A stretch of 64,000 bases of DNA, from positions 2,418,001-2,482,000 of the forward strand of contig NZ_AP024463.1 in assembly GCF_019973735.1 (NCBI RefSeq), in the 5' to 3' direction. Under the pieces are notes generated by a model. That model saw nothing but the letters and a program-made list of their open reading frames with translations. It ran no database searches and was not told the origin of the DNA. Below are positions 1-64,000 of the stretch, in pieces. This DNA is from Arachnia rubra. Lineage in GTDB: Bacteria > Actinomycetota > Actinomycetes > Propionibacteriales > Propionibacteriaceae. Both the position numbers and the translations under genes were made by a program. How positions within the stretch are numbered: the stretch's first letter is position 1; every line of letters starts with the position of its first letter.

Positions 1-168
1 AACTCACGCTGACTGCGACCGTCCCTCTGATGCGGCCACTCCCATAGATCAGCTGGGCTGGGGACCGTGAGACCTGCGATCGCCCGCTGGGGTCACTGGC
101 AGCCGGGCCAGTGCACCGGTGGGCCTCTAAGCTGGAGATCCGGACGTGAAGCAACCACGAGGAGCGTC

Positions 169-1524
169 ATGACGGTCATCGCCGGCAGGGAACTGCCCGA
201 CTGGGAGAGAGAGTTTCCACTGCTCCGGGAACTGGTCGAAGGCCGGGAGACAGCATGGTTCAATCCCGGGATCGCATCAGGTGACGAGGCGCTGGCGGGT
301 GTTGGTCTCACCGTCGCCGACATCGACGATGCCGCTGCCCGGCTCAGGCGTTTCGCCCCTTACATAGCGCAGGTCTTCCCTGGAACCAGGCATGCCGGCG
401 GAATCATCGAATCACCGCTGTACACGATCCCCGACATGCAGGATGCCCTCAAGGAGCATACGGGAATCCCCATCCCGGGGAGGCTCTGGATGAAGATGGA
501 CTCCGAGCTACCAGTCTCGGGCTCCATCAAGGCCCGTGGCGGCATCTATGAGGTCCTGTGCCAGGCTGAGCGGATCGCCCTGGCCGAGGGGCTGCTACAG
601 CAGGGCGACGACTACCGGAAGCTCGACTCCCTCAAGGCCCGGGCCATGTTCTCGGGGTATTCGATAGCCGTTGGCTCCACCGGGAACCTGGGACTGTCGA
701 TCGGGATCATGGGCGCCCGGCTCGGCTTCAAGGTCACCGTCCACATGTCAGCCGACGCCCGGCCGTGGAAGAAGGAGATGCTCCGTGGTCACGGCGTCGA
801 GGTGACCGAGCATGAGTCCGACTATTCGGCGGCCGTTGCCGCAGGCCGCGACCAGGCCACCTCTGACCCGTCAGCACACTTCGTCGACGACGAGAACTCG
901 ACGACTCTGTTCCTCGGGTACGCAGTGGCTGGGCGCCGCCTAGCCGGGCAGCTCCAGGCCCTTGAGGTGCGGGTCGACGAGGAGCATCCCCTCTTCGTCT
1001 ATCTTCCCTGTGGTGTGGGCGGCGGACCCGGCGGGGTCACATTCGGCCTCAAGACCATATTCGGCGATGCCGTCCACCCGGTTTTCGCTGAGCCGGTCCA
1101 CTCCCCCTGCATGCTTCTCGGCGTCCACACCGGCCTGCACGAGACGGTATCAGTGCAGGATTTCGGAATCGACAATGTCACGGCCGCCGATGGACTGGCC
1201 GTCGGACGGCCATCGGGTTTCGTGGGGAGGGCGCTGGAAGCCGCCATCGACGGCTACTACACGGTCAGCGATGCCAGTCTCTACCGTCACCTCGCGCTAC
1301 TTGCCACGACAGAGGACCTGCGGGTCGAACCCTCAGCCGCCGCGGGCCTGCCGGGACCGCAACGGGTCCTGGCCGATACCGCCTATCTGAAACGGGCCGG
1401 GCTCACTCCGCCGGCACTCGCGAAAGCCACCCACCTCGTCTGGGCGACAGGCGGGTCGATGGTGCCTGAGGAGGAGATGAGCAGATATCTCCAGACAGGA
1501 TCTGGGCTGCTCTCAGAAAGCTGA
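169..1524 (+). CDS. dsdA: D-serine ammonia-lyase
   Basis: PLP-dependent fold-type II enzyme that deaminates D-serine to pyruvate and ammonia in the cytoplasm. The 451-residue product matches the family length (E. coli DsdA is 442). The Schiff-base lysine is K121 in SGSIKARGG, and the phosphate-binding glycine loop VGGGPGG lies near residue 285. The reading frame is open upstream to base 67, but the ATG at 169 is preceded by GAGGAG at a good distance and starts where DsdA proteins normally start, so the upstream 34 codons are excluded. The gene is monocistronic and ends at a strong hairpin. No dsdC-like regulator or dsdX transporter is adjacent. Family assignment is secure; physiological use (detoxification or carbon source) is inference. 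Confidence 0.93.
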
Positions 1525-1564
1525 ACCACCTCGGGCCAGGCCGGCACTGACCCGAGGAATGAAA

Positions 1565-1602
1565 AAAGGCCGCCGGGACGATCTCGCGTCCCGGCGGCCT
1601 TT
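1565..1602. terminator. bidirectional rho-independent terminator
   Basis: A perfect 16-bp inverted repeat with a 6-base loop lies between the convergent dsdA and CsbD genes. It starts AAAGGCCGCC and ends GGCGGCCTTT, so each strand ends in a short T run. It can serve both genes. Confidence 0.85.
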
Positions 1603-1612
1603 CATATCAGGC

Positions 1613-1831
1613 TCACTTGCCAGTGAACTTGTCCTTAACTTCCTCGACCTTGTCGGCGACACCGCTCGCGACGTCGCCCAGCTTCTCCTTGGCGCTGTCA
1701 ACGACCTGGCCCAGGCCGCCCTTCACGCGGTCTTCCTGGCCTTCGGCACGGAGGTCCTGGTTACCGAGCGCCTCGCCAGCGCCCTCCTTGACCTTGCCAA
1801 CGGTTTCCTGAAACTTGTCACCGAGTCCCAT
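1613..1831 (-). CDS. CsbD family stress-response protein
   Basis: A 72-residue highly charged protein of the CsbD family, small soluble proteins induced by general stress in many bacteria; biochemical role unknown. The family pattern is visible: start MGLGDKFQETVGKVKEGAGE, then the repeated amphipathic segment EDRVKGGLGQV, and a Lys/Glu-rich tail. The longer frame upstream to 1975 is not used, because the ATG at 1831 has a strong GGAGGATGC ribosome-binding site and starts exactly at the family consensus. It converges on dsdA with a shared terminator. Confidence 0.88.
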   Translation of the reverse strand: MGLGDKFQETVGKVKEGAGEALGNQDLRAEGQEDRVKGGLGQVVDSAKEKLGDVASGVADKVEEVKDKFTGK

Positions 1832-2251
1832 TGCATCCTCCTGAATTAGTCGTGTTTGCACTGGTTCTGTTGCCACGCTACAAGGCAATTCGCGATCACC
1901 AAAGCTGTTCCGCCGAGTGTCGGCCCATGTCTGAGGGTCACCGCCCAGGCAGGCGCCCTGGCCACAGAGACCCATCAGTGGGGGCCAGCCGGCAAGCGGA
2001 GCGATGCGCGAAACCGGCTGCTAGCAGGGCCTACCTGAGGACACAGGCCAAGGGCGTCCGCTCCTGGAATCCCGGACTGCCCACGTAATTCTGAGAATTT
2101 TCCTGAGAGAAATTATTGAAAACTCAGTGATTTTTCTTTCAATCACCAGGTTTTTCTGGAAGAGTCAGCTCCCGGAGGGAGCCTCGGCTTCGAGGCAAAA
2201 GACAACATGTACCCGGGGCCACGTGTGGCCTGTACCGCTTAGGAGTGGTCG
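1832..2251. other. intergenic region between divergent CsbD and GH3 genes
   Basis: About 420 bases without a convincing gene. It must hold the divergent promoters. Bases 2085-2160 are strikingly AT-rich for this genome. A 6-bp stem hairpin GCCTCG/CGAGGC lies at 2181-2196, and an interrupted repeat GGCCAC/GTGGCC at 2217-2230, just before the GH3 ribosome-binding site. Short frames here lack ribosome-binding sites and are discounted. Confidence 0.6.
2127..2146. promoter_or_regulatory. inverted repeat in the GH3 promoter region
   Basis: GTGATT and AATCAC form a perfect 6-bp inverted repeat spaced by 8 pyrimidine bases, inside the AT-rich stretch upstream of the GH3 gene. It looks like an operator or a small hairpin. 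No cognate regulator is adjacent. Confidence 0.3.
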
Positions 2252-4012
2252 ATGTCCAGAATTTCCCGACGAACCATGCTTGGCACCAGCGCAGCCGCCC
2301 TGGCCGCAGCAGCCATCAGCGGCGTCTCCAGTCCCACCGCCCGCGCAGAGGAGTCGCTTGACCTCCAATGGGCCAGGGCAACGCTGGCGAAGATGGATCT
2401 CAACGAGAAGGTGAATCAGCTCTTCATCCATCAGGTCTTCGGCACCGATCCACATGGCACGGACCCGCGGAATCAGGAGCTCTACGGGGTCGGCAGCCCC
2501 GTGGAAATGATCCAGAAGTTCCAGCCCGGCGGCATCATCCTCACCCCCGAGACCGGCACCTTCGATGGCTCCAAGGATCACATCATGGGCTGGAACAGAA
2601 CCCTGGACGAGACCGTCAAGAGCATCGGCACGGGTGTCCCACTGCACCTCATCACCAGGCAGGAACCCTACCAACTGGCCCGCCAGGGCATCCCCATCAC
2701 AGACTTCCCGAGCTTCATGGCATTCGGCGCCATCGCCGGAAACGTAGGAAACAGCTGGGGTTTGCTTCAAGAGATCGGGAATGAACTCCAGGGAGCTGGA
2801 TTCACTGCCTGGCCGGCGATCCCAGCCGACATAGAGTCTAATCCCGCAAATCCTGTCAATGGCCTCGGGTCGTTTGGCGCGGAACTACAGAAAGTCAGTG
2901 ACAGGGTATGGACCTTCAGCCGCACAAGCACGATAACCGGGCCACTGGGCGGCGTCCATTCATTCCCCGGGAAAGGTGCAACGACGATTGGGGACAATGG
3001 ATTGCCGGTGCTGAACCGCTCACGTGAAGAGTGGGATGCCCTTGAGGCCGTGCCCTTCAAACGAGTGGCGGTCGGCATCTACACGGAGCTGATGATCGTG
3101 GGACACATCGTTGCCCCGGGCCTGGATCCCTCCGGCATGCCTGCCTCGCTGAGTGAGCCCATTGTCACGGGAATCCTCCGCAAAGAGTACGAGTATGGCG
3201 GCACCGTGATCACAGAGGCCTTGAACACCCCCGAGATCCGGAGTCTGTATGACGATGGCGAGCTAGCGGTCCGCGCCCTGGAGGCGGGGGTCGACCAGCT
3301 GCTGATGTCGGCGGCCCCTGAGCAGGCGCGTGCCGCTGTCCTGGAGGCAGTCAACTCGGGCAGGATTTCCCTAGAGGCCCTGGACAAGAAGATCATCCGG
3401 ATCCTCTACCGGAAGCGCGGATTCCGCAGCTACGACGACGATCTCATGCGTGATCGACGCGACAAAATCGGGCACCCCAACAACCCGGAGTCTGCCAGGC
3501 GTTGGGCCGCACGGGCCATCACCGCGGTAAGCAATGATGGCCTCCTCCCAGTAGCGGCTGGTTCCCAGCTGCTACTGGTGGGCCCCTTCACCGAATTCCC
3601 CAACAAGCTGCAGGACGCACTCCAGGCCAATGGGGTGAAAACCACCATCAGGATATTCGATGAGCGGTCAGGCCCAGATTCGATTGATTCTTTCAAACGT
3701 GCAGCCGATGAGTTGAAGGCGGATGCCGTGGTGGTACTGACGAAGAACGCCTACACCACCCCAGAGCAGGTGAACCTGGTCAATGAACTGAGCGCTGCCG
3801 GCCTCAAGGTGATCGCGGTCGCGATCGGTCTCCCCTACGACGTCGGCCAGTACACCGCCACCGCGAAGCTCTGCACCTACTCCGACCAGCTGGTGATGAC
3901 CGCTCCCCTGGCAGACATCATCACCGGAAAGGCCAAGCCGGAGGGCAAGCTGCCGGTGTCCGTTCCTACCGCGGACGGCAGCATCGCGATCGGCACGGGG
4001 CTGACCTGGTAG
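2252..4012 (+). CDS. Tat-exported GH3-family protein with altered active site
   Basis: A 586-residue member of glycoside hydrolase family 3, closest in layout to two-domain NagZ-type beta-N-acetylglucosaminidases: a TIM-barrel-like domain at about 40-390 and an alpha/beta sandwich at about 420-586. The N-terminus has a twin-arginine signal (R6-R7, followed by an Ala-rich stretch), so it is probably exported folded. The start follows AGGAG. The NagZ signature KHFPGHG...DSH is replaced by HSFPGKG (236-242) and GDNG (247-250), and the nucleophile position, normally Asp in TDALNM, is Glu322 in ITEALNT. Family membership is clear, but N-acetylglucosaminidase activity is doubtful. It could be a carbohydrate-binding or cell-wall-sensing pseudoenzyme. 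It stands alone, with a hairpin after it. Confidence 0.82.
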   Translation: MSRISRRTMLGTSAAALAAAAISGVSSPTARAEESLDLQWARATLAKMDLNEKVNQLFIHQVFGTDPHGTDPRNQELYGVGSPVEMIQKFQPGGIILTPETGTFDGSKDHIMGWNRTLDETVKSIGTGVPLHLITRQEPYQLARQGIPITDFPSFMAFGAIAGNVGNSWGLLQEIGNELQGAGFTAWPAIPADIESNPANPVNGLGSFGAELQKVSDRVWTFSRTSTITGPLGGVHSFPGKGATTIGDNGLPVLNRSREEWDALEAVPFKRVAVGIYTELMIVGHIVAPGLDPSGMPASLSEPIVTGILRKEYEYGGTVITEALNTPEIRSLYDDGELAVRALEAGVDQLLMSAAPEQARAAVLEAVNSGRISLEALDKKIIRILYRKRGFRSYDDDLMRDRRDKIGHPNNPESARRWAARAITAVSNDGLLPVAAGSQLLLVGPFTEFPNKLQDALQANGVKTTIRIFDERSGPDSIDSFKRAADELKADAVVVLTKNAYTTPEQVNLVNELSAAGLKVIAVAIGLPYDVGQYTATAKLCTYSDQLVMTAPLADIITGKAKPEGKLPVSVPTADGSIAIGTGLTW

Positions 4013-4034
4013 TCACCGGAAGCTGAGCACGCAC

Positions 4035-4075
4035 GCGGGGTTGGGGTCATGACATCATGATGACCCCAACCCCGC
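4035..4075 (+). terminator. hairpin after the GH3 gene
   Basis: A perfect 16-bp inverted repeat starting GCGGGGTTGG with a 9-base loop, 22 bases after the GH3 stop. There is no T run, so it may terminate transcription or mark the leader of the following mutarotase gene. Confidence 0.55.
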
Positions 4076-4096
4076 CGAATTCTATGAGGAGAAGAC

Positions 4097-4444
4097 GTGC
4101 GACGTTACTGCTTCACCCTTCAGGTCCGCCCCGACAAGGTCGCCGCATACGCGAAGCATCACGAGGCTGTGTGGCCACAAATGCTGGCGGCGCTCCGGGA
4201 TGCCGGATGGCACAACTACTCCATCTTCCTACGTCCGGACGGGCTGCTGATCGGGTACGTGGAGAGCGATGACCTGGCCGCCGCACAGTCTGCCATGTCA
4301 GAGACGGAGGTGAACGCACGATGGCAGGCCACGACGAAACCCTTCTTCGAGGGGCTTGACGGCAACCCGGACGAGGGCCTGAAACTGGTCCCGATGGTCT
4401 TCAACCTGGAGGACCAGCTCAGAGCCTCAGGCCAGTCCCTTTGA
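4097..4444 (+). CDS. rhaM: L-rhamnose mutarotase
   Basis: A 115-residue protein of the RhaM/RhaU family (E. coli RhaM is 104 residues), a dimeric alpha/beta-barrel enzyme that interconverts alpha- and beta-L-rhamnose anomers. Family features are the opening RYCFTLQVRPDKVAAYAKHH with its catalytic-region His, the VWPQMLAALRDAGWHNYSIF segment and the terminal region after WQATTKPFF. The GTG start at 4097 follows GAGGAG. No rhamnose isomerase, kinase or aldolase is next to it, so it may act on another sugar. Its last 18 bases overlap the end of the convergent osmoprotectant-binding protein gene. Confidence 0.85.
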   Translation: MRRYCFTLQVRPDKVAAYAKHHEAVWPQMLAALRDAGWHNYSIFLRPDGLLIGYVESDDLAAAQSAMSETEVNARWQATTKPFFEGLDGNPDEGLKLVPMVFNLEDQLRASGQSL

Positions 4445-5335
4445 CTTCAGCCAGTCGGCGGCGATCGCCGAGGCCGCTTCCTTGTTGTCCACGGAGCGTT
4501 TGTTCATGCTGATCAGATCCTCGGCGGTGAGTGCCTTGGACACCTGGTTCAGTGTCTCCGCGGCTTTCTCGTCAACGCGTTCCGAGACGATCGGCACCAC
4601 GTTGGAGGACAGGAACAGGTTCTTCGGGTCTTCGAGGACCACCAGGTCGCCGTCGGCCAGCACCGGGGCTGCGGTGTAGATGTCAGCCACCTGCACCTCA
4701 CCATCGCGTAGGGCCTTGACGGTCAGCGGGCCGCCTGAGTCCTCCGCCGGTTTGATCGTCATATTCACCCCGTAGGTCTCCTGCAGTCCCTTCGGACCGT
4801 AAGGGCGGGTCTCTAGCTCTGAGTTGCCCGCGACCTTCAGGTCAGGTATCCCGGCCAGGTCGCCGATCTGCTTGAGTGAGTGTTCCTCGGCGAATGCTTT
4901 GGTCACCACGTAGGAGTCCTGGTCGGTTGCGGCAGCCTGATCGAGGGCCTTGAGCCCCTTTGGCAAGGCACTTGAGAGCTCTGTGCTGACCTGCTCCGGC
5001 GTACGGGCGGTGGTGTCGGACTTGTAGTACTGCAGCAGGTTTCCGCTGTACTCGGGGAACACGTCGATCTTTCCGGCCTGGAGGTCAGGCATGTAGACCT
5101 CCCGCTGCCCGATGTTCAGCTGCCGGTCCACTTTGTGGCCCGCCTTCTCCAGGGACTGGGCATAGATCTCGGCGAGGATCTCGTTCGAGTAGTATTCCTG
5201 CGAGCCGACCACCAGGATGTCCGAGGATCCTCCGGAGTTGTCACTCTTGCCCTCCAGGTTCGAGGCGCTGCCACAGCCCACCAGGGCCAGGGCAGCGACG
5301 ACACCGAGCGCGGCCAGCTTGGTCATGGACTTCAT
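4427..5335 (-). CDS. osmoprotectant ABC transporter, substrate-binding lipoprotein
   Basis: A 302-residue substrate-binding protein of the OpuCC/ProX/YehZ family that captures glycine betaine, choline or a related quaternary amine outside the membrane. The N-terminus is a lipoprotein signal with lipobox ALVGC (Cys21). The mature part shows the family pattern ILVVGSQEYYSNEILAEIYA and a type II periplasmic-binding fold. AAGGAG lies 5 bases before the ATG. It is the last gene of a minus-strand operon (MarR, ATPase, two permeases, binding protein) and overlaps the upstream permease by ATGA. OpuC relatives that bind ergothioneine or carnitine exist, so the exact ligand is uncertain. Confidence 0.88.
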   Translation of the reverse strand: MKSMTKLAALGVVAALALVGCGSASNLEGKSDNSGGSSDILVVGSQEYYSNEILAEIYAQSLEKAGHKVDRQLNIGQREVYMPDLQAGKIDVFPEYSGNLLQYYKSDTTARTPEQVSTELSSALPKGLKALDQAAATDQDSYVVTKAFAEEHSLKQIGDLAGIPDLKVAGNSELETRPYGPKGLQETYGVNMTIKPAEDSGGPLTVKALRDGEVQVADIYTAAPVLADGDLVVLEDPKNLFLSSNVVPIVSERVDEKAAETLNQVSKALTAEDLISMNKRSVDNKEAASAIAADWLKSKGLA

Positions 5336-6024
5336 CGGGACTCCTTAACGGAAGCGATTTTGGTACTTGGGTCGAGTGTGCGGGTGAATGAGCGCTTGGC
5401 CAGGACCAGCAGCAGGTCCAGGACCAGCGCGAGAACGACGACCAGCAGCGCCCCGCCGATCATCTGTGCATAGTCGCGAGTCTTGAGCCCTGCGAACAGA
5501 AATCGTCCCAGCCCCACATCCGCGGTGTAGGCCGCAAGAGTCGCGGTGGCGACCACCTGAAGGGTGGTGGAGCGCAGCCCCTCGAGCAGCAGCGGGACCG
5601 CCGCAGGAAGCTCCACCTGGGTGAGCACCTGCCATGGCGACAACCCGATCGCGCGGGCAGCATCCACGGTGGCGGCCTCAGCCGATGTGACGCCCGCATA
5701 TGCTCCAGCCAACATCGGAGGAATCGCCAGCACGAGCAGGGCGAGGAAGGGAGCCACCAGGCCGAGCCCAGACCACAGGCCGACCAGGGTCAGGAGTCCG
5801 AGGGTGGGCAGGGCACGAGCAGAGGCAGTGACCATCGGCACCACCGCCACCCCGCGGCGGGTATGTCCGATGGCCACGCCGGCAGGCAGCGCCACCACGG
5901 AGGCCACCGCCACCACGGCGAGGGTGAACCCAAGGTGCTGCAGCAGCCGCCACCAGATTCCGCTCGCACCGGCCCATTTGTCCGGAGTGACAAGCCAGGC
6001 GAGAGCGTCCAGGAAGATGTTCAT
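5332..6024 (-). CDS. osmoprotectant ABC transporter, permease
   Basis: A 230-residue integral membrane permease of the OpuCB/OpuCD type, about six transmembrane helices, with the cytoplasmic coupling loop near residues 140-165 (EAATVDAARAIGLSPWQVL). The ATG at 6024 overlaps the stop of the preceding permease by four bases and gives the family length; the frame open to 6309 is only a shadow of that permease. It pairs with the product of 6021-6671 to form the heterodimeric channel, with MNIFLDALAWL at the N-terminus. Confidence 0.88.
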   Translation of the reverse strand: MNIFLDALAWLVTPDKWAGASGIWWRLLQHLGFTLAVVAVASVVALPAGVAIGHTRRGVAVVPMVTASARALPTLGLLTLVGLWSGLGLVAPFLALLVLAIPPMLAGAYAGVTSAEAATVDAARAIGLSPWQVLTQVELPAAVPLLLEGLRSTTLQVVATATLAAYTADVGLGRFLFAGLKTRDYAQMIGGALLVVVLALVLDLLLVLAKRSFTRTLDPSTKIASVKESR

Positions 6025-6671
6025 GCCTTCGTCTCCTTGCGTCTGCGAAGCCACGGGGTGAGGAGCCTGCCGGCCAGCACAATGATTAGGTCGAAGACCA
6101 GGGCCAGCAGCAGCGTCGCGCCGAGGCCCGTCAGCAAGGATTCGACCAGCTGCCGCTGAAAGCCGTCGGTGAACAGCGTGCCGAGCGACTGAACCCCGAC
6201 CAGGGCGCCGACTGTGACCAGCGACACCGTCGACGCCGCCACCACGCGCAGGCCAGCGACCAGTACGGGAACGGCGAGCGGCAGCTCCACCTGCCAGAAC
6301 CGCCGCCACGGGTCGATGCCGAGAGCGTTGGCGGCCTCGATGACGTCACGGGGCAGGGAGCGAAACGCCTCGGCCACCTGGGTGATGAGCACCGCTATCC
6401 CGTAGAGGGTCAAGACGATCACCATGTTGAGCGGGGAACGTACCGGGATGCCCAGGATGACGGGGATCACCACCAGCATAGGCAGCGAAGGCACGGCGTA
6501 GAGCAAGGCCAGGGCACTCAGCACGACACCACCGATGCTCCGGGACCCGACCGCCAGGCGTCCCAGCGGCACCGACAGCACAGCAGCCGCGACGATGGCG
6601 CTCAACGCCAGCAGGGTGTGGGTGGCCAGCAGCTCCCCCACCCTTCCCAGGTTGTTGAGCAACCAGGTCAC
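6021..6671 (-). CDS. osmoprotectant ABC transporter, permease
   Basis: The second permease, 216 residues, starting MTWLLNNLGRVGEL with a GTG codon that overlaps the ATPase stop by four bases. It has the BPD-type loop EAANALGIDPWRRFWQVELP around residues 112-131, which docks with the ATPase. About six hydrophobic helices are evident. Gene order ATPase-permease-permease-binding protein matches yehXYWZ/opu-like clusters, where the two permeases form the transmembrane channel. Confidence 0.88.
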   Translation of the reverse strand: MTWLLNNLGRVGELLATHTLLALSAIVAAAVLSVPLGRLAVGSRSIGGVVLSALALLYAVPSLPMLVVIPVILGIPVRSPLNMVIVLTLYGIAVLITQVAEAFRSLPRDVIEAANALGIDPWRRFWQVELPLAVPVLVAGLRVVAASTVSLVTVGALVGVQSLGTLFTDGFQRQLVESLLTGLGATLLLALVFDLIIVLAGRLLTPWLRRRKETKA

Positions 6672-7510
6672 GATGACTCCCCGGCCGGTCGGTAGGCACC
6701 GGTGTCGAGAGACCCCAGGGGACGCCCATCGGCGTCGACCACCAGCAGGGTGCCGTCGCGGTCGATGGCACGCAGCTGGCGGCGGCCCGCGTCCGCCCCG
6801 ACGAAGTCGGCGACGAACTCGTCGGCGGGACTGGTGAGCAGCTCCTCCGGAGTGCCCACCTGGGCGAGTGTGCCACCGGTGCGCAGCACAGCCACCTGAT
6901 CGCCGAGGAGGAAGGCCTCATCGACATCGTGGGTGACGAACAGGATGGTGGTGCCCAGGCGTTGCTGCAGTTCACGCAGCTCCCGTTGCAGGTCAGCACG
7001 GACCAGCGGGTCGAGAGCCCCGAAGGGCTCGTCCATGAGCAGGACCTTGGGGTCGTTCGCCAATGCTCTGGCGACACCGACGCGCTGGCGCTGCCCACCC
7101 GAGAGCTGGGACGGGAAACGCTGGGCCAGGTCCCGGTCGAGACCCACCATGCCCATCAGGTCCAGGGCGCGTTTACGGGCCTGGTCCTTGGGAACTCCGT
7201 CGAGGACCGGGACCGTGGCGATGTTGTCGACGACGCGCCGGTGCGGGAACAGCCCCCCGTCCTGCAACACGTACCCGATGGAGCGCCGCAGTGCCACGGC
7301 CGGCTGCTCTTCGACGTCGGCCCCAGCCAGCAGCACACGTCCCTCGGTCGGTGTGACCATCTTGTTGACCATGCGCATCAGCGTGGTCTTACCGGAGCCA
7401 GACGACCCCAGCAGCACCGTCGTGGAGTGCTCGGCAACGTCCAGGGTAATCCCGCCCACCCCGACGGTCCCGTCCGGGTAGATCTTGTGGACTTCCTCGA
7501 ACCGGATCAT
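6668..7510 (-). CDS. osmoprotectant ABC transporter, ATP-binding protein
   Basis: A 280-residue ABC ATPase of the OpuCA/ProV family. Walker A GSSGSGKTT is near residue 36, the signature LSGGQRQRVGVARAL near 137, and Walker B VLLMDEPFGALDP near 158. OpuCA proteins normally carry two C-terminal CBS modules that sense ionic strength. Here only about 40 residues follow the ATPase core (RRQLRAIDRDGTLLVVDADG), resembling a single degenerate CBS half, so ionic-strength gating may be absent. A TTG directly precedes the ATG; the ATG at 7510 is chosen because GGAG lies 8 bases before it. It starts 3 bases after the MarR stop, so the two are cotranscribed. Confidence 0.88.
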   Translation of the reverse strand: MIRFEEVHKIYPDGTVGVGGITLDVAEHSTTVLLGSSGSGKTTLMRMVNKMVTPTEGRVLLAGADVEEQPAVALRRSIGYVLQDGGLFPHRRVVDNIATVPVLDGVPKDQARKRALDLMGMVGLDRDLAQRFPSQLSGGQRQRVGVARALANDPKVLLMDEPFGALDPLVRADLQRELRELQQRLGTTILFVTHDVDEAFLLGDQVAVLRTGGTLAQVGTPEELLTSPADEFVADFVGADAGRRQLRAIDRDGTLLVVDADGRPLGSLDTGAYRPAGESS

Positions 7511-7513
7511 CAA

Positions 7514-8062
7514 TCAGCTCCGTATCTCACTGGTCAAGGTGACGAAACCGCCTCCCGGAAGCGGTTCTTCAAGGCGTGCTCCCTGCATTGCCGGGACGAC
7601 ATCGGTTCGCTGCTCAGCCCCAGAAACCAGCCGGAGCAGGTTCTGGGTGAGCACCGTCAGCTCCCCGGGATCGAACTCCGCCAGCACTGCGCACAGAGTG
7701 CTCTCAAAGGTTCCAGCTGCGTTTTCCATCCGCTGCCTTCCCTTGTCGGTGAGACTCAGACGACTGGAACGCCGGTCCCTGGGACAGGGAGTCCTCACCA
7801 CCAGGCCGTCACCCACCAGCCGGTCGACGAGTCGCGACGCGGCCCCGACCGTCGTATGCTGGCGCTGCGCGATGTCCTGGACGCGCAGACCACCGTCGGC
7901 TGCCGACCTGTCGATCTGTCTGAGCACGAGATAACGGGCCAGGGTTGCGGAGTTCGCGGTTCGCCAGAGTTCCTTCTCAAGACGGTTCCAGAGCGCTACT
8001 TCGGCATGCAGCAGGGCCTCGAAGAGAGCATGCTCCTGGTGGGATGGCGCTGGTTCCTTCAC
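7514..8062 (-). CDS. MarR-family transcriptional regulator
   Basis: A winged-helix MarR-type repressor, about 182 residues. The recognition region is LRVQDIAQRQHTTVGAASRL and the wing is the typical RDRRSSRLSLTDKGR. It is the first gene of the opu operon, so it probably controls osmoprotectant import; MarR-type GbsR/OpcR repressors do this in Bacillus. The start is uncertain. The frame extends to 8134 but would run through the thioredoxin terminator, so the GTG at 8062 (SVKEPAP) or the TTG at 8068 is preferred. No clear ribosome-binding site is seen, so a leaderless transcript starting beside the operator is possible. Confidence 0.8.
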   Translation of the reverse strand: MKEPAPSHQEHALFEALLHAEVALWNRLEKELWRTANSATLARYLVLRQIDRSAADGGLRVQDIAQRQHTTVGAASRLVDRLVGDGLVVRTPCPRDRRSSRLSLTDKGRQRMENAAGTFESTLCAVLAEFDPGELTVLTQNLLRLVSGAEQRTDVVPAMQGARLEEPLPGGGFVTLTSEIRS

Positions 8063-8075
8063 GCTCAAAACATTA

Positions 8076-8094
8076 CATGTAAATCGATTACATG
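8076..8094 (-). promoter_or_regulatory. probable MarR operator
   Basis: CATGTAA and TTACATG form a perfect 7-bp inverted repeat with a 5-base spacer. It contains the nested palindromes TTACATGTAA and AATCGATT, 14 bases upstream of the proposed MarR start. Position and symmetry fit an autoregulatory site. Confidence 0.6.
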
Positions 8095-8105
8095 GAAATA
8101 AAACA

Positions 8106-8135
8106 GGTGTGGTGGCGCCATAACGCCACCACACC
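8106..8135 (-). terminator. rho-independent terminator of the thioredoxin gene
   Basis: A perfect 12-bp stem GGTGTGGTGGCG with a 6-base loop, followed on the minus strand by TGTTTTATTT. It separates the thioredoxin gene from the MarR-opu operon. Confidence 0.85.
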
Positions 8136-8204
8136 GCGTACCTAGCCAGGTCTGCACGAGCCGTCAGGTCCTCGCGACAGATCCAGTACCCCGAAGGGCA
8201 CCGG

Positions 8205-8570
8205 TCACTCAGCGGAGTTCTTACCGGCCTCAGCCTTCAGCTTCTCCGGATCGAGCTCCCTGACCTGCTTGATGAGGTCGTCGAGCTGGCTCCCGTTCAG
8301 CAACCCGGCCTGGCGGAACACGAGGGTGCCCGCGCGGAAGGCCATGATGGTGGGGATGGACTGGATGTCCAGGGCGAATGCCAGGTCCTGCTGAGCCTCG
8401 GTATCCACCTTGCCGAACACAACGCCGTCATGACGCCCAGAGGCATCCTCGAAGATCGGGGCGAAGCGCTGACAGGGACCACACCAGGAGGCCCAGAAGT
8501 CAACGAGCACCAAGTCGTTGTCCTTGACGGTGGAGTTGAAGTTTTCCTTGGTCAGCTTCGTGGTAGCCAT
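8205..8570 (-). CDS. trxA: thioredoxin
   Basis: A 121-residue thioredoxin, a small cytoplasmic protein-disulfide reductase. The redox motif WCGPC is at residues 29-33 in VDFWASWCGPCQRFAP, and the cis-proline is in the QSIPTIMAF segment. A charged tail of about 15 residues (DPEKLKAEAGKNSAE) extends beyond the classical 105-residue domain. GAGGG precedes the ATG. No thioredoxin reductase is adjacent. The Lys/Glu tail is common in actinobacterial thioredoxin-like proteins. Confidence 0.92.
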   Translation of the reverse strand: MATTKLTKENFNSTVKDNDLVLVDFWASWCGPCQRFAPIFEDASGRHDGVVFGKVDTEAQQDLAFALDIQSIPTIMAFRAGTLVFRQAGLLNGSQLDDLIKQVRELDPEKLKAEAGKNSAE

Positions 8571-8645
8571 GTTCCCTCAATTCATAATCGTTCTCTGTCC
8601 GGGGAACGATGCCCCCGCCCGGTTTATTCCCGGGGTGCCAACACG

Positions 8646-9335
8646 TCAGGGAGCGGAGACAAACAACAGCTCCGCGACGGCCTCATCCACGGTAACCGCC
8701 TCCTCACCGACGCTGAACCGCAGGTCCAGGCCAACGCGGCGCACCACAAAGTCCATTCCAGGCCTCAGCCCCAGAGCCGCAAGAGCTGAGAGCACCTCTG
8801 CGTCAGCCTGCAGGTTCTCGCTCATCCGCTGCAGGGTGACGGTAACCTCCCCTCGGTTCGGCACCACCTGGGACAGCGGTACGACCCCCTCGCGGAAAGG
8901 CACCTGGTCATAGTCCATGCCCAGATCCTTCAGCCCTGGGATGGGGTTGCCGTAGGGAGAGCGGGTGGGCGATTCGAGGATCCCGAGCAGCCGGCGTTCC
9001 ACATCGTCCGAGATGACATGCTCCCAGCGGCAGGCCTCCTCGTGCACCTTCTCCCACTCAAGGCCGATCACGTCCGTGAGCAGGCGTTCTGCCAGGCGGT
9101 GCTTGCGCATCACGTCGCGTGCCAGACGGGCCCCCTTGGGGGTGAGCTTGATCGTGCGGTCGGCCTTGACCGCCAGGAGACCGTCACGTTCCATCCGAGC
9201 CACCGTCTGCGACACAGTGGGGCCGGACTGGTGCAGGCGCTCGGCTATCCGGGCCCGCAGAGGCGGCACCCCCTCTTCCAGCAACTCGTACACTGTGCGC
9301 AGGTACATCTCCGTGGTGTCGATCAGCTCGCTCAT
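8646..9335 (-). CDS. ideR: iron-dependent repressor of the DtxR/IdeR family
   Basis: A 229-residue metal-activated repressor: winged helix (residues 1-73), dimerisation and metal-binding domain (74-140) and a C-terminal SH3-like domain (about 150-229). Every metal ligand known from DtxR/IdeR is at the same number: M10, C102, E105 and H106 at the primary site and H79, E83 and H98 at the ancillary site. That argues for an iron-responsive IdeR rather than a manganese MntR, which is shorter. AAGGAGG precedes the ATG. A matching 19-bp box lies upstream of the siderophore importer at 29842, a likely target in this window. Confidence 0.92.
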   Translation of the reverse strand: MSELIDTTEMYLRTVYELLEEGVPPLRARIAERLHQSGPTVSQTVARMERDGLLAVKADRTIKLTPKGARLARDVMRKHRLAERLLTDVIGLEWEKVHEEACRWEHVISDDVERRLLGILESPTRSPYGNPIPGLKDLGMDYDQVPFREGVVPLSQVVPNRGEVTVTLQRMSENLQADAEVLSALAALGLRPGMDFVVRRVGLDLRFSVGEEAVTVDEAVAELLFVSAP

Positions 9336-9444
9336 TGCAACAACGCCTCCTTGAACGCAATGCTAGTGATGTTATGCGACACCCGTACTCAGATATGGCT
9401 GTGGGTCCTGAAAATATGCACCAGAGCTATGCGAGGATGCTCTC

Positions 9445-10065
9445 ATGGCGCACAACCCTGATGGCAGGCCACTCATCGGCAGCCTGGTGAGACTCGACCC
9501 GACGCAGGCAAAGGACGAGACCGCACTGGTAGAGGCCCTCGACGATCCGCGTGTCTTCGCTCTGGGGTTCGCGGGGGGAGCCAGCGACCGTGCTGCCGCG
9601 ATCGGGCGCCTGATTGCCGGGGCCGGGGAGAGCCGGAGCATGTATACGATCCGCCTGGCGAGTGACACCGGATTCGGTGCGGCAGGCGAGGTCGTAGGGA
9701 CCACTTCGCTGGGTGACCTCGAACCCACGGCGTGCCGGGCCCACGCGGGCTGGACGGCCTATCGCCCGGATCTGTGGGGCAAGGGTTTGAACGCCGAGGT
9801 GAAGCTCCTGCTGCTGGGGCATGCCTTCGAAGATTGCGGCTTCGAGCGCGTGAAACTCCAGACCGACAGCATCAACGAGCGTTCCCAGAAGGCCATAGCG
9901 CGCCTGGGCGCGGTGCGGGAGGGAGTGTTGCGGCACCATCAGCCGCGTGCCGACGGCTCGTGGCGTGACACGGTGGTCTTCTCGATCCTCTCCACCGAGT
10001 GGCCGGCCGTGCGCACCGGCCTGGAGACACGGCTGCAGGCAACCCTCCGCTCGGTGAACGCCTAA
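9445..10065 (+). CDS. GNAT family N-acetyltransferase, RimJ/RimL-like
   Basis: A 206-residue acetyltransferase of the RimJ/RimL/SpeG group. The acetyl-CoA-binding segment reads YRPDLWGKGLNAEVKLLLL (about 109-127) and the family's downstream motif is ERVKLQTDSINERSQKAIARLGA. The substrate cannot be told from sequence; N-terminal amino groups of proteins or small metabolites are both possible. It starts shortly after a GAGGA site, is divergent from ideR, and its stop overlaps the stop of the convergent nagA by three bases. Confidence 0.82.
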   Translation: MAHNPDGRPLIGSLVRLDPTQAKDETALVEALDDPRVFALGFAGGASDRAAAIGRLIAGAGESRSMYTIRLASDTGFGAAGEVVGTTSLGDLEPTACRAHAGWTAYRPDLWGKGLNAEVKLLLLGHAFEDCGFERVKLQTDSINERSQKAIARLGAVREGVLRHHQPRADGSWRDTVVFSILSTEWPAVRTGLETRLQATLRSVNA

Positions 10066-11180
10066 GCCACCCGCTCGCCCCGCCGCCAGACCTGCCGCAG
10101 TTCACCGGATTCGCCGACAACGCAGATGTCAGCACGTTTGCCGGCCTCCAGGGTGCCGACCTCATCCAGTCCATGCCACCGGGCGGGTGTGGTGGCCGCG
10201 ATCTGGGCGGCCTCGGGGATGCTGAGCCCGACGTGCTGGATGGCGAACTTGAACGCCTCGGCCATGGTGAGGGTGGATCCGGCGATGGCGCCGGGGGTGC
10301 CATCGGCGGTGACGAGCCGGGCGGTGCCATCCTGCACCTCCACCTCGAGCTCACCCAGCAGATAACGCCCGTTCCCCTGCCCCGTGGCGCTCATGGCGTC
10401 GGTCACCAGGCAGATGCGGCCGAGCCCGGCGGCGTCGATGGCCATCTTCGCGATCACAGGCCGGTGGTGGATGCCGTCGCAGATCAGCTCGCACATCACG
10501 CGTTCGTCGGAGAGCAGCACAGGCACGGGACCGGGCTCGCGATGGTGGATGGAGCGCATCGCGGAGAACAAGTGGGTGGCGATGCACGCTCCCCAGCCGA
10601 TGGACTTAGCGGTGACGTGCTCGTCGGCGTCCGAGTGGCCGAAGGCCACCTTGACGCCCGCCTGCGTGAACCGCCGGGTGGCTGCCTCCCCTCCTCTGCG
10701 CTCGACAGCCAGCGTGACCATGCGCAACGCCGGCCCGCCTGCGGCGATGAGTCGTTCGACCGCTCCGGGATCGGGGTCACGCAGCAGGACGGCGTCGTGA
10801 GCACCTTTCCTGGCCTCGGACAGGAAAGGACCCTCCAGGTGGATGCCATCGAGCTCACCCGCCTCGACGAGCCCCCTCAGGACCCGGCACTGGGCTTCCA
10901 GCTTTTCCAGGGGCTCGGTCACAGTGGACGCGAACAGGGTGGTGGTTCCCTGTGAGCGGTGGTATTCGGCAGCACGCAAGTTGGCCTCCGGGTCCGGGTC
11001 GCCGAAACTGACCCCGACTGCCCCGTGGCAGTGGGTGTCGACGAAACCGGGGACTGCCCACAGGCCATCATCAGGTCCCCCGTCTGTGATGGCGGTGATG
11101 CGTCCGCCTGCGATCTCGATGATCGCCTCCTCAACCGTCCCTGACGGTGTCACCGCCCGTCCAACCCGCAGTTTCGCCAT
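10062..11180 (-). CDS. nagA: N-acetylglucosamine-6-phosphate deacetylase
   Basis: A 372-residue amidohydrolase that removes acetate from GlcNAc-6-phosphate, feeding glucosamine-6-phosphate to nagB (22.5 kb). Metal and catalytic motifs are in order: HxH at 50-52 in DTHCHG, HLEGPF, FGHSDA, THLFSAM and the catalytic Asp in VTDAMSATG. The frame runs to 11321, but that would overlap the divergent serC. The ATG at 11180 gives the usual family length and begins at MAKLRVGRA, the first beta-strand of the domain; its ribosome-binding site is weak. No pts genes are adjacent. Confidence 0.92.
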   Translation of the reverse strand: MAKLRVGRAVTPSGTVEEAIIEIAGGRITAITDGGPDDGLWAVPGFVDTHCHGAVGVSFGDPDPEANLRAAEYHRSQGTTTLFASTVTEPLEKLEAQCRVLRGLVEAGELDGIHLEGPFLSEARKGAHDAVLLRDPDPGAVERLIAAGGPALRMVTLAVERRGGEAATRRFTQAGVKVAFGHSDADEHVTAKSIGWGACIATHLFSAMRSIHHREPGPVPVLLSDERVMCELICDGIHHRPVIAKMAIDAAGLGRICLVTDAMSATGQGNGRYLLGELEVEVQDGTARLVTADGTPGAIAGSTLTMAEAFKFAIQHVGLSIPEAAQIAATTPARWHGLDEVGTLEAGKRADICVVGESGELRQVWRRGERVA

Positions 11181-11259
11181 GGGCTCATCCAACCACTGAA
11201 GCCCTCCCACACGGTGAACCGCGCATTCCCAGTTTTCAACAGCATGGAAGAATGCCGGG

Positions 11260-12354
11260 ATGATCGTCATCCCTGAAGACCTCCTGCCCGCTGACGGCCG
11301 TTTCGGCTCAGGCCCGGCCAAAGTGCGCCCAGAGGCCCTCGACTACCTGTCGCTGCGTGGCGATGTGATCGGCACCTCACATCGCCAGGCCCCGGTGAAA
11401 CAGCTCGTTGCCATGGTCCAGGAGGGACTGCGGGAGCTGTACCAGCTGCCGGACGACTATCAGGTGGTGCTCGGCAATGGCGGCTCAACGGTCTTCTGGG
11501 ACGTGGCGGTCTGTTCCCTGATCAAGCAGCAATCTGCGCATGCGGTCTTCGGCGAGTTCACCCGGAAGTTCACGCGCGCCGCCGCAGCAGCCCCCTTCCT
11601 GAACGATCCCAGCATCACGGAGTGCGAGCCGGGGTCGGTCGTCCTGCCCGTCCCGGAGGCTGCGGATGCCGTGGCCTGGGCCCAGAACGAGACCTCCACA
11701 GGCGCCGCTGCCCCGGTGGAACGGATCGGGGACGGCCTGGTGCTGGTCGATGCGACATCGTCGGCGGGTGGCATGGCTGCCGACATCAGGCAGGTGGACG
11801 CCTACTATTTCGCCCCACAGAAGAACCTCTCCTCCGACGGTGGTCTGTGGATCGCCTTCTGTTCGCCAGCCGCGTTGGAACGGGCCGGGCAAATCGCCGC
11901 CTCGGGCCGCTGGATACCGGAGTCACTGAACCTGAGCGTCGCAGCCACGAATTCGGCCAAGCACCAGACACTGAACACCCCAGCGATCGCAACGCTGCTG
12001 CTGTTGGAGGACCAGATCAACTGGCTGCTGGAGCTGGGAGGTATCGGCGCCGCCGAGGCGCGCTGCCGCCAGATGAGCAGTCACGTCTATGCCTGGGCAG
12101 AGGCATCACCCCACGCGACGCCATTCGTCGCCAACCCGGAGCACCGGTCCCCAGTGGTCGCGACCATCGACCTGGTCCCGGAAGTGGATGCCGGCCACCT
12201 CGTGGCGGAGCTGCGGCACAACGGGATCGTGGACATCGACCCCTACCGGGCACTGCAACGCAACCAGCTGCGGATCGGCACCTACGCCTCCGTGGACCAA
12301 GCCGACGTGGAGGCGCTGACCGCCTGCATCGACTATGTCCTGGAAAGGCTCTAG
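11260..12354 (+). CDS. serC: phosphoserine aminotransferase
   Basis: A 364-residue class V aminotransferase catalysing 3-phosphohydroxypyruvate to phosphoserine in serine biosynthesis. The length and motifs match the mycobacterial/actinobacterial SerC group: opening IPEDLLPADGRFGSGPAKVR, SHRQAPVK, and PLP lysine K188 in FAPQKNLSSDGG. It is divergent from nagA across 79 bases, which must hold both promoters. Its stop overlaps the stop of the convergent surface-protein gene by three bases. Confidence 0.93.
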   Translation: MIVIPEDLLPADGRFGSGPAKVRPEALDYLSLRGDVIGTSHRQAPVKQLVAMVQEGLRELYQLPDDYQVVLGNGGSTVFWDVAVCSLIKQQSAHAVFGEFTRKFTRAAAAAPFLNDPSITECEPGSVVLPVPEAADAVAWAQNETSTGAAAPVERIGDGLVLVDATSSAGGMAADIRQVDAYYFAPQKNLSSDGGLWIAFCSPAALERAGQIAASGRWIPESLNLSVAATNSAKHQTLNTPAIATLLLLEDQINWLLELGGIGAAEARCRQMSSHVYAWAEASPHATPFVANPEHRSPVVATIDLVPEVDAGHLVAELRHNGIVDIDPYRALQRNQLRIGTYASVDQADVEALTACIDYVLERL

Positions 12355-13335
12355 TTTTTGCGGAAGAACACTATTGCGCCGAGCACCAGCGCCAGCACAG
12401 CGGCGGCGGCGAGAGCCAGCCGGGTGCCCCCACGCGCTGGCTGGCTGGTCTTTTGCTCAGGGTCCGGGGCGGCGCTTCCCCCCTCCGTGGCGGCTGGGCT
12501 GCTGGCTGCGGTGTCCGGCGCTGAGGCCTCCGGTGAGGCCGACGCCCCCTCACCAGACGGCGAGATGGTGATGGTGCCATCCGATACGGGGACGGCCTCT
12601 TCGCGCAGCTGCGGGCCTGCACCGACCAGGATCTTGTCGTCAGCGAAGGCCGTCAGCGACTCCCCGTCAGGGGCACCTTCGTAGGTGACGGTGGCGCGGG
12701 CCTCCCACGATCTCGCGTCCATGACCTGGACTCCCGTGGCCGTGCGAATGGCCATGGTGACGCCATCGGCGAGGAAAACGGCGTCAGTCACCCCTGCGGG
12801 TGCGTCAGCCGCACGGGTCAGTTTGTTCGTCGCCGACCGCGATGGCTCTGTCTCGGCATAGTAGATGCCCGGCTGGTCGCCACCCGTGATGATGTAAATG
12901 CGGCCTTTGCCGGAGACCAGCAGGGCTTTGGCATCGTGGGAGCCGTCCGGGTAGCTGAAGTCGTAGGCCTGGTATGGCTGGTTTCCCACTGCGGTGGGGA
13001 GCCGGTACACGGTGACCTTCTTGCGGGTCGCGTTTGGGTCACCGATGTCACCTACATAGAGAGCATCCGAGTGCAGGGCCAGGCCCTGTACCGACTCGGT
13101 GCTGGCAGTGAAGCTCACGGTGCCCGCTTTCTCCCCCTTCGAGTCCGTGACCAGGATGTTCGTCCCGTCGGATTCGGAGACGGCAAACAGCCGGGACGAT
13201 TGCCGGTCGAATGCCAGCCCCGTCAAGGCGCCCCCGGAATCAGCGATGGTGACGTCGGCTAAGGCCGGGGTTCCCCCCCCAGGCCAGACACGTGGTCGCC
13301 ACAGCTGCTGCGGCGATACAGTGAATGGATCTCAT
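12351..13335 (-). CDS. membrane-anchored extracellular protein, frameshifted in its signal peptide
   Basis: An exported protein of unknown function. From 13226 to 12351 the frame encodes about 290 residues: a repetitive beta-rich domain (likely propeller-like, with FDRQSSRLFAVSESDG, YVGDIGDPNATRK and similar), a Ser/Ala/Pro-rich linker, and a C-terminal transmembrane helix followed by FFRKN. The only good start is ATG 13335, beginning MRSIHCIAAAAVATTCLAW, a clear signal peptide. It is out of frame with the rest because of an 8-base poly-C tract at 13273-13280. With seven bases the frame is continuous and gives an ALA signal-peptidase site just before DVTIAD. It is either a pseudogene, a sequencing error or phase-variable. 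Confidence 0.72.
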
Positions 13336-13379
13336 GGTGTCGGCCAGCATACTGGTCATCACCGGGTAGGCTGTGGTTC

Positions 13380-13970
13380 ATGCGAGCGATGAGGCTCTTT
13401 GGCATCCGTATCGATGATGTCCGGGACATCTTCGGCGCCCCACCCGAGGTGGCGGCGGCGCTGAGCACGGTGTTCGCGGACCATTATCCGACCCCTGCCA
13501 TGAAGCGCCGCTGGGGGTTGTTCCGCCGCAACCCGGATCTGGAGGTTGACCCGTCACATCCGCTGAAGCAGGACGCGGAGATCCTTCTGACTGGGGGTTT
13601 TGTACCCCAGGAGCGCCTTGAGCAGTGCTGGGAGGTGTTCCTGGTGTGGCTGGAACACCTGGCAGGCCCCACAGCACAGATCGACTACCGCCGCCTAGAT
13701 TCGGTGGAATTCGACCTGGCACGCCGTGGCCTGCCCTCGACGCTGTCAGTGAACCACCTCGGACAGCGCCCGCTCGGCATCCCGTTGATGCCACTGCCCG
13801 GCATGAAAGCGGGCTACGGTCACCATGCCCATGCCGTCGCCACACGCGAGGCTTTGGAGGAGATCGATCCGGAGACCCTGGACGAGGCCACGAGGGCCAT
13901 CGTGGCCCCACTCCTCAGCTTCCTCCGCGAGCTCTCCGAACCTCAGGACGTTGTGGTCGTGGACTCGTGA
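13380..13970 (+). CDS. hypothetical protein, 196 residues
   Basis: No family is recognised with confidence. The product is soluble and acidic, with no signal peptide or membrane segment. It begins MRAMRLFGIRIDDVRDIFGA, has a conserved-looking YRRLDSVEFDLARRG stretch in the middle and ends in a helical EALEEIDPETLDEATRAIVAPLLSF region. A second in-frame ATG lies at 13389. GC-rich third positions match the neighbouring genes, so it is probably expressed. It is divergent from the frameshifted surface protein and is followed in frame by a remnant of a peptidoglycan-binding protein. Confidence 0.7.
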   Translation: MRAMRLFGIRIDDVRDIFGAPPEVAAALSTVFADHYPTPAMKRRWGLFRRNPDLEVDPSHPLKQDAEILLTGGFVPQERLEQCWEVFLVWLEHLAGPTAQIDYRRLDSVEFDLARRGLPSTLSVNHLGQRPLGIPLMPLPGMKAGYGHHAHAVATREALEEIDPETLDEATRAIVAPLLSFLRELSEPQDVVVVDS

Positions 13971-14021
13971 TCCTCGGCGCAGACCTTCTCGGCCACATCT
14001 CAGCCGGCCCAAGCCGACGAA

Positions 14022-14288
14022 ATGAGCACCCAGGACATCCAGATGACCCTGGCGTTCTTCGCAATCATGACGTACGAGGACGTCGACGGGGTCTACGGCG
14101 AGCAGACCATCCAAGCCGTGAAGAACTTCCAGGTAGCAGCACAAGTACCGACCATCGGCTACGGGTACGCCAACAGGCCCACCGTGGGCGTGGGACTGTC
14201 TTTGTGGGAGCTAGAAATACGAGCTGTCTTCCTATGGTTTGATAGCTACAACACTAAAGGCAGATCGACGAATGGGGTTTGGGGCTGA
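14022..14288 (+). pseudogene. remnant of a peptidoglycan-binding-domain protein
   Basis: The 88-residue frame contains one recognisable peptidoglycan-binding (PG_binding_1-type) repeat: DIQMTLAFF followed by VDGVYGEQTIQAVKNFQ. No ribosome-binding site precedes the ATG. The frame is open upstream for 17 codons after the stop of the previous gene, with an Ala-rich QPAQADE stretch that looks like the end of a signal peptide with no beginning. The sequence after the repeat (residues 45-88) is not like the family and becomes AT-richer. I read it as a truncated fragment of a cell-wall or lysin protein, though a small expressed protein cannot be excluded. Confidence 0.55.
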
Positions 14289-14317
14289 CGAACACGTCAG
14301 CCCCAAACCCCATTTTT
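14272..14317 (+). terminator. strong rho-independent terminator
   Basis: A perfect 19-bp inverted repeat starting ATGGGGTTTG with a 4-base loop, followed by TTTTCTC. It overlaps the end of the peptidoglycan-binding remnant, which supports that the fragment once ended a transcript here. Confidence 0.88.
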
Positions 14318-14755
14318 CTCAGAGATAAACACCGAAATCAGCAAAACCGATCCTGACTATTCACTTGATCGCGCCGCGACAAACACATCGCGCGAAATGC
14401 CAGTATCGACGAAGGCTACCAGCCCACCAGAGCCTAGTACCTTGTTCCGAGAAAATCCTAGAGAATCTAATATATTCCTAGATCACTCCAGCCATGCAGG
14501 AAAGTGCCTCGGCTATCTCAATCCTCCTGATGATGAATTTTGTGGTATTAACTGGCTTGACCAGCCAACACCCAGGGGTGGAACCCCGGTGTCATCGCTC
14601 GCTATCGCCAGAATCATTGAAGCTTATTCATGAGGCGGCCAACAAACAGCGAAACTTCTTGTCAGAGCAGGTTGGTTGCGGCTGTGAATAAACCTCATTG
14701 CACCAGCGACAATTATTCGCAACACCAAAATCAGCCACCCTAAACCACCTGACTA
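14318..14755. other. AT-richer stretch without an assignable gene
   Basis: Base composition is clearly lower in GC than the flanking genes. One frame (about 14397-14633 on the plus strand, ending SSLAIARIIEAYS) is open but has no ribosome-binding site and no recognised family. It may be a decayed or foreign fragment. Confidence 0.4.
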
Positions 14756-15058
14756 TCACTTCTTCTCGGAGCCGGGATTCTCTTCCTGATATTTTATGGT
14801 GCTGCGCTCAGCAGCGAGCATTACTACGGCAAAGAACAATGCTGACACCAACGCGGCATGACTCCAGTAGACTCCTGTATACAGCAGAACAAAGAATAGC
14901 ACCAGTGCAGCAGAATAGAGTGGAATGGAGATGGCCAGATACTTGCGCTTGGGAATTTTGTACCACAAGGGCCTGGTTTCCCCAGGGCGAGGCGTATAAG
15001 AACCCGTCAACCCGAGCCAGCACCCTAACCGAACCACTGTTCCATTATTTTTCTCCAT
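14756..15058 (-). CDS. small two-helix membrane protein
   Basis: A 100-residue protein with no recognised family. It starts with a good GGAAGGA site 7 bases before the ATG. Residues 41-62 (LAISIPLYSAALVLFFVLLY) and about 66-84 (SHAALVSALFFAVVMLAA) are two hydrophobic helices, followed by a charged tail. The N-terminal 40 residues are basic and probably cytoplasmic. It sits in an AT-richer patch with no partner gene, so transfer is possible. It could be a small inner-membrane accessory or immunity-type protein; that is speculation. Confidence 0.6.
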   Translation of the reverse strand: MEKNNGTVVRLGCWLGLTGSYTPRPGETRPLWYKIPKRKYLAISIPLYSAALVLFFVLLYTGVYWSHAALVSALFFAVVMLAAERSTIKYQEENPGSEKK

Positions 15059-15448
15059 TTAGGTTCCTTCCAAAGTTCTTCTGCGTCTCTCTCGGAGACC
15101 CTGGCTTGGGATAGCACCTCTCGCAGCGCCTATACGCTGCCCTGACTCCATCGCCCATCCACACGAGACACCACTTCGGCGGCTCTTTTATTCTGGCCAT
15201 GGAAACACTCAACAACCGTTTTCAGCAGAAGTTCTCATCGCCAGACTCTAGACATTTTCCCGGAAGAAATCCAGGAAATATGCTGGATAATTCATTATGG
15301 CCTGTCAGACCGGCGTTTCCCTAGCACAGTCCAGCATGGCCCCGCCGAGGAAGGGCCATAGGTCAGCGCACACCACACTGTGACTGACCTGCCGTCAGGG
15401 TGATCAGCCTGCCCAGCACACAATATGATCCGGAGACCGAGGAGTCGC
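15059..15448. other. intergenic region downstream of pyc
   Basis: About 390 bases with no supportable gene. It should contain the promoter of the small membrane protein and the end of the pyc transcript. Two weak inverted repeats are visible: ATGGCCC/GGGCCAT at 15336-15359 and AGGTCAG/CTGACCT at 15360-15390. Neither has a T run on the minus strand. Confidence 0.5.
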
Positions 15449-18400
15449 CTACTCGATCACGGTCACCAGGTCGCCGCCGTCTAGCTGCGTGGTACCACCC
15501 AGGACCACGCGCTTGACCACGCCCGTGATGGGGGCGTTGATGGCGGCCTCCATTTTCATGGCTTCGATGGTGGCCACTTGATCGCCGGCTGCGACCTCGT
15601 CTCCCTCCGCGACGGTCACCGTCACCGCTCCCGCGAAGGGGGCGGCGACGTGCCCGCGGTTGCCGGGATCGGCTCTCTCCGCGGAGACCACCTCCGACTC
15701 CAGGGACTCGTCGCGTACCCGTATCCGCCGCAACTGCCCGTTGAGGAGCGTCATGACGGTGCGCATCGCCCACTTGTCGGGAGCGCCGATGGCCTCCAGG
15801 CCGAGCAGCAGAGTGACGCCCTTCTCCAGCGGGACGTGGTACTCGTGACCGGGTTCCATCCCGTATAGGTAGGGCACGGTCGGCAGCACGGAGACGTCGC
15901 CGAACTCGTCGCGCCCCTGCTGGAAGTCGCGGGTCGGGCCGGGGAACAGCAGCCGATTGAGGGTCTGCTGCCGCTCCACGCCGGGCTTCTCCAGCAAGGC
16001 GAGGTCCTCAGCTGCCACCTCGGTGATGCGGGGCGGCTTGCGGCGCCCCTCCAGAGCCCGGGTGCGGAACGGTTCCGGCCAGCCGCCCGCTGGCTCGCCC
16101 AGCTCACCGTTGAGGAAACCAATCACCGAGTCGGGGATGTCGAAGCCGCGCGGGTCGGCCGCGAACTCCTCCGGATCAGCACCGACAGCAACCAGGTGCA
16201 GCGCCAGGTCGCCGACCACCTTCGAGGACGGCGTCACCTTCGTTGGACGCCCCAGGATTTTGTCGGCGGCAGCGTACATCGCCTCGATGGCCTCGAACTT
16301 GTCTCCCAGCCCGAGCGCGATGGCCTGCTGCCGCAGGTTGGACAGCTGACCGCCGGGGATCTCGTGGCTGTAGACGCGCCCCGTGGGGGCGGGCAGCCCC
16401 GACTCGAATGGCTGGTAGAGCCTGCGGACCGCCTCCCAGTACGGTTCCAGGTCCAGCACCGCCTGCGGGTCAATGTCCGGAGCCCGACCAGTGCCGTCAA
16501 GGGCCATCAGCAGTGCCGACATGGGCGGCTGCGACGTGGTGGAGGACATTGCCGAGTTCGCGGCATCCACCGCATCCACCCCGGCATCGATCGCCGCCAT
16601 CAGGGTGGCGAGCTGCCCGCCTGTGGTGTCGTGGGTGTGGAGGTGCACCGGAAGGTCGAAACGTTCCCGGAGGGCTGTCACCAGGCGGGTTGCTGCGGCC
16701 GGCCGCAGCAACCCTGCCATGTCCTTGATGGCCAAGATGTGGGCGCCGGCGGCGACGATCCGCTCCGCGAGCCGCAGATAGTGGTCGAGGGTGTAGGTCC
16801 TCTCGGCAGGATCCAGCAGGTTCGCGGTATAGCAGAGCGCGACCTCCGCCACCGCCGCGGTCTCGTTGACGACGGCATCGATGGCGGGACGCATCTGCTC
16901 CACGTCGTTCAGGGCATCGAAGATGCGGAAGATGTCCACCCCGGTCTCGGCCGCCTCCGAGACGAAAGCCCGGGTCACCTCCGTCGGGTAGGGGGTGTAG
17001 CCGACGGTGTTGCGGCCGCGCAGCAGCATCTGCAGATTCTGGTTCGGCATCGCGGCCCGGAGCTTCGCGAGCCGCTCCCATGGGTCCTCGCCGAGGAACC
17101 GCAGCGCGACATCGTAGGTGGCGCCACCCCAGCACTCGACGGAAAACAGGCCGGGCAGCAGCCGCGCCTGCCAAGGGGCCACCGCCACCAGGTCCCGGGT
17201 GCGCACGCGCGTCGCCAACAGCGACTGGTGGGCGTCGCGGAATGTGGTGTCGGTCACTCCCACCGCCTGCTGCTCGCGCAGGGACCTGGCGAACCCGGCC
17301 GGGCCGAGAGCGAGCAACCGTTGCCGGGCACCGTCTGGGATCTCGCCTGCCGGCAGCCTCGCGGGCAGTTTTGCGGCAGGTTCCAGGGTGGTGGGGGCAG
17401 GGCCGTTCGGCTGGTTGACGGTGACGCCGGCGAGGAACCGTGCCAGCTTGGTACCCCGGTCGGCCGGGACGCGGCCCGTCAGCAGGTGGGGTCGCTCGTC
17501 GATGAACGACGTGGTGACCACGCCCTGCTCAAAGTCTGGGTCCTCCAGGACGGCTCGCAGGAATGAGATATTCGTCGCGATGCCACGGACACGGAACTCT
17601 GCCAAGGCACGCTTGGCCCTGACCACCGCGTCGTGGAGGTTGCGGCCGCGTGCGGTGAGCTTGACCAGCAGCGAGTCGAAGTGGGGGCTGATCTCAACAC
17701 CGGTCCCGGTGGTGCCACCGTCCAGGCGGATACCCGCGCCGGAGGCGGAGCGGTAGGCCTGGATCACCCCGGTGTCGGGGCGGAACGAGTTGGCCGGGTC
17801 CTCCGTCGTGATGCGGCACTGCAGGGCGGCGCCGCGGATGTGCAGCTCGTCCTGCCGGATCCCGATCTCCTCCAGGGTCTCCCCAGCGGCGATCCTCAGC
17901 TGCGCCTGCACCAGGTCGACGTCGGTGATCTCCTCGGTGACGGTGTGCTCCACCTGGATGCGCGGGTTCATCTCGATGAAGACGTGACTTCCTGCCCGCG
18001 GACCCGATGTCTCAACGAGGAACTCGACGGTGCCGGCGCAGGTGTAGTTGATGGCCTTGGCGAACTTCACGACGTCCGTGGTCAGCGCGGCCCGCAGCTC
18101 GTCGCTGATGTGTGGCGCCGGCGCGATCTCCACCACCTTCTGGTGACGGCGCTGGATGGAACAGTCGCGCTCGAACAGGTGCACCACGTTGCCCTCGTGG
18201 TCGGCGAGGATCTGCACCTCGATGTGACGGGGTGCAGCGACCGCTTGTTCCACGAAGACCGTCGGATCGCCGAAGGCACCCTGCGCCTCTCGCATGGCGG
18301 CACCCAGCTCGTCGGAGAACCGGGCCGGGTCGTCGACGCGTCGCATGCCGCGGCCGCCACCGCCCGCGACCGCTTTGATGAACACCGGGAAGCCGATCTC

Positions 18401-18847
18401 CTCGGCGCCCGCGATCAGCTCGGCAGGGTCGGTCGACGGTGGTGTCGATTTGAGGGTCGGGACTCCGGCCTTGCGTGCCTGCTCAAGGGCCCGGACCTTG
18501 TTGCCGGCCAGCTCCAGCACGTCGGCGGAGGGGCCGACGAAGGTGATCCCGTTGGCGGCGCAGGCGGAGGCGAGGTCTGGATTCTCGGACAGGAAGCCGT
18601 ACCCGGGGTAGACCGCGTCGGCCCCGGATTCCTTCGCGACGCGAATGATCTCGCTGATGTCCAGGTAGGCCTTGACCGGATGCCCCTGCTCCCCAATCTG
18701 GTAGGACTCGGAGGCCTTGATCCGGTGATCCGCGTTGCGGTCTTCGTAAGGGAAGATGGAGACGGTCTTGCAGCCCAGCTCGAAGGCGGCACGGACACCG
18801 CGGACTGCGATCTCACCACGGTTTGCGACAAGGACCTTCTCAAACAT
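15449..18847 (-). CDS. pyc: pyruvate carboxylase
   Basis: A 1132-residue single-chain biotin enzyme converting pyruvate, bicarbonate and ATP to oxaloacetate, the main anaplerotic reaction. Domains run in order: biotin carboxylase (1-450, with MFEKVLVANRGEIAVR and the ATP-grasp loop GGGGRGMRRV), carboxyltransferase (about 530-800, with FRDAHQSLLATRVRT and the metal-binding HLHTHDT), the allosteric/PC-tetramerisation region, and the C-terminal biotinyl domain with Lys1098 in EAMKMEAA. The full length is intact. The start matches the family N-terminus. In propionic-acid-type fermenters oxaloacetate also feeds the reductive branch to propionate; relevance here depends on the organism. Confidence 0.96.
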   Translation of the reverse strand: MFEKVLVANRGEIAVRGVRAAFELGCKTVSIFPYEDRNADHRIKASESYQIGEQGHPVKAYLDISEIIRVAKESGADAVYPGYGFLSENPDLASACAANGITFVGPSADVLELAGNKVRALEQARKAGVPTLKSTPPSTDPAELIAGAEEIGFPVFIKAVAGGGGRGMRRVDDPARFSDELGAAMREAQGAFGDPTVFVEQAVAAPRHIEVQILADHEGNVVHLFERDCSIQRRHQKVVEIAPAPHISDELRAALTTDVVKFAKAINYTCAGTVEFLVETSGPRAGSHVFIEMNPRIQVEHTVTEEITDVDLVQAQLRIAAGETLEEIGIRQDELHIRGAALQCRITTEDPANSFRPDTGVIQAYRSASGAGIRLDGGTTGTGVEISPHFDSLLVKLTARGRNLHDAVVRAKRALAEFRVRGIATNISFLRAVLEDPDFEQGVVTTSFIDERPHLLTGRVPADRGTKLARFLAGVTVNQPNGPAPTTLEPAAKLPARLPAGEIPDGARQRLLALGPAGFARSLREQQAVGVTDTTFRDAHQSLLATRVRTRDLVAVAPWQARLLPGLFSVECWGGATYDVALRFLGEDPWERLAKLRAAMPNQNLQMLLRGRNTVGYTPYPTEVTRAFVSEAAETGVDIFRIFDALNDVEQMRPAIDAVVNETAAVAEVALCYTANLLDPAERTYTLDHYLRLAERIVAAGAHILAIKDMAGLLRPAAATRLVTALRERFDLPVHLHTHDTTGGQLATLMAAIDAGVDAVDAANSAMSSTTSQPPMSALLMALDGTGRAPDIDPQAVLDLEPYWEAVRRLYQPFESGLPAPTGRVYSHEIPGGQLSNLRQQAIALGLGDKFEAIEAMYAAADKILGRPTKVTPSSKVVGDLALHLVAVGADPEEFAADPRGFDIPDSVIGFLNGELGEPAGGWPEPFRTRALEGRRKPPRITEVAAEDLALLEKPGVERQQTLNRLLFPGPTRDFQQGRDEFGDVSVLPTVPYLYGMEPGHEYHVPLEKGVTLLLGLEAIGAPDKWAMRTVMTLLNGQLRRIRVRDESLESEVVSAERADPGNRGHVAAPFAGAVTVTVAEGDEVAAGDQVATIEAMKMEAAINAPITGVVKRVVLGGTTQLDGGDLVTVIE

Positions 18848-18907
18848 GCGCCAAGACTAGTGGCATCTCTCAAGACCCACCGCCGGGGCCGGCAGAACCT
18901 GGGCATG

Positions 18908-18952
18908 AGGCGGGCTCAGCCTCCCCCGCTAAGGGCAAGGCTGAGCCCGCCT
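18908..18952 (-). terminator. hairpin downstream of the 18975-19460 gene
   Basis: A perfect 15-bp inverted repeat, AGGCGGGCTCAGCCT and its complement, with a 15-base loop, between the membrane protein gene and pyc. There is no T run, so termination is likely but not certain. Confidence 0.55.
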
Positions 18953-18974
18953 GTGTGGTCCTTTCGCGCCAGTC

Positions 18975-19460
18975 TCAGTCCTGCTGAGCCGCCTCGATTT
19001 CCTGGGCGCGGACGACAGACATCCGGTACACGCCCCAGCCGAGGAGGCTGAAGAGCAGTCCGGCTCCCATCACGAGGGCAGACACTCCGAACGCCATGAC
19101 GGAGGTGAACAGGGAGGAACGCACGAAGTTGCCAGTCTCGACCATGTTGCGGGCCGTCTGGAGCTTCTCAGCGGTAGCGGTGTCACCTGAGGCCTTGGCC
19201 TCCTCCACCTTGGTGCCCAGCTCGGCATAGGTCAGGCCTTCGCTCGCGGCCATGGTGTGCTTCTTCACGGCCTCAGCCTGGTAGAAAGCGGTCAGGGGGC
19301 CCGCCACCTTCGACCCTCCGAAGGCCGGGGCGTCGTTGGCCACGGTGATGTTCTCAGAGGCGAGCTGAGTGGAGGTGAGCCCCCACGCGAATGCTCCGGA
19401 TACGATCATGAGAACCCCTGCGATGAAAGACGCAAGGCCGGCAAACTTGGCTGACTTCAT
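18975..19460 (-). CDS. small membrane protein with paired transmembrane helices
   Basis: A 161-residue membrane protein. Helix 1 (about 6-26, AGLASFIAGVLMIVSGAFAW) and helix 2 (about 120-145, SVMAFGVSALVMGAGLLFSLLGW) flank an extracytoplasmic loop rich in Ala, Lys and Glu. Similar actinobacterial proteins are often labelled 'aromatic ring-opening dioxygenase LigA', but no catalytic features support that name. The ATG at 19460 follows GAAAGGA; the frame upstream to 19625 is not used. Function unknown; it may be an envelope or stress protein. Confidence 0.75.
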   Translation of the reverse strand: MKSAKFAGLASFIAGVLMIVSGAFAWGLTSTQLASENITVANDAPAFGGSKVAGPLTAFYQAEAVKKHTMAASEGLTYAELGTKVEEAKASGDTATAEKLQTARNMVETGNFVRSSLFTSVMAFGVSALVMGAGLLFSLLGWGVYRMSVVRAQEIEAAQQD

Positions 19461-19666
19461 GATTATTCCTTTCTCATCGCCGGCTCCTTGACCAGCGGAT
19501 GGATGAACATTCAACCAACTACGTCTTAACGCTACCTGAGTTTCCCTGGCAAACCAATAGGCTTTCTTACATTTCTGAGCCCATAAGGCCAAAGGGATGA
19601 CACCCCAGCCTTGGCAGATGGACACAATACTTCACGCCATGCCCCAAGAAATCAGAGAAGACCGAT

Positions 19667-21214
<1,548 letters not shown>

Positions 21215-21272
21215 GACCACGTATCCGGATCATAGCCTCGGGAGCCCCCGGTGACGATAACCCCACTCAGTG

Positions 21273-22046
21273 TCAGCTAAAGAGATGTTCATCGATGCCG
21301 ATGGTGTCGAACACCGGCGCAGGCAGCTCCCGCGGACGTTCAGCGGCCACCACATCGGAATGCCCGCCACAGCCGTGCTCAAGACTGACGACCCGCGCAT
21401 CCGAGGGGGAATACTCGTTGGCGCAAGCCCCGAACAGGGTGCCGAGAGAGCCGCGCAGCGGCACGAAGTAGCCACAGGACCCGCAGGTGGCGGGCGCATG
21501 ACGGCTGGAGTCGTCGCCGTTTCCCGGCGCACCCGAGAGCCATCGCTCCGCAGCGGCGTCACGGCCAGCCGCCGAGAGCACTCGCTCCCGCCCGAGGCCG
21601 AGCTCGGCGACGGTGCTGCGAAGCTGCGTCCACTCGGCGGGGTCGGCGTCGGCAGGCAGGTCGGTGGCTGCGAAACCGGGTTCGAGACGAGGGTCGTTGT
21701 CCGGGGTGGGCATCAACATCCCAGGGCTAATGTCACCAGGCTGGATACGCTGCTCCCAGGGCACCCAGGCGGGCGCCAGCAGGGCGTCTGTGCGGGGCAG
21801 CAGCACGACCTCGTTTACGGTGGCCACCCGCGCCCGCGAGGCACGCACCAGGGTCACCGCCCAGTACCAGTCTGGGTATCCCGTCAGCAGGCAGGCGAAA
21901 GAGTGGGTAACGACCCGCTCAGCCTCAGCGCTCACTCCCAGGTGCGTGCCGACCGCACCCTCGCCCCCAGAGTCGATCGCGGCGGCGCGGGCCATATCGA
22001 CTGCGGCAGCGGCTATGGAGTCAAGTTTGACCGCGGCCACTTTCAC
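21273..22046 (-). CDS. DUF3027 family protein
   Basis: A 257-residue actinobacterial protein of unknown function. The N-terminal two thirds hold the family's conserved GYPDWYWAVTLVRA and PWEQRIQPGDISPGMLMP stretches. The C-terminus has a zinc-ribbon-like set of cysteines: C188 and C191 in TCGSCGYF, then C208 and C226. A nucleic-acid or protein-binding role is plausible. It starts with GTG overlapping the stop of the cold-shock-domain gene (GTGA), so the two are translationally coupled, a pairing conserved in many actinobacteria. Confidence 0.88.
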   Translation of the reverse strand: MKVAAVKLDSIAAAAVDMARAAAIDSGGEGAVGTHLGVSAEAERVVTHSFACLLTGYPDWYWAVTLVRASRARVATVNEVVLLPRTDALLAPAWVPWEQRIQPGDISPGMLMPTPDNDPRLEPGFAATDLPADADPAEWTQLRSTVAELGLGRERVLSAAGRDAAAERWLSGAPGNGDDSSRHAPATCGSCGYFVPLRGSLGTLFGACANEYSPSDARVVSLEHGCGGHSDVVAAERPRELPAPVFDTIGIDEHLFS

Positions 22047-22426
22047 AGCTCCAGCTCATCGGCGACACGACGCAGCACAGCCGCAATCTTCGCGCCATGC
22101 CGGTCGTCGGGGTAGCGGCCGTGCCGGTAGCCGTTGCCCAGGGCGTCGAGCATCTTGATCAGATCCTCGACGATCACGGCCATGTCCTGGGCCTTCTTCC
22201 GCGAGGCCTTGGAGAGTGACGGGGGTGCCTCGACCAGGCGCACCGACAGAGCCTGCTCGCCGCGGCGCCCGTCGATCACCCCGAACTCCACCTTCTGGCC
22301 CGGCTTCAGGGCAGTCATGCCCTTGGGGAGAACGCCGGAGCCGACGAACACGTCGCCTCCACCGTCTTTCGTGATGAACCCGAAACCCTTGTCGGCATCG
22401 AAGAAACGCACTCTTCCGGTGGGCAT
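22043..22426 (-). CDS. cold-shock domain protein with C-terminal extension
   Basis: A 127-residue protein. Residues 1-67 form a cold-shock nucleic-acid-binding domain with the RNP1-like GFGFITKD and RNP2-like DVFVGSGVL segments. About 60 residues follow that are helical and charged (KASRKKAQDMAVIVEDLIKML). CspA proteins are about 67 residues, so this is the longer actinobacterial form that precedes DUF3027. The start is the ATG at 22426 after GAGGGAGAA. Probably an RNA chaperone; the extension may contact the coupled DUF3027 protein (inference). Confidence 0.88.
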   Translation of the reverse strand: MPTGRVRFFDADKGFGFITKDGGGDVFVGSGVLPKGMTALKPGQKVEFGVIDGRRGEQALSVRLVEAPPSLSKASRKKAQDMAVIVEDLIKMLDALGNGYRHGRYPDDRHGAKIAAVLRRVADELEL

Positions 22427-22520
22427 GACAGGTTCTCCCTCGTGGTTGTGACTGGCAGGCAAGTCTATCTCGCCCTAGGGCCGGGGGAAACCTGAGGAGG
22501 TGAACCCTGAAGGCACCGGA

Positions 22521-23288
22521 TCAGATCAGGTTGTCAGCGACATACCGGAAGTAATCCGCGTGCTTCAGGCCGGCGGCAGCAGCCTCATCGGTCACCACCA
22601 GGACGCTGGGATGGAACTGGAGGATGGACCCGGGGCACACCGCTGCCACAGGGCCCTCGACCATGGCAGCGACGGCATCGGCCTTATGACTACCTGTCAC
22701 CACCATGACGACATGACGGGCCTCCATGATGGTCCCCAGCCCCTGCGTCACGCAGTGCGTGGGGACCTGCTCCCCCGCGGCGAAGAACCGTGCGTTGTCG
22801 GCGCGAGTCTGCTGCGTGAGGGTCTTGACGCGCGTGCGAGACCCGAACGACGAGGTGGGCTCATTGAACCCGATGTGGCCGTTGCTGCCGATGCCCAGCA
22901 CCTGCACGTCGACGCCACCGGCTGCCCTGATCGCCTGGTCGTATTCGTGGGCGGCGGCTGCGAGGTCGGGGGCGGCACCGTCGGGGACCCGCACCCGGCT
23001 GGGCTCCATGCGCAATGGCTCCACGACTGTGCGCCGGATCGTCTGCCGGTAGCTGAGCGGATTCTCCGGGTCGATGCCCACGTACTCGTCGAGGGCGAAC
23101 CCAAGGCCATGCGAGAAGTCGGCCTCCCCTGCTGCCACCCGGCGCGCCAATTCGCCGTAGAGAGCCAGCGGAGAACTTCCCGTGGCGAGACCGAGCACCG
23201 GGGTCGCGAGTCCCTGCACCCAGCTGACCACCCGCTCCGCGGCGACCCGGCCGACCTGATGCTCGTCGGGGCAGATGATTACTTCCAT
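22521..23288 (-). CDS. nagB: glucosamine-6-phosphate deaminase
   Basis: A 255-residue enzyme converting glucosamine-6-phosphate to fructose-6-phosphate and ammonia, the step after NagA. Motifs are LATGSSPLALY (phosphate loop), FALDEYVGI (general base region) and GSNGHIGFNEP (catalytic His). AAGGAG lies before the ATG at 23288, so the upstream frame to 23348 is excluded. A short inverted repeat lies about 45 bases upstream. It is 11 kb from nagA, so the amino-sugar pathway is not in one operon. Confidence 0.92.
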   Translation of the reverse strand: MEVIICPDEHQVGRVAAERVVSWVQGLATPVLGLATGSSPLALYGELARRVAAGEADFSHGLGFALDEYVGIDPENPLSYRQTIRRTVVEPLRMEPSRVRVPDGAAPDLAAAAHEYDQAIRAAGGVDVQVLGIGSNGHIGFNEPTSSFGSRTRVKTLTQQTRADNARFFAAGEQVPTHCVTQGLGTIMEARHVVMVVTGSHKADAVAAMVEGPVAAVCPGSILQFHPSVLVVTDEAAAAGLKHADYFRYVADNLI

Positions 23289-23332
23289 CGTCGGACTCCT
23301 TCGCCTCACAACCGGCAGATTGCTCATTATCA

Positions 23333-23346
23333 GTTCAGAAATGAAC
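23333..23346. promoter_or_regulatory. short inverted repeat upstream of nagB
   Basis: GTTCA and TGAAC with a 4-base spacer in an AT-rich pocket about 45 bases before the nagB start. Could be a regulator site, but it does not match the DasR/NagR consensus I know. Confidence 0.25.
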
Positions 23347-23507
23347 ATTACGCAGAAGAAAACTGCGCAGCACGCTCAGGGAAGCCCACCGGAACAATCA
23401 ATCATCACCGGTGCACGGACACTCAACAGCGCTGCGCAAAGCCCGCGAGCAGGATCCTGGAATCGTTGTTTCCAGGGAGCCCCCGCCCTCCCGCTAGTCT
23501 GTTCTCC

Positions 23508-24227
23508 ATGGCTACCTGGACTGACGGCGCGGCTTACGCCCCCATCGAGCGGCCAGACGGTTTCGCGACTCCCGAGGTGGCGCCCCTGCCCGCAGCGGAG
23601 GTCAGGCAGCCCCTGACGCCAGGCGCCATCGCTCCCCCGCACGATTTCGCCCCAATGCCGCAGTCGATGCCACTGGCCGCACTCGGCGCACGTGAGCCCC
23701 AGCGGCGCAACCCAGCCGCCCCCTTCGATGTGGCATCCGCGCTGCTGACGGCGTCTCCAGCAGGTGTGGGAGCACGTGATCCGCACCAGCCGTTCGCGGT
23801 GAGCACAGCTGCCGGGCACCTGCCCGCTTCCGGAGGCCCCAGCGACGGTATGGCACCCCCTGATCCGGGCAGCCGCATCGACCTACAGCCGAACGGCCCA
23901 GGCCCCTACCCGCCACAGCACAACACTGCGGACCAGCCCCTGAGCGCAGCCCAGCAGCTGTTCTTCTTCATCGCCGGGTTCGCCTTCCTGCTGGGTGCTC
24001 CGTTGTTTATGGCCATGCCCTGGCTACTGCTGGGAGGAGGCGGACTGCTGCTGCGCACCAACAAGGTCGGCCGCCAGATCGGGACCGCGGCGCTGGTTAC
24101 AGGGGTATTGATGGGGATCGCGGTACTGGCCAAAAGCGATTTCCTGCTGACAGGCCTGGGCAGATGGGCCACCCTGGCCCTTGGTATCGGCTGCCTGGCC
24201 ACCGGGTTCAACCAGGCACGGCGCTGA
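23508..24227 (+). CDS. proline-rich membrane protein
   Basis: A 239-residue protein: residues 1-150 are low-complexity and rich in Pro and Ala, and residues 155-235 contain three hydrophobic helices (QQLFFFIAGFAFLLGAPLF, WLLLGGGGLL, IGTAALVTGVLMGIAVL). No family recognised. The frame is open far upstream to 22500, but that is only antisense to nagB. The ATG at 23508 is the first plausible start, without a clear ribosome-binding site. Its last 20 bases overlap the end of the convergent NUDIX gene. Confidence 0.65.
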   Translation: MATWTDGAAYAPIERPDGFATPEVAPLPAAEVRQPLTPGAIAPPHDFAPMPQSMPLAALGAREPQRRNPAAPFDVASALLTASPAGVGARDPHQPFAVSTAAGHLPASGGPSDGMAPPDPGSRIDLQPNGPGPYPPQHNTADQPLSAAQQLFFFIAGFAFLLGAPLFMAMPWLLLGGGGLLLRTNKVGRQIGTAALVTGVLMGIAVLAKSDFLLTGLGRWATLALGIGCLATGFNQARR

Positions 24228-24738
24228 CCTGTTCCCACTCGGCCGCTGTCAGCGGCACCGTCGACTCCTCCCGGTCCGCCAGATCGAGCGGATGGGCCGG
24301 ATGCGATGCGGCGATGTCAGCCAGGCGTGAAGGCCAGAGTCTGCTGGGCAGGGAGTCGAGCGGCCACCAGCGGAAACCCTTCATGCGTCGCCGCTCGGAT
24401 TCGGTCCAGCCCGCGGTGCTCGGCTCGAAACGACTGACGTGCGCCGTGAAGAACACCTCATCCTGCACCAGGATCCGGTCGGTGTAGCCGTGGCAGACCC
24501 GGCCCCGCGCCACCGGCCCCGTGAGCTCGCCAGGGGCCAGGATCAGCCCTGTCTCCTCCGCGATCTCCCGGGCCGCTGCTTCCCTCACGGGCTCGCCGGC
24601 GTCGATGCCCCCTCCGGGCACCACCCACCAGGAGAAGCCCGGGACACCCGGATCGGAGTCGTTCAGCAGCAGCACCTCGGGCCCGCAGACCAGGAGCACA
24701 CGGGCACCACGGCGCTGCCTCACGGGACGCAGCCTCAC
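24208..24738 (-). CDS. NUDIX hydrolase
   Basis: A 176-residue NUDIX pyrophosphohydrolase. The box GX5EX7REXXEEXG is perfect: residues 43-64, GGIDAGEP...REIAEETG. Substrates of the family are nucleoside diphosphates linked to other groups; this one cannot be assigned. The start is GTG 24738, which overlaps the cutC stop (GTGA). The longer frame upstream is a shadow of cutC. It is probably cotranscribed with cutC, though no functional link is known. Confidence 0.86.
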   Translation of the reverse strand: MRLRPVRQRRGARVLLVCGPEVLLLNDSDPGVPGFSWWVVPGGGIDAGEPVREAAAREIAEETGLILAPGELTGPVARGRVCHGYTDRILVQDEVFFTAHVSRFEPSTAGWTESERRRMKGFRWWPLDSLPSRLWPSRLADIAASHPAHPLDLADREESTVPLTAAEWEQVSAVPG

Positions 24739-25442
24739 CCCGTTCCCCTGACGGCCGCTGTCTGCTCGTCTATCAGCTCCCGCCAGGTGCGCACCAGACC
24801 GGGATCGACATACGCCTTGAAGCTGCCTCCGGGACGAGCGGGGCTGCCGATGTGGAATGCCCGCACCCCTGCCCGGACCAGCCACGGAACATGTTCTGGC
24901 TTCAGTCCTCCGCCGGCCATGATGATCCGGGCGATCCCAGGGTGGGAGCGGGCCCGCGCCAGGAGTTCATCAAGCCCGTGGACCACGCCACGCGCGGACC
25001 CCGCGGTGAGCACCTGGTCGAGGCGGGGCAGGGTTGCCAGATCCTGCCAGGCGTCATCGAAGTCCAGGCAGTTGTCGATGGCCCGGTGAAACGTCCAGGC
25101 GAAGCCGCCGTCGGCGACGAGCTCATTGCACACTTCGAGGTCGATGCCAGCATGCCCGTTCAGGAAGCCCAGCACCACACCGTCTGCCCCCTCATCCAGA
25201 TAGGCGGAGATCAGCCCCTTGAGACGGGTGACCTCACCCCCGTCGGTGCGGAAGCCACCACGCAGCCGCACCATGGGACGGATCTGGATGGACGTGACGC
25301 GGCGCACCTTCGCCACCGTCACGGGCTCCGGGGAAAGCCCGTCCTCGTCCATGGTGCCGAGTAGTTCAACACGATCGGCACCACCTTCCTCAGCACGCTG
25401 TGCGTCAGCCGCATGCAGCGCGATCACCTCAAGCAGACTCAT
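24735..25442 (-). CDS. cutC: CutC family protein
   Basis: A 235-residue TIM-barrel protein of the CutC family, named for copper homeostasis in E. coli, although a direct copper role is disputed. Family motifs are visible: LLEVIALHAADAQRAEEGGADRVEL, IRPMVRLRGG, GADGVVLGFL, FHRAIDNC, LTAGSARGV and IIMAGGGL. The ATG at 25442 begins at the first strand; the frame to 25583 is not used. Confidence 0.88.
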   Translation of the reverse strand: MSLLEVIALHAADAQRAEEGGADRVELLGTMDEDGLSPEPVTVAKVRRVTSIQIRPMVRLRGGFRTDGGEVTRLKGLISAYLDEGADGVVLGFLNGHAGIDLEVCNELVADGGFAWTFHRAIDNCLDFDDAWQDLATLPRLDQVLTAGSARGVVHGLDELLARARSHPGIARIIMAGGGLKPEHVPWLVRAGVRAFHIGSPARPGGSFKAYVDPGLVRTWRELIDEQTAAVRGTG

Positions 25443-25552
25443 GGCCCCTAGTCTGCCGTTTCCATCAGAGGCGGTCCACGCAGGAAGATCCCGGCGCCCG
25501 GCGGGCGGAGCCAGGGCTGGTGGCCGCAGCCCATGGCTGCCGGCAGATGACA

Positions 25553-27253
25553 TCAGACATGCCACGTGCTGGCGGCCTGCCACTCGCTGAGAAGACGGGC
25601 GTATTGGTCTCCGGATGCCTCCAGCTGCGACGGGCTGCCCTGCTCGGCAATACGACCGTCTGCCATGACGATGACCGCATCGGCGATCCTCAGCATGGCG
25701 GGGCGGTGGCTCACCAGCACGGTTGTGTAGTCGTGGCGGATGCGGTTGATGGACTCGACTATCGCCTGCTCGTTGTGGGCGTCCAACGCTGAGGTCGCCT
25801 CATCGACCAGCAGCAGGTGCGCGGGCTTCGCCAGCGCGCGAGCGATCCCCACCCGCTGGCGCTCACCACCGGAGAGCTGGGTGCCAAGCTCACCGACGGG
25901 GGTGTCCCAGCCATTGCTGGCGTGCTGCAGCACCGGTGCGAGCTGGGCGGTATCGGCGATGCGTTCCAGGCCGGCCTGTCCGAGGGCTGGGTTCACCGCC
26001 AGGAGGTTCTCCCGGATCGTGCCATCGCCCAGCGCAGTCTGCTGGAAGACGACTGTCGCGTTGCCCAGCAGGTCGGCCTCTGTGGCGGCGTGGCCATCGA
26101 GGCTGATGGTTCCCGCGGTGGCAGGGGTCAGGCCGGCGAGGGTGCGCAGCAGGGTGGTCTTGCCCGACCCAGAGCAGCCCACCACGACCGTCACCGTCCC
26201 CGGGCGCAGGTCGAGGCTGACATCTTGCAGCCCGGCGCTCCCATCGGGATAGGTGACGTGCAAGCCGTCGGCGACGAGGTGGGGAGCTTGGCTGGCGGGG
26301 GCGGCGGGCGTCACGGGTGCGGTCTCGATGATCTCCCGGACCTCGGTGAGGGTCTGGTTGATGGCCAGAACCCCGCCAACGGACCGGGAGACCACAGTCA
26401 CCTGTTCGACCACTCGCAGCAGGACGATCACGAGGGTGGCTGCAGCAGCTGCGGTGATGGAGTTACCGCTGAAAGCCAGCCAGGCAGTGGCCCCGAAACC
26501 GATCAGCACTAGCTGGAGGACAAGGCTGAAAAGGAACTCACCGGGGATCTGCCACAGCAGCAGCCTCAGGACACGCCCCCGGGTGGTGGTGATGGCGTCA
26601 TCGACGAGTCGCTGCCCAGCAGAGGTACTTCGTGCGGTGCGTAGTGAGGGCTGGGCCCAGGCGAACTCGAACAGCCTGTTGTCGAGTTTTTCCATGGCCA
26701 GGGAGTACTGACGCTGGGCGCGGGACTCCACCCGGGTGCTTGCCCAGAGCGCCAGCAGCATAAGCACCCCGCCCAGGGCGGTGACCAGGGCCACTGGGAC
26801 TGAGATCGTCAGCAACCCCAGCCCAAGCGCGAAGGTGAACACGGTGGCGGTGATGATGGGGGTCACCATGAGAATGACTGCTGAGGTGGCCTCAACTGCC
26901 CCGTTAGCCATGAGGCTGCGCAGAGCCGCAATCCTGGCGGGGGTGAGCTTCGAGGCCGGCCAGGCCAGGACCGCTTCCGGTGCGTGCCGCTCGATGGCCC
27001 GCATGACGCCGATGCCGAGCCTCAGGCCCCGCCGGGCGGTGAGGATGTCAGCGCCCCACGCCAGGGCGATAATCCCTAGGAACACCAGCGCCCAGGTCCC
27101 CGCTGTCGCGGGATGGTCGCTGAAGAGCTCACCAAGGAGCGGGAAGAGCACCAGCACGGCCACGGCCTGCAACGAGGCCGCGGCCACGGCGAGGCACAGG
27201 TACTCCCAGAAGACACGGCCGCCACCGGCGACAGCATGGATGTTCCTGAGCAT
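25553..27253 (-). CDS. irtB: siderophore importer subunit, IrtB-like ABC protein
   Basis: A 566-residue exporter-fold ABC protein: six transmembrane helices (about 15-300) and a C-terminal nucleotide-binding domain with Walker A GCSGSGKTTL, signature LSGGERQRVGIARAL and Walker B LLLVDEATSALD. It directly follows the IrtA-like gene with a one-base TGATG overlap, as in mycobacterial irtAB. There the two half-transporters form a heterodimer that imports ferric mycobactin despite the exporter fold. The start is ATG 27253. Without the fused partner it would look like a generic ABC exporter; the operon makes the siderophore role likely. Confidence 0.85.
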   Translation of the reverse strand: MLRNIHAVAGGGRVFWEYLCLAVAAASLQAVAVLVLFPLLGELFSDHPATAGTWALVFLGIIALAWGADILTARRGLRLGIGVMRAIERHAPEAVLAWPASKLTPARIAALRSLMANGAVEATSAVILMVTPIITATVFTFALGLGLLTISVPVALVTALGGVLMLLALWASTRVESRAQRQYSLAMEKLDNRLFEFAWAQPSLRTARSTSAGQRLVDDAITTTRGRVLRLLLWQIPGEFLFSLVLQLVLIGFGATAWLAFSGNSITAAAAATLVIVLLRVVEQVTVVSRSVGGVLAINQTLTEVREIIETAPVTPAAPASQAPHLVADGLHVTYPDGSAGLQDVSLDLRPGTVTVVVGCSGSGKTTLLRTLAGLTPATAGTISLDGHAATEADLLGNATVVFQQTALGDGTIRENLLAVNPALGQAGLERIADTAQLAPVLQHASNGWDTPVGELGTQLSGGERQRVGIARALAKPAHLLLVDEATSALDAHNEQAIVESINRIRHDYTTVLVSHRPAMLRIADAVIVMADGRIAEQGSPSQLEASGDQYARLLSEWQAASTWHV

Positions 27254-29799
27254 CAGCGGACCTCCCCCTGCGGCGCGGCGGTCGCATGCCACAGACCGGC
27301 GTACGTCCCCTCGCGGTCGAGTAGCTCCTCATGCGTACCGGACTCGGCGATGGCACCGTTATCCAGCACGACAATACGATCGGCTTTCCGGATGGTGTGC
27401 AGGCGGTGCGCGATCATCAGCACGGTCCGTCCCTTCAGCAGTCGCTCTAGGCCCTGGAGAATGGCCCACTCAGAGTCGGGATCCGCCGCAGCGGTGGCCT
27501 CGTCCAGCACAACGATGGGGGTGTCTGCCAGCAGCGCGCGGGCGATGCCGATGCGCTGGCGCTCGCCCCCGGAGAGCCGGGAGGAGTCGACGATCGTGTC
27601 GTAGCCCTGTGGCAGCTGTTGGATCAGCTGGTCGATGTGCGCGGCCTGAGCAGCGGCGCGGATATCGCTTTCGCTCGCCTCCGGCCGGGTCAGTGCGATG
27701 TTGTCGCGGACGCTGGCGTTGATCAGCTGCACGTCCTGCAGAAGGATCGTCACCTTCGCATACAGCTCGTCCTGGGTGAGGTCCCGCACATCCACGCCGT
27801 CGATGCTGACCGAGCCCTGCTGTGGATCCCACAACCGGGCCAGCAGCGCAGCGACCGTCGACTTGCCGGCACCCGACGGGCCAACCAGCGCGGTGACCGT
27901 GCCTCTGTCCAATGACAAATCCAGCCCAGGTAGCACCGTCCGGCCGGAGTTGTAGCTGAACCGGACCTTGTCGAAACGCACATGCCCAGCCGGCACGCTC
28001 CGGTTCCCCGGTTCCGCCAGGCCAGGGGTTCCCAGCAGCAGCTCCAGGCTGTCACGAGCACCCAGGCCAGTCGTCAGCGCGCCGATGTTTGACGCAATGC
28101 CCAGCAGCTGGCCGCCCAGGGAGGTGCCAAGGATCAGGAATGGGATCAACTCCGCGACGCTCATCCAGCCCGGCATGATGAACAGCCAGCCGGCCAGAAC
28201 CATGATCCCCAGAACCGTCGTCGGGCGATTGATCATCACCGCCTGGATCTTCGCCATGCCGGTGTCCCTCTGCCAGGTAGCGACGAAGTCGCCGACCATC
28301 CGCAGGGTGCCAGGCAGGTCCACCACCGACGATGGCCCGAAGACCCGCGCCTGGTCGCGGGTGGCCATGAATGTCTGCGCCTGCCCGGAGGCCAGAGCCA
28401 GGTACCGCTGTGAGGTCATGGTCTTGTCCCGGTCGCGAGCCGAGATCCGGGTCATCACGAACAGGAACGCCACGACCGGGATCAGCAGCACCAAGGCCAG
28501 CCGCCACTGGACGGCGAAAAGATAGACCAAGGCGGCCACTGGCGTGACGATCGCGGCCACCAGGTCCAGGACCGCGTGGGTGACCAGATAGTGCAGTGCC
28601 GCGACGTCGTCACTGACCAGTTTCTTGACATCGCCGGCTTTTCGGTCGCCGAACCAGCCCAGTGGAAGCGTGTTCAGCTTGGCCATCAGCCGACGCCTGA
28701 CCGCGGCGGCGAAACGGCTGTCGTAGAGATGCATCAGGAACAGCAGGACCGCCGTCCCCACAGCACTGGCGCCCATCACGATCAAGGCTGTGACACCCAG
28801 GGTGATGAACTCCTGCTGCGTGGCTCCTTTGAGGAACAGCCGTGCGGCCTCCGCGAACAGGATGAAGGGAACAATCTGCAGGACAGCCAGCAGCGCCTGC
28901 GCCACTCCCCCGGCGATCAGGGCCTGCTTCGCCGGGGATAGGAGTCCCTCGGCTGGCTTCGCTTGTTCGCCTGCATCGGCCGCCGGGTCCTCGGTGGCCT
29001 GGACGCTGGCTGTGGCGTGTTCTTCGTTGATCTCCTCGAGGACACGGGATTTGCCCATGGCACGGCCACGGATCCAGTAGGCCTGGGCATGGAGCGTGGA
29101 CCGGTTCAGCCCGAAATCACGCTGGAGCGGCGTCTTCGCGCGCCGGGTCGTCAGGGATTCGGCGGTGACCCAGGCATACCAGCCCGTCCAGTCCCTGGCC
29201 GAGATCGCCTGCGCCAGGCCTTGGCCGTCGGGGAGTTCCTCAACCCACCGGGCGGTGATGTTCGGTCCTTCCGGCAGTGGGAGTTCAAGGTCCCGGTCGT
29301 CATGCTTCTCCAGGAAGACGACCACAGGGCTCTCCTGCGGAACCACGGCTGCCAGAGAGTGGATCGCGGGATACGACGCCAGGTCACCCAGGAAGAGGTA
29401 CCCGGCGGGCGGCGGATCGGGTGGCGCGAAGGGCTGCTCGCCATAGCGCATGGCGACAATCTGGTCGCCGGGCTCGCAGGTCGTCGCCCAGTAGGCGGCA
29501 GGCCCCATGGGATGGTGGATGACGAAGTCGATGGCCATGGTGCCTAAGACCGGGTCCGCCTCCGCCAGGGTGTAGCCCCGCTGGAACTGCCTGGAACCGC
29601 CGTCCGGGTCCGGGAACCAGGCGCGCACCCAGTTGCCCGGCGCCTCCCCCCGCGCGTCAAGCAGTGTGTCCGAGTGCAGATGCACGCGGATGAAATGCCC
29701 TGCGCGATACTCGCTGCCGGTGACCGTCAGGACATGCTCCCTGGCCCCCAGCGTCCTGAGAACCGCACCTTCAATACCCTTGCCCACAGCGTTACCCAT
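27253..29799 (-). CDS. irtA: siderophore importer with fused ferric reductase domain, IrtA-like
   Basis: An 848-residue fusion with the same architecture and length as mycobacterial IrtA. Residues 1-250 are a siderophore-interacting FAD-binding domain (FIRVHLHSD, AYWATTCEPGD, FLGDLASYPAI, VFLEKHDD, then WVTAESLTTRRAKTPLQRDF). Residues about 290-590 hold six transmembrane helices. Residues 610-848 are an ABC domain with GPSGAGKST and LSGGERQRIGIARALL. In IrtA the flavin domain reduces ferric iron to release it from the siderophore. An IdeR-like box lies 43 bases upstream. The start has only a weak ribosome-binding site. No siderophore biosynthesis genes are in the window. Confidence 0.88.
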   Translation of the reverse strand: MGNAVGKGIEGAVLRTLGAREHVLTVTGSEYRAGHFIRVHLHSDTLLDARGEAPGNWVRAWFPDPDGGSRQFQRGYTLAEADPVLGTMAIDFVIHHPMGPAAYWATTCEPGDQIVAMRYGEQPFAPPDPPPAGYLFLGDLASYPAIHSLAAVVPQESPVVVFLEKHDDRDLELPLPEGPNITARWVEELPDGQGLAQAISARDWTGWYAWVTAESLTTRRAKTPLQRDFGLNRSTLHAQAYWIRGRAMGKSRVLEEINEEHATASVQATEDPAADAGEQAKPAEGLLSPAKQALIAGGVAQALLAVLQIVPFILFAEAARLFLKGATQQEFITLGVTALIVMGASAVGTAVLLFLMHLYDSRFAAAVRRRLMAKLNTLPLGWFGDRKAGDVKKLVSDDVAALHYLVTHAVLDLVAAIVTPVAALVYLFAVQWRLALVLLIPVVAFLFVMTRISARDRDKTMTSQRYLALASGQAQTFMATRDQARVFGPSSVVDLPGTLRMVGDFVATWQRDTGMAKIQAVMINRPTTVLGIMVLAGWLFIMPGWMSVAELIPFLILGTSLGGQLLGIASNIGALTTGLGARDSLELLLGTPGLAEPGNRSVPAGHVRFDKVRFSYNSGRTVLPGLDLSLDRGTVTALVGPSGAGKSTVAALLARLWDPQQGSVSIDGVDVRDLTQDELYAKVTILLQDVQLINASVRDNIALTRPEASESDIRAAAQAAHIDQLIQQLPQGYDTIVDSSRLSGGERQRIGIARALLADTPIVVLDEATAAADPDSEWAILQGLERLLKGRTVLMIAHRLHTIRKADRIVVLDNGAIAESGTHEELLDREGTYAGLWHATAAPQGEVR

Positions 29800-29841
29800 T
29801 CAGTCGTCATCAGACCCCGCAGGCACCTCCAGGCCACCATG

Positions 29842-29860
29842 TGAGGTCAGGCAAACCTTA
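29842..29860 (-). promoter_or_regulatory. IdeR/DtxR iron box upstream of irtA
   Basis: TGAGGTCAGGCAAACCTTA matches the DtxR/IdeR consensus TTAGGTTAGGCTAACCTAA at 15 of 19 positions and keeps the AGGT and ACCT half-site cores. It lies in the irtA promoter. The repressor itself is encoded at 8646-9335. Confidence 0.72.
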
Positions 29861-29979
29861 TTCCACCGGGGAACGCTAGGAAAGGGCTTGCCTGGAGGTT
29901 CCAGTGGACAATCACGGCGACAGAGCCGGGAGCTGCCCCGGCCCGGGGATGGGCGTCGGGACACAAGGCAGCAAACACA

Positions 29980-30010
29980 GAGGCGGGATCCCGAACCGGG
30001 ATCCCGCCTC
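29980..30010 (-). terminator. hairpin downstream of groEL
   Basis: A perfect 13-bp inverted repeat, GAGGCGGGATCCC and its complement, with a 5-base loop, 17 bases after the groEL stop. The minus strand continues TGTGTTTG, a weak T-rich tail. Confidence 0.65.
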
Positions 30011-30026
30011 GTATGGGTGTTGGCGA

Positions 30027-32266
<2,240 letters not shown>

Positions 32267-32426
32267 GGCCCCATGGTACGCGAGGATTGCGAGGTAAGCC
32301 CTGCTGGTGTCATGCAACTGGATGTCAACCGGTTTCCGCGTATCTCCTGCAAAACAGCGCGTTCTGCACGAGACTTGTGGGACCGGGTTCACTGGTACGG
32401 CATGACATGTTCATCTGGAGGAAACG

Positions 32427-33605
32427 ATGCTGGAACTGATCGGGGTACGCCAGAGCTACCCCTGGGGCACCAAGGACGCCATCCCCAGCCTGATCGGCCA
32501 GGCCCCTGATGCGAAGCCCTGGGCAGAGCAGTGGTACGGCGCCCATCCCCTGGGTGACTCCCCCACACCCGATGGCGCGACGCTGTCGGAGCACCTGGCG
32601 CAGCAACAGGACCAGCTGGGCAAGGCCGCCCTGATGACCTTCGGCCGCCGGCTGCCGTTTCTGATGAAGATCCTGTCGGCCGCATCCCCTCTCAGTCTCC
32701 AGGCCCACCCCACCAGGCAGCAGGCCCGGGAGGGGCATGCCCGGGAGTCGCTGCTGGGAGTGCCGCTGGGAGCCCCCGAGCGCTCCTTCAAGGATGACTG
32801 GCCCAAACCCGAGACCATCGTCGCCCTGACCTCCTTCGAGGCGCTCGTCGGATTCCGCGATCCCGTGCGGACCGCGCAGCTGTTCGAGGACCTGGGTGTG
32901 GGCGATGCCCTGGCCTCCGTGATCGGTCCCCTGCGTGATCGTGATGGCAGTCCCGCCCTGCAGGAGGTTTTCCTCGACGTCCTGAGCCTCGATGACCGCC
33001 GTCATCTCGTGGACGAGGTGCTGGGCGCCGCCGTCAACCACCTCGACGCACCAGGTGAGCTCGGGCTCTTCGCACGCACCGCCGTCGAGATCGACGAGTA
33101 CTTCCCCTCCGACCCGGGGATCCTCGCCGCCCTGCTGCTGAACCGTTTCTCGCTGGAACCCGGCCAGGCCCTGGCGCTGGCACCTGGCGTAATGCACAGC
33201 TACCTGCGTGGCTGTTGCATAGAGGTGATGGCGAACTCCGACAACGTGCTGCGCGGTGGACTGACCGCGAAGCACATCGACGTCGACGCGCTCCTCCACG
33301 TCGTAAGCTTCGCACCCACCCCCGCGGAAGTGCTGCTCCCCAGCGGTTCCGACGGCACCTATATCTACCCGACGAGCTTCGAGGAGTTCGAGCTGTGGCT
33401 GCTGCAGCCGACCGACGGCAGTCCTCTGCAGGTGCCTCGCAGCGACTCGGGCCGGATCTGCCTGGTCGCCTCCGGCTCATTCGAGCTGAGCGGCGACGGG
33501 GACCCAGTCGTTCTGAAACCCGGGAAGGCGGTCTTCATCGGGGCCGAGGAGGCGATCGTGGCGCGCGGCGAGGGGCAGCTTTTCGTCGCAGCGACCGGCG
33601 TCTGA
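32427..33605 (+). CDS. manA: mannose-6-phosphate isomerase
   Basis: A 392-residue class I phosphomannose isomerase, a zinc enzyme interconverting mannose-6-phosphate and fructose-6-phosphate. Motifs are MLELIGVRQSYPWGTKDAIP at the start, PFLMKILSAASPLSLQAHPT (metal-site region), WPKPETIVALTSFEALVGFR, GVMHSYLRGCCIEVMANSDNVLRGGLT and a C-terminal cupin-like part. GGAGGA lies directly upstream of the ATG. It supplies mannose units for GDP-mannose and surface glycans. Confidence 0.93.
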   Translation: MLELIGVRQSYPWGTKDAIPSLIGQAPDAKPWAEQWYGAHPLGDSPTPDGATLSEHLAQQQDQLGKAALMTFGRRLPFLMKILSAASPLSLQAHPTRQQAREGHARESLLGVPLGAPERSFKDDWPKPETIVALTSFEALVGFRDPVRTAQLFEDLGVGDALASVIGPLRDRDGSPALQEVFLDVLSLDDRRHLVDEVLGAAVNHLDAPGELGLFARTAVEIDEYFPSDPGILAALLLNRFSLEPGQALALAPGVMHSYLRGCCIEVMANSDNVLRGGLTAKHIDVDALLHVVSFAPTPAEVLLPSGSDGTYIYPTSFEEFELWLLQPTDGSPLQVPRSDSGRICLVASGSFELSGDGDPVVLKPGKAVFIGAEEAIVARGEGQLFVAATGV

Positions 33606-33678
33606 GAGACTCTGCCGCGGACACCAGCCTTACGGACTTGGCCACTTCGCCTGTATGAGGGCACAATGATGCCCACCC

Positions 33679-33751
33679 GCCTCCGTAGCTCAGCGGCCAG
33701 AGCGCTCGCCTTGTAAGCGAGTGGTCGAGGGTTCGACTCCCTCCGGAGGCT
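33679..33751 (+). tRNA. tRNA-Thr (anticodon TGT)
   Basis: A full cloverleaf: acceptor GCCTCCG pairs with CGGAGGC, D-arm GCTC...GAGC, anticodon stem around CTTGTAA, T-arm GAGGGTTCGACTCCC. The anticodon TGT reads ACA/ACG threonine codons. No CCA is encoded. Confidence 0.95.
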
Positions 33752-33825
33752 CCCATCACCGGTCAGCAAGCCACGCTAGACGGCTGCGTCGGCAGCGGCC
33801 AGGACATTGTTTGCGATACTGAAGC

Positions 33826-34368
33826 ATGACTTCTGAGGACGTACCCCCACAACGACCCAGCTGGCTGATCCTGTGTGCGTGGGCGGCTTTCCTCTCCGTG
33901 ATCCCCTCCGCCCTGTGGCGGGTGGCGATGATCATGGGATGGCTCCCGGGAACCTCTGAGTTCCGGGAGCAGCAGCTGGCTCCCGGTGCCATCGGGGCAT
34001 ACCTATACGTCTACGCCCTGAGCATTGTGCAGCTCGGCTTTGGATTCCTCAGCATCGGTTTGGTGCGCCCCTGGGGCGAACGCCTGTTCGGCTGGCGGAT
34101 TCCCCGCGTACTCCCCACTCTGGCGGGGCTCCTCGGTGGTCTGGTCGCCACCTGGCTTTTCAACGTCGCGATGGTATCAGCTGTCGTCTTCGGACATCGC
34201 CCCGACGGCGGGACCATAAGCGGCTGGCCACTGGCCGTGATGGTCTGGTGTTATTTGCCGCTGCTGCTCTGGGGGCCGCTCGTGGTGATGTCGGCGTGCG
34301 GCTACTGGTGGGCCAGGAGAGCCCCGTCCAAGGACATGACCGCAGAGCACGCAAAGCAAGACGAGTAG
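33826..34368 (+). CDS. four-helix integral membrane protein, unknown function
   Basis: A 180-residue membrane protein with about four helices: LILCAWAAFLSVIPSALW (14-31), YLYVYALSIVQLGFGFLSI (59-77), VLPTLAGLLGGLVATWLF (94-111) and LAVMVWCYLPLLLWGPLVVM (136-155), and a short charged C-terminus. No family recognised. It lies 75 bases after tRNA-Thr and before a methyltransferase gene. The ribosome-binding site is weak. Confidence 0.72.
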   Translation: MTSEDVPPQRPSWLILCAWAAFLSVIPSALWRVAMIMGWLPGTSEFREQQLAPGAIGAYLYVYALSIVQLGFGFLSIGLVRPWGERLFGWRIPRVLPTLAGLLGGLVATWLFNVAMVSAVVFGHRPDGGTISGWPLAVMVWCYLPLLLWGPLVVMSACGYWWARRAPSKDMTAEHAKQDE

Positions 34369-34466
34369 CGCCTCAGACCCACCGGCTGAGGTTCCGTTGC
34401 ACGGCCAGGCACCTTCAATCGGCCTGGCTTCGACAACCAGGGGAACCACGAGCACAATGGGCGTCC

Positions 34467-35075
34467 ATGAGTCCTGAGCCGAGCAAGTGGGCACGCATGA
34501 TCGCGGCCGACCCTGACCACTCGCACCGCTACATCGAGCGCTTCAAGATCATGGAGGCAGCGGGACATGACCTCTACGGTGAGGCCCGCACCGTGGACGC
34601 CATGGCGCCGCGCGAGGCCAGGATCCTCGATGCGGGCTGCGGCCCGGGCAGGCACGCGGGCTGGCTCCATCAGCGCGGCCACCGGGTGGTCGGGGTGGAC
34701 GTCGATCCCGTCCTGATCGCGGCAGCGCAGGAGGACCATCCCGGACCGGCTTTCCTGGTCGGCGACCTGGCGGAACTCGACCTGCCGTCCCAGGGAATCG
34801 AGGCGGACTTCGACATCATCTTGTCGGCTGGGAATGTGATGAGCTTCCTGGCTCCCTCGACCCGCGTCGACACCCTGCGCCGCCTCAAGGACCACCTGAC
34901 CTCTGGGGGCCGCCTGGTGACGGGGTTCGGCGCTGGGCGCGGCTACGACTTCACTGACTTCCTGTCCGACGCGCAGGTGGCGGAGCTGACCCCGGTCCTG
35001 GCGTTCTCCACCTGGGATCTGAGGCCCTGGCAGCCGGACAGCGACTTCCTGGTGGCAGTTCTCACGACCGCCTGA
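34467..35075 (+). CDS. class I SAM-dependent methyltransferase
   Basis: A 202-residue Rossmann-fold methyltransferase with motif I LDAGCGPGRHAG (about 53-64), motif II VVGVDVDP and motif IV-like FDIILSAGNVMSFL. The rather short sequence and the F..WDLRPWQPDSDFLVAVL ending resemble small actinobacterial methyltransferases with unknown substrates. The frame is open upstream to 34248, inside the previous gene, but ATG 34467 begins the family pattern. It converges on the DedA gene, 7 bases away. Confidence 0.82.
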   Translation: MSPEPSKWARMIAADPDHSHRYIERFKIMEAAGHDLYGEARTVDAMAPREARILDAGCGPGRHAGWLHQRGHRVVGVDVDPVLIAAAQEDHPGPAFLVGDLAELDLPSQGIEADFDIILSAGNVMSFLAPSTRVDTLRRLKDHLTSGGRLVTGFGAGRGYDFTDFLSDAQVAELTPVLAFSTWDLRPWQPDSDFLVAVLTTA

Positions 35076-35082
35076 CGGCTCT

Positions 35083-35826
35083 TTAGGCAGCGGTCTTCTT
35101 CTGCTGGAAGATCGTTGAGCCGATGACCACCACCAGCAGCCCGATGCCCACATAGTTCGAGATGCTGGCGTACGCTCTGAGCAGGCCGACGACCGGTTCG
35201 CCGATCCACCAGCCGAACCAGAAATAGAGCGCCAGCCAGAGCCCGTCGGCCAGGAAGTCGTAGAGGAGGAACCGTCTCAGGCTGAGCCCGGTGGCTCCGG
35301 AGAGCACAAAGACAACCGGCTGAATGGGCAGTGGAATTGGCAAGTAGGCGATGAGGAAACCCCACGGCCCGAGGGCCTTGGCCCAGCGCTCGACCCTCGC
35401 GTAGTTGCGTGCGGCACGTTTGCTGCGGCCGGCCCACACCTCGATCATCCCGCGTCCCCAGAGCTTCCCAGCCCACCAGTAAATCCAGTCGAACTTGATG
35501 CTGGAGACGGCAGCGACGAGCAACACCACCGGCCAGTACGGTAGCTCCCCAACTCCTGCGAGCGCGCCGGTGGCGGCGACAGAGACCCGGCCGCCGGTGA
35601 GCATGGCGAGGATGTCGGTGGCTGAGCCGAACAGCCAGCCCCGCAGGGGCAGGGTCGCCAGCCCATAGACCGCAACCACACCGATCCAAGTCATGCAGGC
35701 GAGGTCGGAGCGCTCCGGCTTGCGCTTCCAGGGCATGCCCTCGGCCTGCCACCACTCTTGATCGGCCTGCGCCTGGCCGTCGTCACTCTGGGGGGCCTCG
35801 TCGGTGGTTCCGGGTTCCTCTCTCAC
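35083..35826 (-). CDS. DedA/VTT-domain membrane protein
   Basis: A 247-residue inner-membrane protein of the DedA (SNARE-associated/VTT) family; some members flip undecaprenyl phosphate or phosphatidylethanolamine. It has a 40-residue acidic N-terminal tail, then the DedA core with the re-entrant segment WAGKLWGRG and the hallmark FLIAYLPIPLPIQPVVFVLSGATGLSLRRFLLYDF. Catalytic-like acidic residues typical of DedA are partly changed. The start is a GTG with a weak ribosome-binding site; an internal start at MTWIGVV is possible. Confidence 0.82.
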   Translation of the reverse strand: MREEPGTTDEAPQSDDGQAQADQEWWQAEGMPWKRKPERSDLACMTWIGVVAVYGLATLPLRGWLFGSATDILAMLTGGRVSVAATGALAGVGELPYWPVVLLVAAVSSIKFDWIYWWAGKLWGRGMIEVWAGRSKRAARNYARVERWAKALGPWGFLIAYLPIPLPIQPVVFVLSGATGLSLRRFLLYDFLADGLWLALYFWFGWWIGEPVVGLLRAYASISNYVGIGLLVVVIGSTIFQQKKTAA

Positions 35827-36033
35827 CCGCCCGATGGTACGCGAGCCCCTGGCGGATTTAAGAGCAATGCGCCATCACGGATCTTTGAAACCCGCTGTCA
35901 TGCCTACGTTGCCCCTGATTGATGGGGTGCGTGTGCGCTGCGGGTGGGGACTGTTAACCTTTCCACCAGGAAGAGACACTTCCCCCACTACGGATCGTCG
36001 GGCACGTACCTGCCCGTGGAAAGGAAACGTGGC

Positions 36034-37131
<1,098 letters not shown>

Positions 37132-37141
37132 TATGTCAACA

Positions 37142-37173
37142 CGCAGGGACCCCGGTTCACCGGGGTCCCTGCG
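37142..37173 (+). terminator. terminator after ugpC
   Basis: A perfect 14-bp inverted repeat, CGCAGGGACCCCGG and its complement, with a TTCA loop, 10 bases after the stop, followed by GCGTTTG. Confidence 0.75.
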
Positions 37174-37360
37174 GCGTTTGCAGGGCTGTGCTCTTTCTCC
37201 TCGCAGCTGGCCGAAGGAGAGGGTGCGACATGCCCGGGATGCCGCCAACGATGTGATCCCAGAGGTTAGCGTGGTGCTGCGGGGCCGCTTCGTCAAAGAC
37301 GACAGCACAATGGCTGCCATAGTTTTTTAGCAGCTGTATCCATCGTGACCCGGGCATGGG

Positions 37361-37559
37361 GCATCCATCGACACGGGTGGGCGTGGAGTCGCGTTGGTCT
37401 TTCAGTGCTCAAGCCCTAGCGAGGTCGATGACCTCTTCACCTTACTCACGAGCCACGGAGCGCCAGCCAAGCAACAGCCCTGGAACGCCTTCTGGGGGCA
37501 GCGGTACGCCTCCGTGCTCGACCCCTGCCCACAACCAGGTGGACTTGTTCTGTCCCCTG
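37361..37559 (+). pseudogene. fragment of a VOC-family (glyoxalase-like) protein
   Basis: In the 456-base gap between ugpC and the methyltransferase, one frame reads GVALVFQCSSPSEVDDLFTL, then PWNAFWGQRYASVLDP, the hallmark C-terminal half of VOC proteins. The expected next part, NQVDLFCPL, is present but one base out of frame. The N-terminal half and a start codon are missing. So this is a decayed gene. The rest of the gap (37174-37360 and 37560-37629) shows nothing recognisable. Confidence 0.55.
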
Positions 37560-37629
37560 TGGCTGGGGCCCGGCCCAAGGAATGTCTGGGACAAAGTCCG
37601 CCGAGCTGCGGCGCGCCGACAGCACATTG

Positions 37630-38439
37630 TCAAACCCGCCCCAGCGCCTCGCCGTGCAGGACGGCAAACCAGCCATCCGGGCTGGCTAACCACTCGTGCC
37701 AGGCCGCAGCCATGGCTTCCAGATCAGCCTGGGTTGCCAGTCCCAGCTCCACGGTCCGCGGGCCGAAAGAGGTCAGGCTGCGTTCCGCCCACATTTCACC
37801 CCACCAGGATCGCAACTCGGGCGTCGCATAGCACCAGGTGTCAGCGGAACAGGAGATGTCGGTGAATCCGGCCGCACGGCACCAGGCCAGCAGGCGGCTT
37901 CCCGCATCAGGCTCACCGCCGTTGGCGCGGGCCGTGGCCAGGTAGACCCTGCGCCACGCCTCCATGCCGTCAGGCTGCGGGTACCACGTCATGGCTGAGT
38001 AGATCGCGTCGCGGACCGCCACCAGGCCTCCTGGTTTCGTGACACGACGCATCTCCGCCAGGGCCGCGACAGGATCAGCGAGGTGCTGCAGCACCTGGTG
38101 GGCATGAACAACATCGAAGGTGTCATCCGGGTAGGGCAGGGCCAGCGCATCACCGATGGTCAGTTCGACCTGGGGTGAGCCCTGCGCCTCCAGGGTGGCG
38201 CGCGCCGCTGTCAGGGCCGCCTCAGCAGCATCCAGGGCGACGACGCGTCCCGGGGCGACATGCTCTGCCAGGCCGACTGTGATGGTTGCGGGCCCACAAC
38301 CGACGTCCAGGAGCGCCTGTCCTTCGCATAGATGTGGTAGCAGATAGGCAGCGGAATTCTCGGCGGTGCGACTGGCATGGCTGGAGAGCACCGCGCGGCT
38401 GTGCCCGTGCGTGTAGCGAGCTGGGGACCCGTGGTTCAT
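37630..38439 (-). CDS. class I SAM-dependent methyltransferase, UbiE-like
   Basis: A 269-residue methyltransferase. Motif I is LLDVGCGPATITVGLAEHV (about 43-61), with a VVALDAAEAAL acidic strand, GDALALPYPDDTFDVVHAHQVLQHLADP (motif II/post II) and RVTKPGGLVAVRD. The N-terminus HGHSRAVLSSHASRTAENSA is that of the actinobacterial Methyltransf_11 group. The substrate is unknown. The ATG at 38439 follows GGGAG; a TTG six codons upstream is ignored. It is divergent from metB. Confidence 0.85.
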   Translation of the reverse strand: MNHGSPARYTHGHSRAVLSSHASRTAENSAAYLLPHLCEGQALLDVGCGPATITVGLAEHVAPGRVVALDAAEAALTAARATLEAQGSPQVELTIGDALALPYPDDTFDVVHAHQVLQHLADPVAALAEMRRVTKPGGLVAVRDAIYSAMTWYPQPDGMEAWRRVYLATARANGGEPDAGSRLLAWCRAAGFTDISCSADTWCYATPELRSWWGEMWAERSLTSFGPRTVELGLATQADLEAMAAAWHEWLASPDGWFAVLHGEALGRV

Positions 38440-38523
38440 GAACTCAGTCTCCCGCAACAGCCCGCCCCGGACTCGGCTGTCTCATCCAGGCGGTAGGTTG
38501 AGGGGACGACCTCAGGAGGAGAC

Positions 38524-39681
38524 ATGGCAGATCTGGGACGCTGGACACGCGCGGTGCGCACGGGGATGGGCGCCGACCCGGCCGTCGGGGCTGTCGTGCC
38601 GCCGATCTATCTCAGCACCAACTACCTGTTCGACGGCATGGGCCAGCCGGGCGCGTACGACTATTCCCGTTCCAACAATCCCACCCGCGACCTCCTCAGC
38701 GATGCGCTCGCCACCTTGGAGGGCGGGGCGGGCGCGACGGCAGTCGGCACGGGTCTGGCCGCGATCACCCTGATCGCCGAGGCCTTCATCCCGGCGGGCG
38801 GGCGGGCTGTCGTGCAGCACGACGCCTACGGCGGCACGTGGCGGCTGTTCGCCTTCCTGGCGGAGCAGGGACGTTTCGACGTGGACTTCGTTGACTTCAA
38901 CGATCCCGCAGCCTTCCAGGCAGCGCTCGGCCAGAACCCGGCGGTGGTGTGGATCGAGACGCCCTCGAACCCGCTGCTGCGCATCACCGACATCGCCGCC
39001 GCTTCAGCGGCAGCCCACGATGCCGGGGCGCTGGTGGTGGCTGACAACACGTTCCTCTCTCCACTGTTGCAGCGTCCTCTGGAGCACGGGGCGGACCTGG
39101 TGGTGCACTCCACCACGAAGTTCCTGAACGGGCATTCCGATGTGGTGGGCGGCGCGGTGATCGCCGCCACCCAGGAGCAGCACGAGCGGCTGCGGCTGTG
39201 GGGCAATGCCCTCGGCCTGACCGCCGGGGCTTTCGATTCCTACCTGGCGCTGCGTGGCATCCGCACTCTCGATGCCCGGCTCCGCGTCCACCAGGAGAAC
39301 GCCGCCGTTCTCGTCGAGGTGTTGCGCACGCATCCCGCCGTAGCACGTCTCTACTATCCGGGCCTGCCGGAACATCCGGGCCATGAGGTCGCGGCCCGGC
39401 AGCAGAGCGGCTTCGGGTCGCTTATCAGCCTGGAGTTGCACGGCGGCGTCCAAGCGGCGGAGCGATTTCTCGACGGGCTGCTGATCTTCCACCTGGCGGA
39501 GTCTCTGGGCGGGGTCGAGTCGTTGATCTGCCACCCTGACTCCATGACGCACGCCGGTATGTCGCCCGAGGCCCGGGCGACGGCGGGGATCACCGGCGGG
39601 CTATTGCGGATGAGCGTCGGCGTTGAGTCCGCGGACGATCTGGCGACTGTCGTCTCGGAGGCCCTGGAACGGGCCTCCTGA
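38524..39681 (+). CDS. metB: cystathionine gamma-synthase/lyase family enzyme
   Basis: A 385-residue Cys/Met-metabolism PLP enzyme. Schiff-base lysine K199 lies in VHSTTKFLNGHSDVVGG, with YSRSNNPTRDLLSDALATLEGG near the N-terminus and SLGGVESLICHPDSMTHAGM near the C-terminus. The last motif and the length fit cystathionine gamma-synthase (O-acyl-homoserine plus cysteine to cystathionine); gamma-lyase or MetZ-type activity cannot be excluded by eye. AGGAGGAG lies directly before the ATG. Confidence 0.87.
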   Translation: MADLGRWTRAVRTGMGADPAVGAVVPPIYLSTNYLFDGMGQPGAYDYSRSNNPTRDLLSDALATLEGGAGATAVGTGLAAITLIAEAFIPAGGRAVVQHDAYGGTWRLFAFLAEQGRFDVDFVDFNDPAAFQAALGQNPAVVWIETPSNPLLRITDIAAASAAAHDAGALVVADNTFLSPLLQRPLEHGADLVVHSTTKFLNGHSDVVGGAVIAATQEQHERLRLWGNALGLTAGAFDSYLALRGIRTLDARLRVHQENAAVLVEVLRTHPAVARLYYPGLPEHPGHEVAARQQSGFGSLISLELHGGVQAAERFLDGLLIFHLAESLGGVESLICHPDSMTHAGMSPEARATAGITGGLLRMSVGVESADDLATVVSEALERAS

Positions 39682-39979
39682 CCGGCACAGACGCACAATC
39701 TTCCAATCCCGAAGACCCCGTTTATGTCATGGGGTGGTAGCGGCATTTGGAGGAAAAGCGCACCTGAATCATGCGCCATGCGATCCGCAGCCAGCCTGAG
39801 CGTGGATGTGCCCCACTAGCCCAATCTCTCGTGGCGGGACTCTGGCCGTCGCCGCTATATCACGCGGCTAGAATGGGCCCGTCGAACGTGAACCAGCCCA
39901 CCGTCGTGCCCCTTCCAGACGGCCCGGTCGTGCAGCCGTCTTGGTCGGGGCCGGGTGGACGCAGTTGAGGAAGGGATCT

Positions 39980-42085
39980 ATGACGACCATCGCCGAGCCC
40001 GAAGTCAGCCCCATCCGCACCGATCCCTGGGAGGGTTTCGTTCCAGGGCCATGGCAGGAAGCCATTGACGTACGGGACTTCGTCCAGCGCAACTACACCC
40101 CCTACACCGGTGACGCCTCTTTCCTGGCAGGTCCCACCGCCAAGACGCTCCGGGTGTGGGACACCTTGGAGCAGGACTACCTGTCAGTGGAGCGTGCCCG
40201 CCGAGTCTATGACGTCGACACCGAGACGCCAGCGGACATCGACGCCTTCGCACCGGGCCACATCAGTGCCGACGACGATGTGATCGTCGGCTTGCAGACC
40301 GACACCCCACTGAAACGCGCGATGATGCCCAACGGCGGGTGGCGCATGGTGGAGACCGCCATCCGCGAGGCCGGCAAAGAGCCCAACCAGGACGTCAAGG
40401 ACATCTTCACGAAGTACCGCAAGACACACAACGAGGCAGTCTTCGACATCTACACCCCCCGGATCCGCGCCGCCCGCTCGTCGCACATCATCACGGGCCT
40501 GCCCGACGCCTACGGCCGTGGCCGCATCATCGGCGACTACCGGCGCGTGGCGCTGTATGGCGTGGACAAGCTGATCGAGTTCAAGCAGGCCGACAAGGCG
40601 GCCGTCGACTCAGCGCCCTTCTCGGAGCACTGGGCACGATTCCGCGAGGAGCATGCTGAGCAGATCAAGGCGCTGAAGAAACTCAAGGCGATGGCCGCCA
40701 GCTACGGCTTCGACATCTCCGGCCCAGCGCGCAACGCCAAGGAGGCCGTACAGTGGACGTATTTCGGCTACCTGGCCTCAGTGAAGTCGCAGGACGGCGC
40801 CGCGATGAGCATCGGACGGCTCTCCGCATTCTTCGACTGCTACTTCGAACGTGACTTCGCCGACGGCGTGCTCACCGAGGAGGACGCCCAGGAGATCATC
40901 GACGCCCTGGTCATCAAGCTGCGGATCGTGCGGTTCCTGCGCACCATCGAGTACGACCAGATCTTCTCCGGCGATCCGTACTGGGCCACCTGGTCTGACG
41001 CCGGCATCGGCGAGGACGGGCGTTCGCTGGTCACCAAGACCTCATTCCGCCTGCTGCAGACGCTGCGCAACCTGGGTCCTGCCCCCGAGCCGAACATCAC
41101 GATCTTCTGGGACCCGAAGCTGCCGGAGGGCTACAAGGAGTTCTGCGCGGCAATCTCCATCGAGACCTCGTCGGTGCAGTACGAGGCCGACGAGCAGATC
41201 CGCTCCCACTGGGGTGACGACGCGGCCATCGCCTGCTGCGTCTCCCCGATGCGGGTCGGCAAGCAGATGCAGTTCTTCGGTGCCCGCATGAACGCCGCCA
41301 AAACCCTGCTGTACGCCATCAACGGCGGCCGCGACGAGATGAGCGGCAAGCTCATCGTCCCCGACCACGAAGGGGTGGCCGGTGATGGCCCCCTCGACTT
41401 CGATGACGTGTGGATGCGATACGAGAAGATGCTCGACTGGGTGGCAGCCACCTACGTCGAGGCCCTTAACATCATCCACTACTGCCATGACCGCTATGCC
41501 TACGAGTCAATCGAGATGGCACTGCACGACTCCGACATCCTGCGCACCCTGGGCTGCGGCATCGCCGGATTGTCGATCGTGGCGGACTCGTTGTCGGCCA
41601 TCAAGTACGCCACGGTGACCCCTGTGCGTGATGAAACGGGGCTGGTCATCGACTACATCACCGAGGGCGACTTCCCCACCTACGGCAATGACGACGACCG
41701 GGCCGATGACATCGCCGCCGCCGTCGTGCACACGGTGATGAGCAAGATCAAGGAGATCCCGCTGTACCGGGATGCGATACCGACGCAGTCGGTGCTGACA
41801 ATCACCTCAAACGTGGTCTACGGCAAGGCGACGGGCTCGTTCCCCTCCGGCCACCAGGCGGGCACCCCCTTCGCGCCGGGCGCCAACCCCGAGAACGGCA
41901 TCGACAACCACGGCATGCTGGCCTCGATGCTGTCGGTGGGCAAGCTCGACTACGACGATGCCCTGGACGGCATCTCACTGACCAACACCATCACACCCTC
42001 CGCCCTTGGCCGCACCAAGGATGAGCAGGTAGACAACCTGGTAGGCATCCTCGACGCGGGTTTCGTGCCCGAGGGTTGCTGCTGA
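39980..42085 (+). CDS. pflB: pyruvate formate-lyase body without the glycyl-radical domain
   Basis: A 701-residue PflB that converts pyruvate and CoA to acetyl-CoA and formate in anaerobic metabolism. The catalytic cysteine pair is C419-C420 in AIACCVSPM. The E. coli enzyme has about 760 residues and ends with the glycyl-radical domain. Here the protein ends [16 protein letters not shown], exactly where that domain would begin, and the domain is encoded by the next gene. The chain is otherwise intact ([11 protein letters not shown] near the start, [23 protein letters not shown]). AAGGGAT precedes the ATG; a TAGAAT-like -10 lies at 39869. The unusual C-terminal CC pair may be structural. Confidence 0.93.
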
Positions 42086-42119
42086 ACCACCATCCCAGTC
42101 AGAAGGAAGCAGGAAAGAA

Positions 42120-42371
42120 ATGGCAGTCAAGACCTTTGACGAACGCGTGGCAGACATGAAGGCAGCCCGCGAGGCCCGCGGCGATGCCCCCGGGCTGTTC
42201 CACGCCAACATCAACGTGCTGAACCGTGAGACCCTTGAGGACGCCATGGAGAATCCGGAGAAGTACCCGAGCCTGACGGTGCGTGTCTCCGGCTATGCCG
42301 TGAACTTCGTGAAGCTCACCAAGGAGCAGCAGCGCGACGTCCTCTCCCGGACCTTCCACCAGGGTTCGTGA
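42120..42371 (+). CDS. grcA: separate glycyl-radical domain of pyruvate formate-lyase
   Basis: An 83-residue protein equivalent to the last 60 residues of PflB ([20 protein letters not shown], then [17 protein letters not shown]) preceded by a new 28-residue leader. Gly58 in RVSGYAVNF is the radical site made by the activase. It resembles YfiD/GrcA, the spare domain that repairs oxygen-cleaved PflB in E. coli, but here PflB has no such domain of its own, so this protein should be essential for activity. A good AGGAAG ribosome-binding site is present. Its stop overlaps the pflA start (GTGA). Confidence 0.92.
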
Positions 42372-43288
42372 CGACCTCACTCGATTCGGCGGCGGGGGTG
42401 CGTGTCGCTCCCGTCGCCGACGGTGTGTCCGGGGAGTTCCGCGTCGCCCCCGTCGACTTGGAGATGCCACGGCTGCGGCCCGGTGGCGCGGGCACCGCTG
42501 GCATCGATATCACTGACGACTTGGACCGTCACGAGCATCTCGAACTGGTGCGGGCCGGTGAACTGGCGTCGATGCACTCCTGGGAGCTGGTGACAGGCGT
42601 CGATGGGCCTGGCACCCGGATGACGGTGTTCCTCTCAGGTTGTCCGCTGCGCTGCCTGTACTGCCACAACCCGGACACGATGTTCGCCGCCAAGGGCCAG
42701 CCGGTGCGCCTCGGCGACCTGGTGGGACGCCTGAAACGGTATCGCTCGATCTTCCGCGCCACCAAGGGAGGGCTGACGGTCTCCGGGGGCGAACCGTTGA
42801 TGCAGCCCGCGTTCGTCAGGCGGCTGCTGGGCGAGGCGAAGCAGATGGGCATCCACACCGCCATCGACACCTCCGGTTTCCTGGGTGCGAACGCCTCCGA
42901 CGAGCTGCTCGACAACCTTGACTTGGTGCTCCTCGACATCAAGTCAGGCATCCCCGAGGTCTACCGGAAGACCACCGGCAGAGACCTGAAACCGACCATC
43001 GACTTCGCCCGGCGCCTGAGCGAGCGCGGCACTGAGGAGGCGTGGATCAGGTTCGTGCTGGTCCCGGGCCTCACCGACGCCGTCGAGAACGTGGAGGCCG
43101 TCGCCGACATCGTCGAGCAGATCCGCGTGGTGTCGCGGGTCGAGGTGCTGCCGTTCCACCAGATGGGGCGTGACAAATGGGCCACCATGGGCCTGCCCTA
43201 TAAACTCTCGGAGACCACGCCGCCATCGAAGGAGCTGACGGAACGGGTCCGCGAGCAGTTCCGCGCCCGAGGGCTGACCACCTACTGA
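42368..43288 (+). CDS. pflA: pyruvate formate-lyase activating enzyme
   Basis: A 306-residue radical-SAM enzyme that abstracts hydrogen from the glycine of the separate radical domain. The cluster cysteines are C92, C96 and C99 in [12 protein letters not shown], followed by the GGEPLMQP and DIKSG motifs of PFL activases. E. coli PflA has 246 residues; this one has about 65 extra residues at the N-terminus, which may recognise the detached domain (inference). It starts with GTG overlapping the previous stop by four bases. The C-terminus [18 protein letters not shown] is canonical. Confidence 0.92.
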
Positions 43289-43310
43289 GAAAAGTCTGCG
43301 AGGAGCCTTG

Positions 43311-43592
43311 ATGAATAACCCGGTGCATCCCGGAGAAGTCCTGCGGGAAGACGTCATCCGCGAACTGGGACTCAGCGTTGAAGAAGCCGCTTCGCGGCTG
43401 GGGGTATCTCGTGTGACGCTCAGCCGTGTGCTGCACGGCCATGCGGGTATCAGCTCCAATCTAGCCATCCGTTTGGAGGCGGCGGGTGCCGGTACCGCCC
43501 GTTCGTGGCTCGCCATGCAGATGGCCTACGACCTGGCCGCCGCACAGTCCACCGCCCCACCGGTGGTCCGCCGACTGGATGAGGTCGCCTGA
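43311..43592 (+). CDS. higA: HigA-family antitoxin, orphan
   Basis: A 93-residue XRE helix-turn-helix protein with the HigA/VapI hallmark NNPVHPGEVLREDVIRELGLS and VSRVTLSRVLHGHAGIS. It should bind DNA and neutralise a HigB mRNA-cleaving toxin, normally encoded just upstream, but only pflA is there. So it is an orphan or has another partner. It starts at ATG 43311 after AGGAG. It is 22 bases behind pflA, and cotranscription is possible. Confidence 0.85.
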   Translation: MNNPVHPGEVLREDVIRELGLSVEEAASRLGVSRVTLSRVLHGHAGISSNLAIRLEAAGAGTARSWLAMQMAYDLAAAQSTAPPVVRRLDEVA

Positions 43593-43623
43593 GAGGTCCT
43601 GTGGAAAGCCGGATGTATATCTC

Positions 43624-44091
43624 TCATAGCGGCACCGCCTCGGCCAGGGCCTGCGGCATGAGTTCTTCTGCGCGGGTGTCATCGACGATGTCTGCCCGGA
43701 ATCCGGTCAGGCGCTCGATCTCATCGGATAAGAGGGCGAGGGCTAGCAGGTCGGTGCCTGGTCCAGCGGTCACCATAAGGTCGATGTCGCTCCTGAAGTG
43801 ATCCTCGCCACGCGCCGCAGAGCCAAAAACCCTGAGCCGGCTAAATCCAAGGCGGGATGCCACGTCCCGGATTGATGACGCCTGCTCACTCAGCGGTACA
43901 GCGGGGCGGTAGTCCGCAGCCTGCAACACGCGCTCAAGCATGTCGCCGGAGACGCCGCGCGACCCGGTCTCCATCTGCGCCAGGCTCGCCTGCTGGATTC
44001 CGGCACGGCAAGCCAGCTCCTCCTGCGTGAGACCGGCGTCAGCGCGGGCGGATCGGATTAGCTGCGCCGCCCGGGAAGTATCAAACCTCAC
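43624..44091 (-). CDS. HTH-XRE and MNT-type nucleotidyltransferase fusion protein
   Basis: A 155-residue fusion. Residues 1-65 are an XRE helix-turn-helix (TQEELACRAGIQQASLAQMETGSRGVS). Residues 75-155 are a minimal nucleotidyltransferase with GS at 90-91 and the Asp pair D102/D104 in SDIDLMV, the pattern of the MntA half of HepT-MntA systems. MntA antitoxins can AMP-ylate HepT; here no HEPN toxin is next to it. The start is GTG 44091 preceded by TGAGGA with very short spacing. A palindrome just upstream suggests self-repression. It is convergent with higA. Confidence 0.78.
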   Translation of the reverse strand: MRFDTSRAAQLIRSARADAGLTQEELACRAGIQQASLAQMETGSRGVSGDMLERVLQAADYRPAVPLSEQASSIRDVASRLGFSRLRVFGSAARGEDHFRSDIDLMVTAGPGTDLLALALLSDEIERLTGFRADIVDDTRAEELMPQALAEAVPL

Positions 44092-44101
44092 TCCTCAACG
44101 A

Positions 44102-44119
44102 TATAGCAGGCCCGCTATA
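44102..44119 (-). promoter_or_regulatory. palindromic operator of the HTH-nucleotidyltransferase gene
   Basis: TATAGC and GCTATA form a perfect 6-bp inverted repeat around AGGCCC, about 10 bases upstream of the gene start. It overlaps where the promoter must lie, as expected for autorepression by the XRE domain. Confidence 0.55.
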
Positions 44120-44517
44120 CGCAGGCCCACCAGCCTGCTGCAACGTCATGGCTGCGGCCTGGCCGAGTACCACACACAAGCACCACACCTTGGGGCTGCG
44201 ACCTATGACAGAAACTGACACCGGACATCAAACACCACGACCGGACCCCAGATCACATCCCGCGTAAATCCAGCAGAGGACCCAGTGCCGCGTATCGTTC
44301 GCTGGTGTTCTCCGGCCCCGGATGCGGCGCCTCGCCTCGTTCACCTTACGGTACGACCCGGTAGTGTTTCACTCGGCTGTCTTGGCACAGCATCCGCCCG
44401 GAGCAGTCTCCCGCTGAACCTCCGATACACGACACTTGGCCAGGCAAGTCCCGGAAGCCGTTCCATACCCGAGGGCTGCCCACCTGGTGAGCAGACGGCC
44501 TGAATCTATTGCGGGGT

Positions 44518-44538
44518 TCTGTGATCACATGTTACGTT
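44518..44538 (+). promoter_or_regulatory. shared operator/promoter motif, copy 1
   Basis: Twenty-one bases beginning TCTGTGATCA and ending ATGTTACGTT, identical at 20 of 21 positions to 50642-50662. They include the 10-bp palindrome TGTGATCACA. In both places ACTCAAAGGAGAG follows 35-39 bases later. It probably binds the cluster's GntR regulator. Confidence 0.6.
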
Positions 44539-44591
44539 TGAAATCCCCGCAAGGCCGTATCTACGGCAAACGAACTCAAAGGAGAGCTGTG

Positions 44592-44699
44592 ATGTGCTGC
44601 GCCCAATTCCTCTCCCCGCCCAGCGCCAGCCACACGATTTATTCAGGCCACCAAGCCAGTTGCTGCCTGAGCCGAGGAGCGTCCCCGGCTCGGGCTTAA
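44592..44699 (+). CDS. putative 35-residue leader peptide
   Basis: A short frame directly behind the duplicated ribosome-binding cassette CAAAGGAGAG, with ATG five bases after it. The peptide has two Cys-Cys pairs (residues 2-3 and 24-25), is rich in Ser and Pro, and matches no family. Its 3' end overlaps a GC-rich hairpin. It could be a regulatory leader, for example for attenuation at cysteine codons, or a leftover 5' end of a deleted gene. Evidence for translation is only the strong ribosome-binding site. Confidence 0.35.
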   Translation: MCCAQFLSPPSASHTIYSGHQASCCLSRGASPARA

Positions 44700-44717
44700 G
44701 CTGCTGATCCGGCCCAG

Positions 44718-44764
44718 TTCCTGGCTTCAATGGTTTGTGAAACCGGCCGCAGAGACGCCAGGAA
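44718..44764 (+). promoter_or_regulatory. structured leader element
   Basis: TTCCTGGC pairs perfectly with GCCAGGAA (8 bp) and encloses a second perfect hairpin, GGTTT-GTG-AAACC. It sits between the leader peptide and the first shell gene. It may be an RNA switch or a processing site; no known class is recognised. Confidence 0.35.
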
Positions 44765-44928
44765 GCTCACCTCGCCGTCTGCCATGACGCCGCTCCGCTG
44801 ACGCGGCTGAAACCACGTCGTGACACCGGCCGATCCCCAGCAGAGTGCTGCCTGTGTCGCTGGCGACCCATAGAGACAATGGCAATAACCAAACCCTGAT
44901 ACATCACCCACACCAAGGAGTAACCAAG

Positions 44929-45216
44929 ATGTCAGATTCCAGCATGGCCGCGCTCGGCATGGTCGAGACCAAGGGCCTCATCGGATCCATCGAAGCCGCT
45001 GACGCGATGGTCAAAGCCGCCAATGTCAGGCTAATCGGCAAGGAACAGATCGGCGCCGGCTACGTCACCGTCATGGTGAGAGGCGACGTTGGCGCTGTGA
45101 AGGCCGCCACGGACGCGGGTGCGTCTGCCGCCGCCCGGGTCGGTGAGCTGGTTTCTGTGCACGTGATTCCCCGCCCGCACAGTGAGGTCGGACTGATCCT
45201 GCCCCACCACGACTGA
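44929..45216 (+). CDS. bacterial microcompartment hexameric shell protein
   Basis: A 95-residue single BMC-domain protein of the PduA/EutM type that forms the flat hexamers of microcompartment facets. Family features are [18 protein letters not shown] at the start, the pore-lining loop after [14 protein letters not shown], and the basic C-terminal turn [14 protein letters not shown] lies 9 bases before the ATG. It is the only hexamer gene in the window and the first conventional gene of the eut-like operon. Confidence 0.95.
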
Positions 45217-45245
45217 CGACGCCCAGGGCCAGAAGGAAGCCGACA

Positions 45246-45902
45246 ATGGACGTGTCCGGAATCCAGCTACGTGCGCTCTGCCACCTTGACCGGCTGCAGC
45301 CACAGTTCGCGGCTTTCGTCGGCGCGGTATCCGACGGCTCCCCGCCGGTAGAGGGGATGAGCGTCCTCTACATCGAGTTGTCGCCGAGCAATTGGGTATT
45401 TCCCGTCGTCGACCGGGTGCTGAAGTCGGTGGCAGTGGTGCCGGGCGCACAACAGGTTGAACGGCAGTATGGGATGTTCGAGGTGCACTCGGCCTCCCAG
45501 GCTGAGGTGCTGCGCGCCGCCGAGGTGGCGCTGGAGGCGATCGGCCTGCCGGAGACCGATCGGTATGCGCCGCGGGTGGTTTCCGAGCAGGTCATAACGA
45601 ACATTCACCCGAACCAGGCGCAGGTGCTGAATCGTTTCAACCGCGGCACGATGATTGAGGCTGGACAGACCATGCTGGTGCTTGAGGTGGAGCCCGCCGC
45701 GTACGTCTGCCTGGCCGCCAACGAGGCCGAGAAGGCAGCCCCCGTCTTCTTGAACCACCTGGAATCGGTGGGCATGTTCGGCCGGATGTGGTTGTCGGGA
45801 ACGGAAGCGGAAATCGCAGCCGCCCGCGAGGCTGCCCTGACCGCCCTGTCCTCCGTTGCAGGCCGGCCAGCTCAGGCCCTAGAAGGAAAGGAATATGGCT
45901 AG
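45246..45902 (+). CDS. tandem-BMC trimeric shell protein
   Basis: A 218-residue protein with two consecutive BMC domains (about 8-105 and 108-205), forming pseudohexameric trimers. It does not resemble EutL. The pattern IQLRALCHLDRLQPQFAAF, VERQYGMFEVH, RVVSEQVITNI, EVEPAAYVCLAANEAEKAA, MWLSGTEAE matches what I know of the BMC-T protein of Rhodococcus/Mycobacterium (RMM) microcompartments. Such trimers often carry a gated central pore. AAGGAA precedes the ATG. It follows the hexamer gene by 29 bases, so the two are cotranscribed. Confidence 0.88.
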   Translation: MDVSGIQLRALCHLDRLQPQFAAFVGAVSDGSPPVEGMSVLYIELSPSNWVFPVVDRVLKSVAVVPGAQQVERQYGMFEVHSASQAEVLRAAEVALEAIGLPETDRYAPRVVSEQVITNIHPNQAQVLNRFNRGTMIEAGQTMLVLEVEPAAYVCLAANEAEKAAPVFLNHLESVGMFGRMWLSGTEAEIAAAREAALTALSSVAGRPAQALEGKEYG

Positions 45903-46020
45903 TTGTCTCCCCTATCGCTTCAACCATCGGGATACGGTCATCCCCACGCACGTCATCATGGCATCGCGACCATCCCCACGCACGTCATCATGGCATCGCG
46001 ACGGGGCTGATCTGATATGA
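45895..46020 (+). CDS. possible small coupled reading frame before eutA
   Basis: A 41-codon frame whose ATG is preceded by an excellent AAGGAAAGGAAT site, overlapping the end of the BMC-T gene by 8 bases and the eutA start by ATGA. The peptide starts MASCLPYRFNHRDTV and matches no family. A perfect 32-bp tandem duplication lies inside it and shifts its own frame. It may be a decayed gene, such as a lost small shell gene, that now only couples translation into eutA. Confidence 0.35.
   Translation: MASCLPYRFNHRDTVIPTHVIMASRPSPRTSSWHRDGADLI
45939..46002 (+). repeat. perfect tandem duplication, 2 x 32 bp
   Basis: Bases 45939-45970 and 45971-46002 are identical, each beginning CATCCCCACG and ending GCATCGCGAC. 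The unit is not a multiple of three. It lies between the BMC-T gene and eutA. Confidence 0.92.
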
Positions 46021-47468
46021 GTGGCACTGACACGATATTGAGCGTCGGCATCGACGTCGGCACCTCAACCACTCAGCTGGTGTTCAGCCGCCTGACTGTC
46101 GAGAACATCGCAAACGTCTTCTCGATCCCCCGGATAACGATCGTCGACAAGCAGATCCTGCGCCGTAGCGATATCCACATCACCCCGCTGCTCGATCCGC
46201 GGACCATCGACACAGACGCACTGAGACGACTCGTCATCGATGAATATGCCAAGGCCGGTCTGGCTCCCGATGACATCGGCACCGGGGTCGCGATCATCAC
46301 CGGCGAGACGGCTCGCGCCGAGAACGCCGAGCAGGTGTTGGCTGCTCTCAGCACGCTTGCAGGGGATTTTGTGGTCTCGACTGCCGGCCCGCACCTGGAG
46401 TCAGTCCTCGCGGCCCGAGGAGCGGGGCTGGACACCTACTCGGAGCACACCAGCGCCATCGTCGCGAACCTGGACATCGGAGGGGGCACGACGAACATCG
46501 CGGCCTACCGCCAGGGACAGCTGCTGGGCACGAGCTGCATCGACATCGGCGGACGCCTGCTGCGGGTTACCGACGGACACATCACCTATATCTCGCACCA
46601 GCTTGCCCGGCTAGCCAGGCATCACGGGATCGCCGTGGCCGTCGGGGACCGGGCCGACATCACCCGGTTGCGCAGCCTCACCCAGGTCATGGCACGCCAG
46701 CTTGCCATGGCGATCGGCCTTATGGACCGCGATGAGATCCACGAGGTGCTGTACACCAACCAGGGGCGGCCGCTGTCGAAGGACCTGGTTCCGGGTGACA
46801 TCAGTTTCTCAGGCGGCATCGCCGACCTCATCAGCAGCACCGAGTCCAGCGATCCCTTCCGTTTCGGCGACATCGGGGTTCTGCTCGGCCAAGCTATAGC
46901 CGAGGATCCAGCTTTCAAACGTGTGACAAGGCATCAGGGGACCGAAACCATCGGGGCCACCGTCGTCGGGGCCGGAGTTCACACCACGGAGCTGTCCGGC
47001 TCCACAGTCGAGTTCTCGGTTTCCTCACTGCCGATCCGCAATGTGCCGATCATCACGGTCCCGGAAGAGGCGGAAAACGATCCAGAACGCCTACCCCAGG
47101 TGATCAAAGATCTGCTGCACGCCCTCAACCCGGACGACCCCACCCAGAGTGTCGCGATCTCCTTGCGTGGCCGGGGGCTGAATTCATTCGTGGCGGTGCA
47201 GGAACTGGCAGGCGCAATCATCAAAGGCGCCAGCGAGATTTTAGAAGGCCAGCATCCCCTGGTGGTGGTGCTCGAATCGGACCGCGCCAAAGTGCTCGGG
47301 CAGTCGCTGGCCGTACAGCGTGGTCGCAGGGAAGACGTCATCTGCATCGACTCGGTGCAGACCGGCGGCGGCGACTACATCGACATCGGCAAGCCTGTCG
47401 GGGCGGGGCGAGCTGTGCCGGTTGTCGTGAAAACCCTGGTCTTCAATGACCGACCCGAAGGAGAGTAA
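46017..47468 (+). CDS. eutA: ethanolamine ammonia-lyase reactivating factor
   Basis: A 483-residue actin-fold ATPase (E. coli EutA has 467) that removes damaged cobalamin from ethanolamine ammonia-lyase and lets fresh adenosylcobalamin enter. ATPase motifs are SVGIDVGTSTTQL near the N-terminus and ANLDIGGGTTNIAAY near 150. It overlaps eutB by one base (TAATG). Its presence implies that the lyase needs coenzyme B12. No eutT or B12 biosynthesis gene is in the window. Confidence 0.95.
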   Translation: MSGTDTILSVGIDVGTSTTQLVFSRLTVENIANVFSIPRITIVDKQILRRSDIHITPLLDPRTIDTDALRRLVIDEYAKAGLAPDDIGTGVAIITGETARAENAEQVLAALSTLAGDFVVSTAGPHLESVLAARGAGLDTYSEHTSAIVANLDIGGGTTNIAAYRQGQLLGTSCIDIGGRLLRVTDGHITYISHQLARLARHHGIAVAVGDRADITRLRSLTQVMARQLAMAIGLMDRDEIHEVLYTNQGRPLSKDLVPGDISFSGGIADLISSTESSDPFRFGDIGVLLGQAIAEDPAFKRVTRHQGTETIGATVVGAGVHTTELSGSTVEFSVSSLPIRNVPIITVPEEAENDPERLPQVIKDLLHALNPDDPTQSVAISLRGRGLNSFVAVQELAGAIIKGASEILEGQHPLVVVLESDRAKVLGQSLAVQRGRREDVICIDSVQTGGGDYIDIGKPVGAGRAVPVVVKTLVFNDRPEGE

Positions 47469-48832
47469 TGAAGCTAAGCACCACCCTCGACGGGGTAACT
47501 TACCGGTTCACCGGGATTCCGGATGTACTAGCCAAGGCAAACGAGCCCAAGGCAGCTGACAGGCTGCAGGGAATCGCGGCGCAGAGCGCAAGCGAACGTG
47601 TCGCGGCGAAAATAGTGTTGTCAGAACTCACCGTGGGAGACCTGACCGAGAATCCGGTCATCCCTTATGAGGAAGACGAGGTGACGCGCGTCAACTGGGA
47701 TGGGTTGAACCAGCCTGGTTATCAGTCGGTGAAGAATATGACCATCGGCGAATTACGCGAGTGGATTCTCGACCACAAGACCACTCCGGACGTGCTGAAA
47801 CGCTCAGCCCGCAACTTCACCGGTGAGGTGGCGGCCGCCGTCGCCAAGCTGATGACAGCTATGGATCTGGTGTATGGAGCCTCCCGCATCCACTACACGA
47901 CGCAGTGCAACACCGAGATTGGCCAGCCCGGCACCATCGCCTACCGGGCGCAGCCGAACTCCACCACCGACGACCCGGAAAGCATCATCGTGAGCCTGGC
48001 CGAAGGGCTCAGCTTCGGTTGCGGCGACGCTTGTTTCGGTATCAATCCCGTCAATGATGACCCGACCAACACCAAGCGCATAGCCGAGGCCGTCTGGGAG
48101 TTCAAGGAGCGCAACGAGGTCCCGACCCAGGTGGTTGTGCTGTCGCATATCACCACCCAGATGGAAGCGATCCGCCGCGGGGCTCCCCTGTCGATGATCT
48201 TCCAGTCGATCGCCGGCACCCAGGACACCAACGACGATTTCGGCGTGAACCGCGCCCTCATCGAGGAGGCCTACGAACTGGCCAAGCAGTATGGGCAGTG
48301 CCAGGGAGCGAACCTCCTGTACTTCGAGACCGGACAGGGCTCGGAGGTCTCGGTCGGCCGGGATCACGGCGCCGACGAGATGACGCTCGAGGCCCGCACC
48401 TACGGGTTCGGACGCTTCTTCCGTCCCTTCATGGTCAACAATGTGACCGGCTTCATCGGTCCCGAGACCATCTACGACGGCAAGGAGATGATCAGGGCGA
48501 ATCTTGAGGATCATTTCATGGGCAAGATGCTGGGTCTGCCCATGGGCATGGCCCCGTGCTGGACCAACCACACCTCCATCACGATGGATGATCAGCAGCA
48601 GGCCACCATGCTGCTGGCGATGGCAGGTTCCACCTATTACATCGGGGTTCCCTGCGCCGACGACGTGATGCTCGCCTACCAGGACACGAGCTACCACGAC
48701 AACGCGGCGCTTCGCGAACTGCTCGGCAGGACCGCAGCTCCGGAGTTCCATCGCTGGATGGTCTCTCGCGGCCTCTGCGATGAGAGTGGCGTGCTGACCG
48801 AACGGGCCGGCGACGGCTCCATGTTCCTATGA
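47468..48832 (+). CDS. eutB: ethanolamine ammonia-lyase large subunit
   Basis: A 454-residue catalytic subunit, almost the length of E. coli EutB (453), in the adenosylcobalamin-dependent lyase that makes acetaldehyde and ammonia from ethanolamine. Conserved stretches are visible: LTENPVIPYEEDEVTR-like region (about 60-75), GLSFGCGDACFGINPVND, LLYFETGQGSEVS and GLPMGMAPCWTNHTSI. The gene is complete. GAAGGAGAG precedes the ATG. The catalytic glutamate in ETGQGSE is retained. Confidence 0.96.
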   Translation: MKLSTTLDGVTYRFTGIPDVLAKANEPKAADRLQGIAAQSASERVAAKIVLSELTVGDLTENPVIPYEEDEVTRVNWDGLNQPGYQSVKNMTIGELREWILDHKTTPDVLKRSARNFTGEVAAAVAKLMTAMDLVYGASRIHYTTQCNTEIGQPGTIAYRAQPNSTTDDPESIIVSLAEGLSFGCGDACFGINPVNDDPTNTKRIAEAVWEFKERNEVPTQVVVLSHITTQMEAIRRGAPLSMIFQSIAGTQDTNDDFGVNRALIEEAYELAKQYGQCQGANLLYFETGQGSEVSVGRDHGADEMTLEARTYGFGRFFRPFMVNNVTGFIGPETIYDGKEMIRANLEDHFMGKMLGLPMGMAPCWTNHTSITMDDQQQATMLLAMAGSTYYIGVPCADDVMLAYQDTSYHDNAALRELLGRTAAPEFHRWMVSRGLCDESGVLTERAGDGSMFL

Positions 48833-48849
48833 GTTGAGTGAGGATAACC

Positions 48850-49752
48850 ATGAGCATTGAGCAGAGCCAGCAGTTTGAAGAGATCGTGCGCCGGGTGATC
48901 GCAGAACTCGGTGTGCGCCCTGCGTCCGATGCGCCTCAGCAGGCCGCCACACCAGAGCCACGCCGAGGGCAGCAGGAACAGGAAGCGGAGGCGGAGATCC
49001 CGGATATCCGGGCCGTCGACTACCGGCAGGTCTACCGGGTACCGGATCCGGCGAATCCAGACGAGTTCGCGCGGCTGAAGGCCCGCACCTGGGCCAGGCT
49101 TGGCCAGGGCCGGACCGGACCGCGATACACCACGGCAGCGCAACTGCGTTTCTGGGCGGATCAGGCCGCAGCCATGGATGCGGTGTTCACGGATGTGGCG
49201 TCCGACTGGCTGGAGCACGCCGGGTTGTTCACAGTGCAGACCAAGTGCAGGTCAAAGGACGAGTACCTGACCAACCCGGAGCTTGGCGCCCAGTTTGACG
49301 ACGCCGTCATAGCCGAGATCAAGCAGCGTTGCCAGTCCAAGCCTGAGGTGCAGGTCTTCGTGGCCGATGGTCTTTCATCGACCTCGGTGGAGGCCAACGT
49401 CGCGGAGTTGTTGCCGGCGCTGGACCAGGGCCTGAAGCTGCACGGCCTGACGATGGGAACCCCATTCTTCGTGAAATACGGCCGGGTGCGTTCCATGGAA
49501 CCGATCTCCGAGGCACTCGGCGCAACTGTCACCTGCGTGCTGCTCGGGGAACGTCCGGGACTGGCCAGTGCGGAGTCGCTGTCGGCCTACCTGGCCTACC
49601 AGGCAAAGGTGGGGATGTCGGAGGCGGAGCGGACCTGTGTCTCCAACATCCACAGCTCCGGTTCGAATCCAATCGAGGCTGGCGCCCACCTAGCAGATCT
49701 GATTGCTGCGATGATCAAGCAGAAGACCTCGGGAATCCATCTAGAGCTATGA
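48850..49752 (+). CDS. eutC: ethanolamine ammonia-lyase small subunit
   Basis: A 300-residue cobalamin-binding subunit. The N-terminal 22 residues (SQQFEEIVRRVIAELGV) form an amphipathic helix like the EutC encapsulation peptide that targets the lyase into the shell. A variable Gln/Glu-rich linker (30-55) follows, then the B12-binding domain from about 60 with VADGLSSTSVEANVAELLPAL and NIHSSGSNPIEAGAHLADL. The ATG at 48850 follows GAGGATAA. Ends just before the GntR regulator gene. Confidence 0.94.
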   Translation: MSIEQSQQFEEIVRRVIAELGVRPASDAPQQAATPEPRRGQQEQEAEAEIPDIRAVDYRQVYRVPDPANPDEFARLKARTWARLGQGRTGPRYTTAAQLRFWADQAAAMDAVFTDVASDWLEHAGLFTVQTKCRSKDEYLTNPELGAQFDDAVIAEIKQRCQSKPEVQVFVADGLSSTSVEANVAELLPALDQGLKLHGLTMGTPFFVKYGRVRSMEPISEALGATVTCVLLGERPGLASAESLSAYLAYQAKVGMSEAERTCVSNIHSSGSNPIEAGAHLADLIAAMIKQKTSGIHLEL

Positions 49753-49841
49753 CCGGGGAAGGGCGACGCCCCCAGGCAGAGCATGTGCGGTACGACATGT
49801 CAAGACCTCTGGTTCGTCAAAGAGTGGCTGTCTGCAATAAA

Positions 49842-50531
49842 ATGCCCCCCGTGGCATTGATGAAGCTGGAACCTGCCCAGCGTGTTGGAGACCAGGCGTT
49901 CGATGCCATTCACGATGCGATCATGACTGGCGAGTATCGAGCGGGGCAACGGCTCCAGATCCGCCAGCTCGCTGAGAAGCTGGGCACCAGCGTCATGCCG
50001 GTGCGGGAGGCAATCAAGCGGCTGGAGGAGCTCAGCCTCGTGGAGACCTTCCCACACCGCAGCGCCGTCGTGAAACGTTTCACCCGGGACGAGCTCCTCC
50101 AGCTGTATGCGGTCCGCCGCATCCTGGAGGTTGAGGCGACACGGCTGGGGGCACCCGCTGTGCCCACCAAGGACATCCAGGCGCTCCGCAAGCTTCATAG
50201 CCGCCTGGCCTCAGCCTTGGCCCGGGGGAATGCCATCGAGTATCTGGAGTTCGACGAGAAACTGCTCGCCAGCGTGTATCTCTGCTCCGGCAACACGGTG
50301 CTGCTGGATACGATCCGCAGGCTGTGGCAGCGGTGCCGTTCGTACAAGATCGTGGGTGTCAGGCGGCAGATCGAATCCGGCCAGACCGACATCCTGTTGT
50401 CTTACCAAGAAGAGCTGATCAACGCTGTCGCCGCTGGCGACGTGGACCGGGCGGAACAGATAACGGCGGATTCCCTGGACGCCGCCACTGAGCGGATCCG
50501 GGCCGCCCTGCCAGATGAGGGAGCCGATTAG
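49842..50531 (+). CDS. GntR-family (FCD) transcriptional regulator
   Basis: A 229-residue regulator: GntR winged helix (residues 15-80, with LQIRQLAEKLGTSVMPVREAIKRLEEL) and a C-terminal FCD ligand domain (about 90-220) that usually binds small carboxylates or metal. It is not EutR (AraC) or EutVW (ANTAR), which control other eut loci. The start is uncertain (49842 or 49860), with no clear ribosome-binding site. It lies between the eut genes and a divergently repeated promoter motif, the natural candidate for its operator. Confidence 0.88.
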   Translation: MPPVALMKLEPAQRVGDQAFDAIHDAIMTGEYRAGQRLQIRQLAEKLGTSVMPVREAIKRLEELSLVETFPHRSAVVKRFTRDELLQLYAVRRILEVEATRLGAPAVPTKDIQALRKLHSRLASALARGNAIEYLEFDEKLLASVYLCSGNTVLLDTIRRLWQRCRSYKIVGVRRQIESGQTDILLSYQEELINAVAAGDVDRAEQITADSLDAATERIRAALPDEGAD

Positions 50532-50562
50532 GCCGGCTGAAGGATCCAAGAAGATCATCAGG

Positions 50563-50606
50563 AGCTGACCGCTCGCGCAGCCAATTGCACGAGCGGTCAG
50601 CTTTTT
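50563..50606 (+). terminator. rho-independent terminator after the GntR gene
   Basis: A perfect 13-bp inverted repeat AGCTGACCGCTCG with a 14-base loop, followed by TTTTATT. It separates the eut operon from the second module. Confidence 0.9.
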
Positions 50607-50635
50607 ATTCACCTCTTAGTTTTTATTCACCCCTT
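50602..50635 (+). repeat. imperfect 16-base direct repeat
   Basis: TTTTTATTCACCTCTT is repeated at 50620 as TTTTTATTCACCCCTT, with an 18-base period, between the terminator and the shared promoter motif. Confidence 0.8.
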
Positions 50636-50641
50636 GCGTGA

Positions 50642-50662
50642 TCTGTGATCAAATGTTACGTT
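50642..50662 (+). promoter_or_regulatory. shared operator/promoter motif, copy 2
   Basis: The near-identical counterpart of 44518-44538 (20 of 21 bases). It lies 58 bases before the GTG of the flavin oxidoreductase gene, with the same ACTCAAAGGAGAG ribosome-binding cassette at 50702-50714. Confidence 0.6.
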
Positions 50663-50720
50663 GTCAGAAATCACGATGCTTGGCCTGGATTGGTCGTTCG
50701 TACTCAAAGGAGAGACGTCA

Positions 50721-52088
50721 GTGAAGGATGTAATCGTTGTCGGAGCTGGCCTTGCCGGATTGTCTGCTGCCTGGCGGATGCGCCACTGGGACACACTGGT
50801 TCTGGAAGCCGACTCCCGCGTGGGTGGCCGGATACGCTCCGAGCGGCGTGGTCAGTACTGGCTGAACTGGGGAGGGCACGTGTTCGCAGGCCCGGGCAGT
50901 TCAACGGACTCGCTGCTGAACGAGGTCGGGGTCTTAGCCGTCGCGGTGCCGGGTTCCCTTCAAGGCCTTCAGATGAATGGGAAGTTCATCCGGAAGGGGC
51001 ACATCGCCACCTATCCGTTCCGCATCCCGATGTCGTTCAAGGCCCGGCTTGCCACCCTGCTCACCGGCATCAAGGTAGTCAGCGGCGTGGCCCGCTACAC
51101 CGCCGTCGTGCGGCAGCGCCCTGGGGAGTCCGGTCCGATGCGGCAGCAGCGAGTTTACGATTTCGACAACGAGCGTTCGTTCCTCGACTTCATCAAGGAC
51201 CAGCCCGAGGATGCCGCAGCCCTGTTCAAGACGACGGTGACACGTTCCGCCGGGGATATGGACCAGATCTCGGCCGGGTCGGGCATCGGGTATTTCAGTT
51301 TGGTGCTCGGTATCGGACAGGGCCTGAACCGGGCCATCGTGGGCGGCCCGTCGACCCTCACCGAGTCCGTCGCGGTGGCTCTCGGGGACACCGTCCAGCT
51401 CGGCGCCAGGGTTCACGAGGTGGTTCACCGGAAGAACTCAGTGCTCGTGCGCTACGAGCAGGACGGCCAGGACCACGAGGCCGAGGCCCGGGCAGTCATC
51501 CTGGCGACAACCGCCGATGTCTCACACCAGATCGCCGTTGATCTCCCGTATGACCTGAACGAGGCCCTGGGCAAGGTCCAGTACGGGCCCCACGTGAGCA
51601 CAGCCTTCCTCACCAACGAGACAACCCGTCAGCGCTGGGACGACGTCTACGCGATCGCGGCTCCGAAGCGGTCGTTCGCCATCTGCCTGAACCATGCAAG
51701 CGTGATCCGCAGCCAGGAGAAGGAACGCCAGCCAGGCGGCTCCATCATGTGCTTCTCCCCCGCCAGCCTTGGACGGGCTCTCTTCGACAAGAGCAACGAG
51801 GAGGTCATCGCGACACATCTGGCGGATCTTGAGGAAGTCCTGCGGCCAGGTTTCTCCGACATGGTTGTGGAGGCCCGGGCCGAGCGCTGAAAGTCCGCCT
51901 CGCCGTACTGCTTCCCAGGCCGCTCCAAGCTCCAGCCCACGCTGATGCGGGGCGCCAGCCGCGTCCTACTGGCCGGTGACTTCCTGGGCACCCTCTACAC
52001 CGAAAGCGCCATCACTTCGGGGTTCGCGGCGGCAACGAATGCCGCCAGCATCCTCGCCACCGAGCGCCAGACCCACCACAACGCCTGA
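50721..52088 (+). pseudogene. flavin amine-oxidase-like gene with an internal TGA
   Basis: FAD-dependent oxidoreductase of the amine oxidase/protoporphyrinogen-oxidase-like superfamily. The dinucleotide-binding motif VIVVGAGLAGLSAAW opens the protein, with EADSRVGGRIRS next. Translation stops at TGA 51888-51890, codon 390, but the same frame continues for 65 codons with the expected C-terminus (PYCFPGRSKLQPTLMRGASRVLLAGD and GFAAATNAASILA). Relatives usually have Trp at the stop position, so TGG to TGA is the likely change. The start is GTG after AAAGGAGAG. Possible outcomes are a dead gene, readthrough or recent loss. The substrate, perhaps an amine, is unknown. Confidence 0.85.
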
Positions 52089-52160
52089 CGCAGGGCGTCT
52101 CACCCAATCCCCTCTGCCCCAAATCCTTTCTGCGCACCGCTGTTTCACTTTTCTAGGAGA

Positions 52161-53050
52161 ATGATGTCCAAGCACTTGTCCGGCGTCCTCACCGCCCTGG
52201 CCACCCCCTTCGACTCCAGTGAGAGCATCGACGCCGACCTCCTCAGAGCAGTCGTCGAACGCTCCGTCTCAGCCGGGGTCGGCGGCGTCGTGGCCTGCGG
52301 TTCGACTGGAGAGGTCGGCACCATGTCCTCCGATGAGCGGCGCAGGGTCGTCGACATCGTCGTGGAGCAGACCGCGGGCCGGGTGCCGGTCATCGCCCAG
52401 ACGGGCGCCACCTCGACTGCCGAGGCCATCCGGCTGTCGCAGGCGGCGCAGTCCTCGGGGGCCGATGTGCTGATGCTGGTCACGCCTTTCTATGAGGCAG
52501 TCACCGTCGAGGAGACGGTCGCGTATCTGAAGGATGTCGCGGCATCGGTCGATCTGCCGGTGATGCTCTACAACATCCCGTCGGCCACCGGGGTGAATCT
52601 GGATCCCGCGCTGGTGCGGCGGCTCGCCACCGAGATCGACAACGTCAAGTACATCAAGGATTCCAGCGCGAACTTCGAGCAGGCACTTGAGCTGATCCAT
52701 TACCACAGCGACGTCATCGGCACATTCATCGGCTGGGACGTCTACCTGTACAGCGCCCTGGTCGAGGGGCGGCCGGCATCATGGCCGGCGCTGCGAACGT
52801 CGTCCCGGAGGAGCTGGTCGAGGTCGCTGCCCTGATCAAGGAGAACAAGCTCGATGAGGCCCTGGCGAAGTGGAAGCGGGTCTATCCCGTCATCGATCTC
52901 CTGATCACGACGGCCTTCATCCCCGGCGTGAAAGCCGGGCTGGAGTTACAGGGTCAGCCGGCCGGGACGCCACGCCGACCACTGGCGCCCTACCCGGCCG
53001 ATGATGTCGCCCGTCTGCGCGATGCCCTGGCACGCCTCAAACAGGGTTAG
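52161..53050 (+). pseudogene. DapA-family aldolase, frameshifted
   Basis: A dihydrodipicolinate synthase/N-acetylneuraminate lyase superfamily protein of about 296 residues if restored. Motifs are GSTGEVGTMSSDERRRVV, the catalytic Tyr in VMLYNIPSATG and the Schiff-base Lys in KYIKDSSAN. Near 52766-52770 the frame shifts: VEG runs into a wrong frame, while the expected AAGIMAGAANVVPEELVEV continues in another frame to 53050. One missing G in GGGG explains it. It is not likely to be the lysine-pathway dapA; it may act on a catabolic keto acid in the module. GGAGA precedes the ATG. Confidence 0.85.
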
Positions 53051-53058
53051 GCACATCA

Positions 53059-54582
53059 ATGATCCCTCTGGACATCACCTCAGACACTCAGGCGATAGCG
53101 GACTTCATCTGGAATCCGATGGCGTATGTGGTTCTCGGCCTGGGACTGGCCTACACGATCGGCACCAAGGCTGTGCAGTTCCGGCGGGTCCCGGACATGG
53201 TCCGCCAGCTGCGTGACTCGACTGGCGGCGACGGCGGCATGTCGTCATTCCAGGCCCTGGCCATGGCCCTCGCGAGCCGCGTCGGTGTGGGTTCCATCGC
53301 GGGTGTTGCCACCGCGATCGGCGGTGGCGGCCCGGGCGCCTTGCTGTGGATGGCTGTCACCGGCCTGCTGGGCTGCACCGTCGGCTACGCAGAGGCCTGC
53401 CTGTCCCAGACGTTCAAACGCCAGGTCGAGGACGAAGATCTGAAACGGGCCAAGGAGGATATCGGCGGTATGCCGTATTACATCCGGTACGGCCTGAACT
53501 GGCCCAAGGTGGGAGCGCTCATCGCGGTCCTGGGTGTCGTCGGCTATGGCCTGGTGTTCCCCGGCCTCCAGGTCAGTACCATCGCCAGCAGCTGGAGTCG
53601 GGCTTTTGGGTTGCCGTCCTGGGGGCCTGCGGTCGTCGTGACCGGCCTGGTCGCGATGGTGATCTTCGGTGGCACCGTCCGGCTGGTCAAGGTGACCCAG
53701 GTGCTGGTGCCGCTGCTGGCCTTCGGCTATCTGGGCCTGGCGCTGGCGGTCATCGGCATCAACTATGCCCAGATTCCCAGCGCCATCAGTCTGATAGTCC
53801 GCTCGGCCTTCGGCATGGAGCCGCTGCTGGCGGGCATCGCGGGGGCTGCTGTCGCCTGGGGCGTCCGGCGTGCGGTGTTCGCCTCGTCGAACGGACTGGG
53901 TGAGGCCACCTTCTCCGCGGCTGGCGCGCGCACGTCGCATCCGGGCAAGCAGGGCCTGGTGCAGACCTTCAGCGTCTACATCGACATCCTGCTGATCTGC
54001 ATGGCCAGTGGGCTCATGATGGTGGTCTCGGGCAAATTCAACGTGACCAACCCCGACGGTGGTTTCTTCATCGAGAACCTGCCGGGTGTGGCCGTCGGGC
54101 CGAACTGGGTGCAGGAGTCCATCAACACCTTGGCTCCCGGCTGGGGTCCGGCCTTCGTGGCAGTGGCGGTGCTGATGTTCGGTTTCGCCTGCCTGCTGGC
54201 CTATTTCTACGTCGCCAACACCAACCTGTTGTACCTGCTGGATGGGCGCAAGGGCAAAGGCCTGAAACTCGGTCTGAAGCTCGGCACCATGGCGATCGTC
54301 TTCACCGGCTCGATCATCAGCGCCGATTTCGTGTGGGCTGTCGGCGATATCGGGCTCGGCCTGATCGCCTGGGTCAACCTGTTCTGCCTGGTGTTCCTGT
54401 TCAAGATCGTCCGCACGGTCTGGAAGGATTACGAGGAGCAGGCCAGGGCAGGGCTGGATCCGCACTTCGACCCGGTCAAGCTCGGGATCAAGAATGCCGA
54501 CTTCTGGCTGGTCAAACACGACTGGGGTTCCCGTCAGGAAAGTGAAAGCAACGAGAACCAGCCAAAGCCCACAACAAACTAA
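53059..54582 (+). CDS. AGCS-family sodium:amino acid symporter
   Basis: A 507-residue membrane transporter with 10-11 helices, of the alanine/glycine:cation symporter family. Family motifs: GGDGGMSSFQALAMALASRVGVGSIAGVATAI, GGPGALLWMAVTGLLGC, RRAVFASSNGLGEATFSAAGA and DFVWAVGDIGLGLIAWVNL. It imports amino acids with sodium; here it may carry the substrate of the module, since no EutH permease is present. A long charged C-terminal tail ends ENQPKPTTN. It begins 8 bases after the DapA-like stop, so the genes are cotranscribed. Confidence 0.92.
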   Translation: MIPLDITSDTQAIADFIWNPMAYVVLGLGLAYTIGTKAVQFRRVPDMVRQLRDSTGGDGGMSSFQALAMALASRVGVGSIAGVATAIGGGGPGALLWMAVTGLLGCTVGYAEACLSQTFKRQVEDEDLKRAKEDIGGMPYYIRYGLNWPKVGALIAVLGVVGYGLVFPGLQVSTIASSWSRAFGLPSWGPAVVVTGLVAMVIFGGTVRLVKVTQVLVPLLAFGYLGLALAVIGINYAQIPSAISLIVRSAFGMEPLLAGIAGAAVAWGVRRAVFASSNGLGEATFSAAGARTSHPGKQGLVQTFSVYIDILLICMASGLMMVVSGKFNVTNPDGGFFIENLPGVAVGPNWVQESINTLAPGWGPAFVAVAVLMFGFACLLAYFYVANTNLLYLLDGRKGKGLKLGLKLGTMAIVFTGSIISADFVWAVGDIGLGLIAWVNLFCLVFLFKIVRTVWKDYEEQARAGLDPHFDPVKLGIKNADFWLVKHDWGSRQESESNENQPKPTTN

Positions 54583-54606
54583 CCCTCACGTCAGAAAGAG
54601 ATTCCG

Positions 54607-55776
54607 ATGTTCACCGTAGACACCTACACCCCGACTCGCGTCATCTTCGGTGCCGGGCGGCTCGAGGAACTCGCCTCAGTGGAGCTACCGGGGACCAAAG
54701 CCCTGATCTGCGTCACAGCCGATGGCCTGATGGAGAAAATCGGCGTTCAGCAGCGGGTCCTCGATCTGCTGGCCAAGAACAACGTCGAGGCCGCGATCTT
54801 CAGCGACATCACACCCAACCCGAACCGGGAGACCGTGATGGCAGCGGCAGCTCTTGCCGAACGAGAGGGCTGTGACTTCTTCATCGGGCTGGGTGGCGGC
54901 TCCAGCATCGACGTGGCGAAGGCGACTGCGATCATCGCCAAGAATGGCGGTGACCTGTGGGATTACGCCGAGGTCGGCAGCGGCGGGCGCAAACCCGTCC
55001 AGGTCGCAGCACCCATCATCACCATCGCCACCACCTGCGGCACCGGCACCGAGACAGACCAGTACTGCGTCATCACCAAGGAGGAGACCGCCGAGAAGAT
55101 CGATTTCACCATGGACGCGTTATTCCCGACGCTGTCTATCATCGATCCCGAATTAATGGTTTCACTGCCCAAGAACCAGACGATGTTCCAGGGCTTCGAC
55201 GCTTTCTTCCACAACGCGGAATGCTATATCACCAACAACAACCAGAACCGCCTGCTGGACCTGTTCACCATTGATGGTTTCACCACTGTCTACCAGTGGC
55301 TGCCCAAAGCGCTGGAGAATGGCTCCAACCTGGAGGCGCGCACGAATATGGCCTATGGCGCAAACATTCTGGGTGGATATGCGATGGCGCACTGCTTCGT
55401 CACGACCCATCACATCATCGGCCAGGCCATGGGTGGGGTATTCCCCAAGGTTCCGCACGGCGCCACCTTGATCCTGATCGCGAAAGAGTTCTACCGGCTC
55501 TGGGCACCCAAGTTCCCCGAATTCTTCGACGCGATGGGCAAGCTGCTCGGGGTGGAACCCGACCCAGCGCAGCCCGGAACCGGTTTCTCCCGGGCCGTCG
55601 AACAGCTGATGGAGGTCACGGGAGCCAGCGACCTGAAGATGTCGGACTTCGGCATCGACCCGGCGGAGTTCCAGAGGATCGCCGACAACACAGTCGACGT
55701 CATCGGGATCGACTGGGATCGCTATGTGATGTCCAAGGAGGAGATCGTGCAGCTGCTGGAGAAATCCTACCGCTAA
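54607..55776 (+). CDS. iron-dependent alcohol dehydrogenase
   Basis: A 389-residue group III alcohol dehydrogenase that reduces aldehydes to alcohols with NAD(P)H. It has the GLGGGSSIDVAKA cofactor loop and iron ligands D198, H202, H269 and H284 (HIIGQAMGG and VPHG segments). Eut loci carry such an enzyme, EutG, to reduce acetaldehyde; this one lies in the second module and may serve the same role. A strong terminator follows. No N-terminal encapsulation helix is obvious. Confidence 0.92.
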   Translation: MFTVDTYTPTRVIFGAGRLEELASVELPGTKALICVTADGLMEKIGVQQRVLDLLAKNNVEAAIFSDITPNPNRETVMAAAALAEREGCDFFIGLGGGSSIDVAKATAIIAKNGGDLWDYAEVGSGGRKPVQVAAPIITIATTCGTGTETDQYCVITKEETAEKIDFTMDALFPTLSIIDPELMVSLPKNQTMFQGFDAFFHNAECYITNNNQNRLLDLFTIDGFTTVYQWLPKALENGSNLEARTNMAYGANILGGYAMAHCFVTTHHIIGQAMGGVFPKVPHGATLILIAKEFYRLWAPKFPEFFDAMGKLLGVEPDPAQPGTGFSRAVEQLMEVTGASDLKMSDFGIDPAEFQRIADNTVDVIGIDWDRYVMSKEEIVQLLEKSYR

Positions 55777-55809
55777 GCCGTCGAAGAAATGTAAGTCGTC
55801 AAAGCAATG

Positions 55810-55851
55810 CGTTGTCTCTTTGCCGGATTCTGGCAAAGAGACAACGTTTTT
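55810..55851 (+). terminator. terminator of the second module
   Basis: A perfect 15-bp inverted repeat, CGTTGTCTCTTTGCC and its complement, with a 7-base loop, followed by TTTTT. It ends the transcript that starts at the FAD gene. Confidence 0.92.
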
Positions 55852-55959
55852 CATGGAATATTTCACACCGGCCACCGGTTGCGCATTCACCAGAAGCTGG
55901 GATCTCTGTCCAGGACACCGAGGAACTGAGAAGTTTCCAGACCTGACGCCGGTGGTCTC

Positions 55960-56382
55960 TCAGACCTGGAAGCGGGCGAAGGCCCGGCCGGGTGCCGGTC
56001 CCAGGGCGTGTAGCTCTGTGAATCCCAGGGACTCGTAGAAGGCGCGCTGCCGGGGTGAGGCGTCGGTCATCAGGACGTGCTGGCGCACTCTGGCGTACGG
56101 CTCGAAGACCATTTCGACGAGACACCGGCCGATGCCACACCGATGTACTTCAGGCCGCACCAGCACATCCTGCAGATAGGCAATCGTGGCACCATCTGAG
56201 ATGATCCGGGCCAGCCCGATCAACCGTTCGCCCTCGTAGGCGGTCACCACCCGCGATGATCCTTTCAGCGCCCGGCGCAGCATCTCCGGCTCACGGGTAT
56301 AGGCAGTCCATCCGACGGAGTCATACAAGCTGACCAATTCGTCAAGCTCTGGTATCTGGTCAATGTGGATGACGACGTCCAT
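55960..56382 (-). CDS. GNAT family N-acetyltransferase
   Basis: A 140-residue acetyltransferase. Acetyl-CoA motif: YLQDVLVRPEVHRCGIGRCLVEMV; earlier SRVVTAYEGERLIGLARIIS; and the typical SPRQRAFYESLGF. It begins MDVVIHIDQIPELDELVSLYDSVGW, the start shared by many small actinobacterial GNAT proteins. The ATG at 56382 is preceded by AGGGGG. Substrate unknown. Confidence 0.85.
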   Translation of the reverse strand: MDVVIHIDQIPELDELVSLYDSVGWTAYTREPEMLRRALKGSSRVVTAYEGERLIGLARIISDGATIAYLQDVLVRPEVHRCGIGRCLVEMVFEPYARVRQHVLMTDASPRQRAFYESLGFTELHALGPAPGRAFARFQV

Positions 56383-56483
56383 ATCCCCCTGCTTTCGTGC
56401 TGATGGTCCATGCGGCTCAGGGCACAGATCCGGCCTATCCCGTCCATCGCTGACTGCTGCTGAGCATGGTGCGATAAATGATT

Positions 56484-57278
56484 TCAGTCCCGCCATTCGG
56501 CCTCCCCCCAGGGAAAGCGCGGGACGCTCTCAACGAGCCGCTGGGTGGCTGGCGCAGTGGGCGAGTCGATCACCCGCTGCGCGGTGCCCTGCTCGACGAT
56601 CTGCCCATCTTCCATGACACAGATCTCATCCGCGACTTCCTTGGCCAGCCCCAGGTCATGGGTTATGAACAGCATCGAAAACTGCCATTTCCTCTGCAGT
56701 TCTCCAAGCAATCGAGTGATCTCATCCTGCATCGACACGTCGAGTGCGGAGACTACCTCGTCAGCGACCAGGAGCCGGGGCTCCGCCAGCAGGGCACGAG
56801 CCAGTGCGGCCCGCTGCAGTTGGCCTCCAGACAGCTGACCAGGATGACGCGACAGGTGCGCCTCCTCAAGGCCGACATCGGCAAGCAGCCGGCGCACCTT
56901 CACCACTGCCGAGGCTGCGTCAAGCCGGTGGATGCGGCAAGCCACCGGCAGCAGGCTTTGCCGCAGACTCAGGTGGGGCGCGAAGGACGCGAACGGGTCC
57001 TGGAAAACCAGTTGGAATGCCGGCCGGAGCGGACGCCAGGACCGTCCGCGGCGCCGTACCAGGTCAGTGCCGCACTCATCAAGGACCCGGCCGGAGTCAG
57101 GCCGAATCAGACCGACGCAGATCTTGCCCAGCGTGCTCTTCCCGCACCCGGATTGCCCCACCAGCGCGAGCGTGTGGTCAGCCACCAGCTCCAGACTGAC
57201 TCGATCAACAGCCTGCACTTGGCCGCCACCACGGCGGAATGCCTTGCTGACGGCGTCGAGGGCTAGCACGGCTGTCAT
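56484..57278 (-). CDS. peptide/nickel ABC transporter ATPase (OppF/NikE-like)
   Basis: A 264-residue ABC ATPase of the dipeptide/nickel importer family. Walker A GQSGCGKST, signature LSGGQLQRAALARALL, Walker B LLVADEVVSALD. Unlike many OppF proteins it lacks the long C-terminal extension. It overlaps the second ATPase gene by ATGA. It is the last gene of a five-gene minus-strand operon: binding protein, two permeases, two ATPases. Confidence 0.88.
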   Translation of the reverse strand: MTAVLALDAVSKAFRRGGGQVQAVDRVSLELVADHTLALVGQSGCGKSTLGKICVGLIRPDSGRVLDECGTDLVRRRGRSWRPLRPAFQLVFQDPFASFAPHLSLRQSLLPVACRIHRLDAASAVVKVRRLLADVGLEEAHLSRHPGQLSGGQLQRAALARALLAEPRLLVADEVVSALDVSMQDEITRLLGELQRKWQFSMLFITHDLGLAKEVADEICVMEDGQIVEQGTAQRVIDSPTAPATQRLVESVPRFPWGEAEWRD

Positions 57279-58075
57279 CGTGGCCGGACCTTCCTGGTTC
57301 CGGCGAGGAGCCTCTTGGTGACCTCGCTGACCGGATGGCCGAAGACCTCATCGAGGCTGCCGCTCTCCACAATGGTCCCGGAACTCACGACCATGACGTG
57401 AGTGCACAGACGGGCAGTCAGCGCCAGGTCATGGGAGACGTAGAGCAGTGCCCTGCCGCGTCCCCGGCTGAGCTCATCAATCAGCCCAATACATTCGGCT
57501 TGCCGCACCATGTCGAGGGCTGTCGTGGGTTCGTCGGCCACCACGATCGGCTGGCTGCCGCACAGGCTCATAGCGAGCATGACGCGTTGCCGCATACCAC
57601 CCGAAAGCTGGTGTGGATACGCCTGGAGGACCTTCGCGCCCTGGGGTAGCCCGACCCTCCCCAGCCATTCCTGGGCCAGATCCCGAAGCTCTGCGCGGGG
57701 CCGCTTCTCGTGCAGCTGGAGGGCCTTGGCCAACTGAATCCCAATACTTTCGTATGGGTTGAGCGACTGCATCGAGTCCTGCCACAGCAAGGCCAGTTTC
57801 GACGTCACCAGGCGATGGCGTTCCGCGGGCGGCAGGGACAGGACGTCCTTGCCGTTCAGCGATACCGTGCCGCTCACTTCTATGGCAGCGGGGGTGAAGC
57901 CGGTGAGTGCCTTCAAGATCATGCTCTTCCCAGAGCCCGACGGGCCGACGATGCCGAGACGTTGGGTGGACCTGAGATCAAAGTCGACGCCATGCAGGAT
58001 TGGTCTCGGGCGCGGCGCAGCGGCCGAGGCTGTGAGGTTCTTGACCTGAAGGATTATCCGCTCTGGTGCGTTCAT
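57275..58075 (-). CDS. peptide/nickel ABC transporter ATPase (OppD/NikD-like)
   Basis: A 266-residue ABC ATPase with Walker A GPSGSGKSM, signature LSGGMRQRVMLAMSL, Walker B PIVVADEPTTALD. The SM in place of ST in Walker A (GKSM) is a common variant in OppD-type ATPases. It is the D-type partner of the preceding ATPase. Its ATG overlaps the previous permease stop (ATGA). Confidence 0.88.
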   Translation of the reverse strand: MNAPERIILQVKNLTASAAAPRPRPILHGVDFDLRSTQRLGIVGPSGSGKSMILKALTGFTPAAIEVSGTVSLNGKDVLSLPPAERHRLVTSKLALLWQDSMQSLNPYESIGIQLAKALQLHEKRPRAELRDLAQEWLGRVGLPQGAKVLQAYPHQLSGGMRQRVMLAMSLCGSQPIVVADEPTTALDMVRQAECIGLIDELSRGRGRALLYVSHDLALTARLCTHVMVVSSGTIVESGSLDEVFGHPVSEVTKRLLAGTRKVRPR

Positions 58076-58842
58076 GATCGTGCCGGGTCGAAGACGATGT
58101 GGAAAAACGATGCCAGCAGCAAGATGCCAGCGGCCGGGGTGAGGATCAGCATCGGATTGTCCGTCTGGGACCGGTAGGTGTAGAGCATGGTGCCCCAGTC
58201 TGGTGTCGTCGTATCGAGGCCCAGACCGATGAAGGCTAGTCCCGCGTAGGACAGCACCGCACCTGATGCGGTCGCGCCGAAATAGCTGGACAACGGTGAT
58301 TTGATGGCCGGCAGCACATGTGTGGCCAAGATGGTGTGAGCCGGGGAGCCAAGCAGTAGCTCCACCTGCACGTAGTCACGGGAACGGACCGTACGGGTCA
58401 ATGCCCGTACCTGGTTCACATAGGGTCCGGCTCCGAACAACCCAAGCACCATTCCGGCGGTCAGTGGCGTCAGGCCGGCCACCGAGGTGACGATCAACGC
58501 GGCGACGAAGCTTGGGATCACCATCGTCAGATCGGTGATCGTCATGATCACGGCGTCAAGCCAGCCGCCCCGGTATCCGGCCGCCAGCCCGCAGGGAAGC
58601 CCGATGAGCAGGCTGGTCACACAGGTTGCGGCGACCACGACCAGGGTGCGCCAGTAACCTGCCGCGGTCAGCGCCCACAGGTCGCGGCCCAGCTGGTCAG
58701 TGCCGAGGGGATGAGCTTGGCTGGGGCCGGTGAGGACATTGACCAGGTCCACTTGCATCGGGTCAGCGTGCGGCAGGCAGCTGGCGATGGTCACCGCGGC
58801 GACGACCACGATGATCAACAGGACCTGGACGCGGCGGCTCAT
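58072..58842 (-). CDS. peptide/nickel ABC transporter permease (DppC/NikC-like)
   Basis: A 256-residue permease with an N-terminal helix and five more. The family signature HPLGTDQLGRDLWA appears at about 46-59, and the coupling loop EVELLLGSPAHTILATHVLP-like region near 165. It begins at ATG 58842, which overlaps the stop of the DppB-like gene by four bases; the frame to 58905 is not used. The C-terminal tail is short. Confidence 0.88.
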   Translation of the reverse strand: MSRRVQVLLIIVVVAAVTIASCLPHADPMQVDLVNVLTGPSQAHPLGTDQLGRDLWALTAAGYWRTLVVVAATCVTSLLIGLPCGLAAGYRGGWLDAVIMTITDLTMVIPSFVAALIVTSVAGLTPLTAGMVLGLFGAGPYVNQVRALTRTVRSRDYVQVELLLGSPAHTILATHVLPAIKSPLSSYFGATASGAVLSYAGLAFIGLGLDTTTPDWGTMLYTYRSQTDNPMLILTPAAGILLLASFFHIVFDPARS

Positions 58843-59762
58843 CGTGACCTCGGATCCAGCCGGTTCAGGACAAGGCCCAGGACGACGCGGGTGGCGAACA
58901 TCCACAGCACCAGCACCATGAGATAGGACTGCACCACGGTGTAGTCACGCGAGGAGATGCTGCTTATCAGATAGGTGCTGATGCCGGGTACCGCGAAGAC
59001 GTATTCAACGACAGCCGTGCCGCCGATGACCCAGGCCATCTTGGCGATCACTGCGCTCACCAGTCCGTAGACAACAGGACGCCAGGCATCGCGCCACAGG
59101 ACCTGCGAGCGGGTGAAACCGCGGGAGACCGCCGCCGTGACGTATGGTTCCGCCGCCTGTTGTTCAGCGTGCGCATAGGCTATCCGGGAAAGCTGGCCGA
59201 GCGAGTAGAGCCCGACGACGAGCATCGGCGCCACCACAGCCCGTTCCGGGGGCAGCCTGTAGAACGGTATCCATCTCAGTTTCACCCCGAGCACGGCGAT
59301 GATCAGCGTGCACACCAGGAAGCTGGGAACGGCCTGCCCAGCTATGGCCAGCACCCGGGTCAGCCCATCCCACAGGCCACCGCGAGTGTAGGCCAGCATG
59401 CCGAGCGGATAGGACAGGATGAATGCCAGCGTCACCCCGCCCAGGCCGATCGCCAGCGACGCCGGCAGCCGGCTCAGGAACTCCGCGCTCACCTGCGTCC
59501 CGGACGAGATGGACTCGCCCCAGTCGCCGGTGAGGAAACCGGTGATCCACCGCAGGTATTGACCAGTCAACGGCCCGTCCAGGCCCCATCGTCTGCTCAA
59601 TGCCTCAAGGGCCTCTGGGGTGACCGGCTGGCCGTGGGTCTCCAGGTAGACCTGCATCGGGGTCCTGGGCAGGGCCCGGGTGACGATGAAGATGACGACG
59701 CTCGCCAGGAGAGCCAGACCCACCTGGCGGGCCACGCCACTGATGCCGCGGAAGCGGGTCAC
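58839..59762 (-). CDS. peptide/nickel ABC transporter permease (DppB/NikB-like)
   Basis: A 307-residue permease with about six helices, typical of DppB/NikB (RWGLDGPLTGQYLRWITGFLTGDWGES near residues 53-80, and AVIAKMAWVIGGTAVVEYVFAVPG toward the end). GTG start with AAAGG nine bases upstream. It lies 36 bases after the binding protein gene. Confidence 0.88.
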   Translation of the reverse strand: MTRFRGISGVARQVGLALLASVVIFIVTRALPRTPMQVYLETHGQPVTPEALEALSRRWGLDGPLTGQYLRWITGFLTGDWGESISSGTQVSAEFLSRLPASLAIGLGGVTLAFILSYPLGMLAYTRGGLWDGLTRVLAIAGQAVPSFLVCTLIIAVLGVKLRWIPFYRLPPERAVVAPMLVVGLYSLGQLSRIAYAHAEQQAAEPYVTAAVSRGFTRSQVLWRDAWRPVVYGLVSAVIAKMAWVIGGTAVVEYVFAVPGISTYLISSISSRDYTVVQSYLMVLVLWMFATRVVLGLVLNRLDPRSR

Positions 59763-59798
59763 TGGCCGTGGCCTTTCAGGCGGAGGCTCACCGGGCAG

Positions 59799-61352
59799 TC
59801 AGGACAGCCCAAGTTTGGCGTCCACGACGTAGTAGTCACCGCAATAGGGCTGATAGCTGGCCAGGCGGTCAGTGACCCCGATGTGCCATTGCGGATCGAC
59901 CAGATACAGCACAGCCTCATCGGTGCGAAGCTGGTGCTGGACCTCGACGGCCAGGGTGTCCCGGTCGGCGCCGGCGGGCAGCGCGGCAAGCCGGTCGAGC
60001 ATCTCGTCGGTCGTGGGCGAGGAGTACCCATTGAGATTGGAGGCCGCGCCCGAACGGAAGAACTGGTTCAGGAAGAACGACGGGTTGCCGGTGGGCGCGG
60101 TGTGCTGGGCCCACAGGGCGAGGTCGTAGTTGCCTTCCTTCACAGCGCCCTGAATGTCGTCGACCACGCTCGTGGTGGCTGCGATCCCGAGCTCCTTGAG
60201 CTGGGAGACCATGATCTGCATGATGATCGACAGGTCGGGACGCATGGCATAGGTCACCAGGCGCAGGCTCAGCTGCTGGCCGTCCTTCGCCCTGATGCCG
60301 TCGCTGCTCTTGACCCAGCCGGCCTCGTCGAGCAGCCTGTTGGCCTCTTCCGGATTGGTGGTCAGGTTCTCGGTGCCTGCGAAGCTGTAGTAGTGGGCGA
60401 AAGCACCGTTGGCCACGGTCCCGCCCTTCAATGCCGTCAGATAGGCTGTGCGGTCCAGTCCCAGGTCGAGAGCCGACCGGACCTTGAGGTCAGTCAATGG
60501 CCCGCTGACCAGGTTGGGGCGTCCGAAGTACTGGTAGCCAGCATCGATTGACTTCACGTGGATGCCGCTTTGTCCCTCCAGCTGGCCGGCGACGTCAGGA
60601 GTGATGGTGAAGGCCATGTCGATGCTGCTGCTTTGCAGGGCAAGCTTCATGGCATCGACGTCCTTAAATGCCTTGATGGTCACATCCGGGCGACGGCTGG
60701 CGTCAGGATACTGGGGGTTCGGGGTCAATTCGAGGATGGTTTCAGCGGTGAAGGACTTGACCTGGTAGGGCCCGGTGAAGAAGTTATTTCCGTCAGAGCC
60801 CGCCTTGAAGACCACGTTGCTCCATTCGCCAAGCACCGACGACAGGTCTGCGGTCGGGCCCTCGGTGTGGGCTTTGAGGGTGGTTCCCTCGGCTGTGAAG
60901 CTGATGACACCGGCCGAGGCGTTGGACAGCGAGTTATTTTTCTGAATCGAGTTGAGGCAGTCGGCCAGGGCCTGGGCGTCCACTGCCGAGCCGTCGGAGA
61001 ATTTCGGGCCATCCTTGACGGTCATCGTCCAGTCGTTGTCGCCCACACGCTCCACCTTCTCGACGAAACGGGACGTCTGGGTGCCGTCAGGCTGGAGCAT
61101 GAACACGTACTCGCCGACGCCTGCGGCGGTGAGTCCCCAGCTCTTCTTGAACGGGTCAAGGCTGGACAATACGCTCGTCTGGCCGATCACGATCGGCGAC
61201 TTGTCCCCTCCTGCCTCGGAGGATGCGGGCGTTGCCGAGCCCGAGCAGCCGGTCAGAAGAGCCAGCAGCAGGGAGAGTACGAGGGCCAGTGGCCTAAACG
61301 GCGAGAGGAGATGCGTGGGCCTGGACATGTCAGGCCGCCGGGGCTTGTTCAT
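59799..61352 (-). CDS. peptide/nickel ABC transporter substrate-binding lipoprotein
   Basis: A 517-residue SBP_bac_5 family lipoprotein: signal with LLALLTGCSG lipobox, then the family fold with DPFKKSWGLTAAGVGEYVF, DGPKFSDGSAVDAQALADCL and NLTTNPEEANRLLDEAGW. It binds the substrate of the importer downstream: a peptide, nickel/cobalt chelate or another solute. GGAG lies directly before the ATG at 61352, although ATG 61328 is a possible internal start. The closest parallels, NikA/DppA, cannot be told apart by eye. Confidence 0.87.
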   Translation of the reverse strand: MNKPRRPDMSRPTHLLSPFRPLALVLSLLLALLTGCSGSATPASSEAGGDKSPIVIGQTSVLSSLDPFKKSWGLTAAGVGEYVFMLQPDGTQTSRFVEKVERVGDNDWTMTVKDGPKFSDGSAVDAQALADCLNSIQKNNSLSNASAGVISFTAEGTTLKAHTEGPTADLSSVLGEWSNVVFKAGSDGNNFFTGPYQVKSFTAETILELTPNPQYPDASRRPDVTIKAFKDVDAMKLALQSSSIDMAFTITPDVAGQLEGQSGIHVKSIDAGYQYFGRPNLVSGPLTDLKVRSALDLGLDRTAYLTALKGGTVANGAFAHYYSFAGTENLTTNPEEANRLLDEAGWVKSSDGIRAKDGQQLSLRLVTYAMRPDLSIIMQIMVSQLKELGIAATTSVVDDIQGAVKEGNYDLALWAQHTAPTGNPSFFLNQFFRSGAASNLNGYSSPTTDEMLDRLAALPAGADRDTLAVEVQHQLRTDEAVLYLVDPQWHIGVTDRLASYQPYCGDYYVVDAKLGLS

Positions 61353-61628
61353 TGTTTCTCCGTCGACGGATGGGCGCTGCCACACCAATGCCGACGACAA
61401 AGACCGTCCACCACATCACGAGTTCAGCGCTCATAGACGAGTTGTTAGACAGTGATCAGGTCTGGCTATACAGTGGCGCGACCGCCCGGATTCTCACCGA
61501 AGTTCCGATGCACTTGCCTCGGACAGTAGCCCTGAGATCTTTCCTGTGTCAATCGGTGTCTTCACCTGTGGTAGGCCTCCTCCGCCTTTGGCTAAGCTGT
61601 CGCCGTCAAGAAAGGGGTATGACGCAAG

Positions 61629-64000
61629 GTGGGCGATGTATTCGCTCCTGGGGTGGTCGTGGTGGTCCGCGATGAGGAATGGCTCATCACCCAGGTGGAG
61701 GAGACCGGCGACGGCCCGGTGATCAGCGCGTCGGGGCTCTCGGAGCTGGTGCGCGGCCAGGAGGCGGTGTTCTATCCCGCGCTCGATACCATCGAGGTCA
61801 GCGATCCGCGGCAGGCCAGGGTCAGGGCCGACGACTCGCCCCGATACCGGCGTTCCCGGCTGTGGCTTGAGTCGATGCTGCGCAAGACCCCTGTCCCGCT
61901 GGGCGATGCCTCCCTGACGGTCTCGACCGGCATGCTCGCCAATCCCCTGGGATATCAGCAGCACGCCGTTGCGCAGGCCCTCGATCCCGCGTCCCTGCGT
62001 CCCCGGATCCTGCTGGCCGACGCCGTCGGGCTGGGCAAGACCCTGGAGATCGGCATGATCCTGGCCGAGCTGATCCGGCGCGGCCGGGGTGAGCGGATCC
62101 TCGTGGTGACCCCGCGCCACGTGCTGGAGCAGATGCAGCACGAGCTGTGGACGCGGTTCGCGATCCCGTTCGTGCGTCTCGACTCGCAGGGTGTGGCGCG
62201 GGTCAAGCAGAAGCTGCCGGCCAGCCGGAACCCGTTCACCTATTTCCGCCGGGTCATCATCTCCATCGACACCCTCAAACAGGAGCGGTTCATCCACGAC
62301 CTGCGCCGTCACCGCTGGGACGCCGTCGTGATAGACGAGTCGCACAACGTGACGAACTCCGAGACGCAGAACAGCCGGCTCGCGAGCGTCCTCGCACCGC
62401 AGACCGACGCGCTGCTGCTGGCGTCCGCCACCCCGCACAACGGGAAGGCCAGCTCGTTCGCGAACCTGATCCGGCTCCTGGACCCGACCGCGGTCAGCGG
62501 TGACGGGGAGCTCGACCTCGACCAGGTCAGGCAGCTGACGATCCGGCGGCACCGCCACAGCCCCGAGGTCGCCGAGGAGGTGGGCGCCGACTGGGCCGAA
62601 CGCCGCGAACCCGACAACCGGCTCGTGCCCGCCTCCGCCGCCGAGAATGCCCTCACCGACGAGCTGGTCGCCACGTGGCTGTATCCGGCTTCTGGTGTCA
62701 GCCCCTACTCCGGCAGCGGCAGGACGCTGTTCCCCTGGACCCTGGCCAAGGCCTTCCTCTCGTCGCCGGCCGCGCTGCACGAGACCATCACCAGCCGACT
62801 CTCCCGCCTCGGCAACACGGCAGCTGCCTACACCGAAGCCACCGCCCTGCGACGCCTGGACGAGCTCAACAAAGCCTGCGACGCCTCGTCGGCGAAATAT
62901 GACGAGCTGCTGCGCTACCTGAGGGGCATCGGTGTCAGCGCTGCCTCGCCGGTCAGGGCGGTGGTGTTCAGCGAGCGCGTCGCGACCCTCGGCTGGCTCG
63001 CTGACCGCCTCACCCGCGACCTGCGGCTCAAGCCGGACCAGGTCGAGGTCCTGCACGGCGGCCTGGCCGACGATGCCCAGCAGGAGATCGTGGAGAGTTT
63101 CAAGCAGGAGCACTCCCCCATCCGGCTCCTGATCACGGGGGACGTGGCCAGTGAGGGCGTCAACCTGCACCGGCAGTGTCACCACCTGATCCACTTCGAC
63201 ATCCCCTGGTCGCTGATCCGCATCGAGCAGCGCAACGGCCGCATCGACCGGTACGGGCAGCGGCGGCGTCCGGAGATCACGACCCTGCTGCTCGACCTCG
63301 CCAGCCCGCGGTTCGCGGGCGATGTGCGGGTGCTGGCCAGTCTCGTCCGCCGCGAGCATGAGGCGCACCTGGCGCTGGGTGACGCGGCGAGTCTGATGGG
63401 CCGCTACAGCGTCGCCGACGAGGAGGAGGCGATCCGGCAGGTCCTGGCGGGGGCCAGGGAGTTCGACGAGGTGGTGGCGGATCCCGCCTCCGCCGGTGAC
63501 GATGCTGAGGACTGGCTCCAGCAGCTCCTCGACTCGCCGCCCGCGCAGGAGGCCGCTGTCCGGCAGGCGGAGGAGCAGCGGCTGTACGAGCGTCCCGTCG
63601 ACTTCCTGCGCGACGCGCTGCGCGAGTACTACCCCAACCCGGAGGAGGCGCCGTCGGGACGCGACCAGGGCGGTGTCGCGTGGCGCGAGCATCCGGCCCA
63701 GCACCTGGTGGAGTTCACCCCGCCCGCGGACCTGCGGCAGCGGCTGGAGGTGCTGCCCAAGGGCTATCTGACGGAGCGGACGGTGCTGGAGCGGCTTCGC
63801 CTGGTGACCGACCGGGGCATCGCGAGGACTCTCCTGGAGGCTGCGCTCAGCGACCCTACCGGCTCCTCCTGGCCGGAGGCCCACTTCCTGGGGCCGCTGC
63901 ATCCCGTCCTGGACTGGGCCGCGGACCGTGCCCTGGCGCGGCTGTCGCGCAACGAGATCTTCGCCGTCCGCGGTGACGTCGATGCCCCGCGGGTGCTGCT
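61629..64000 (+). CDS. SNF2-family helicase, possibly DISARM DrmD-like (truncated by window end)
   Basis: At least 790 codons, still open at the window end. GTG start with AAAGGGG about 11 bases upstream; the ATG at 61619 is in another frame. The protein begins with a short beta-rich part (VVVVVRDEEWLITQVEETGD), then a superfamily 2 helicase: DAVGLGKTLE (Lys137), VVTPRHVLEQM, VIDESHN (236-241), SATPHNGK, and C-terminal motifs around GDVASEGVNLHRQ and DIPWSLIRIEQRNGRIDRYGQ. This is a SNF2/RapA-type translocase. The architecture resembles DrmD of DISARM, but other defence or repair helicases are alternatives. Downstream genes are needed. Confidence 0.82.
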   Translation, partial: MGDVFAPGVVVVVRDEEWLITQVEETGDGPVISASGLSELVRGQEAVFYPALDTIEVSDPRQARVRADDSPRYRRSRLWLESMLRKTPVPLGDASLTVSTGMLANPLGYQQHAVAQALDPASLRPRILLADAVGLGKTLEIGMILAELIRRGRGERILVVTPRHVLEQMQHELWTRFAIPFVRLDSQGVARVKQKLPASRNPFTYFRRVIISIDTLKQERFIHDLRRHRWDAVVIDESHNVTNSETQNSRLASVLAPQTDALLLASATPHNGKASSFANLIRLLDPTAVSGDGELDLDQVRQLTIRRHRHSPEVAEEVGADWAERREPDNRLVPASAAENALTDELVATWLYPASGVSPYSGSGRTLFPWTLAKAFLSSPAALHETITSRLSRLGNTAAAYTEATALRRLDELNKACDASSAKYDELLRYLRGIGVSAASPVRAVVFSERVATLGWLADRLTRDLRLKPDQVEVLHGGLADDAQQEIVESFKQEHSPIRLLITGDVASEGVNLHRQCHHLIHFDIPWSLIRIEQRNGRIDRYGQRRRPEITTLLLDLASPRFAGDVRVLASLVRREHEAHLALGDAASLMGRYSVADEEEAIRQVLAGAREFDEVVADPASAGDDAEDWLQQLLDSPPAQEAAVRQAEEQRLYERPVDFLRDALREYYPNPEEAPSGRDQGGVAWREHPAQHLVEFTPPADLRQRLEVLPKGYLTERTVLERLRLVTDRGIARTLLEAALSDPTGSSWPEAHFLGPLHPVLDWAADRALARLSRNEIFAVRGDVDAPRVL

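Follow-up and report, generated by a model that had tools for sequence, protein, structure and literature searches.

A eut-type shell locus of Arachnia rubra with no vertex gene, best read as the reduced satellite of a fuller microcompartment locus

Genes for a microcompartment shell and for a B12-dependent ammonia-lyase stand side by side in this chromosomal region of Arachnia rubra with no gene for a vertex protein among them, a puzzling arrangement for a shell. The window, that is, the whole stretch of 64,000 nucleotides analysed, contains the following features of the locus:

44510–44534, forward strand: operator-like site 1, palindromic, lying in the promoter region of the BMC-H/BMC-T/eutABC/gntR operon and having its core, TGTGATCACA, at 44520
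44929–45216, forward strand: BMC-H shell hexamer of the PduA/EutM type (PF00936, 99 bits)
45246–45902, forward strand: tandem BMC-T, CcmP-like (BMC-Tdp type), from the NCBIfam CcmP model and the ranking of solved relatives
46017–47468, forward strand: EutA, lyase reactivating factor (PF06277, 552 bits)
47468–48832, forward strand: EutB, lyase large subunit, type B, with Ala at the position of E. coli Asp362 (PF06751, 597 bits)
48850–49752, forward strand: EutC, lyase small subunit (PF05985, 264 bits)
49749–50531, forward strand: GntR/FCD regulator (PF00392, PF07729)
50634–50658, forward strand: operator-like site 2, before the second operon, an exact pattern match
50661–51890, forward strand: flavin amine oxidoreductase family protein (PF01593, 91 bits)
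52161–53050, forward strand: DapA-like gene of the DHDPS family, broken into two frames (pieces 52161–52835 and 52781–53050)
53059–54582, forward strand: AgcS sodium:amino acid symporter (TIGR00835, 355 bits, above cut-off)
54607–55776, forward strand: iron-containing alcohol dehydrogenase, Fe-ADH (PF00465, PF25137)

The single BMC-H, the single tandem BMC-T, eutABC and the GntR/FCD regulator reported in the initial annotation are thus all present, with matches well above the level of chance. The BMC-H more likely starts at the ATG at 44929 than at the GTG at 44845, and a GTG at 48838 is a possible alternative start for EutC. The second operon, made up of the flavin amine oxidoreductase, the split DapA-like gene, the AgcS symporter and the Fe-ADH, belongs to the locus and is preceded by an exact copy of the operator-like site, which none of 100 window shuffles matched at two or fewer mismatches. 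Its DapA-like pieces match profile positions 2–198 and 206–286, the gene is a single open frame in the congener G039, the nearest relative, and its Fe-ADH scored under the cut-off in every matching NCBIfam model. By pattern only, the first site shows three mismatches, a level also reached by a backwards control pattern; it aligns with an exact site before eutN in G039, and the ribosome-binding site is common to both. The left edge initially given to the locus, 44518, falls inside this site. No known RNA family reached its gathering score in the 38–62 kb part of the window or in L010, L012, L139 and L148.

Lenient tblastn of the window from 40 to 63 kb, with queries from three loci, matched BMC-H alone (E 6e-36). 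For EutN, EutL, EutE, EutT, EutQ, EutD and EutH only chance-level matches were obtained, none better than E 0.045, and relict copies of these genes in that part of the window were rejected on this result. Likewise, neither NCBIfam and Pfam matches nor the tblastn search revealed an aldehyde dehydrogenase among the locus genes. The absence of BMC-P, EutE, EutD and EutH originally noted is true of the window only. The genome, a single 3.32-Mb contig, carries at 681–692 kb a main eut operon in the order EutH-N-A-B-C-L-E-M-Q-T-D, with BMC-P, BMC-H and BMC-T genes. A whole-genome search for PF03319 and EutE found the missing parts elsewhere, as the initial annotation had suggested they might be: a full EutE and one BMC-P gene, the EutN at 690.7 kb inside the main operon. 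Neither BMC-P nor EutE is encoded immediately outside the window, and both lie on the same chromosome. In addition, there is a pdu locus at 3117–3129 kb which, compared with G033, is missing pduN and pduL; with no pduN there and no BMC-P in the window locus, the genome has a single vertex gene across three shell loci. The operator was also searched for at the main eut operon, where no copy was found and which adjoins a divergent MocR-like gene, so the main and window loci may not be co-expressed.

Some microcompartment shells assemble without pentamers, and both shell genes share one operon with the lyase, as would suit a minimal, self-sufficient shell that has no corners and consists of BMC-H and BMC-T alone. 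We consider such a shell very improbable, since the congener G039 has a vertex gene and EutE in the same block, no aldehyde dehydrogenase is encoded in the locus, and for each of the five vertex-less type-B loci found, a vertex gene is present in another part of the genome. The minimal shell raised as an option in the initial annotation is better taken as a reduced version of a eut-type locus, which in the congener retains vertex gene and EutE.

This reduction is suggested by the comparison with G039, where the same block is preceded by EutN-EutL-EutE-BMC-H-EutT. The promoter and ribosome-binding site of the window locus align with those of G039, then similarity stops, and EutN-EutL-EutE are absent from the window behind the conserved promoter. 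Because G039 has these genes and the window keeps the promoter and ribosome-binding site but not the genes, the locus is best read, on sequence grounds, as a satellite-like eut locus produced by reduction of a fuller eut-type locus. Its BMC-H is 88% identical to the type-B BMC-H of G039 and 87% to the EutM of its own main operon. Eight genes showed dN/dS values of 0.04–0.28 against G039, which, dS being near saturation, mostly reflect the time before the loss.

A similar separation was found among the 10 family genomes with an EutB at 80% or more, a small and partly draft set. Type B stood apart from any vertex gene in five of them (G000, G041, G013, G159, and G160), all with EutN and EutE together with a type-A lyase elsewhere, and the vertex gene lay within the type-B locus in G039 and G055, neither of which has a type-A lyase. 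Both lyase types shared one locus in L151/L152, L153, L162, L163, and L190.

The initial annotation regarded the trimer as of the RMM type and the locus as an RMM hybrid, a reading rejected on a ranking of nine solved relatives by bit score: CcmP led with 188 bits, and the two RMM proteins came last, MSM0271 with 136.5 bits and MSM0275 with 124.8 bits. The trimer matched the NCBIfam CcmP model at E 8.8e-68, yet under the model cut-off, received no score from the Pfam BMC model, and retains in the alignment the ER pair of CcmP, which we take to have a role in the pore. Among 79 loci examined, 13 were eut loci in which a relative of this BMC-T accompanies EutB and EutE. Its branch is long (0.43 against a median of 0.13), which may indicate relaxed constraint. 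Only 5 of 20 inner branches of the BMC-T tree and 2 of 30 of the BMC-H tree were well supported; the former gave no firm single partner for the window trimer, and dating of the reduction by these trees was dropped.

That long branch, together with an operator separate from the main eut operon, would also fit a cytosolic lyase that chiefly frees ammonia, the two shell genes being leftovers. G052 has type-B EutABC and EutD with no PF00936 or PF03319 gene, no shell gene was detected beside the type-B lyase genes of G013, G159, and G160, and in Acinetobacter baumannii use of the lyase without a metabolosome is reported in the portion of PMC9426561 consulted. In contrast, the open frame of each shell gene is intact, the dN/dS of BMC-H against G039 is 0.09, and the EutC N-terminus, from a comparison of N-termini, keeps an amphipathic, encapsulation-peptide-like stretch. 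As the shell-less G052 keeps this stretch as well as type-B EutABC, neither is proof of encapsulation, and the stretch was dropped as such. We regard such a cytosolic lyase as unlikely.

The satellite reading has precedents in the parts of the surveys available to us. Satellites with eutABC are described in Sutter 2021 (PMC8217296). In Axen 2014 and Sutter 2021, a satellite or satellite-like locus has adjoining shell genes from just one of PF00936 and PF03319, and the window fits this with neighbouring BMC-H and BMC-T genes and no PF03319. Sutter 2021 also has satellite "EUT modules" for HO, SPU3, and SPU6 loci, in which eutABC and a trimer of the shell stand apart from the main locus, as here, and which have been proposed to supply another shell with a lyase. 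However, their trimer is an EutL-type BMC-Tsp and the one here CcmP-like, the main locus here is itself eut, the lyase belongs to the Ala362 clade, and the window module comes with a regulator of its own and with a second operon. EUT3 (Sutter 2021) also combines the lyase with a BMC-Tdp, the assignment in the window being by sequence, but has its own aldehyde dehydrogenase, whereas the window locus has neither that nor BMC-P. EUT2-type loci (Axen 2014, Sutter 2021) and the main eut operon share eutABC and an EutM-like hexamer with the window, which in contrast lacks EutN, EutL, EutE, EutT, EutQ, EutD, and EutH. RMM loci, as presented in the relevant text of Axen 2014 (PMC4207490), have a GntR regulator, an amino-acid-type permease and a likely amino alcohol substrate, as here, but the window has a B12 lyase where they have an aminotransferase and a short-chain dehydrogenase, and the genes identified at 44.9–55.8 kb include neither enzyme. 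Finally, Klebsiella pneumoniae has long and short eut loci, two lyase loci per genome with different regulators, as here; the second is described, in the sections of PMC11101070 concerned, as for transport and metabolism only, whereas the window locus keeps shell genes.

EutB and EutC of the window matched their families and have the core residues R160, Q162, N193, and E287. However, Asp362 of EutB, which we take to bind the substrate amine, is replaced by Ala. This EutB falls in a strongly supported clade of Actinomycetota and Bacillota in which position 362 almost always carries Ala, alongside N325 and T334. Among 149 plasmid records, all were below 60% identity to the window EutB. None of 97 genomes in the class of G593 had a match at E 1e-175, a stricter threshold than the 1e-170 used next, and matches were found in 10 of 398 in its phylum. 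Literature on second eutB copies, on Tessaracoccus with eut, and on 1-amino-2-propanol lyases contained, in the portions covered (including PMC11101070 and PMC12058022), nothing recognised as the Ala362 clade, and no text on the role of Asp362 came up in the literature search or by term look-up in PMC10440813 and PMC12670283.

The altered pocket makes plausible the related amino alcohol first suggested as an alternative to ethanolamine, and the substrate may well have changed. Plain ethanolamine, with pocket changes that are neutral or tune affinity, is compatible with a satellite and concerns the substrate question only; R160, Q162, N193, E287, and F329 are invariant in 170 of 170 aligned EutBs, EutH-like permeases stand beside several type-B lyases, and Asp362 is back in 3 of the 119 database matches within the clade. 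Nevertheless, Ala362/Asn325/Thr334 is nearly fixed in two phyla while Asp362/Thr325/Tyr334 is kept in 13 of 13 more distant EutBs read; in that comparison the motif filter left 5 of 20 fetched EutB stretches unread. Where a genome has both types it retains the two, in some cases within a single locus, and the window locus encodes AgcS but no EutH. We lean away from plain ethanolamine as the substrate, while giving it appreciable weight.

On balance, we consider it probable that the locus is a vertex-less satellite eut module, left when a fuller eut-type microcompartment locus was reduced, and using main-locus parts. Its likely role is to provide an additional, inducible lyase acting on an amino alcohol. 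This compound, ethanolamine or more likely a close analogue, would enter the cell, with AgcS as candidate importer, and induce the locus through the GntR/FCD regulator at the two putative operators. EutBC, kept active by EutA, would split it into an aldehyde and ammonia, with the EutC N-terminal stretch steering the lyase into a shell for which the window locus would provide part of the hexamers and trimers. Through presumed co-assembly, the main eut operon would contribute EutN as vertex protein, EutE as aldehyde dehydrogenase and EutD as phosphotransacylase, and the local Fe-ADH would reduce part of the aldehyde, if it works in that direction.

Beyond this locus, we tentatively propose, at a little short of even confidence, that the Ala362 clade represents a distinct B12 ammonia-lyase with another amino alcohol as substrate, often run beside a true ethanolamine ammonia-lyase within the same microcompartment or a shared one, and that a single vertex protein here serves the eut, eut-B, and pdu loci, so that shells of different pathways share corners. 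Clade records, where named, read ethanolamine ammonia-lyase. As the pocket aspartate, in its presumed role, is replaced across a widespread clade, this annotation may be wrong for many genomes. A lone BMC-P gene set against three shell loci, in a genome assembled as one contig, makes the corner-less shell a testable case of sharing between organelles.

All the genes named in the initial annotation of the locus (a hexamer, a trimer, eutABC and a regulator) were present in the window, which spans positions 2,418,001–2,482,000 of a single-contig genome of 3,316,972 bases. A search of window positions 40–63 kb found no EutN, EutL, EutE, EutT, EutQ, EutD, or EutH (best match other than BMC-H, E 0.045). 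In window coordinates, the features are the following:

44.9–50.5 kb: shell hexamer (BMC-H), tandem shell trimer (BMC-T, CcmP-like), EutA, EutB, EutC, and a GntR/FCD regulator
50.7–55.8 kb: flavin amine oxidoreductase, split DapA-like gene, AgcS symporter, and iron alcohol dehydrogenase
45,939–46,002: direct tandem repeat (32-base unit, two copies) in the gap that separates the BMC-T gene from eutA
52,161–53,050: the DapA-like gene, in two frames here versus one open frame in G039, the nearest relative (either real decay or a sequencing error)
39,941–43,288: directly left of the locus, a glycyl radical enzyme resembling pyruvate formate-lyase, with a radical SAM protein that is probably the activase of this enzyme
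43,308–44,091: between activase and operator, a small gene for a helix-turn-helix protein (+) and a gene combining helix-turn-helix and nucleotidyltransferase domains (−), possibly of antitoxin type

The genome holds one vertex protein gene (PF03319), at 690.7 kb, inside the main eut operon (L010), whose order is EutH-EutN-EutA-EutB-EutC-EutL-EutE-EutM-EutQ-EutT-EutD. EutB of this operon is 50% identical to that of the window, and its EutM is 87% identical to the window BMC-H. Together with a pdu locus at about 3117–3129 kb, comprising shell genes, a diol dehydratase large subunit, and a PduP-like aldehyde dehydrogenase, this makes three shell loci. The pdu locus is collinear with that of the comparison genome G033 (large dehydratase subunit 96% identical), which has two PF03319 genes. 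No counterpart of G033 pduN or pduL was found in the pdu locus here (L012, L013), pduL being sought in L010–L013 and the window; at the expected place of pduN, the neighbouring genes are ~20 bases apart.

According to the definitions in excerpts of Axen 2014 (PMC4207490) and Sutter 2021 (PMC8217296), the window locus qualifies as satellite or satellite-like. It is similar to the EUT modules described in the latter excerpts, but with BMC-Tdp, the tandem trimer, in place of EutL. Among the 79 loci found with the window trimer, 13 carry EutB, EutE, and BMC-Tdp together, their EutE being 49–73% identical to that of the window's genome. A human-gut survey (PMC6620236) reports no Eut microcompartment in its Actinobacteria; the genome of the window carries one. 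A Klebsiella study (PMC12058022) reports that shell hexamers of different BMC types were cross-compatible; this makes it plausible that shell parts would be shared between loci of this genome, but it shows nothing about vertices.

The whole analysis is based on sequence comparison. A search for EutB in 198 genomes of the family gave matches in 54, with at least 80% identity in 10, including the window's own. In G039, the nearest of the 10, the locus reads EutN-EutL-EutE-BMC-H-EutT-EutA-EutB-EutC-GntR-AmOx-DapA-AgcS-FeADH, followed by an EutH-family gene; AgcS is broken into two frames there. DNA identity between window and G039 was 75–77% over 46,024–50,512 and 50,634–55,779 and 80% over BMC-H; the promoter and RBS before G039 eutN align with window 44,506–44,586, after which the similarity ends. 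The plain reading is that the window lineage lost EutN-EutL-EutE and EutT. A gain of these genes in the G039 lineage appears less likely, since G055 also has EutN-EutL-EutE in its type-B (window-like lyase) locus, ordered EutN-EutL-EutE-BMC-H-EutQ-EutT-BMC-Tdp-EutD-EutA-EutB-EutC. BMC-Tdp, absent from G039, lies in G055 between EutT and EutD, and such a place would be the source position of the window trimer. Next to its intact type-B locus, G055 has part of that locus once more, as a broken copy (L147, 7486–14,401). In the dN/dS test, eight window genes showed dS of 1.0–1.5, with synonymous sites near saturation.

Arrangement of the type-B lyase in the 10 genomes (type A, the lyase of the main eut operon kind)
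G039, G055: vertex within the type-B locus; no type-A lyase
G051 (6% contamination): type B directly downstream of a vertex-bearing type-A locus
G000: type B separate from all vertex genes; BMC-H and BMC-Tdp beside the lyase
G041: likewise separate from all vertex genes; BMC-H beside the lyase
G013, G159, G160: likewise separate from all vertex genes; beside the lyase, no shell gene detected
G052: no shell gene in the genome
G154 (9% contamination): contig too short for sorting

In all five genomes whose type B is separate from vertex genes, EutN and EutE accompany a type-A lyase elsewhere. The tally, which supports dependence on another locus, is small (10 genomes) and includes several drafts, whose absences weigh less than those in the window's single contig. 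The single contig of G052 (L144) showed type-B eutABC, EutD, and a zinc-type alcohol dehydrogenase, with no PF00936 or PF03319 gene. Both lyase types occur within one microcompartment locus in L162, L163, L151/L152, L153, and L190.

The two lyases differ in their pocket. Across 170 aligned EutB rows (E. coli numbering; the window present twice, under the names WIN and L093, with database matches possibly repeating loci), R160, Q162, N193, E287, and F329 were kept in all, and position 362 was Ala in 135 and Asp in 35 (26 and 15 at 80% identity). Ala362 rows have N325 (135/135) and T334 (134/135), and Asp362 rows T325/Y334 (32/35) or N325/T334 (the other three). The two groups differ, each with >90% fixation, at nine of the 452 positions, including 325, 334, and 362. 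From structural work, we take Asp362 of E. coli EAL to bind the substrate amine. Of 13 EutBs read in loci of Bacillota-type relatives, 11 (each from a different locus) were Ala362/N325/T334, one was type A with Asp362, and one had Gly362; Gly362 with T325 and V334, in a second EutB of L184, represents further pocket variety. Fifteen of 20 further family EutBs were readable (13 at 41–46% identity to the window, two type A), all T325/Y334/D362. A 35-row tree placed all 19 Ala362 rows on one branch with 100/100 support, together with the three Asp362 rows that carry N325/T334 and the row with Gly362, which fits a single origin of Ala362 with later changes. As for clade frequency, 119 of the 120 database matches listed were compared, 7860 having passed the limit; beyond the window's genome, 3 of 396 sampled genomes of the phylum matched at E 1e-150, and in the phylum of G593, with a limit of E 1e-170, 10 of 398 did.

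The operator pattern TTGCGNNNNNTGTGATCANANNTTA was derived from the observed sites, so that its matches there carry no independent weight; with up to two mismatches it matched the window once, exactly, before the second operon (0/100 shuffles). Up to three mismatches gave three places in the genome (that exact site and, with three mismatches each, one before BMC-H and one unrelated) and two for a backwards control, so the BMC-H site rests on its alignment with an exact G039 site. In G039, EutN and AmOx are each preceded by an exact site (two matches at up to three mismatches; 1/200 shuffles reached two), and G055 has one exact site and one with three mismatches. The main eut operon (L010) contains no match to the pattern, and next to it stands a divergent, MocR-like gene that combines GntR and aminotransferase domains. 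The window locus therefore probably forms a separate regulon, which fits a different inducer and partly argues against the two loci simply sharing a shell.

Main-locus EutE would oxidise the aldehyde from the type-B lyase, and the iron alcohol dehydrogenase of the window locus would reduce it. The candidate importer in the window is of the AgcS type, and in L139, L146, L149, L151, and others the type-B lyase has EutH-family genes as neighbours. As a guess, substrates yielding propionaldehyde (1-amino-2-propanol, 2-amino-1-propanol) would suit a propionic-acid bacterium.
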